DNA from: a virus | IMG/VR virus record: IMGVR_UViG_3300042400_001427 | Coordinates: 1-24,826 of that record | Length of the DNA: 24,826 bases | Reading direction: 5' to 3' (one strand) | Shown: positions 1-24,826 of the stretch, piece by piece | How positions within the stretch are numbered: position 1 is the first letter of the stretch | Layout: each line of letters begins with the position of its first letter | Translations under genes and position numbers: made by a program | The notes under the pieces: generated by a model | What the model was told of the DNA's origin: nothing | What the model saw: only the letters and a program-made list of their open reading frames with translations | The model's database searches: none

Positions 1-73
1 TTTTTAAGAAAGTCTCTAGGAAAGGATTATTTTTAATCCATTAAGTTAAACCCGTCATTGAACCCTTTTTTTT
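1..73. other. Leader before the tRNAs, possible 3' end of an upstream gene
   Basis: No complete gene fits here. On the + strand one frame is open from base 1 to a TAA at 34-36 and would encode a C-terminus ending in SLGKDYF; another is open to a TAA at 42-44. Either could be the end of a gene that starts outside the window. A small hairpin, GGATTA (24-29) and TAATCC (34-39) around a TTTT loop, overlaps these stops. It has no T-run directly after the stem, so it is a poor intrinsic terminator. A T-run lies at 65-73 immediately before the tRNA-Glu gene. Confidence 0.3.
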
Positions 74-145
74 GCTCGGTTCATCTATCGGTTAGGATGC
101 CAGGTTTTCATCCTGGAAAGAGGGGTTCGACTCCCCTACCGAGTA
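74..145 (+). tRNA. tRNA-Glu (anticodon TTC)
   Basis: A full cloverleaf can be drawn. The acceptor stem pairs GCTCGGT (74-80) with ACCGAGT (138-144), the first pair being G-U, with discriminator A145. The anticodon stem CCAGG/CCTGG (100-104/112-116) closes the loop TTTTCAT with anticodon TTC at 107-109. The T arm pairs AGGGG with CCCCT around TTCGACT. The 3' CCA is not encoded and would be added by an enzyme. It sits 5 bases before a second tRNA, so the two are probably processed from one transcript. Phage tRNAs of this kind usually supplement host decoding of common phage codons; GAA is frequent in the genes here. Confidence 0.95.
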
Positions 146-150
146 CTATT

Positions 151-224
151 GGACCCTTAGCTCAGCTGGTCAGAGCGTCAGACTCATAATCTGGGGGTCG
201 TAGGTTCAAGCCCTACAGGGTCCA
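151..224 (+). tRNA. tRNA-Met (anticodon CAT), elongator type or Ile2
   Basis: The acceptor stem pairs GGACCCT (151-157) with AGGGTCC (217-223), discriminator A224. The D arm carries the usual AGCTCAGCTGGTCAGAGC sequence. The anticodon loop is CTCATAA with CAT in the centre, and the T arm is GTAGG/CCTAC around TTCAAGC. CCA is not encoded. The fully paired first acceptor base argues against an initiator tRNA, where position 1-72 is unpaired. A CAT anticodon can also belong to tRNA-Ile2, whose C34 is changed to lysidine; the sequence alone does not settle this. Confidence 0.93.
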
Positions 225-238
225 CAATATTTATTAAC

Positions 239-979
239 ATGATAACATTATCATCTTTGTTACCAGAAGCTGCTAGAGTTTCTAATCCAAAAGATCCGTT
301 GTGGAATGTTTATCGCATACACGCTAATGATTTAGACATGAATGGATACACAGTAGGTATCCTTCCTATATCACAAGTATTAGGTTCACTTATTGCTAAA
401 GTTATTAATCTTAAAAAAAGTGGTGAAGTCGTTCCAACAACAAATACTACTAATGATGGTTACATGTATAGATACATTTTAAAGTTATCTGATGAATTAG
501 CAAACAATAACCAAGAAATACAAAAGTTTTTTACTGTTACTAAATTAACACCCAATCCTATTCCTAAAGCAGAAGCAGAAAAAATAAAACGTGACACAGC
601 TAAAGCTGACACAAGTTCATTTAAAAACAAAGGAGCATCAACAGCGGCTAAATCTACTTCTCAAAGTGTTCCGGTCATGCCAGGTAAAGTTAAAGTAAAA
701 GATTTACGTAGTTTAGCAAATGAATTATTTTCTAACGATAACTTACAGTATTATGAAGAAGATGGTACTATAATGTTTGACCAAAATGCTTTTAAGTCGT
801 TAATGGCTTCTAGTTTACCAGACTCACTTAAAGCTGATTTCGACTCAGTTAACCGTGATAAAAATAATACTAAAGATCCATTAACAGGAGAAATAATTCC
901 ATATGGAAATAAAATAATTCCACCAACTTCTAAAATATACAAAACATTATTTACATTTAAAGACGCTTTTAAACCATGA
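239..979 (+). CDS. Unknown phage protein with capsid-targeting-like N-terminus
   Basis: A 246-residue protein of no family I recognise. It begins MITLSSLLPE-AARV, a short hydrophobic peptide with an L-x-E site at residues 8-10. This matches the position and form of the T4 capsid-targeting sequence, which is cut after (I/L)-x-E by the prohead protease. Residues 105-150 are a low-complexity linker rich in K, A, S and T; the flanks look folded. No membrane segment or catalytic motif is visible. It begins 14 bases after tRNA-Met without a Shine-Dalgarno sequence, and its stop overlaps the next start (ATGA). I infer a virion or internal head protein from the N-terminus alone. Confidence 0.85.
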   Translation: MITLSSLLPEAARVSNPKDPLWNVYRIHANDLDMNGYTVGILPISQVLGSLIAKVINLKKSGEVVPTTNTTNDGYMYRYILKLSDELANNNQEIQKFFTVTKLTPNPIPKAEAEKIKRDTAKADTSSFKNKGASTAAKSTSQSVPVMPGKVKVKDLRSLANELFSNDNLQYYEEDGTIMFDQNAFKSLMASSLPDSLKADFDSVNRDKNNTKDPLTGEIIPYGNKIIPPTSKIYKTLFTFKDAFKP

Positions 980-1323
980 TAAATAACTTTGATTTAAAAA
1001 AATTCTTAGTAGAAAATAAAGTAACTTTAAATTCTCGTTTAAGTGAAGAAGAAGACTTTGAAGACTTTACTACAACTGCATCTCCAGAATGGAATGTAAC
1101 ATTCCTAAAGAAAGGAGATCCAATAACAAGAGACATGTGTTTAGATAATATTCCTATACATGATAGTCAATTTCCAGTTACAATTAAAGGATTTAGTAAA
1201 AACGCGGTTTTAATTCAAACCCCACCTACATATTCTCCTTCTGAAAAACAAGAATGGGTTGGATATGATCGTTTAAACAAATTACTTAAACCTGAGTTTC
1301 GTGTAAGATATAAATTTAAGTAA
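976..1323 (+). CDS. Small unknown protein with possible capsid-targeting N-terminus
   Basis: A 115-residue protein that starts inside the stop of the gene before it (ATGA), so the two are translationally coupled. The N-terminus reads MINNFDLKKFLVE-NK, with an L-x-E site at residues 11-13 that resembles the one in the upstream gene. Residues 24-32 are very acidic (SEEEDFEDF), followed by a compact region rich in beta-forming residues. The family is unknown to me. It ends a transcription unit: an intrinsic terminator starts 10 bases after its stop. Confidence 0.8.
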   Translation: MINNFDLKKFLVENKVTLNSRLSEEEDFEDFTTTASPEWNVTFLKKGDPITRDMCLDNIPIHDSQFPVTIKGFSKNAVLIQTPPTYSPSEKQEWVGYDRLNKLLKPEFRVRYKFK

Positions 1324-1332
1324 AAAATAAAG

Positions 1333-1357
1333 AAGCTTGGTTTATCAAGCTTTTTTT
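1333..1357 (+). terminator. Rho-independent terminator
   Basis: The stem AAGCTTG (1333-1339) pairs perfectly with CAAGCTT (1346-1352) around the 6-base loop GTTTAT, and the stem runs into a T-run at 1351-1357. It closes the 239-1323 unit. Nearly the same stem is reused at 18247-18273, and both copies are followed within a few bases by TTATACTATA. Confidence 0.88.
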
Positions 1358-1358
1358 G

Positions 1359-1368
1359 TTATACTATA
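1359..1368 (+). promoter_or_regulatory. Promoter-like TTATACTATA motif
   Basis: TTATACTATA directly follows the terminator T-run and lies 13 bases before the ATG at 1382. The same motif, TTATANTATA, stands in front of gene blocks at 16418, 17140, 18272, 21100 (one mismatch) and 23745. It could be a -10 type or T4-late-like promoter for the replication block. No conserved -35 element is visible, and AT-rich DNA makes chance matches likely, so this is an inference from recurrence and position. Confidence 0.5.
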
Positions 1369-1381
1369 AAAAAATAAGGTT

Positions 1382-2095
1382 ATGAAGCTCACAAAAGAAA
1401 ACGACATTAGAGAACAAAAAGTAGACATTAAAAATAAATACTGTTATTTTTCTACTTCAACATCAATTCTTCCCCAAAAATATTTAGATTTTATTAACAG
1501 TGCTACGGCAATTTGTCCTAAACTTGTGTTAACAGGACAACTTTCATTTCACCTTTTGGGAATCGAAAATTATGACTTCCACACAAGAAAACCTGATTTA
1601 GACTTTGCCTTAACTGAACCTCTAACTTTAGAAGATCTTGATTTTTTAAAAGGATTCTTTGATTTAAAAATACTAGACAGAAATGGATACATTACAGACG
1701 ACAGTAATGTTACTTTATTGAAAGGTAAATTAATTAGTTTTATTTACAAACAAGCTACACCCGATGAAATCATTATAGACATTTTTACAGAACAAGTTAC
1801 TGATAATTTAGTTAATTTAATACCTGTCATTACAGTGTCTAGTGAGGACCCACATGTTATTTATATTCAACATCCTAAAATTGCTATTTCACATAAAGCA
1901 TTGTATGCTTTTACAGAAAATTACCATAAAAAGAATAAACACAAAGATGATTTAATTGACTTACTTTGTAAAAATTATGGAGTGTTTACTAAAAAAATGG
2001 ATTTTACGTCTTCTTTAAGAAGTAATTATCTTTATTTTTTAGAAGCCAAAAATGCAGGAAAACCTGTAGGCCTCGATTTTAAATTACCTTTTTAA
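1382..2095 (+). CDS. Nucleotidyltransferase-fold protein (AbiEii/MNT-like)
   Basis: A 237-residue protein whose pattern fits the nucleotidyltransferase superfamily. It has L-T-G-Q-L-S-F at 50-56, where the family has its G-[GS] turn; the metal-binding pair D72-L-D74; and a later acidic strand, IIIDIF, with D133. A helical stretch with KHKDDLIDLL near 190 resembles the C-terminal helix of AbiEii-like and related enzymes. These proteins transfer nucleotides to RNA, protein or small molecules; no substrate can be named. It is the first gene after the terminator at 1333, starts at GGTTATG without a Shine-Dalgarno sequence, and precedes the clamp loader genes. The match is to the fold, so function remains open. 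Confidence 0.7.
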   Translation: MKLTKENDIREQKVDIKNKYCYFSTSTSILPQKYLDFINSATAICPKLVLTGQLSFHLLGIENYDFHTRKPDLDFALTEPLTLEDLDFLKGFFDLKILDRNGYITDDSNVTLLKGKLISFIYKQATPDEIIIDIFTEQVTDNLVNLIPVITVSSEDPHVIYIQHPKIAISHKALYAFTENYHKKNKHKDDLIDLLCKNYGVFTKKMDFTSSLRSNYLYFLEAKNAGKPVGLDFKLPF

Positions 2096-2106
2096 ATTAA
2101 AACTAC

Positions 2107-2994
2107 ATGACAAAAAAACACACGTTATTCGTTGAAAAGTACAGACCTTCAACCTTAGAAGGCTATTTAGGAAATGAATCGTTCATTCAAGATTTAGATG
2201 AATGGATCAAAAATCAAGACTTTCCTAATTTATTGTTACATGGAGGACCAGGTACAGGTAAAACAACTGCAGCTAAACTAATTATTAATAGTATTGATTG
2301 TGATTACTTGTATTTAAATTGCAGTGATGAAAATGGAATTGATGCTATTAGAGATAAAGTAAGACAATTTGCTTCAGCTGCTACCTTTAAAAAGTTAAAA
2401 GTTGTTATTTTAGATGAAGCTGACTTTTTGACGTTGAATGCTCAAGCAGCATTACGTAACATTATTGAAACCTTCAGTTTACATACTCGTTTTATCTTCA
2501 CGTGTAATTTCGTAGAAAGAATTATTTCACCACTCCAGTCGAGACTAGCAAGTTATGCGCTAATATCGCCTACTCCTCGCCAAGTATACGATAGAATGGT
2601 GGCTATCTTACAAGAGGAAAATGTTGTATTTGTAGATAAAGAATTAGCACATATTGTTAAAACCTTTTATCCAGACATTCGCAAAGTATTGAACAATGTT
2701 CAAGCATGTATTAGAGACTCAAAGTTAAGCATTGAAGGTAAAAGTTTTACAAAGTCAAATTATGTTAAAGAAATTGTTGACTTAGTATTCAACAAAAACA
2801 AAGACTCATTTCAAAAAGTAAGACAAATTGTAGCAGACAATGGTACTAAAGACTTTACTGAAATTTATAGAGCTTTATATGATGCTACTTCTAGTGCTCA
2901 ACAAATAATTATTATCGCTGAAGGCATACATAATAGTGTAAATTCACCTGATCGTGAAATTACATTTATGTCCACTATCAGTAAACTATTGTAA
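2107..2994 (+). CDS. 44: DNA polymerase clamp loader ATPase, T4 gp44-like
   Basis: A 295-residue AAA+ ATPase, close to the T4 gp44 length. It has the N-terminal signature FVEKYRP (residues 8-14), Walker A GGPGTGKT at 46-53, Walker B VVILDEAD at 99-106, sensor 1 FTCN at 131-134, and an S-R-L motif (145-147) in place of the usual SRC box with its arginine finger. In T4 the gp44 tetramer with gp62 opens and loads the gp45 sliding clamp at primer ends. The gp62-like partner lies just downstream, separated by one zinc-ribbon gene. The clamp itself is not in this window. The C-terminal 120 residues are the expected helical collar. Confidence 0.95.
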   Translation: MTKKHTLFVEKYRPSTLEGYLGNESFIQDLDEWIKNQDFPNLLLHGGPGTGKTTAAKLIINSIDCDYLYLNCSDENGIDAIRDKVRQFASAATFKKLKVVILDEADFLTLNAQAALRNIIETFSLHTRFIFTCNFVERIISPLQSRLASYALISPTPRQVYDRMVAILQEENVVFVDKELAHIVKTFYPDIRKVLNNVQACIRDSKLSIEGKSFTKSNYVKEIVDLVFNKNKDSFQKVRQIVADNGTKDFTEIYRALYDATSSAQQIIIIAEGIHNSVNSPDREITFMSTISKLL

Positions 2995-3012
2995 AATTTT
3001 ATATCAAATAAT

Positions 3013-3246
3013 ATGAATACCCCTAAATTAAACGTATCGCTAGACAAAACAGTTCCTATTATGTGTGAAAAATGTGAAAACCAAACATTTTCAGAAGCTG
3101 TTATTTTAAGAAAAGTAAGTAGATTTTTGACAGGACAATCGGTAGATGGTTTAGTTCCAATTCCTATTTTTTGTTGTACAAGTTGTGGACATGTAAACGA
3201 TGAGTTTATGCCAGCTGAATTAAGAAAAACAAATGACTCCGTTTGA
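3013..3246 (+). CDS. Small zinc-ribbon protein
   Basis: A 77-residue protein with two Cys knuckles, C18-E-K-C21 and C54/C55...C58-G-H, spaced as in a zinc ribbon. The middle part is rich in beta-forming residues. Such small ribbons are common in T4-like phages, but the binding partner is unknown. It lies between the two clamp loader subunit genes and overlaps the start of gene 62 by 14 bases, so it is probably co-translated with them. Whether it touches the replisome cannot be told from sequence. Confidence 0.85.
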   Translation: MNTPKLNVSLDKTVPIMCEKCENQTFSEAVILRKVSRFLTGQSVDGLVPIPIFCCTSCGHVNDEFMPAELRKTNDSV

Positions 3247-3658
3247 TTGGGTAAAACAAATCACAGTTGAAAAACGTGAATGGAATAGTTTTACTGAAGA
3301 AGAACAAAGTAATTTCAATCCATTCATTATAAATAAAGCACTTAGTTTCAATAAAGACTACATTCAAGTTGTTGAAATGGCTATGGTATATCCAATGCCT
3401 CCTCAAAAACTATATGAATTTTACAGAGACGTCATTCCTACAAAACCAATTTGGAGTAAGTGGGTAAAAGGTCAAGTAAATTTTGATGAAGAAGAGTTAA
3501 AATTCATTAGTGAATACTTTGAATGTAGCCAACGGGAATCAAAAGACATAGTAAATCTTTTGGATTCTCAAGTTAAAGATGTTATACTATTAGAAGTTAA
3601 AGGTTTGAAAGATGACAAAAAGAAGCGACGTGTACAACGTAACAATAGAAAAGAGTAA
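3233..3658 (+). CDS. 62: Clamp loader small subunit, T4 gp62-like
   Basis: A 141-residue protein that fits the gp62 family of T4-like phages. It has an N-terminal PFDWV motif, NPFIINKALSF at residues 28-38, a helical middle, and W-S-K-W-V-K around 73-78, a pattern typical of the short gp62 versions in marine T4-like phages. T4 gp62 itself is longer (about 187 residues). gp62 is the non-ATPase subunit that completes the gp44 loader ring. The C-terminal 20 residues are strongly basic. The gene follows 44 after one small gene and overlaps the next gene by 47 bases. I rely on recalled family patterns and on gene order. Confidence 0.82.
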   Translation: MTPFDWVKQITVEKREWNSFTEEEQSNFNPFIINKALSFNKDYIQVVEMAMVYPMPPQKLYEFYRDVIPTKPIWSKWVKGQVNFDEEELKFISEYFECSQRESKDIVNLLDSQVKDVILLEVKGLKDDKKKRRVQRNNRKE

Positions 3659-3887
3659 TAGCCAAAGTGAAAAACCTAAAGTAGATAGTGTTGTTCAAAC
3701 TATCGTTGAGAGATTTGAATCAAGAGCGGCTTTTGGAAGACAAAAATACGGTACTGATTTAGACAGAACTGATCTAAGTGTATTAGATTGGATTCAACAC
3801 ATTCAAGATGAGTTACATGACGGTATTCTTTATTTAGAAAAATTAAAACAGGTTTTGAATGGCAAAGTGGAAGAACCCAATAAGTAA
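3612..3887 (+). CDS. MazG-like small phage protein
   Basis: A 91-residue, mostly helical protein. Residues 32-80 carry a pattern common in phages: a helix ending RAAFGRQKYG, then a short T-D-L-D-R-T-D-L-S loop, then DWIQHIQDELHDGILYLEKL. The acidic E-L-x-D on the last helix is what one expects of all-alpha NTP pyrophosphohydrolases (MazG-like), which remove unwanted nucleotides, but the full set of metal-binding acids is not clear. The start at 3612 overlaps gene 62 by 47 bases; no later ATG keeps the whole domain. It overlaps the nuclease gene downstream by 29 bases. Confidence 0.65.
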   Translation: MTKRSDVYNVTIEKSNSQSEKPKVDSVVQTIVERFESRAAFGRQKYGTDLDRTDLSVLDWIQHIQDELHDGILYLEKLKQVLNGKVEEPNK

Positions 3888-4809
3888 AATCAAGTTGCAT
3901 GAAGTTAATTATGCAACTGATAAAACTGTATCATACAGCCAATATGCTACTTGGAGAGCTTGTAATTATCAATGGTACTTAGCATATGCGCAAAATAATG
4001 CTGTTTATAGCCAAAGCATTCATACTGTATTTGGTACTGCCATCCATAATACTCTTCAGTATTACATTGATTACATATTCAACATTTCTGGTAAAAAAGC
4101 TGATGAGATTGATTTGGAAAGTTATTTCAAAACTCAACTTACGGAAGAATACAAAAAGGGACTTATTCAAAATAAAAACCAACAATACTCCACACCAGAC
4201 GAACTAAGAGAGTTTTACGAAGATGGTTGTGAAATTATTAAAGCATTTAAAAAAGACAGAATAAAGTGGTTTGGTTTAAGAGGTTGGAGATTAATTGGAT
4301 GTGAAGTTCCTATTATTTACCCAATAGCTGAAAAAAGTAACTTATTCATGAAAGGTTACATTGATCTTGTTTTATATGATGAAAAATACGATCGATATTA
4401 CATTTATGACATTAAAACCAGTACTAGAGGTTGGGGTGATAAAGAAAAGAAAAACCAAACTAAAATGCAACAAATTCTACTCTATAAAAAGTTTTATAGT
4501 GAATTGTATGGAGTAGATAAAGATAAGATTCATGTTGAGTTTATTGTGGTAAAACGAAAAGTTTGGGACAGTCCTGATTTTATTGTTCCTAGAACTCAAA
4601 CAGTAACACCAGCAAGTGGTAAAACTAAAATGAAACAAGCTGAAAATGATTTTCAACAGTTTCTAAATGAATGTTTTACAAATGATGGAAAATATATTTT
4701 TGATAAAGAGTATCCTATGAACATAAGTAAAGACACTTGTACTTGGTGTCCTTTTAGTACTAATGGACTTTGCAACAAAGGAGAAAAAAAAGTTACATTC
4801 TTTGCATAG
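3859..4809 (+). CDS. PD-(D/E)XK exonuclease with Cas4/AddB-like Fe-S site
   Basis: A 316-residue nuclease of the RecB/Cas4 type. The motifs in order are SYSQY (25-29), H63 in GTAIH, E149, D169 in GYIDLV, D184-I-K186 in YIYDIKT, and Q204...Y209. Four cysteines, C35 in WRACNYQWYL and C294, C297, C305 in the C-terminal CTWCPFSTNGLC, are placed as in Cas4 and AddB, where they hold a 4Fe-4S cluster. Such enzymes resect DNA ends and occur in many large phages in recombination or replication modules. It closes the block that starts at 1382. No Cas genes or CRISPR repeats are nearby, so a role in adaptation is not suggested. Confidence 0.88.
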   Translation: MAKWKNPISKIKLHEVNYATDKTVSYSQYATWRACNYQWYLAYAQNNAVYSQSIHTVFGTAIHNTLQYYIDYIFNISGKKADEIDLESYFKTQLTEEYKKGLIQNKNQQYSTPDELREFYEDGCEIIKAFKKDRIKWFGLRGWRLIGCEVPIIYPIAEKSNLFMKGYIDLVLYDEKYDRYYIYDIKTSTRGWGDKEKKNQTKMQQILLYKKFYSELYGVDKDKIHVEFIVVKRKVWDSPDFIVPRTQTVTPASGKTKMKQAENDFQQFLNECFTNDGKYIFDKEYPMNISKDTCTWCPFSTNGLCNKGEKKVTFFA

Positions 4810-4813
4810 AGAC

Positions 4814-4833
4814 ATAAATACGGATATATTTAT
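4814..4833. promoter_or_regulatory. Palindrome with T4-late-like CATAAATA before the RHH gene
   Basis: ATAAATA (4814-4820) and TATTTAT (4827-4833) form a perfect 7-base inverted repeat around CGGATA. The left arm with the base before it reads CATAAATA, one change from the T4 late promoter consensus TATAAATA. It lies 24 bases before the ATG of a ribbon-helix-helix protein; proteins of that fold often bind palindromes in front of their own gene. Late promoter, operator, or both are possible. Confidence 0.4.
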
Positions 4834-4856
4834 TATTAAACAAAATAATAAAATTT

Positions 4857-5060
4857 ATGGCAACACCAGCAAAAGACAAAACACTTACTAGTTTAAAACT
4901 AGAACCCCAAGAATTTGATGATTTCAAAGTTATGTGTGTAAGAACAAAATTTTCTTTATCTAAATTAGTCGATCGTGCAATGCATTTGTATAATAATGAC
5001 GAGAGCTTTAGAAAATTAATGCACAGTTATAAACACGAAGTTACCGGTTCCGCAATTTAA
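4857..5060 (+). CDS. Ribbon-helix-helix DNA-binding protein
   Basis: A 67-residue protein with the shape of an Arc/MetJ-type regulator. A short strand, LTSLKLEP (residues 10-17), is followed by helix QEFDDFKVMCVRT and, after a turn, a second helix, SLSKLVDRAMHLYNND. The strand would form the two-stranded ribbon that enters the major groove in the dimer. It stands between the replication block and the sugar island, 47 bases after the nuclease stop, with a palindrome at 4814-4833 in its leader. Autoregulation or control of the island is a fair inference, not shown. Confidence 0.8.
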   Translation: MATPAKDKTLTSLKLEPQEFDDFKVMCVRTKFSLSKLVDRAMHLYNNDESFRKLMHSYKHEVTGSAI

Positions 5061-5064
5061 TTAA

Positions 5065-6507
5065 ATGAAAACAAGTTATATTCCAAAAGACAAACGTAAA
5101 AAGATTTTACTGTTAGGTGATGATCTTAGAATGCATAGTGGTGTAGCTACTATGTTACGAGAAATCGTTACAAAAACATCAAACCATTTTAACTGGATCC
5201 AATTAGCAGGAGCTATTAATCATCCTGAACAAGGAAAAAAGTTTGACTTAAGTCAAGCAACAAGAGACCAATTTGGCATTGAAGATGCTGATATTTCTCT
5301 TATTCCTATCAATGGTTATGGCAGCCCTCAGTTGATTAGAGACATGATTAAGATTGAAAAACCAGATGTTTTAATGATGATGACAGATCCACGTTATTAT
5401 GTTTGGTTGTTTCAAATTGAAAATGAAGTAAGAAAACACATTCCTATTGTTTACTTAAACATTTGGGATGATTATCCTGCACCTCTTTACAATGAAGACT
5501 TTTACAGATCTTGTGATGGTTTTGCAGCAATTAGTAAACAAACTAAAAACATTAATAGAATCGTTTTAGGAGATGATGCTAAAAATAAAGTAATTAAATA
5601 TGTTCCTCACGGAATTGATCATGGAATATTTAGACCTTTAACTGAATCAGATCCAGATTGGTCAAACTTCCAATCTTATAAAAAACGAGTTTTTGGAGAT
5701 AAAGAATATGACTTTGTTTGGTATTATAATGCTCGCAATATTCGTCGTAAACAAACTTCTGACATGTTTGCAGCTTGGAATCAGTTCTGTGAAACAATAG
5801 GTCCTGAAAAAAGTAAAAAATGTTGTTTCTTACTTCATACTCAGATTTCTGATGAAAATGGAACCAATTTAGGAGCTGTTAAAGATTTGTTGATTGATGA
5901 AGAAAAACATGGAGATATTGTTTTTTGGGACAGTATAGTTTCTCCTCAAGAAATGAATTTCTTATACAACATGTCTGATTTGACTAGTTTATTGTCTTCA
6001 AATGAAGGTTGGGGATTGTCACTTACTGAAGCTATGATGTGTGGTAAGATGATTATGGCTACAGTAACTGGTGGAATGCAAGATCAAATGAGATTTACAG
6101 ATGAAGATGGAAATTGGATTGAATTTAATGACAATTTCTGTTCAAATCATTTTGGAACTTATAAAACACATGGTGAATGGGCAATTCCATTATATCCAGC
6201 TTGTATGAGTATTCAAGGTAGTGTTCCTACTCCTTATATTTTTGATGATCGTTGTGATTTTAGAGATGCTGCTAAAGGATTAGTACAAGTATTTGAAATG
6301 GGCAAAGAAGAAAGAAATCGTAGAGGAATGTTAGGTCGTGAATGGGGTACAAGTGATGAAGCATTAATGACTGCTGAAAATATGGCTAAAAATATGGCTG
6401 ATTGTATTGAAGCAACATTAGATAATTTTAAACCCCGCAAACCATACACATTTACAAAAGTAGAAGAATTACCAAAGAAAAAATTAAGACACAAATTAGT
6501 ATATTAA
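5065..6507 (+). CDS. GT-B glycosyltransferase (GT4-like)
   Basis: A 480-residue enzyme of the GT-B fold, which transfers a sugar from a nucleotide donor with retention. The N-terminal Rossmann domain starts KILLLGDD (13-20) with a glycine-rich G-V-A-T turn. The C-terminal donor-binding domain contains the EX7E motif: E314 in NEGWGLSLTE and E322, followed by GGMQDQ, as in GT4 enzymes. No signal peptide or membrane segment, so it is cytosolic. It opens the sugar island 4 bases after the regulator gene. The acceptor is unknown; it and the next gene are both GT4-like and may act in sequence. Confidence 0.88.
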   Translation: MKTSYIPKDKRKKILLLGDDLRMHSGVATMLREIVTKTSNHFNWIQLAGAINHPEQGKKFDLSQATRDQFGIEDADISLIPINGYGSPQLIRDMIKIEKPDVLMMMTDPRYYVWLFQIENEVRKHIPIVYLNIWDDYPAPLYNEDFYRSCDGFAAISKQTKNINRIVLGDDAKNKVIKYVPHGIDHGIFRPLTESDPDWSNFQSYKKRVFGDKEYDFVWYYNARNIRRKQTSDMFAAWNQFCETIGPEKSKKCCFLLHTQISDENGTNLGAVKDLLIDEEKHGDIVFWDSIVSPQEMNFLYNMSDLTSLLSSNEGWGLSLTEAMMCGKMIMATVTGGMQDQMRFTDEDGNWIEFNDNFCSNHFGTYKTHGEWAIPLYPACMSIQGSVPTPYIFDDRCDFRDAAKGLVQVFEMGKEERNRRGMLGREWGTSDEALMTAENMAKNMADCIEATLDNFKPRKPYTFTKVEELPKKKLRHKLVY

Positions 6508-6510
6508 GTT

Positions 6511-7815
6511 ATGAAACAAAAACAATATGTAGTTATTAGTTGCCCTATAGACACATACAGTGGATATGGTTCACGATCACGTGATTTTGTAAAAGCCACT
6601 GTTGAAGCAAAAAAGGATGATTGGGATGTTTGGGTAATGCCACAACGATGGGGTGAAACACCTTGGGGATACATTCAAGACCATAAAGAAGAATGGGGAT
6701 GGTTAGAACCAAAAATGTTGCCTTTTCAACAGCCTCTTACTCAAAAACCTGATGTTTGGATGCAAATTACAATTCCAAATGAATTTCAACCAATTGGAAA
6801 CAATAACATTGGAGTAACAGCAGGTATTGAAACGACTCTTTGCCATCCTAGTTGGATTGATGGAATTAATCGTATGGATTTAACTTTGGTTAGTTCAGAA
6901 CATGCTAAAAAAATATTTGAATTAACTCAAGCTGAAGAAAAAAATCCTAATGGACAAATCGTAAGAAAAATTCAATTACAAAAACCAGTTGAAGTCTTGT
7001 TTGAAGGTGTTGATTTAAATACATACTTTGAAATAAACAACGATGACCTACCAGAAACAGATTTAATCACGTCTCTCGACAACATTGACGAGAATTTTGC
7101 ATTTTTATTTGTAGGACATTGGTTACAAGGTGAATTTGGTCAAGACAGAAAAAATGTTGGTCAAACTATTAAAATATTCTTAGAAACATTTAAAAATAAA
7201 CATAATGCACCTGCTTTGGTTTTGAAAACAGCAGTCCACAACGGTAGTATTATGGATCGTACTGATGTTTTAAATAAGATTAATGCTATCAAAAATACTG
7301 TAAAAGCTAAAAAGTTACCTAACATTTATTTAATTCATGGAGAATTAGAAGAAGAAGACATGAATCATCTTTACAACCATCCTAAAGTAAAAGCAATGGT
7401 TAATTTTACTAAAGGTGAGGGTTTTGGTCGTCCTTTATTAGAATTTAGTGTGTTTAAAAAACCAATTATTGCTAGTGGATGGTCAGGACACATAGACTTC
7501 TTAAATCGTGAATTTGTTAGTTTAATTGAAGGTAGACTTCAACCAATTCATCAATCAGCTGTAGTAGAAAATATTCTAATCAAAGAAAGCAGTTGGTTTG
7601 AAATTGATCCGGTATCTGCATCACAGAAAATGGTTGATGTTTGGACTAATTATAAAAAATATGAAGTTGGATCTAAACGTCAGTCTCATTTTGTTAAGTC
7701 AACTTTTAGTTTTGAAAAAATGGTTGAAAAAGTGAGTGAATATTACAACAAATACGTAAAAGAAACCCCTAAATTAATATTACCAACATTACCTAAACTA
7801 ACAAAAATTAATTAA
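6511..7815 (+). CDS. GT-B glycosyltransferase (GT4-like), second copy type
   Basis: A 434-residue GT4-like enzyme. The N-terminus has a glycine-rich YSGYGSRSRDF loop (residues 16-26), typical of the acceptor domain. The donor domain carries EX7E: E303 in GEGFGRPLLE and E311, then S-G-W-S-G-H. It begins at AGTTATG just after the stop of the previous gene and has no Shine-Dalgarno sequence. It differs enough from the 5065 enzyme that a recent duplication is unlikely. Donor and acceptor sugars cannot be read from sequence. Confidence 0.87.
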   Translation: MKQKQYVVISCPIDTYSGYGSRSRDFVKATVEAKKDDWDVWVMPQRWGETPWGYIQDHKEEWGWLEPKMLPFQQPLTQKPDVWMQITIPNEFQPIGNNNIGVTAGIETTLCHPSWIDGINRMDLTLVSSEHAKKIFELTQAEEKNPNGQIVRKIQLQKPVEVLFEGVDLNTYFEINNDDLPETDLITSLDNIDENFAFLFVGHWLQGEFGQDRKNVGQTIKIFLETFKNKHNAPALVLKTAVHNGSIMDRTDVLNKINAIKNTVKAKKLPNIYLIHGELEEEDMNHLYNHPKVKAMVNFTKGEGFGRPLLEFSVFKKPIIASGWSGHIDFLNREFVSLIEGRLQPIHQSAVVENILIKESSWFEIDPVSASQKMVDVWTNYKKYEVGSKRQSHFVKSTFSFEKMVEKVSEYYNKYVKETPKLILPTLPKLTKIN

Positions 7816-7816
7816 T

Positions 7817-8260
7817 ATGGAAGATAAATTAGTAAAATGTGAACATTGTGGTAGTGACATGTGTTATGCTACTCAAATAAATGAAACTGCTTGGAGTTAC
7901 AGCTGTATGGGTTGTGGGTTTAATGCTAATGATATTATAAAAGAAGGAGAATTTAATATAGAACAATTTGAAGAAATTTTTCCTGAACTTTATAAAGATC
8001 TTAAGTATGTAGATAGTGAAAAAAGAGTCTGGTATCCATTAGTAGTTCAAAATGAAAATGGAGTTGTTTTTGTTGATGGAAACAGTAAAGAAAATTGGGG
8101 TTGGGGTGCTATTAAAAATAGACCTTTAACTGAAGAAGAAAAACAAGTTTACATTAACGAAAATAAAGAAGTACCTCCTTATAAGTCAGATAGCAGTACT
8201 TTAGAACATTTCGGAAAAATGGGATTTTTGAAAGCTCTTAATTATCTTGAAGTTATATGA
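7817..8260 (+). CDS. Zinc-ribbon protein of unknown function
   Basis: A 147-residue protein with an N-terminal ribbon, C8-E-H-C11-G and C30-M-G-C33-G, followed by an acidic region and a W-rich stretch (NWGWGAIKNRPLTEEEKQVY) near residues 94-113. No catalytic motif is visible. It starts one base after the upstream stop and overlaps the next start (ATGA), so it is part of the sugar island operon, although nothing in it points to sugar chemistry. Similar proteins occur as unknowns in large phages. Confidence 0.8.
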   Translation: MEDKLVKCEHCGSDMCYATQINETAWSYSCMGCGFNANDIIKEGEFNIEQFEEIFPELYKDLKYVDSEKRVWYPLVVQNENGVVFVDGNSKENWGWGAIKNRPLTEEEKQVYINENKEVPPYKSDSSTLEHFGKMGFLKALNYLEVI

Positions 8261-8916
8261 TAAATTTTAGTTTTGCTATTACAGTTTGTAATGAAGCAAA
8301 TGAATTAGAAAGACTACTAAATCAACTAAAAAGTTGTGTTATAGAGAATGATGAAATCATTATTCAAGTTGATAACACAAATACAACAGATGAAGTTTTT
8401 AAAGTAGTATCTAATTTTGAGGGTGTTTATAGTCCAGTAGTTTCTAGAAAAAAGAAAATCATAACTCCCGTTACTAAAGCATTTAGTGATTTGAACGATG
8501 ATTTTTCTGCTTTCAAAAACAATATTAAAAAACATTGCACAAGAGACTACATATTTTTTATAGATGCTGATGAAGAAGTAAGTCAAGATCAAATTCATTT
8601 AATTCGAGAAATTGCAAACATGAATCCAGATTTTGACTGCTTTCTAGTTCCTAGAATCAATACAGTAGAAGGGTTAACTCAACAACATATTGAAAAATGG
8701 GGATGGAAAGTAGAAAATGGGAGAGTTAATTGGCCTGACTATCAATTTAGAATTTGTAAAAACGTTCCTGAAATTATTTGGGAAGGCAAGGTACATGAAA
8801 GACTTGTAGGCTATAAGAATGCCACTCCACTTCCAGCAGAAGATGTATTAGCATTAGGACATCATAAAACAATTCAAAAACAAGAACAACAAAATAATTT
8901 TTATGGCACAATCTAG
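8257..8916 (+). CDS. GT2-family glycosyltransferase (short)
   Basis: A 219-residue GT-A enzyme. The N-terminal strand FAITVCNEANELERLL (6-21) is the GT2 nucleotide-binding start, IIIQVDN gives the first acidic site, and FIDADEE (101-107) is the DxD motif that holds the metal and donor phosphates. It resembles the WaaE/KdtX-like group in which W-E-x-x-x-H-E follows: here IIWEGKVHERL near residues 173-183. A 35-residue insert lies between the first acidic site and DxD. The start overlaps the previous stop (ATGA). Confidence 0.82.
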   Translation: MINFSFAITVCNEANELERLLNQLKSCVIENDEIIIQVDNTNTTDEVFKVVSNFEGVYSPVVSRKKKIITPVTKAFSDLNDDFSAFKNNIKKHCTRDYIFFIDADEEVSQDQIHLIREIANMNPDFDCFLVPRINTVEGLTQQHIEKWGWKVENGRVNWPDYQFRICKNVPEIIWEGKVHERLVGYKNATPLPAEDVLALGHHKTIQKQEQQNNFYGTI

Positions 8917-9757
8917 TCCTTTAACTTTTTGTATTAGTACATACAATAATTTAGAGTATTTAAAATTAGCTGTTGAATCTGTTAGAAAAAACAGCTTTTA
9001 TAAAAATGCTCCTTTTATTGTATATGCTGAAAATTGTAACGATGGAACTGATGAATGGCTAAATGATGCCAAAGACCAGTATAATCTTGAATGTTATGTA
9101 GAAAAAAATAATATTCCTAAAGGTATTGGTGGAGGAATGAATTTATGTGCTGATAAAGTAAAAACAAAATACATAATGTTTTTACACAGTGATTTTTATG
9201 TAGGTCATTTTTGGGATTTAGCTTGTATTGAAGAATTGGAAAAACACAGTATTCCTACTTGGGTATTCAGTCATAGAATAGAACCAGACATGTTTGGAAA
9301 TGGATCAAGTAGACCAGGAACAATTATTGTTCCTAAAGATACTTTTGGCGCTTATTACCACGATTTAGACAAAGAAACTTTAGAAGATTGGATAGATAGT
9401 TTCACCAGTCAAAATAACTTTACTATTCCAAAAGCTGAAGGTGTAAGTGGACTAATTAAAAAAGCAGATTGGGATAAAATAGGGGGAAATGATTCACAAT
9501 TTTCCCCTACATCTTGGGAAGACATGGATTTGTTTTTAAGAATGAAACAAGAAGGTTATCAATTCATTTTAACAAGTAAATCTATGGTTTGGCATTTTGG
9601 AGCTAGAGGATCACACAGATTAGAAGAAAATGGAAATAAGTCATCTCAAAGGCAAGTTATTGCTGAAAGAGACAATGCCATGAAATTTTACAATAAGTGG
9701 GGTGGAATGCCACTATTTGATGAGTATGGTATGATTAAATCAATTTCAAATGGATAA
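8903..9757 (+). CDS. GT2-family glycosyltransferase
   Basis: A 284-residue GT-A enzyme. FCISTYNNLEYLKLAVESV (9-27) is the GT2 start, followed by ENCNDGT (43-49), an H-S-D motif at 95-97 in the DxD position, and SWEDMD with the catalytic-base-like E-D. The C-terminus, MVWHFGARGSHR and later FYNKWGG, has a counterpart in the gene at 14289, so the two appear to be paralogs. They flank the block of sugar-modifying genes 9750-14287. It overlaps its neighbours by 14 and 8 bases. Confidence 0.85.
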   Translation: MAQSSPLTFCISTYNNLEYLKLAVESVRKNSFYKNAPFIVYAENCNDGTDEWLNDAKDQYNLECYVEKNNIPKGIGGGMNLCADKVKTKYIMFLHSDFYVGHFWDLACIEELEKHSIPTWVFSHRIEPDMFGNGSSRPGTIIVPKDTFGAYYHDLDKETLEDWIDSFTSQNNFTIPKAEGVSGLIKKADWDKIGGNDSQFSPTSWEDMDLFLRMKQEGYQFILTSKSMVWHFGARGSHRLEENGNKSSQRQVIAERDNAMKFYNKWGGMPLFDEYGMIKSISNG

Positions 9758-10562
9758 TAAATACAAACATAAAATAATTTTATTATGTAAATCGTTTAAT
9801 GGTGATTTAGAAAGAGCAAATGTTCTTTTTGAAAGTATTAAAAAACATAATAAAGACAATATTCCTTTTTACTTTCAAATTCCAAAGTCAGACTTAAAAT
9901 TATTTCAAGATAAGATGGGAACTGATGGGTATGAAGTAGTATTTGATGAAGATTTAACAGACTTAGTAAATACCCAATCTCATTTTACTCAACAGCTTTA
10001 TAAAATGGAATTTTATAAAACAAATATTGCTGAGTATTATTTTACCATAGATTCAGATATGTATTTTATTAGAGATTTTTACTCAACTGAATTCATTAAT
10101 GAAAATGGGATACCATATGTTACAATGCATGAAAATAAAGCATTAAGAGAATATTCTTACAATATTAAAGGAAACAATATTATAAATGAATGGTGGGTTG
10201 GAGAAAGAAATAAAATTCCTGAATTATTTAGCCGTAAAGGGAAATTATATGATTATTCATGTTCAGCAATTTTGTACATTTCAGAAGTTTTTGAAACGTT
10301 GTATAAAGAATATTGTGAACCAAATAAACTTACTTTTTTAGATTTATTAAAGTTTCAAAGTTCTGAAAATACATGGTATGGTGAATGGATACTTTATAAA
10401 GAATTTAAGTTTTATCCTTGTGAACCTATGTTTAAAACGTTTCATTATCCATTTCAATATCAACTATCAAAACAATTGGGACATACAGAAGAAATGTTAA
10501 GTCAAGTTTATTTAGGAATTACAATGCAGTCAAATTGGGGATCACCTTTAAAATATGAATAA
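9750..10562 (+). CDS. Glycosyltransferase-like protein (DUF6492 type)
   Basis: A 270-residue protein with a GT-A-like layout. HKIILLCKSFNGDLERANVL (7-26) is a nucleotide-binding type start, and YFTIDSDMYF (97-106) has a DxD motif, D101-S-D103. The pattern is that of the DUF6492 group often found in polysaccharide clusters. No membrane segment. It is the first gene of a tightly overlapping run (8-14 base overlaps) through 13588. Donor and acceptor are unknown. Confidence 0.72.
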   Translation: MDNKYKHKIILLCKSFNGDLERANVLFESIKKHNKDNIPFYFQIPKSDLKLFQDKMGTDGYEVVFDEDLTDLVNTQSHFTQQLYKMEFYKTNIAEYYFTIDSDMYFIRDFYSTEFINENGIPYVTMHENKALREYSYNIKGNNIINEWWVGERNKIPELFSRKGKLYDYSCSAILYISEVFETLYKEYCEPNKLTFLDLLKFQSSENTWYGEWILYKEFKFYPCEPMFKTFHYPFQYQLSKQLGHTEEMLSQVYLGITMQSNWGSPLKYE

Positions 10563-11190
10563 TATGCAACTACATTTACACCAATCACCCGATCATATTA
10601 GTGATACTATACGATCTGGTAAATTTTATGAATATTTGATATTTCTTCAATTTGAACCAAATATTCCAAAATATGGAACATTTTTAGATATTGGAGCAAA
10701 TATAGGAAACCATTCAATGATGTTTAGAGAACATTTTAATAACAAAATAATTTCATTTGAAGGTAATCCATTAAATTATGTGTTACTATATAAAAATACA
10801 ACACAATTAGTAGACATTAAAAGTATATGTGTTGGATTAAGTAATAAATCAGGATTAACTGAATTTTGTTATGATTTTGAAAATTTTGGAGGTGGTGGTA
10901 TTTTTCCTCATCTTGAAAATAAATTTAGCACCATACCAGTATATTTAACTACGTTAGATAGTTTTAAGTTTGATGATATAAGTTTTATAAAAATGGATGT
11001 GGAAAATCACGAAATGCAAGTAATTGAAGGAGCTTTAAATACTATTAAAATAAATAAACCTACTATTTGGATTGAAGATTTTTTCTATAATATTGATAAA
11101 ACAAAATCACCTACTGAGTATCTTATTAATGAATTGAATTATAAATTAATTGACCAAAATGAAAGTAATTTTTTATTAAAATATGAATAA
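10555..11190 (+). CDS. FkbM-family methyltransferase
   Basis: A 211-residue SAM-dependent methyltransferase. Motif I FLDIGANIGNHS (43-54) binds SAM; IISFEGNP (65-72) is the acidic loop that holds the SAM ribose; IKMDVENHEMQVIEGA (145-160) is the FkbM signature, usually DVEGhE, here with N for G. The family O-methylates sugars and other small molecules, so methylation of a glycan or a nucleotide sugar is the likely role here. It overlaps its neighbours by 8 bases on each side. Confidence 0.85.
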   Translation: MNNMQLHLHQSPDHISDTIRSGKFYEYLIFLQFEPNIPKYGTFLDIGANIGNHSMMFREHFNNKIISFEGNPLNYVLLYKNTTQLVDIKSICVGLSNKSGLTEFCYDFENFGGGGIFPHLENKFSTIPVYLTTLDSFKFDDISFIKMDVENHEMQVIEGALNTIKINKPTIWIEDFFYNIDKTKSPTEYLINELNYKLIDQNESNFLLKYE

Positions 11191-11797
11191 TAAAATTCAC
11201 CCCACTGCTATTATTGAATCTAATGTAAAAATAGGTTCAAACAACTATATAGGACCTTTCTGTTATATAACAGGAGATACTATTATTGGAGATAATAATC
11301 GTTTTGAGGCGTATTGTTCAATAGGAACATCTGCTGAACATAGAGATTATTTCAACACTACAGATGGTAAAACAGTAATAGGAAACAATAATGTTTTAAG
11401 AGAATTTACAACAGTTAATGCCGGAACAAAATCCCCTACAATCCTTCATAATAATATTGTTATGTTAAGAAATAGTCATGTTGGTCATGATAGTATAGTA
11501 GAAGACTTAGTAAATTTATCTTGTAATACTTTAATTGGTGGTCATTCTTATTTAATGACAGGATGTAATTTTGGGTTAGGAAGTATATGTCACCAGTTTA
11601 GTGTTATTGGTGCATTTTCAATGATTGGAATGGGAAGTATTATTACTAAGTCTTCTAAAATCATCCCAGGAAATGTTTATGTTGGATCACCAGTTAAATT
11701 ATTAAAACAAAATATTGTTGGTTTAGAAAGAAATAATATAGATGAATCAAAATTAAATAAATTAATAGAAAAATATAATACGTTATGCCAGAAATAG
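11183..11797 (+). CDS. LpxA-like hexapeptide acyltransferase
   Basis: A 204-residue left-handed beta-helix protein with hexapeptide repeats from residue 6 to 160. It matches LpxA features: SHVGHDSIVED with H102 at the catalytic-His position, CHQFSVIGA (136-144), and a C-terminal start VGLERN (179-184) corresponding to the EGLKRRG helix of LpxA. LpxA is about 260 residues, so the C-terminal helical domain is cut to one helix or so. LpxA acylates UDP-GlcNAc or, in some bacteria, UDP-GlcNAc3N. With an aminotransferase and a MocA-type oxidoreductase next to it, N- or O-acylation of an amino sugar is likely. Relatives such as WbpD/WlbB use acetyl-CoA, which remains an alternative. Confidence 0.83.
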   Translation: MNNKIHPTAIIESNVKIGSNNYIGPFCYITGDTIIGDNNRFEAYCSIGTSAEHRDYFNTTDGKTVIGNNNVLREFTTVNAGTKSPTILHNNIVMLRNSHVGHDSIVEDLVNLSCNTLIGGHSYLMTGCNFGLGSICHQFSVIGAFSMIGMGSIITKSSKIIPGNVYVGSPVKLLKQNIVGLERNNIDESKLNKLIEKYNTLCQK

Positions 11798-12594
11798 TAA
11801 GAAGTATTTTTGAAGGTTATGTAAAAGAAACCTTTAATTTAGAAGACTGCATTGCAGTAAACAACGGAACAAGTGCTTTAATAGCACCTTTATGGTCAAT
11901 GAATTTACAACATGGTGATGAGGTAATAACAACTCCATTTACGTTTATTGCTACGTCAAATGCAATTATTATTGCAGGAGGAACACCAGTTTTTGTTGAC
12001 ATTGATCCAACAACTCTACTGATTGATGTAAATAAAATTGAACAAGCCATAACTTCAAAAACAAAAGCAATTATGCCTGTTCATTTATATGGAAGAATTT
12101 GTGAAATGGATAAAATAAATGAAATTGCTAAAAAACATAATTTAATAGTAATTGAAGACACAAGCCAATCATTTGGAGCGCAAAACCAAGAAAACCAATA
12201 TGCAGGAATGATGAGTGATTGCGGAACATTTAGTTTTTACAAAACAAAAAACATTTCAACATTTGAAGGTGGAATGATTTGTATTCCGAAAAATTCAAAA
12301 TTAGATGCAAAGAAAATTAGAAGTATTTGTAATCAAGGACAAGATGGTAGATACAACCACGTTCATATTGGGTTTAATTTTAGATTAGCCGAACCATTGT
12401 GTTTAATGGCCTATGAACAAATGAAGTTACATATGACTGGAATAAAAGCAGAATTAGGATTAAGAGGTCCAAACCAAGGTCATTATCCAAACGTAGTATA
12501 TGACCAACCAGCATATATTGAAAAAGGAATTACAGGTAACTGCCCTATTGCAGAAGAAATAGCAAGAAAAATTAAAAACAATGAAACAGTATAA
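11785..12594 (+). CDS. DegT/DnrJ/EryC1 sugar aminotransferase, shortened
   Basis: A 269-residue PLP enzyme of the sugar aminotransferase family. VNNGTSAL (25-32) is the phosphate-binding turn, VIEDTSQSFGA (122-132) holds the PLP pyridine, and K155 in FSFYKTKN is the Schiff-base lysine position. Family members are about 365-390 residues. This one lacks the first ~25 residues, appears to skip ~80-100 residues after QMKLHMTG (212-218), resumes with GHYPNVVYDQPAY (232-244), and ends early. An in-frame stop lies just upstream of the ATG, so no longer start exists. It may be a compact active enzyme or a decaying one. It overlaps lpxA-like by 13 bases and the oxidoreductase gene by 14. Confidence 0.83.
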   Translation: MPEIVRSIFEGYVKETFNLEDCIAVNNGTSALIAPLWSMNLQHGDEVITTPFTFIATSNAIIIAGGTPVFVDIDPTTLLIDVNKIEQAITSKTKAIMPVHLYGRICEMDKINEIAKKHNLIVIEDTSQSFGAQNQENQYAGMMSDCGTFSFYKTKNISTFEGGMICIPKNSKLDAKKIRSICNQGQDGRYNHVHIGFNFRLAEPLCLMAYEQMKLHMTGIKAELGLRGPNQGHYPNVVYDQPAYIEKGITGNCPIAEEIARKIKNNETV

Positions 12595-13588
12595 AGTAGG
12601 TATTGTTGGGTGTGGAGTAATTTTACCCAGACATTTAGAAGCAATTGAAGCAAATAGTAACTTTGAATTAGTTGCTGTTTGTGATATTCAAAAAGATTTA
12701 GTAAAGAGTATAGCTAAAAAATTAAAAGTTAAAGCATATACTGATTTTGAAGAAATGATTTTAAGTAAAACAGTTGATTTTGTAACTATAGCAACCCCCA
12801 ATTCACTCCATTATGATCAAGCACTATTTGCACTAAATAATAAATGTGATGTACTAGTAGAAAAACCAGTTGCTTTTACTAAAGAAGAAATAGAAGATAT
12901 CATTAAAGTAGCTAACGATAACAATCAAAATGCTTACTGTGTTTTACAAGTAAGATTAAATCCAACAGTTCAATTATTAAAAGAAGTTTTAAAAGAAAAC
13001 TTACTAGGAGACATTAGAGGTGTTAATTTTATTCAAAGATGGCAAAGACCATTAGAATATTTTACAGGATGGAGAGCTGAACCTAATATTGGTGGTGGAA
13101 CCTTATATGAATGTGGAATTCATTATTTAGATGTATTACAATATGTTTTTGGAAAACCAGAAGTTGTTGGGAGTAAAACATATGAAGTAAAACATAATGT
13201 AGGAATTGAAGACACAATATATGCTATTTTCGATTTTGGTAATTATGGTGGTACTTGTGAAGTAACAATAGCCTCAGAACCTAAAAATTTAGAGTGTTCA
13301 ATAAGTATTTTAGGATCAAACGGATACATTAAATTAGGAGGTAAGGCATTAAATATAATTGAATCAGCAGATTTTTTATCTCATGGATCTCAAATAAAAT
13401 TTGGAGATTTAGAAAAATCTTATTATATTAATACTGAACCAAATAGTTATGGATCTTATCAAGGATCATGTCCAAACCATCCATTTGTTTACTCAAACTT
13501 AAATGAATTTAAAATGGAACAAACTAAAAATGTAATTTTATTAATAGATGAAATTTATCAAAAATCAAACATCCAATATAGAAAATAA
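12581..13588 (+). CDS. Gfo/Idh/MocA oxidoreductase (WlbA/GnnA-like)
   Basis: A 335-residue NAD(P)-dependent oxidoreductase of normal length. The Rossmann motif is VGIVGCGVILPRH (6-18), the family signature is E94-K95-P96, and the substrate domain carries R-x-N-P (133-137), WQRPLEYFTGWR and GGGTLYECGIHYLD. The last two stretches are characteristic of enzymes that oxidise C3 of UDP-HexNAc or UDP-HexNAcA, such as WlbA/WbpB and GnnA. It would make the 3-keto sugar used by the aminotransferase encoded just upstream. UDP-GlcNAc is inferred as a substrate, not shown. Confidence 0.85.
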   Translation: MKQYKVGIVGCGVILPRHLEAIEANSNFELVAVCDIQKDLVKSIAKKLKVKAYTDFEEMILSKTVDFVTIATPNSLHYDQALFALNNKCDVLVEKPVAFTKEEIEDIIKVANDNNQNAYCVLQVRLNPTVQLLKEVLKENLLGDIRGVNFIQRWQRPLEYFTGWRAEPNIGGGTLYECGIHYLDVLQYVFGKPEVVGSKTYEVKHNVGIEDTIYAIFDFGNYGGTCEVTIASEPKNLECSISILGSNGYIKLGGKALNIIESADFLSHGSQIKFGDLEKSYYINTEPNSYGSYQGSCPNHPFVYSNLNEFKMEQTKNVILLIDEIYQKSNIQYRK

Positions 13589-13591
13589 ACT

Positions 13592-14287
13592 ATGAATATT
13601 GATCTTAAAGGAACAAAAATAGTAGAAATTCCATTCATGTTAGAACAACTAGATGGAGACACATCAAAAAGTATTCTTATTATTGGAGAATGTAAAGGTG
13701 GAACAGAAGGTATTAGTGAAAGTTTATTAGAATTAGGTTATAACAATGTAACTACAACAGACATTTTACCTACCGAACCAGACAGTTGGTTAAGACAAAA
13801 TACTGATTGGAAACACATTCAAGCTGATTTTATTGAATTTGATGAAACAATAAAATATGATTACGTTATCAGCATTTCAGTATTTGAACATTTTGGATTT
13901 TGGTTTGCTGGAGACAGAATGTTTGATGGAAAGTTTGCTGAAGATGTTATTAGGTGGAATCACGATATTGTAGGAATAAAAAAAGCAGCTAATTTGTTAA
14001 AAGACAAAAACAGTAAATTAATCATTACTTTACCTGCTGGTCCATATATGAATTATGAAAAAAACGGTTACCCATTTTTAAGAGGTTATGATTGGAATCG
14101 ACAACAATTAATTAAAACAATTATGAATGAAAAAGACTATTCATTAAATAATGAAAAATTCTATTATTCTGAAGATTTTATAAATTGGGATGAAGTAGAC
14201 CGTAAATTTAACCACCCTGATTATTATGGGTATTACAACTCAATAACTCCAAATGTGATTTGGGGACTAACAATCCAACAACAATAA
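13592..14287 (+). CDS. Methyltransferase-like protein
   Basis: A 231-residue protein with a Rossmann-like layout. SILIIGECKGGTEG (27-40) sits where a class I methyltransferase has its SAM loop, TTTDILP gives the acidic strand-2 site, and YDYVISISVFEHFG (89-102) resembles motif IV and the following helix. The SAM loop is unusual (E-C-K-G-G), so SAM binding is likely but not certain. It starts 3 bases after the oxidoreductase stop and ends 1 base before the next gene. Sugar methylation would fit its place in the island. Confidence 0.65.
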   Translation: MNIDLKGTKIVEIPFMLEQLDGDTSKSILIIGECKGGTEGISESLLELGYNNVTTTDILPTEPDSWLRQNTDWKHIQADFIEFDETIKYDYVISISVFEHFGFWFAGDRMFDGKFAEDVIRWNHDIVGIKKAANLLKDKNSKLIITLPAGPYMNYEKNGYPFLRGYDWNRQQLIKTIMNEKDYSLNNEKFYYSEDFINWDEVDRKFNHPDYYGYYNSITPNVIWGLTIQQQ

Positions 14288-14288
14288 T

Positions 14289-15359
14289 ATGATTTCAATA
14301 GTTATACCATCTCACAATAATTTAAGACACTTAAAAAATGCTTACGAAAGCATTAAAAAACATGCACCTCAAGCTGAAATTATTCTTTATGATGATGCTT
14401 CAACAGATGGAACTTGGGGTTGGATGTTACAAACAGCTACATTAGATAGAAATTGTAAAATACTTAAAAGTGATGTGCGTGTAGGTCACACCGTATTATA
14501 TGATAAAGGCATTAAAGCGGCTACAAATGAAATTGTAGGTATAATGCATGCTGATATGATTATGGGTCCTAACTATGTTGAAAACTGTATTAAACACTTA
14601 AAACCAGAAACTGTAGTATGTGGTACTAGAATTGAACCACCACTTCACCCTTCAGGACCTGAAAAAATTGTTCAAAACTTTGGTTTAGATTTTGATAGTT
14701 TGAACATTGGAGACTTTGAAGAGTTTGTAAATATTGTTCAATCTAAACATAAAGATCAAACAACAAATGGAATGTTTGCTCCGTGGGTAATCTATAAAAG
14801 TGACTTTGAACGAATAGGAGGACACGATTGGGGTTTTGCTCCATTTCCTTATGAAGACAGTGACATTTTCCAAAGATGGATTTTAGCAGGTTATAAGTTA
14901 ATACAAAGTAGAGATGCATTTGTTTATCATTTGACTTGTAGAGGACACAGATGGACTGGTGAAATTGGAAAAAATGATGATTATTTTATTCAAGCTGAAC
15001 AAAAAGCAAGACAATACTACATCAAGAAATGGGGAAGTTGGATTAAAAATGACGAATATCAGTATCCTATCTTAACGCCAGTCTATAAAAAGTGCGCGAT
15101 AATACAAGACTATAAACCCAGCCCGGTAGACGATTGGTTTAGTGAAATTAACCCGCAAGATCCAAGTAGTTTCGACGTAATAGTTGAGTTAAATACGAAT
15201 ACATTTGCCGAAGAAGAATATCATGTTGTGGTAAACTTAAATCAAATAGTTCAAGAAACAAACGAAACAGGAAAATTCCAAGTAGGAAATCTTACAATTA
15301 CTATTAACTCTCTTGCAGATCGCTCTAAGGAGTTAATATTTATAGACAACAATGATTAG
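14289..15359 (+). CDS. GT2-family glycosyltransferase with extra C-terminal domain
   Basis: A 356-residue GT-A enzyme. MISIVIPSHNNLRHLKNAYE is the GT2 start, ILYDDASTDGT gives the first acidic site, MHADM the DxD position, and PYEDSD the base-like E-D. The core resembles the 8903 enzyme, including a shared H-x-x-x-R-G-H/SH-R and a later Y-x-K-W-G. From about residue 270 there is a tail of some 85 residues, rich in beta-forming residues and with GC-richer codons, that I do not recognise. It is the last glycosyltransferase of the island and overlaps the next gene by 8 bases. Confidence 0.85.
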   Translation: MISIVIPSHNNLRHLKNAYESIKKHAPQAEIILYDDASTDGTWGWMLQTATLDRNCKILKSDVRVGHTVLYDKGIKAATNEIVGIMHADMIMGPNYVENCIKHLKPETVVCGTRIEPPLHPSGPEKIVQNFGLDFDSLNIGDFEEFVNIVQSKHKDQTTNGMFAPWVIYKSDFERIGGHDWGFAPFPYEDSDIFQRWILAGYKLIQSRDAFVYHLTCRGHRWTGEIGKNDDYFIQAEQKARQYYIKKWGSWIKNDEYQYPILTPVYKKCAIIQDYKPSPVDDWFSEINPQDPSSFDVIVELNTNTFAEEEYHVVVNLNQIVQETNETGKFQVGNLTITINSLADRSKELIFIDNND

Positions 15360-15759
15360 TTTAACTAATATATTAAACGAAGTTTCAAACATTACTGGAC
15401 CAGTTCGTTATTCAACTAAATTTGGTGGATACGATTGGTCCGTAAAATTTGACGTAAATAAAAACCCAACAAAAGTAGGTGTTCGAATGCAATTTTATCC
15501 TAAGGACAGTTCCCAATTGGACGGAACTCGGTTGAATGAAGTTGGAAACGATTTAGCAGCCTACTTACAAAGAAAATTCTCCAAGTACGATATTATAGTT
15601 GATCGTGACAAGGACTTCGAAGATAAGTTAACAGCAATAGGTTTTATTATTCCTTTAGATTCATTATCTCAATATATTATGAAAAATATTATTGGTGGTA
15701 ATGTTCCTAAAGCAGAAGCAGGAGACGAAGATCTACCTGCCGGTCCAGATGAAAAATAG
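15352..15759 (+). CDS. Small unknown protein with capsid-targeting-like N-terminus
   Basis: A 135-residue protein that starts MISLTNILNE-VSN, with L-x-E at residues 8-10, the same form and position as in the genes at 239 and 23756. The middle has alternating hydrophobic residues that suggest a small beta-rich fold, and the C-terminus is acidic and low in complexity (KAEAGDEDLPAGPDEK). No family is recognised. The peptide suggests a head protein processed by the prohead protease. It overlaps the end of the last glycosyltransferase gene by 8 bases. Confidence 0.82.
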   Translation: MISLTNILNEVSNITGPVRYSTKFGGYDWSVKFDVNKNPTKVGVRMQFYPKDSSQLDGTRLNEVGNDLAAYLQRKFSKYDIIVDRDKDFEDKLTAIGFIIPLDSLSQYIMKNIIGGNVPKAEAGDEDLPAGPDEK

Positions 15760-15761
15760 TT

Positions 15762-16394
15762 ATGGGTTTACCAAAACACTTCACTAAACAACAAATTCTC
15801 AAAGCACAGCAAAACACCTTAAGCAACAGATCAGCTGCAAGGTATCTTAACTGTAGTTACAACACATATAAGATGTATGCTAAACAGTATACAGATGAAA
15901 CTACAGGTCAAACACTTTTTGAAAAACACTTAAATCCGTCTGGAAAAAACATTCCTAAATTTTTACCTAATAAAGGTAAGAATCCACCATTAGAAGACAT
16001 TTTAAGTGGTAAAATTCTTCCACATTCATTTTCAGCTGAAAAAATTAAAACTAGATTATTAACTGAATGTATATTAAAAAGTGAATGTTACAAGTGTGGT
16101 TTTCACGAACGTAGACCTAGTGACATGAGACAACCGTTTTTGTTGAACTTTAAAGACACCAATAAAAACAACTGGAGTAAAAATAATTTAGAAATTCTTT
16201 GCTATAACTGCTATTATTTAACTGTTGGAGACATATTTAGTGTCAAAGAACAACAACACATAGAGGACACTTATCACCCTACAGAAGCTAGTAAACCTAC
16301 TTGGGATTTAGATGGTTGGCAGTTAGATCATTTCAAAGATTTAGGTTTAATAGATGATGAAGACAGTGACGAAAAGTACATTTCCCGAATGTAA
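15762..16394 (+). CDS. Degenerate HNH-like zinc protein with N-terminal HTH
   Basis: A 210-residue protein. Residues 8-45 look like a helix-turn-helix (KQQILKAQQNTLSNRSAARY then NCSYNTYKMYAKQY). Residues 105-155 follow the HNH endonuclease frame: C109-Y-K-C112-G, a strand ending LLNFKD, N141/N142-L-E-I-L, and C147-Y-N-C150. The catalytic His of the first H (normally H-x-D) is replaced by N129-F-K-D, and the final H after the second knuckle is Y. The zinc site is kept while the nuclease residues are lost, so DNA binding without cutting is the best guess. It starts at AGTTATG two bases after the previous stop. Confidence 0.75.
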   Translation: MGLPKHFTKQQILKAQQNTLSNRSAARYLNCSYNTYKMYAKQYTDETTGQTLFEKHLNPSGKNIPKFLPNKGKNPPLEDILSGKILPHSFSAEKIKTRLLTECILKSECYKCGFHERRPSDMRQPFLLNFKDTNKNNWSKNNLEILCYNCYYLTVGDIFSVKEQQHIEDTYHPTEASKPTWDLDGWQLDHFKDLGLIDDEDSDEKYISRM

Positions 16395-16417
16395 GTTGGA
16401 AAACATAAGTCTCTTTA

Positions 16418-16427
16418 TTATATTATA
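16418..16427 (+). promoter_or_regulatory. Promoter-like TTATATTATA motif
   Basis: An exact match to TTATANTATA, 5 bases before the ATG at 16433, in a 38-base gap. If it were a -10 element, transcription would begin at or inside the start codon, giving a leaderless message; the short spacing makes this copy less convincing than those at 1359, 17140 and 21100. Confidence 0.35.
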
Positions 16428-16432
16428 TACTA

Positions 16433-16801
16433 ATGAAAGCAATAAAAACAATTAAATTTAAATCACTTGATGAATTTCAATTGCAAATAATTAATTTCGA
16501 TCAACCCGAATTAGTAAATTGCTTACTAGAAGCCATACAAAGAGGAATGGAAAAGGGAAATAAAAAAGTCAGTGTATGTGATGTTGAAATTGAAGAAGAA
16601 GAAGACATTTTTAGACTTTACACAGATCAAAGAGATTGGCCTACAGCATTGGAAAGTTGCATGAAAACTTTCATTAATATGGAAGAATATGAAAAATGTA
16701 TAATTGTTCAAGAATTACAAAAAGAATATGAAATTAATAAATTGGTTACAGAGTCACAAACAACCCCTTCAACCTCAAGAAGAAAAACTACTAAAAAGTG
16801 A
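16433..16801 (+). CDS. Unknown small phage protein
   Basis: A 122-residue protein. Residues 48-58 are very acidic (VCDVEIEEEED). Residues 69-100 form a helical hairpin pattern, WPTALESCMKTFINMEEYEKC, that loosely recalls UVR-type motifs and recurs in T4-like phage proteins of unknown role. The C-terminal 20 residues are rich in T, S, K and R and probably disordered. It follows a TTATATTATA motif and overlaps the next gene by 74 bases if that gene starts at 16728. Confidence 0.75.
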   Translation: MKAIKTIKFKSLDEFQLQIINFDQPELVNCLLEAIQRGMEKGNKKVSVCDVEIEEEEDIFRLYTDQRDWPTALESCMKTFINMEEYEKCIIVQELQKEYEINKLVTESQTTPSTSRRKTTKK

Positions 16802-17129
16802 TGAAATCTTTTTAGACACTATTGAATCATTAAAGGAAACTATTCGAATCCAAAATGAAACAATCAATAGTTTAATTGCTAAACCTCAAGCAATTGAAAA
16901 AGTTATTGAACATCCATTTAATGAACAATTAAAAGATCAAATTGAACAACTTACAAATGAAAAAGAAATTTTAGAAAATAGAATTCAAAAATTAAATAAC
17001 AATGATGAATTAAAACGTATTAAGGAAGCATACGATAATTTATTAGTTTTTTGTTTTAAAAATTTAAATCCTACAACTCCGTTTGATCCAGCTCATGCTA
17101 AAGATTTTTGGGAAAATTTGGTAAAATAA
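16728..17129 (+). CDS. Coiled-coil protein of unknown function
   Basis: A 133-residue protein with a long predicted coiled coil: residues 25-95 show heptad-like L/I spacing (SLKETIRIQNETINSLI, then QIEQLTNEKEILENRIQKL). No other motif is seen. I start it at the ATG at 16728; a TTG at 16704 would add 8 residues. It overlaps the upstream gene by 74 bases in another frame, which is long for this genome, but the reading frame is intact and its coiled-coil composition supports it being real. Confidence 0.72.
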   Translation: MKLINWLQSHKQPLQPQEEKLLKSDEIFLDTIESLKETIRIQNETINSLIAKPQAIEKVIEHPFNEQLKDQIEQLTNEKEILENRIQKLNNNDELKRIKEAYDNLLVFCFKNLNPTTPFDPAHAKDFWENLVK

Positions 17130-17139
17130 AATTTTTTTA

Positions 17140-17149
17140 TTATAATATA
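17140..17149 (+). promoter_or_regulatory. Promoter-like TTATAATATA motif
   Basis: TTATAATATA lies 12 bases before the ATG at 17162 and is followed by AAAATAAGTTATG, almost the same leader as at 1359 (AAAAATAAGGTTATG). The repeated motif, spacing and leader make this one of the three best copies. It would drive the membrane/transglycosylase trio. Confidence 0.5.
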
Positions 17150-17161
17150 TAAAAATAAGTT

Positions 17162-17428
17162 ATGAAAATTAATAAAGAACAAGTACAAAGATTTGTAAGT
17201 AGATTTATGAGTGTAACTATTGTAGTTACTACTATGATTGCTGGATTTGGAATTGGATACTATTTCCATGAATTTAAAGTTAAACCTGCTGTACCTACAA
17301 ACATTGATCTAGAAACAGCAAGTCCAGCTATTGATTACCAAGGTAATCTTTTGTTGGATGGTAAAAAATACAGTGATTCTACACTAAGAGTTATTACTCG
17401 TATGGGTGTAAAATATATTTATCAATGA
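17162..17428 (+). CDS. Small single-pass membrane protein
   Basis: An 88-residue protein with one membrane segment at about residues 17-37 (MSVTIVVTTMIAGFGIGYYF), a basic N-terminal cytosolic end and a ~50-residue outside domain. The basic start before the segment predicts N-in topology. No family is recognised. Its stop overlaps the start of the transglycosylase gene (ATGA), so the two are made together. A lysis or envelope role fits the neighbours, but holin function cannot be called: there is only one membrane segment. Confidence 0.8.
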   Translation: MKINKEQVQRFVSRFMSVTIVVTTMIAGFGIGYYFHEFKVKPAVPTNIDLETASPAIDYQGNLLLDGKKYSDSTLRVITRMGVKYIYQ

Positions 17429-17958
17429 TGTTTTTAAAGGTTAGAGACGCTTTCATACTAGTAATATTAGCAGTCATCGCAGCTTTACTGTGGAGAATTG
17501 ATACTAGTATGAGTCGTTTTGAGAAAAAACTTGAAATTGCTGAAGGAACTGTTTCATTTCAAATGTATGAGTCTATTGAACATTGGAGTGATAGTTTTGA
17601 AATTCCAAAACACATTGCATACAATATAGCTTACAAAGAAACTAGATATAGAGGTCCATTTGATTTTAACTATGAACACAGATTAGAATCAAGTGCGGGT
17701 GCTGTTGGTCCTATGCAAATCATTACAAAGTGGGCTCAAAAGTACTCAAGACGTAGAATAAGTGAACGTGAATTGAAAACAAATGTTGATTTAAACGTAA
17801 AAATCAGTATGCAAATGTTACATAAATGGCACAGTATTTATGGTGATTGGACAAAAGCATGTGGTGCTTATAACAGTGGCCAGCCAATTAAAAATGAATA
17901 TGCTATTTACTGTGTTAATAACAAAGACTATAAAAACAAGTGGGTTGATTTAAATTAA
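17425..17958 (+). CDS. Membrane-anchored lytic transglycosylase (SLT domain)
   Basis: A 177-residue protein with an N-terminal membrane anchor at residues 9-24 and an SLT/goose-lysozyme-like domain at 55-165. The catalytic glutamate is E72 in YKETRY, followed by SSAGAVGPMQII (89-100) and GAYNSG (147-152), the three motifs of the soluble lytic transglycosylase family, which cut the MurNAc-GlcNAc bond of peptidoglycan. The anchor implies action in the periplasm, from the inner membrane. It could serve as an endolysin-type enzyme or in virion entry; being flanked by two small membrane proteins favours a lysis cassette. The second codon is also ATG and may be the start. Confidence 0.9.
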   Translation: MMFLKVRDAFILVILAVIAALLWRIDTSMSRFEKKLEIAEGTVSFQMYESIEHWSDSFEIPKHIAYNIAYKETRYRGPFDFNYEHRLESSAGAVGPMQIITKWAQKYSRRRISERELKTNVDLNVKISMQMLHKWHSIYGDWTKACGAYNSGQPIKNEYAIYCVNNKDYKNKWVDLN

Positions 17959-17962
17959 GAAT

Positions 17963-18223
17963 ATGTATACATTTATTATTATATTTGCTGTTGCCTTGGC
18001 TGTGAGTTTGTATTTTGCTCTTAAGCCAAGTTCAACAAGTCCTGAAATTACTCCGAGTGAGTCAGTTTCAGAAGAACCCATTGCGGTTGAAAGCCCCACA
18101 GTAGTTGTGGAAAACGATTATGTTGAAGTAAAACCAACGAAAAAAACTAATCGTAAAAGAAATTATCGTAAAAAATCCTCAACTCCACCAAAAGCTAAAC
18201 AAGCTAAAAATACAGGAGAATAA
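17963..18223 (+). CDS. Small membrane protein with basic tail
   Basis: An 86-residue protein: membrane segment at residues 3-20 (TFIIIFAVALAVSLYFAL), a linker rich in S, T, P and E (22-55), and a strongly basic end (residues 58-86, K/R-rich). No family is recognised. It starts 4 bases after the transglycosylase stop and ends the unit before the terminator at 18247. The layout resembles small spanin- or Rz-like proteins in size only; the basic tail would sit outside the membrane if the short N-terminus is inside. Confidence 0.75.
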   Translation: MYTFIIIFAVALAVSLYFALKPSSTSPEITPSESVSEEPIAVESPTVVVENDYVEVKPTKKTNRKRNYRKKSSTPPKAKQAKNTGE

Positions 18224-18246
18224 GGTTTATTTTCAGATTTATGAAG

Positions 18247-18273
18247 AGCTTGGCTTTTAGTCAAGCTTTTTTT
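18247..18273 (+). terminator. Rho-independent terminator
   Basis: The stem AGCTTGGC (18247-18254) pairs with GTCAAGCT (18260-18267), one G-U pair, around the loop TTTTA, followed by six T (18268-18273). It ends the membrane/transglycosylase unit. The stem core AGCTTG/CAAGCT is the same as in the 1333 terminator, and TTATACTATA overlaps its T-run. Confidence 0.88.
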
Positions 18274-18281
18274 ATACTATA
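18272..18281 (+). promoter_or_regulatory. Promoter-like TTATACTATA motif at a terminator
   Basis: The identical ten bases found at 1359, again directly after an AGCTTG...CAAGCT terminator. Only 3 bases separate it from the GTG at 18285, so if it is a -10 element that gene would be leaderless or start further in. The duplicated terminator-plus-motif arrangement makes function more likely than the ten bases alone would. Confidence 0.45.
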
Positions 18282-18284
18282 TTA

Positions 18285-18449
18285 GTGAAAGAAGATAAAG
18301 AGTACAAAAAACAACGTCGTAAAGAACGTGCAAAACAAAAGGCTCTTGAACGTCAAGCAGATCAAATTCTTAAACGTGACGAAGAATTTCAAAAATTAAA
18401 AGAACAGGGTCATAAAATTGATGTTGAAAAATTTAAAAAACTTATATGA
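18285..18449 (+). CDS. Small charged helical protein, GTG start
   Basis: A 54-residue reading frame that begins at GTG 18285 and ends TGA 18447-18449. It is rich in K, E, R and Q (EYKKQRRKERAKQKALERQA) and should form one long helix. The stop overlaps the ATG of the next gene, the tight coupling usual in this genome, and it fills an otherwise empty 220-base gap after a terminator, which supports it. The function is unknown. The GTG start is the weak point; no ATG occurs in frame before the end. Confidence 0.6.
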   Translation: MKEDKEYKKQRRKERAKQKALERQADQILKRDEEFQKLKEQGHKIDVEKFKKLI

Positions 18450-18688
18450 AATATGAAAGACACACAAGTGGTGAGGAATTTGATTCGATTTGGTATTATG
18501 ATACAGACATTACTTCGAATGGTCCCGTTTCAGTAGTCCACAAATGGCATCGTACGTATAAACAAATTCAAGTAGAATTACAACAAAATAAGATAAATAA
18601 AAAACGAGAAAGAAATGAAGCTAAACAAACTGTATCAAAGAGCGGCAAACCAAAAAGTAAACACGTTTCAGGTAGAAACACAAGGTAA
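18446..18688 (+). CDS. Small unknown protein overlapping DNA ligase
   Basis: An 80-residue protein with an aromatic N-terminal half (HTSGEEFDSIWYYD) and a strongly basic second half (KINKKRERNEAKQTVSKSGK). No family is recognised. Its start overlaps the stop of the 54-residue gene (ATGA). Its last 74 bases overlap the DNA ligase gene in another frame, so the basic tail may be a by-product of coding for the ligase N-terminus. Confidence 0.6.
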   Translation: MKYERHTSGEEFDSIWYYDTDITSNGPVSVVHKWHRTYKQIQVELQQNKINKKRERNEAKQTVSKSGKPKSKHVSGRNTR

Positions 18689-19706
18689 CTTGTATCGCAC
18701 TATTACTGGTTTTGAAGATGGTATAAAAACCAAAAGCGCATGGACTGAATGTTTTGGTAAAAATGTTGGAAAAACAAATGAAACAACTGATGTAGAACAG
18801 GCTCAAAAAGAAGCAGAAGCACTGCACCGTAAAAAATTAGAATTAGGATTTTTTGAAGACATCAACAACATTGACAACTCGACATTGTTTAAACCTATGT
18901 TGGCTTGTGATTACAATGACTATAAAGATAAAATTGAATACCCGGTATATGTTCAGCCAAAATTAGACGGTATTCGTTGTATAGTACGTAAAGATGGTAT
19001 GTGGAGTCGGAATGGCAAGCCAATTATTTCAGCACCACACATTTTTGAAAATATGAAACACTTATTCGTTGAAGATTCTAACTTGATTGTCGATGGAGAG
19101 TTGTATATTCATTCAAACAATAATGACTTTAATACAATTTGTAGTTTAGTAAAGAAAACAAAACCTACAGAAAATGACTTAGCTGAGTCTGCTCGACTAA
19201 TTGAATATTGGGTTTATGATGTTCCTTCTCACAATTCAACATTTGATCATCGTAAAGTTAGTCTTTATAGTTTTCATGGCATTGATAAAGTTAAAATGGT
19301 ATTTACAGTAATAGTAAATAATGAAGAAAATTTAAAAGAACAATATGGAAATTATATGAGTCAAGGTTTTGAAGGACTAATGATTCGAGTTGGAAAAGGA
19401 GACTATGAAAACAAAAGAAGTAAAAACTTGTTGAAATATAAAGAATTCCATGACAGTGAATATACTATTTTAGAAGTACATGAAGGTAAAGGTCGTTTAC
19501 AAGGTAAAGTAGGACAAATGTTGTTTAAAAATGAAGATGGAAAAGAATTTTACTCAACAGTTAATGGTAATGAAGAATACTTGACTGAACTTTGGGAACA
19601 AAAAGATCAATTAGTTGGACAACAGGCTACAATTAAGTACTTTGAATTGACAGTAGACAACGTGCCTCGTTTTCCTAAAGTAATATCAATAAGAAATTAT
19701 GAATAA
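18615..19706 (+). CDS. ATP-dependent DNA ligase
   Basis: A 363-residue ligase that seals nicks with ATP. The N-terminal ~85 residues form a WGR-like domain typical of phage ligases (KLYQRA start, later KNVGKTNETT and E-A-E-A). The nucleotidyltransferase domain follows: motif I K116-L-D-G-I-R with catalytic K116, motif III V-D160-G-E-L, motif IV E254-G-L-M-I-R, motif V L273-K-Y-K. The last ~85 residues form the OB domain. I keep the start at 18615 although it overlaps the previous gene by 74 bases, because the WGR-like domain begins right there. In T4 the ligase (gp30) joins Okazaki fragments and repairs breaks; the UV endonuclease two genes on supports a repair cluster. Confidence 0.92.
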   Translation: MKLNKLYQRAANQKVNTFQVETQGNLYRTITGFEDGIKTKSAWTECFGKNVGKTNETTDVEQAQKEAEALHRKKLELGFFEDINNIDNSTLFKPMLACDYNDYKDKIEYPVYVQPKLDGIRCIVRKDGMWSRNGKPIISAPHIFENMKHLFVEDSNLIVDGELYIHSNNNDFNTICSLVKKTKPTENDLAESARLIEYWVYDVPSHNSTFDHRKVSLYSFHGIDKVKMVFTVIVNNEENLKEQYGNYMSQGFEGLMIRVGKGDYENKRSKNLLKYKEFHDSEYTILEVHEGKGRLQGKVGQMLFKNEDGKEFYSTVNGNEEYLTELWEQKDQLVGQQATIKYFELTVDNVPRFPKVISIRNYE

Positions 19707-20163
19707 AGGAGCCGAGTTTTCACCGTGTAGAAAATACAGGTATAAACTATGGCGAATTTGGGATGATACTCTACCATTAGTAATGTTTATTGGTTTAAAC
19801 CCATCTACAGCTGATGAAATAAATGACGATCATACAGTAAACAACGTAGGTAAAATAGCCAAATCAAATGGGTACGGTGGATTTTACATGATGAATAGTT
19901 TTCCATTTGTGTCAACTGATCCTAAACAACTTACTGACTTAACTAACAACGATATAAATGACATATCATTATTAGAAGTAAGTAATAAGTGTGAAGACAT
20001 TGTATTTGCTTGGGGTTCATTTAAAATCATGAAGGAAACTAACAGAGATAAACAATTAATAAACATGTTTCCCAATAGTAAAGCATTAAAAATAAATAAA
20101 GATGGATCACCTAAACATCCACTTTATTGCAGTTCAAAATGTCCTTTGTTACAATATAAATAA
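19699..20163 (+). CDS. DUF1643 family protein
   Basis: A 154-residue protein that matches the DUF1643 family. It has YKLWRIWDD (15-23), the signature FIGLNPSTADEINDDHTV (30-47), a G-Y-G-G-F turn, F-A-W-G-S, and a C-terminal G-S-P-K-H-P-L-Y. The family occurs in bacteria and phages and has no established activity; its conserved N-P-S-T-A-D-E loop suggests a binding or catalytic site. The gene overlaps the ligase by 8 bases and precedes uvsE, so a link to DNA repair or nucleotide chemistry is a guess from position only. Confidence 0.85.
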   Translation: MNKGAEFSPCRKYRYKLWRIWDDTLPLVMFIGLNPSTADEINDDHTVNNVGKIAKSNGYGGFYMMNSFPFVSTDPKQLTDLTNNDINDISLLEVSNKCEDIVFAWGSFKIMKETNRDKQLINMFPNSKALKINKDGSPKHPLYCSSKCPLLQYK

Positions 20164-20168
20164 AAGTT

Positions 20169-21074
20169 ATGAATAAAAATTATGGTTATGCTTGCATTAA
20201 TGAAACACTCAAAAAAGAAGGTGTTACAACAAATAGAAGTCTAAAGAAAGCAACTTTAGATAAAAAAGGTTTAGACTATTGTAGTGAACTTGCTGTTCAA
20301 AACATTAGAGACCTAGAAAAGTACTTACATTGGAATTTAGAAAATGATATTCTTGTGTTTCGAATGTCATCAAACATGATTCCATGGGGAAATAAAGTTG
20401 ATTGGTTTAGTTTTAAAGATTTTAGTGAAATTAAAGACGTTTTAGCTCGTTGTGGTGAATTTGCTACAAAACACGGAATGAGACTTACAATGCATCCTGG
20501 TCAATATTGTATTCTTACTAGTCCACACCAACATGTTATTGACAATAGTGTAAGTGACTTACAAATGCACAGTGATATTATGGATTTGATGGGATTGAGT
20601 CGAACACATTACAACAAAATCAACATACATATGGGTGCAACGTATGGTGATAAAGAATCAGCTATTAAAACATTTCTAAAGAATTTCAACAAACTACCAG
20701 ATGCAATTAAAAGTAGACTCACTATCGAAAACGACGACAAAGGAAATATGTACTCAACTAAAGAACTATTCGAAGGAATACATAAAAATGCGAACATACC
20801 AATCGTATTCGACTACCACCATCATAAGTTTTGTACAGGGGGTCAATCCGAAGAAGAAGCCCTTCGGTTGGCAGTATCAACGTGGGGTAACATTAAACCC
20901 ATTGTTCACTATAGTGAATCTAAAGCCCTAAATGAAAGTTTAAAAGTTAAAATGCAAGCACACAGTGATTATTATTTAAACAAAGTTGAAACTTACGGTT
21001 TAGATTTAGACATCATGATGGAATGTAAAGCAAAAGAGCTAGCTGTCATGAAATACAAAAAAGATTTTTTGTAA
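20169..21074 (+). CDS. uvsE: UV damage endonuclease (UvsE/UVDE)
   Basis: A 301-residue TIM-barrel repair nuclease of the normal UVDE length. Typical stretches are FRMSSNMIPW (64-73), MHPGQYC, NIHMGATYGDK, TIENDD, VFDYHHHKFC and HYSES with a later AHSDYY, which supply the His, Asp and Glu ligands of the three-metal site. The enzyme nicks DNA 5' to pyrimidine dimers and starts an alternative excision repair route. With the ligase nearby it gives the phage its own repair of UV damage. It starts at AGTTATG. A 48-base AT-rich gap follows. Confidence 0.93.
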   Translation: MNKNYGYACINETLKKEGVTTNRSLKKATLDKKGLDYCSELAVQNIRDLEKYLHWNLENDILVFRMSSNMIPWGNKVDWFSFKDFSEIKDVLARCGEFATKHGMRLTMHPGQYCILTSPHQHVIDNSVSDLQMHSDIMDLMGLSRTHYNKINIHMGATYGDKESAIKTFLKNFNKLPDAIKSRLTIENDDKGNMYSTKELFEGIHKNANIPIVFDYHHHKFCTGGQSEEEALRLAVSTWGNIKPIVHYSESKALNESLKVKMQAHSDYYLNKVETYGLDLDIMMECKAKELAVMKYKKDFL

Positions 21075-21099
21075 AATTTGGCTTTTTTAAAAAGTTTTA

Positions 21100-21109
21100 T
21101 TATATTATC
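21100..21109 (+). promoter_or_regulatory. Promoter-like TTATATTATC motif
   Basis: Nine of ten bases match TTATANTATA, 13 bases before the ATG at 21123, with the leader AAAAGGTTATG much like the one at 1359. It would drive the unknown genes and the micro-gene array. The sequence before it (CTTTTTTAAAAAG) is self-complementary but has no good terminator form. Confidence 0.42.
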
Positions 21110-21122
21110 AAAGTAAAAGGTT

Positions 21123-21617
21123 ATGAAGAGGAAAAATATTCACACATTCGACAGTGAGTCAATTCAAACACTTAAAACAATGATTTTGAGTAGTGACAAG
21201 TCAGCCAATAAAATGGGAATTCAAATGTTAAAAAATGCAAACTTAAACGATGAAGAAACGTTGAATCAACTTCAATTGTTTAGTCAAGTAAACATTATGG
21301 ATTGGTATGAAATGGACGCTGAAACAATGAAAAGTGTTTTAGATGTGTTTGTTGACTTAGAAAATAGAGGCTTCTTAGTTAAAGAACATAAAGTTGAGTT
21401 GAGTAAAACACTAGACGGCAATGACATTGTAAATTGGATGGATGTGCAAATTGCAGCTAAAATTGAAAAACAATTTATTGCTCGTAAAGTATTGGCTGAA
21501 GAATGGCTAAATGACAATTGTACCGACGAACGAAAAGAAGTTATTGAAATTAAGATCCATAAAATCAATCAATATGTAGCTGATTTGTTGGGCATTGAAT
21601 ATCAAATGAATGACTAA
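21123..21617 (+). CDS. Unknown helical protein
   Basis: A 164-residue protein, acidic and mostly helical by composition, with no membrane segment or known motif. Segments such as SIQTLKTMILSSDKSANKMG and ETMKSVLDVFVDLENRGFLV suggest packed amphipathic helices. It begins at GGTTATG after a promoter-like motif and overlaps the next gene by 8 bases. I do not recognise the family. Confidence 0.78.
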   Translation: MKRKNIHTFDSESIQTLKTMILSSDKSANKMGIQMLKNANLNDEETLNQLQLFSQVNIMDWYEMDAETMKSVLDVFVDLENRGFLVKEHKVELSKTLDGNDIVNWMDVQIAAKIEKQFIARKVLAEEWLNDNCTDERKEVIEIKIHKINQYVADLLGIEYQMND

Positions 21618-21921
21618 AAAGAGATATTGGACTCAGTTTGGTTATACTCCACAAGAAGCATTTGGTAGTTGGGTCGTCAAGAAAAGAAAAATAACAGCTC
21701 CATGGAGTAGCCAAACTAAGTACTACATGGAAGACATTGTAGAATGTAGCTCATTGTTTTTAGTAGATCATAGTATATTTTGGGGTACAAAAAAGCTTAA
21801 ATGTACATTGTTTGTTGGCTCATCTAGGTATATTAAACCTAACATGGCACTAAAACATTATTTAGGATATTATTTTGATCATGAAATTCAAGACAAAGAA
21901 ACAACAGCTATTGGAGATTAA
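21610..21921 (+). CDS. Unknown small protein next to the micro-gene array
   Basis: A 103-residue basic, aromatic-rich protein (W, Y and F spread throughout), unlike the acidic protein upstream. The middle, KYYMEDIVECSSLFLVDHSI, and FWGTKKLKC suggest a small beta-containing fold with two cysteines. No family is recognised. It ends two bases before the first micro-gene, and its aromatic character recalls those genes, but I see no convincing alignment. Confidence 0.72.
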   Translation: MTKKRYWTQFGYTPQEAFGSWVVKKRKITAPWSSQTKYYMEDIVECSSLFLVDHSIFWGTKKLKCTLFVGSSRYIKPNMALKHYLGYYFDHEIQDKETTAIGD

Positions 21922-21922
21922 A

Positions 21923-22000
21923 ATGATGAGATGGTCACTTTATTTTATTGGTGATTCAATAAGAATAGTAAATTGGATGACAGCAAATAAAACACCATGA
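21923..22000 (+). CDS. Micro-gene A (25 aa)
   Basis: A 25-residue frame, MMRWSLYF to NKTP, that starts 1 base after the previous stop. It is aromatic and contains R-W and V-N-W-M, but lacks the WLYD end of the genes that follow. Its stop overlaps the next start (ATGA). It may be a cut-down member of the array or a leader peptide. Support is only position and coupling. Confidence 0.4.
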   Translation: MMRWSLYFIGDSIRIVNWMTANKTP

Positions 22001-22146
22001 AATCACTAAAAAAACCATCTAGCATATTAGGTTATAATAATTGGAATGGTGTAGGAAGTTATTCTATGTGGGATTTTGTTCGTGAATTCAGTTATGAGGA
22101 GGAAGAGGACCCTTATTGGGATTTAAGAGAATGGTTATATGATTAA
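21997..22146 (+). CDS. Micro-gene B (49 aa), WLYD family
   Basis: A 49-residue protein. After a basic start it has LGYNNWNGVGSYSMWDF, an acidic run (EEEEDPYW), and ends LREWLYD. The Y-x-x-W-N-G...Y-x-M...F core and the WLYD end recur in the neighbours. The codons for the end, TGG TTA TAT GAT TAA, contain the ATG of micro-gene C in another frame. Coupling on both sides and shared protein pattern support it as a real gene. The function is unknown. Confidence 0.68.
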   Translation: MKSLKKPSSILGYNNWNGVGSYSMWDFVREFSYEEEEDPYWDLREWLYD

Positions 22147-22291
22147 TGTTAGAAAAGATCAATTAGAAGAATACTCAAGATGGAATCTTAAAGGTTATGG
22201 TTATGACATACCCAACACAATTATTTCATTTAGCGTTATTGCACCTGTAGATTGGATTGATTTATATGATTGGTTATATGAAATATATTAA
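22139..22291 (+). CDS. Micro-gene C (50 aa), WLYD family
   Basis: A 50-residue protein: MINVRKDQLEEYSRWNLKG, then a hydrophobic middle (NTIISFSVIAPVDW) and the end DLYDWLYEIY. It shares Y-x-x-W-N and W-L-Y with B and E. Its start lies inside the last codons of B (8-base overlap), and D starts inside its own WLYE codons (14-base overlap). Its first residues resemble those of the 18-residue frame at 22550. Confidence 0.66.
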   Translation: MINVRKDQLEEYSRWNLKGYGYDIPNTIISFSVIAPVDWIDLYDWLYEIY

Positions 22292-22436
22292 AATTGATAT
22301 TGATAAAATAAGACTTTACACTAGTTGGGATTCTTCAGTTAGTTGGGGTTGGGGGATGATATCAACAATTAAAATATTTAAAACAGGTTACAACGATAAA
22401 AAAACTCAAGCTATTCATAGATGGTTATATGATTAA
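22278..22436 (+). CDS. Micro-gene D (52 aa), WLYD family
   Basis: A 52-residue protein: MKYIKIDIDKIRLYTSWDSS, then SWGWGMISTIKIFKTGY and the end AIHRWLYD. The core has Y-x-x-W-D in place of Y-x-x-W-N, and M-x-x-x-x-x-I-F where B and E have M-x-x-F. The terminal codons again hold the ATG of the next gene (8-base overlap). The function is unknown. Confidence 0.66.
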   Translation: MKYIKIDIDKIRLYTSWDSSVSWGWGMISTIKIFKTGYNDKKTQAIHRWLYD

Positions 22437-22560
22437 AAAAATTATTACATACAGAAATTGGAATGGTACATATTATATCTATGATATGAGTCATTTTATT
22501 TTTGCATTTAAAGAAAACAGACCTAATTGGAAAATAAAAGTATGGTTATATGATGAATGA
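22429..22560 (+). CDS. Micro-gene E (43 aa), WLYD family
   Basis: A 43-residue protein, the clearest short form of the family: ITYRNWNGTYYIYDMSHF, then IFAFKENRPNWK and the end VWLYDE. It aligns with micro-gene G at Y-x-x-W-N, Y-x-x-x-M, F-x-x-x-F, N-W and W-L. It begins within the last codons of D and ends overlapping F by 11 bases. Confidence 0.68.
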   Translation: MIKKIITYRNWNGTYYIYDMSHFIFAFKENRPNWKIKVWLYDE

Positions 22561-22606
22561 GTTAAGAATAAGTGATTTAGAAGAATATGAAAAGTTACAT
22601 GTATAG
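22550..22606 (+). CDS. Micro-gene F (18 aa), truncated copy or leader
   Basis: An 18-residue frame, MMNELRISDLEEYEKLHV, beginning in the WLYD codons of E. It resembles the first residues of C (MINVRKDQLEEYSRW), with L-E-E-Y in common, and then stops where the family core would begin. Micro-gene G starts inside it in another frame. It is probably the remnant of a duplicated C-like gene, or a short coupling frame. Confidence 0.35.
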   Translation: MMNELRISDLEEYEKLHV

Positions 22607-22724
22607 TTATGTAAAGTGGAATAAAGGTCAAATATATGGATTTTACATGAAAAGTTTTACTTATGTCTTTAATAAAAAAGAACAAAATGATAATTGGACT
22701 TTATATACGTGGCTTTTTACTTAA
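22587..22724 (+). CDS. Micro-gene G (45 aa), WL[FY] family
   Basis: A 45-residue protein: SYVKWNKGQIYGFYMKSFTY, then VFNKKEQNDNWTLY and the end TWLFT. It is the last of the array. No gene starts inside its final codons, and there the sequence is TGG CTT TTT ACT TAA, quite unlike TGGTTATATGA; yet W-L-aromatic is kept. This argues that the C-terminus is conserved as protein and not only as a start signal for the next gene. Confidence 0.65.
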   Translation: MKSYMYSYVKWNKGQIYGFYMKSFTYVFNKKEQNDNWTLYTWLFT

Positions 22725-22729
22725 ATTTT

Positions 22730-22882
22730 ATGAAACTAAATTTATATAGCATATTATTAATTCTTATATTTATAATTACTGTATCAATAACAAATAAAAC
22801 AATTAAAAATCAATATGAAAAAACAACTAATGATTCTTCTTTTCACCCTATCGACAGTATTGGGTTTGAACGCAAAATGTGA
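22730..22882 (+). CDS. Possible 50-aa membrane peptide overlapping the secreted protein gene
   Basis: An ATG at 22730 opens a 50-residue frame whose first 20 residues are strongly hydrophobic (LNLYSILLILIFIITVSI), a likely membrane segment. The last 68 bases overlap the signal peptide region of the next gene in a different frame, so residues after about 28 may be incidental. It starts 5 bases after micro-gene G. It could be a real small membrane protein or the cut-down start of one. Confidence 0.4.
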   Translation: MKLNLYSILLILIFIITVSITNKTIKNQYEKTTNDSSFHPIDSIGFERKM

Positions 22883-23705
22883 TTGGAGCACACTAAAACT
22901 CCAGCAATGGAATGAACGTAACTACTACAAGTGGCAAGTAAGTGGTGTTGGGATCGGTGATGACACTTGTGTTAGTTACCAAATGTCTATTTATAATTTC
23001 CAAACAGGAAAATCTCAAGTTCTTAAAGGTGGAAAAGATACTGGTGTTGGGTTTGAGTATTATCTTTATGAAAGGAATGGATTTGTGGAAGTATTATTTA
23101 ATACTAGAGGTAAATACAAATTGTATGTAAAAGTATTAAATAAATGTAATAAATGTGATACAGCACTTTATAGTATGGTAGAACTAATCCAATTCCCAGG
23201 TGCCGGGTTAGGATGGGTTGTGAATCAAATTAATTGTAAAAAATATAAGTTTGAAATGAACTATATTAAAGGTATGTCAGTAAAAGACACTTGTATGGAA
23301 TATTACATGGTATTCTACAAAGGGCCTTGGATGGATACAATGTCTCAAAAGGAATGGGATAACCTAACTGATTACCAAATTGGTATGGAATATGATTTTC
23401 CTGACGCAGACTTTTTAGGATATACTCAAACACGACTTGCTGAATTTACATTTAAAGACAGTGGACGTGTGTTGATGTATGCTCAGTGGTGGAATAAATG
23501 CTTGAGACAAGATACATTTATGTTCAGACGCTTGGATGTTTGTAAATCAAAACCTACATCAAATGTAGCTGTATTGACTCGTCCTGAACCTAAATTGGTT
23601 GCAATGTATGACATGATGGGTAGACCAGTAAACTATGTTCGTGAAAATGAAATTATGATTTATGTGTACAGTGATGGTTCAACTAAGAAAATAATTAAAA
23701 AATAA
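22815..23705 (+). CDS. Secreted two-domain protein with T9SS-like C-terminal domain
   Basis: A 296-residue exported protein. Residues 1-20 are a Sec signal peptide (MKKQLMILLFTLSTVLGLNA), with likely cleavage before K21-C22. Two similar ~110-residue units follow, each with D-T-C...Y-x-M near the start and W/V-x-N-K-C...D-T near the end; cysteines 22, 52, 111, 114 and 141, 160, 229, 243 may pair. They look like Ig/PKD-type beta domains. The last 40 residues (LVAMYDMMGRPVN to IYVYSDGSTKKIIKK) resemble the type IX secretion C-terminal sorting domain of Bacteroidota. Such a domain would send the protein through the host outer membrane. The gene differs from the cytosolic genes around it; adhesin or receptor-blocking roles are guesses. 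Confidence 0.82.
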   Translation: MKKQLMILLFTLSTVLGLNAKCDWSTLKLQQWNERNYYKWQVSGVGIGDDTCVSYQMSIYNFQTGKSQVLKGGKDTGVGFEYYLYERNGFVEVLFNTRGKYKLYVKVLNKCNKCDTALYSMVELIQFPGAGLGWVVNQINCKKYKFEMNYIKGMSVKDTCMEYYMVFYKGPWMDTMSQKEWDNLTDYQIGMEYDFPDADFLGYTQTRLAEFTFKDSGRVLMYAQWWNKCLRQDTFMFRRLDVCKSKPTSNVAVLTRPEPKLVAMYDMMGRPVNYVRENEIMIYVYSDGSTKKIIKK

Positions 23706-23744
23706 TTTACAATAACCTATAAGGGAAACCGTTTCTTCTAATAT

Positions 23745-23754
23745 TTATATTATA
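23745..23754 (+). promoter_or_regulatory. TTATATTATA motif abutting a start codon
   Basis: An exact match to TTATANTATA ends one base before the ATG at 23756. This is too close for a standard -10 element unless the real start is further in or the transcript begins within the gene. Upstream is the odd palindrome GAAACCGTTTC (23725-23735). It is listed because the motif recurs, with low confidence. Confidence 0.25.
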
Positions 23755-23755
23755 T

Positions 23756-24487
23756 ATGACTACATTAAAACAGCTGTTATTAGAAATTACTTGGAATGAA
23801 TATGTCAAGGCTGTTAGAGGAAACGAGTTTAACCCATTGTCTAGTGAAGAACGTGTTTCTATAAGAAAACAAATAAACGATCCTAATGTAGATAATAAAA
23901 CTAAAGAAGACTTAAAAAGACGAGTTATTTCAAGTTACTTACGTCTTATGCCTCTTTGGTTTAAAGAAGTAGGAGCAGCTAGTAATGGTGTTCCTGTAGA
24001 TGATTTCATTAGTTATGCTAGTGAAGCTATGATTCGTGCTAGTAGAAAATTTGACTGGACTAAACCTAACGAATATGGAGCATACGCCAGAATGGCTATT
24101 AGAAATGCTACTATTAACTATGGTAAAGAACAAGTTAAAAGAAAAGCAATTTCATTAGACAAACCAATTGGAACTAGTAAAGAAGGAGATTCATTAACTG
24201 TAGCTGACGTTGTAGGTGAAATGGGAGCTCAAGAACGCATTGATAATGCAATGGACAACGAAGTGTTTCAAAGACGATTAAAACAATTAGAAACAGGAAT
24301 TAAAAACCCAGTCCACAAATATGCTTTAAAATGGACAACAGATCCTCGATATCAAGAATTGACGGCAGCTGAAGTAGGTAGCATTATAGGACAAATAACA
24401 GGTAAAGTGCCCACAGTTCAAGGCTTAAATGGAATCAGAGCTAAATTTAGAACTGAAATTTTACCTAAGTTAATGAAGGGAATTTGA
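23756..24487 (+). CDS. Sigma-70-like factor with capsid-targeting-like N-terminus
   Basis: A 243-residue protein with sigma-70 features. Residues 52-128 match region 2: a helix, then VDDFISYASEAMIRASRKFD (81-100), then NEYGAYARMAIRNATINY, the pattern that binds core polymerase and the -10 element. KAISLDKPIG...EGDSLTVADVVGE (130-155) is like the region 3.2 linker of primary sigma factors. Residues 202-240 (LTAAEVGSIIG onwards) look like a modified region 4 helix-turn-helix. The N-terminus is MTTLKQLLLE-ITW, with L-x-E at 8-10 as in the small proteins at 239 and 15352. It could direct host RNA polymerase to phage promoters; the N-terminus hints at packaging into the head. It is not a close match to T4 gp55. 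Confidence 0.82.
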   Translation: MTTLKQLLLEITWNEYVKAVRGNEFNPLSSEERVSIRKQINDPNVDNKTKEDLKRRVISSYLRLMPLWFKEVGAASNGVPVDDFISYASEAMIRASRKFDWTKPNEYGAYARMAIRNATINYGKEQVKRKAISLDKPIGTSKEGDSLTVADVVGEMGAQERIDNAMDNEVFQRRLKQLETGIKNPVHKYALKWTTDPRYQELTAAEVGSIIGQITGKVPTVQGLNGIRAKFRTEILPKLMKGI

Positions 24488-24501
24488 TAATAATAAAATT
24501 T

Positions 24502-24826
24502 ATGAGAGATATTATAATTACAACACTAGTATTAGTGTTTGGAGGAGCAGTTATTTACACATCAATTCTAGCAAGTCAACTTCCACTTAGTGTGTCGCCA
24601 GCTTTTATTGCTGTTGACACAGTAAAACCAAATGTTACAGACACACCAAAAGTGATTCCTGTAACTTTAACCTCTGTAAGAGGTAAAAAAGCTTTATTTA
24701 TTGGTGATTCACATACGGCTGCAGATTATGGATGGCAACATCAGGTTTGTAAACAAACAGGAATGACTTACTTAAACACAGCTGTTGGTGGACAACAAAC
24801 AACTTGGATGGTTGGAGTTGCTAAAG
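24502..24826 (+). CDS. SGNH-hydrolase-like membrane-anchored protein, cut by window end
   Basis: The first 108 residues of a gene that runs off the window. An N-terminal hydrophobic segment (IIITTLVLVFGGAVIYTSIL) is a signal anchor or signal peptide, followed by a T/P/V-rich linker to about residue 60. Then KKALFIGDSHTAADYGW contains the G-D-S-H form of the SGNH/GDSL block I, where the serine would be the nucleophile; TAVGGQQTTWM resembles block II with its glycine. Such enzymes remove acyl groups, often from sugars. The catalytic D-x-x-H would lie beyond the window. It follows the sigma-like gene by 14 bases. Confidence 0.8.
   Translation, partial: MRDIIITTLVLVFGGAVIYTSILASQLPLSVSPAFIAVDTVKPNVTDTPKVIPVTLTSVRGKKALFIGDSHTAADYGWQHQVCKQTGMTYLNTAVGGQQTTWMVGVAK

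Follow-up and report, generated by a model that had tools for sequence, protein, structure and literature searches.

Two exchangeable tags resembling T4 capsid targeting sequences on predicted head-packaged proteins of T4-like phages, among them a sigma-70-type factor

The internal proteins IPI-III of phage T4 carry a capsid targeting sequence, reportedly described by Mullaney and Black, which is cut by gp21. Truncation of IPIII showed that ten residues suffice, positions 4 and 7 serving for targeting and positions 8 and 10 for processing (PMC9026906), and shared leaders were earlier used to find T-even internal proteins, which proved to be anti-restriction proteins (PMC12373910). The tags described here have in common with the IPI-III system the length of about ten residues, the determinants at positions 4, 7, 8 and 10, the cut at [LI]-x-E, the unrelated cargoes and the gp21-type protease. 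They differ from it in the consensus (MI[KST]L..[IL]L.E and M.NFDLKK..), in the existence of a second tag of 22-24 residues with two sites, in the much larger number of cargo families, and in that polyproteins and a sigma factor are among the tagged proteins. Capsid targeting sequences have been known since T4; what is new is how widely they occur, the finding that a second tag can take the place of the first, and their use on polyproteins and on a sigma factor.

Four other systems are comparable in part. The virion cytidylyltransferase of cyanophages (S-SM1 T4-GC190 and Syn9 gp184) shares the register, its start being MKKFSAFL[NS]E; T4-GC190 begins with MKKFSAFLNEA, and mass spectrometry of purified S-SM1 virions detected it (PMC3037559). 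This is, however, a single cargo of the cyanophage lineage, and the tag is not pointed out in the accessible part of that paper. The targeting-type start of T4-GC190 (L348:22257-23417) is a possible explanation for the presence of the enzyme in virions. Polyvalent proteins (Iyer et al. 2017, PMC5512222) are likewise large and made up of several units, and their injection along with the DNA and their processing have been predicted, but they combine disparate domains with an embedded peptidase, whereas here one module family is repeated with putative prohead-protease sites in between. The head propeptides of phiKZ and SPN3US are cut after Glu by a distant relative of gp21; their site is S/A-x-E and they often exceed 100 residues, in contrast to L/I-x-E and 10-24 residues here. 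Finally, T4 Alt and the virion RNA polymerase of N4 are packaged proteins that affect transcription as infection begins, the former by modifying the host polymerase and the latter by bringing a polymerase, while the candidate here is a sigma-70-type factor.

The window, that is the whole stretch of DNA analysed, is a virus record of 24,826 nt (24.8 kb) with T4-like replication genes (clamp loader); being only a fragment, it contains no head genes. One relative, G001 (IMGVR 3300007734_000761; 176,311 bp, 206 genes called), encodes close homologues of gene 239 (87% identity) and gene 23756 (95% identity); gene calls were made with our own simple caller. Between the head proteins of G001 and their counterparts in phage immuto, which infects a Flavobacterium (Flavobacterium sp. 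LMO8), identity is 50-58%, and a homologue of gene 15352 occupies the same position in immuto, so that a Bacteroidota host is likely for the window. The virus is T4-like, probably with a host among Flavobacterium-type bacteria. Two further regions of the window were recorded apart from the tagged genes. Five small ORFs (43-59 residues) lie in tandem at 21997-22724, mostly overlapping, with a common W-N...W-L-[YF] pattern and otherwise different sequences, and similar runs were identified in G001 at 11764 and 18895-19570. The protein encoded at 22815-23705 has a signal peptide, and its C-terminus resembles, by eye, a sorting signal for type IX secretion. None of the families matched scored above its cut-off. 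NCBIfam matches to a toxin subunit were weak (E 0.0014, 18.6 bits versus a cut-off of 203) and spanned only the first 44 residues, about half of which are the signal peptide, and this assignment was dismissed. PADLOC returned nothing telling.

The initial annotation had drawn attention to the starts of genes 239, 976, 15352 and 23756, the last two coding for otherwise unrelated proteins, as resembling the T4 targeting peptide. All four starts are present as described and the L-x-E positions are borne out by the translations: LPE in gene 239, LVE and LSE in gene 976, LNE in gene 15352 and LLE in gene 23756. Genes 239, 15352 and 23756 start with M-x-x-Φ-x-x-Φ-Φ-x-E (tag 1), which matches position for position the T4 residues for targeting (4 and 7) and processing (8 and 10). 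Gene 239 (239..979, plus strand) encodes 246 residues of unknown function, predicted to be packaged in the head. Its tag (239..268, plus strand) is MITLSSLLPE, followed by AARV, with LPE at residues 8-10; a cut is predicted after E10, leaving a mature part of 236 residues with a pI of 9.2. The structure model of this protein was too poor to use (mean pLDDT 43). Directly 5' of the gene, with a gap of 13 nt, lies a tRNA-Met (151..225, plus strand), and G001 has the same DNA arrangement of tRNA-Met and gene 239 homologue.

Gene 15352 (15352..15759, plus strand) encodes 135 residues, also of unknown function and predicted to be head-packaged, and its tag (15352..15381, plus strand), identified by start motif and regex, is MISLTNILNE, followed by VSN. 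The immuto homologue has a diverged tag and is likewise located directly 3' of a glycosyltransferase cluster. In the window this cluster of glycosyltransferase and sugar-modifying genes covers ten kilobases (5065-15359), with many overlapping start and stop codons; its counterparts in G001 and immuto differ partly in gene content. Searches of PHROGs, Pfam and NCBIfam gave no family match for genes 239, 976 and 15352.

Upstream of the three tag 1 genes of the window an identical motif, ATATTTAT, was identified on the plus strand: at 227..234 (4 nt 5' of gene 239), at 15336..15343 (8 nt 5' of gene 15352) and at 23741..23748 (7 nt 5' of gene 23756). It looks like a late promoter, a role that is unproven, and it contains what we take to be the reverse complement of part of the T4-like late promoter core. 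The motif occurs within 30 nt upstream of 3 of the 4 tagged genes versus 1 of the 39 untagged ones (n=43, p 0.0013). It is not commoner than chance over the window as a whole, and its placement alone is telling. Tagged genes inside operons carry the tag and lack the motif. In G001 it precedes the portal gene and many genes of the virion region, with an enrichment of about 30-fold upstream of genes, and since the distance to many start codons is a mere 4-22 nt, transcripts would have very short 5' leaders or none. The sole untagged gene of the window with the motif within 30 nt is gene 17425 (17425-17958), whose transglycosylase-like product has a membrane segment at its N-terminus and may therefore be a virion or lysis protein.

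Gene 23756 (23756..24487, plus strand) encodes a sigma-70-type factor of 243 residues, predicted to be head-packaged, with region 2 at about residues 75-122. Its tag (23756..23785, plus strand), identified by start motif and regex, is MTTLKQLLLE, followed by ITW. Sigma-70 region 2 of Pfam scored 23 bits, just under the cut-off of 24, and NCBIfam SigK and SigE were matched over residues 19-191 (E 1.5e-12 and 1.2e-11), far below their full-length cut-offs. All the listed structure matches of the model are sigma factors, with residues 13-127 fitting at 3.3-3.7 Å; most of the alignments among the matches listed begin at residue 13, past the predicted cut. As to region 4 (-35 recognition), the C-terminal helices were matched to sigma factors chiefly by extended alignments of high rmsd. 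A second sigma factor of G001 is untagged (27% identical over 121 residues), and the coexistence of both points to delivery as the role of the tagged copy. The late sigma profile phrog_234 was not detected in G001. Almost no related sigma factors were identified in other tag-bearing contigs, and the tagged sigma factor is therefore specific to this lineage and not shared by the whole group. That it directs the host polymerase on arrival in the cell is an inference.

Gene 976 (976..1323, plus strand) encodes 115 residues and overlaps the end of gene 239 by 4 nt. The initial annotation attributed a single shared tag to both genes; this did not hold, as gene 976 bears a second, longer type of 24 residues (tag 2). 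Its start is MINNFDLKKFLVE, followed by NKV, with LVE at residues 11-13, and a second L-x-E that had escaped the annotation is found at residues 22-24 (SRLSE). The whole tag, MINNFDLKKFLVENKVTLNSRLSE, occupies 976..1047 on the plus strand, with cuts predicted after E13 and E24. The general pattern of tag 2 is M.NFDLKK[FY]L.ENK...NS[RK]..xE. In a MAFFT alignment both tags fall in one register (L4, K5, L8, E10), gene 976 being shifted by its longer start. Among the matches listed, a second [LIMV]xE follows within 14 residues in 106 of 109 distinct tag 2 proteins, compared to 16-21 in control windows.

Without its tag, gene 976 (1048-1320) amounts to one module of about 90 residues, and in the relatives such modules follow one another in polyproteins. 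An ORF of 1,537 residues in G001 holds 15 of these modules; its corrected start is MGLLSKIF and ATATTTAT lies 5' of it. Further module proteins were sought by DNA pattern, and similar polyproteins were identified in other viral contigs, one of them opening with the strict tag MFTLKKLILE, followed by SEDDF. The 14 residues before a module contain [LIM]xE at 36 of 37 borders versus 13 of 108 control windows taken from within modules (12%; p 6e-22). At one locus (L002) genes 239 and 976 are fused, and there the homology to gene 976 begins after I-A-E at the joint, the tag of gene 976 being gone. A HAD-type protein is separate in immuto, with its own tag-like start, and forms the end of a 768-residue protein in G001. 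The patterns of borders, fusion and HAD-type protein are what cutting by a prohead protease would predict and are difficult to account for in any other way.

Both tags are found on many different cargoes. A search of IMG/VR with a DNA pattern for tag 1 gave at least 124 tagged ORFs in at least 57 unrelated families, tag 2 (NFDLKK[FY]L.ENK) was identified in at least 58 families, and both together account for at least about 121 unrelated protein families. Among the matches listed, all 132 tag 2 matches with an upstream ATG lie two or three residues from it. The cargoes matched a CCA-adding enzyme, a RimK-like ATP-grasp protein, Nudix, two lysozymes, GNAT, a 2'-5' RNA ligase, a zeta-like kinase, VanY, an Acb1-like protein and a sigma-70 factor. 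Three cargo families occur with either tag, including that of gene 239. Its homologue in another relative, G002 (86% identical), bears tag 2, MDSFNLKQFLVENKLTENSKLNEIKEPDLILLE, followed by AVRVSNPKDPLW, whereas the window counterpart has MITLSSLLPE, followed by AARVSNPKDPLW; the homology resumes at the predicted cut and the DNA similarity returns at the last codons of the tag. The G002 gene belongs to a run of tagged genes, the head operon, near terminase and portal, while in the window its neighbour is tRNA-Met, and the cargo gene has therefore moved and been re-tagged.

A gp21-like protease, whose absence would have counted against head packaging, was identified in G001 as a Peptidase_S77 (gp21-type) with an E-value of 4e-32. 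The same family was present in 12 of 13 further tag-bearing contigs above 150 kb, for which there is no base rate among large IMG/VR contigs: 6 of 7 tag 1 contigs above 160 kb and 6 of 6 tag 2 contigs above 150 kb. A gp21-type protease is also annotated in the cultured Flavobacterium phage immuto. The S77 search of the window alone gave nothing, and protease and tags are linked through the relatives only, because no head genes are included in this fragment. The tagged contig G005 (207 kb) has no detectable S77; it does not count against the link, since major capsid, portal and large terminase genes were likewise undetected there.

The frequency of these starts was compared with chance and with other genomes, and they proved uncommon outside the tagged set. 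The motif of the initial annotation, M..L..[LI]L.E, opens 9 of the 206 proteins of G001, against 0.01 expected from internal positions and shuffles; six of the nine are not homologues of window genes. Five tag 1 starts of G001 belong to different proteins encoded near one another (MIKLINILNE, MIKFKDILVE, MIKLVDLLKE, MIKLTNILLE and MIKLKDILLE). A strict regex, M..[LFYIM]..[LIFV][LIVF].E, gave 10 matches in G001 (0.24 expected), 9 in G010 (0.17), 6 in G005 (0.26), 4 in immuto (0.25), 1 in SPO1 and none in crAss001, and in Syn9 it finds the cytidyltransferase (gp184). In T4 there are 4 matches versus 0.3 expected. By their lengths and starts, three of them are IPII and IPIII (both MKTYQEFIAE) and gp24 (MAKINELLRE), the vertex (shell) protein, and the fourth is gp61.1 by annotation. 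The latter (18966-19130) is a hypothetical protein of 54 residues; its start, MKTFKEFIKE, fits the targeting register, so that its packaging may have been overlooked. In immuto, new N-termini are predicted after MIKLIDLLTE (24569), MISIYNILKE (103366) and MRLLELLRE (112261), and after SKLINE (1803), SRLLE (103806) and SKILKE (118632). Four immuto genes (MW353175; 81525, 102294, 113188 and 123355) start with MKKS.[LI]...[IV].E or MKLDLLKKLIKE and may represent a third class of tag. A search of 84,980 bacterial and archaeal genomes gave 0 matches for tag 2 and 12 for tag 1, none of which opens an ORF of more than 26 codons, and no gene starts with either pattern.

Against this background, a chance resemblance favoured by an AT-rich genome with many hydrophobic starts can be considered refuted: a loose form of the motif does arise by chance about 1 to 4 times per genome, but neither the 9 starts of G001 nor the absence from gene starts in cellular genomes is compatible with it. 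The same negligible weight is left to a conserved DNA element over the start codons (promoter, ribosome site or recombination hot spot) with the peptide as a by-product. The presence of ATATTTAT just upstream of several tagged genes is in its favour; however, operon-internal tagged genes do without that motif, and MIKLKDILLE is encoded by 27 DNA versions in 34 loci, the other peptide count being 38 in 44. One peptide encoded by so many DNA versions indicates selection on the peptide and not on the DNA, which refutes this explanation for the coding part.

Two explanations at the protein level remain. The peptide could be an N-terminal address for another place, such as the replication site, the membrane or a partner complex, with L-x-E being incidental; short amphipathic N-terminal helices can have many uses, and no cut has been seen for the sigma factor or gene 15352. 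We consider this very improbable, given that the regex also finds T4 IPII, IPIII and gp24, that S77 is present in the relatives, that the S-SM1 protein is a virion protein, that tag 2 has a second L-x-E, and that an address cannot explain L-x-E at internal borders of polyproteins. A somewhat stronger competitor, though still an unlikely one, is that tagged proteins enter the prohead core for assembly only and are degraded or leave before maturation without being ejected. T4 gp22 and gp67 are core proteins fragmented by gp21 (PMC9026906), some tagged proteins are encoded in the head operon, and the shell protein gp24 bears the motif. On the other hand, a use in the prohead is hard to see for enzymes and a sigma factor, and the cargo bodies are conserved as post-cut units that vary between phages like the injected T-even internal proteins (PMC12373910).

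The preferred reading, held with high confidence, is that the tags are T4-type capsid targeting sequences on late cargo that is cut in the prohead and ejected with the DNA. It starts from what has been demonstrated, namely the tags, their register and specificity, the protease in relatives, the swaps, the module borders and the upstream motif, while packaging, cutting and ejection are inferred. In every trait accessible from sequence the tags agree with capsid targeting sequences. With starts as in T4, the tagged genes very likely encode head-packed proteins, which are probably injected. The proposal of head packaging made in the initial annotation is supported, every sequence-based refutation named there having failed, and its extension to unrelated proteins agrees with tags on many unrelated IMG/VR families. 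No virion proteomics for the window lineage, immuto included, was found in the literature consulted, and presence in virions and injection are therefore inferences.

According to the proposed mechanism, cargo genes would be expressed late and the peptide, through its hydrophobic positions 4 and 7, would dock the protein on the prohead core. After closure of the shell the gp21-type serine protease would cut behind the Glu of [LI]-x-E (residue 10, or residues 13 and 24 in the longer tag), the peptide would depart, and the mature protein would stay in the DNA-filled head until ejected with the DNA. Tag and cargo can be separated, in that one cargo may have either tag and unrelated cargoes the same one. 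Cut sites may also divide cargo units within one polypeptide, with one L-x-E per border, gene 976 being the single-unit version. The predicted cargoes of the window comprise the sigma-70-type factor (23756), the polyprotein-type module (976) and the products of genes 239 and 15352, both of unknown function. Whether two tags plus L-x-E form a general, exchangeable code of environmental T4-like phages for loading almost any protein, up to polyproteins of 15 units, with the sigma factor directing the host polymerase from the first moment, is a wider claim for which we see even chances.

A sequence rule valid across distant T4-like phages would reveal which of their unknown proteins enter the host at the start of infection. 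The rule yields more than 100 candidate families, among them the Acb1-like (anti-CBASS) protein, lysozymes, RNA-repair enzymes and the sigma factor. If prohead-protease sites do divide a polyprotein, a single tag would serve to load many small proteins, a strategy that would be new for a phage.

Follow-up and report, generated by a model that had tools for sequence, protein, structure and literature searches.

The locus at positions 21923 to 22724 of the virus record can be read as a polycistronic array of tandem paralogous micro-genes, specific to its lineage, turning over unit by unit and likely encoding host-interaction proteins. Drawn from sequence comparison, this reading as a whole has a probability of about 0.45. 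The array belongs to a kind that is wider than the first-pass annotation had noted: a second array of the same family is present in a collinear phage, and further relatives carry arrays with other C-terminal signatures. Relatives vary in the make-up of these arrays, and one pair is separated by exactly one unit.

The window, that is, the whole stretch of DNA analysed, comprises 24,826 bases with 30.5% G+C. Seven short frames on the plus strand sit between an ORF of 103 amino acids and one of 296 amino acids. The array opens with ORF A (21923..22000, 25 aa, MMRWSLYFIGDSIRIVNWMTANKTP), followed by the units B (21997..22146, 49 aa, YNNWN ... REWLYD), C (22139..22291, 50 aa, YSRWN ... YDWLYEIY), D (22278..22436 with its ATG at 22278, 52 aa, YTSWD ... 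HRWLYD) and E (22429..22560, 43 aa, YRNWN ... KVWLYDE). The 18-aa ORF F (22550..22606) precedes the last unit, G (22587..22724, 45 aa, YVKWN ... YTWLFT), after which no family gene follows. The frames are arranged head to tail and overlap, from A to G, by 4, 8, 14, 8, 11 and 20 nt; the number, coordinates and 4- to 20-base overlaps given in the first-pass annotation are accurate. Chance is a poor explanation for this arrangement. The ORFs of positions 21901-22740 sum to 246 aa versus a mean of 36 aa in 1000 dinucleotide shuffles, none of which equalled the total or contained a chain of four ORFs.

The units B, C, D, E and G, 43-52 aa long, form, as judged from profile comparison, one homologous family of paralogues. 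In a leave-one-out search, a profile of four unit positions found the fifth with E-values of 1.7e-5 to 1.9e-12 and ranked it above every unrelated ORF, the background being the other ORFs of two relatives. The aromatic pattern previously ascribed to these units is present in its outer parts: all five have Y-x-x-W-[ND], and W-L-[YF] ends 5/5. Its middle element, M-x-x-F, is limited to B, E and G. Among ORFs of the two relatives outside the family, only 1/1772 has W[LF][YF] in its last eight residues, compared with 5/5 units. Over ten family sequences, only Y13, W16, F31 and W46 are invariant, and L47 is nearly so. This low identity makes the family invisible to single-sequence searches.

WLYD had been described as one shared motif. 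In the tails of B, C, D and E, the ATG of the next gene lies inside TAT-GA (TGG TTA TAT GAT TAA). The acidic residue after the tyrosine, aspartate or glutamate, would thus be mostly imposed by this overlap. G has no family gene downstream and ends in WLFT, with a last residue that is not acidic. W-L lies outside the overlap and is nevertheless kept, so W-L-[YF] is a signature of the protein.

A collinear relative was found in G001, a 176-kb viral contig. In its locus L001 the order of the array (A, B, C, D, an E-like unit, G) and the neighbours on both sides are the same. Amino acid identities of the orthologues are 76% for B, 49% for C, 61% for D and 73% for G. Orthology of B, C, D and G is stable, so turnover between the two phages is slow for these units. 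E shares 40% identity with its L001 counterpart and is not a clear orthologue of it; the E/F position has thus turned over. ORF A lacks the B-G pattern and is a conserved ORF outside the family: its homologue MLRWAVYEDGCAVYSVNWITDKKRF is located at the same place in L001 (6798), with 50/78 identical nucleotides and no indel. F is probably the N-terminal remnant of a decayed E-like unit, since its N-terminus resembles that of the L001 E' (MNSFRIMDMREY) and the single indel of the array that breaks the frame (1 nt, at 22573) falls within it.

The units bear the marks of coding sequence in this comparison. Seven of the eight indels between the arrays of the window and L001 are multiples of three, and the eighth is the 1-nt indel within F. 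The array has no stop codons; about 10-15 would be expected after 15-25% of neutral divergence, and 0/5000 simulations were stop-free. Homologues with kept reading frames in a related phage, which the first-pass annotation expected of a genuine gene family, are thus present.

G001 has a second array 6.5 kb further on (L096 11580-12318, minus strand), located directly after a gene for a BCS1/CDC48-like AAA ATPase. The window stops before the corresponding place. This array has five units, with ends such as WLFV, WLFL and KGYFF. It can be placed in the WLYD family by the E-values of l2e (2.5e-5 to 2.8e-3) and l2c (0.006-0.04), and l2 profiles match units of the window and L001 (5e-4 to 5e-3). 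Family membership is less well supported for l2a and l2b.

Two further relatives, G005 (180 kb) and G006 (a 42-kb fragment), were picked up via their UvdE. Between homologues of the same flanking genes, at the equivalent site, they carry different micro-gene arrays with the ends LDYYEL and LDL[DE]. One array of G005 has ends of the type LDL[DE]xL. At L016 9427-10958 and L017 7804-8204, a row of ORFs of 58-75 aa sharing this C-terminus is located before the homologue of the 164-aa ORF. Another has about ten units, the last several of which end in YYEL, and has an equivalent in G006. The longest row found is located at the end of the G005 contig (L094 23-2359, minus strand), with 17 consecutive micro-ORFs of 36-59 aa. 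Most of its junctions overlap by exactly 4 nt and most of its units end in YLDL, YLDI or similar. The usual ATGA overlap needs a last codon ending in A, which would fit a final leucine or isoleucine. Applied to the remainder of G001 and G005, the same scan detected no further arrays of this kind.

The YYEL group has strong internal homology, with leave-one-out E-values of 3.4e-7 or better. Profile homology within the YLDL and LDL[DE] groups is weak, but these groups are marked by C-terminal signatures that exceed chance: LDL or LDI ends 12/15 units of the YLDL group versus 14/1765, and [LMFI]DL[DE] is present in 9/9 units of the LDL[DE] group versus 3. Comparison of the WLYD family with the YLDL, YYEL and LDL[DE] arrays yielded hhalign p-values of 0.009 and 0.27 and weak cross-hits between profiles. 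Homology of the WLYD units with the YLDL and YYEL arrays is suggestive at best.

Copy number in relatives, a comparison proposed with the original description of the array, does vary. A single unit of G006 corresponds to two adjacent units in G005. The two loci differ by 149 nt, exactly one unit period including its 4-nt overlap; the ATGA junction is kept, and both G005 units have the N-terminal stretch ATGACTAGAGA...ATGTTAAGAATA in common. This is the difference expected from recombination between neighbouring units.

The surroundings of the array are non-structural and include UvdE, a sigma-like factor, a clamp loader and glycosyltransferases. The UV-damage endonuclease UvdE is encoded at 20169-21074 (Pfam, E 7.7e-64) and is matched by 337 loci in viral contigs. 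It is followed by the 164-aa ORF (21123..21617, plus strand), a homologue of which precedes the arrays in all four phages. In G005/G006 this gene consists of two consecutive ORFs of 91 and 81 aa (L016 11012-11534; L017 8256-8778), a split or fused gene. The 103-aa ORF (21610..21921, plus strand) is 55% identical in L001 and has no family match. Downstream of G, a small hydrophobic ORF (MKLNLYSILLILIFIITVSI...) is present at 22733-22882. The stretch 22725-22815 has 84/91 nucleotides in common with the relative, although the next gene has diverged. This is the 296-aa ORF (22815..23705, plus strand), with a start resembling a signal peptide; the arrays of L001, G005 and G006 also have a similar ORF after them. 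An assignment of this ORF as Shiga toxin B was rejected: the model matches span the signal-peptide region only, are far under the curated cut-off and are due to chance. Further upstream, part of a cluster for glycosyltransferases and sugar modification (9738-14288) could not be matched by blastn to the part of G001 that was compared, and both of its sides are about 91-92% identical. This part appears to be a variable glycan module.

The strength of selection was estimated in two independent arrays. For B, C, D and G, the pooled dN/dS between the window and G001 is 0.74 (bootstrap of pN/pS 0.51-1.32); for their neighbours it is 0.06 (UvdE), 0.15 (296 aa), 0.25 (164 aa) and 0.48 (103 aa). Array units of G005/G006 have a dN/dS of 0.73 (0.48-1.12) versus 0.11-0.22 in five neighbours. 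Values of about 0.73 are above those of most neighbours and not significantly different from 1, and thereby indicate weak constraint, not positive selection. The view of a diverged family under diversifying selection is confirmed for the diverged tandem family; its selection part is not borne out, as neither value exceeds 1. Positive selection is thus unproven, and relaxed constraint would fit. Synonymous divergence of B, D and G from G001 (pS 0.08-0.27) is lower than that of the flanking genes (0.37-0.56), which may reflect recent exchange or an additional constraint at the DNA level.

Database searches support the earlier statement that no described phage family has this form. No unit had a significant profile match in Pfam, NCBIfam or PDB, and none matched a defence protein in PADLOC. 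In PHROGs no match was convincing; the best, PHROG 24286, was obtained for G only (E 0.0066) and did not recur in the other units. Sequenced phages yielded no relatives by blastn or tblastn, the latter covering 50,697 phage records, and the literature side of the statement covers open papers. In viral contigs, a degenerate tandem pattern of the YLDL type retrieved G005 only, and matches to the WLYD-type pattern beyond G001 were free of arrays when scanned. In bacterial genomes, there was no array among the listed matches to the WLYD-type pattern and no relative of the 164-aa flank. Foldseek against viral models found nothing. By these searches, the units are confined to a few related uncultured phages.

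The preferred reading involves translation, fold, turnover and function. A single mRNA would serve all units, with ribosomes terminating and reinitiating at each overlap. Translational coupling classically involves overlaps of 4 or 1 nt (PMC6728339, PMC10666635); stop and start overlap by 4-20 nt in the window, and in the 17-unit array most junctions have a 4-nt overlap. Genes throughout these phages commonly overlap by a few bases, and coupling is thus not special to the arrays. Each unit may be a small, probably helical domain with a conserved aromatic core of tyrosine, tryptophan, phenylalanine and the C-terminal W-L-[YF], and with free variation on the surface. AlphaFold2 modelled C as three short helices at a low-confidence pLDDT of 59.5, which makes the fold a guess; a model of the YYEL family, one long helix, was too poor for use (pLDDT 68.8). 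The array would grow and shrink by recombination between neighbouring units, after which copies diverge. T4 tifA shows that a counter-defence gene of a phage can be amplified in tandem (PMC9391042). The least certain step is function: the products may be counter-defence or host-takeover proteins whose varied surfaces engage distinct host targets or targets that change. Profile searches detected no likeness of any unit to a known anti-defence or defence protein. Host interaction fits best because of the small size, narrow distribution, turnover and raised dN/dS of the units, their conserved core with a variable remainder, and the non-structural setting.

In the chief rival, the units assemble as subunits into one hetero-oligomeric complex, such as a ring, a sheath or a cofactor scaffold, that arose by duplication and subfunctionalisation and whose stoichiometry is kept by the overlaps. 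Translation is coupled by short overlaps, which also promote hetero-complexes (PMC6728339, PMC10666635); order and orthology of B, C, D and G are kept between the window and G001, and the shared hydrophobic pattern could serve as an assembly interface. Against this, the number of units varies among relatives, arrays at the same site in relatives lack detectable WLYD homology, and a fixed complex should impose stronger purifying selection than a dN/dS of 0.7, which makes such a complex unlikely. The same dN/dS of about 0.7, with confidence limits that include 1, is what would be expected if recombination kept making small paralogues whose decay hardly alters fitness. The resemblance of F to a decayed unit and the narrow phyletic range point in this direction too. 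Decaying copies would hardly stay stop-free, with in-frame indels, across 15-30% nucleotide divergence, nor would 17 intact tandem units be expected in G005; useless DNA is usually deleted from phage genomes, and the same kind of array was kept in four phages. We regard a weakly constrained array as quite unlikely.

The units could also be small adaptors or partners of the nearby AAA ATPase (373-383 aa), docking by their C-terminal tails. The ATPase gene of G001 runs into the second family array, that of G005 is located directly after the YYEL array, and each array has its own C-terminal signature. The YYEL array of G006 has no such gene at the site or in the 42-kb fragment, the WLYD array is several genes away in the window and in G001, and a related ATPase in Pseudomonas phage PAC2, the one phage checked, has no adjoining array. 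The link between ATPase and arrays is a lead, and an adaptor role has a slim chance. For two other explanations the chance is smaller still. Each junction combines a short overlap with a change of frame, as in a repeat polyprotein joined by programmed frameshifts. Overlaps of 4, 16 and 28 nt would need one frame and those of 8, 11, 14 and 23 nt the other, even within one array; the units keep their own ATG and no shared slippery sequence was noticed. This highly improbable explanation was rejected, as the junctions need different shifts. An equally far-fetched role is that of leader ORFs, with overlaps acting in cis on the downstream gene for a secreted protein. In its favour, the 296-aa gene lies downstream of the array in the same orientation, and the interval contains no terminator-like site. 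Against regulation in cis, residues are conserved at the protein level, the G005 row of 17 units is located elsewhere, and the genes that follow the second array of G001 are unrelated.

A bolder extension of the host-interaction reading is doubtful and is offered as speculation. At dedicated loci, a small helical scaffold with a fixed aromatic core may be multiplied, up to 17 overlapping genes in a row, and diversified on its surface, so that a genomic library of small binders results. Owing to the stop-start overlap, every unit would be complete in itself and could be gained or lost by recombination while expression continues undisturbed. Should the products prove to be diversified host-interaction proteins, small counter-defence proteins could be drawn directly from the arrays, which would also document, in nature, the diversification of a scaffold by phages through duplication. 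Overlapping genes of about 45 codons are easily missed or miscalled by annotation. Different arrays fill the same site in related phages, and the question can be tested by comparing infections.

Accessory clusters of small genes in large virulent phages encode functions for host takeover and anti-defence. Like the arrays, they consist of short, lineage-specific and fast-changing ORFs of undefined function with one direction of transcription. They are mostly mixtures of unrelated genes, whereas the arrays are made of recognisable paralogues with a signature for each array. The BCS1/CDC48-like AAA ATPase is known from jumbo phages (PHROG 14322; group of Pseudomonas phage PA5oct), and its homologue adjoins arrays in G001 and G005; phage PAC2 shares this ATPase with PA5oct, and its annotation shows no micro-gene array next to the gene. 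Amplification of T4 tifA also yields tandem copies of a small gene by recombination, and TifA counters a defence system (PMC9391042). The tifA copies are recent and stem from experimental evolution, whereas the array copies are old, strongly diverged, separate overlapping genes with no known defence target. Coupled pairs of overlapping genes share the 4-nt and 1-nt overlaps with the arrays, and coupling is expected in both (PMC6728339, PMC10666635). Such pairs mostly join two different genes; in the arrays, up to 17 genes follow each other in series.
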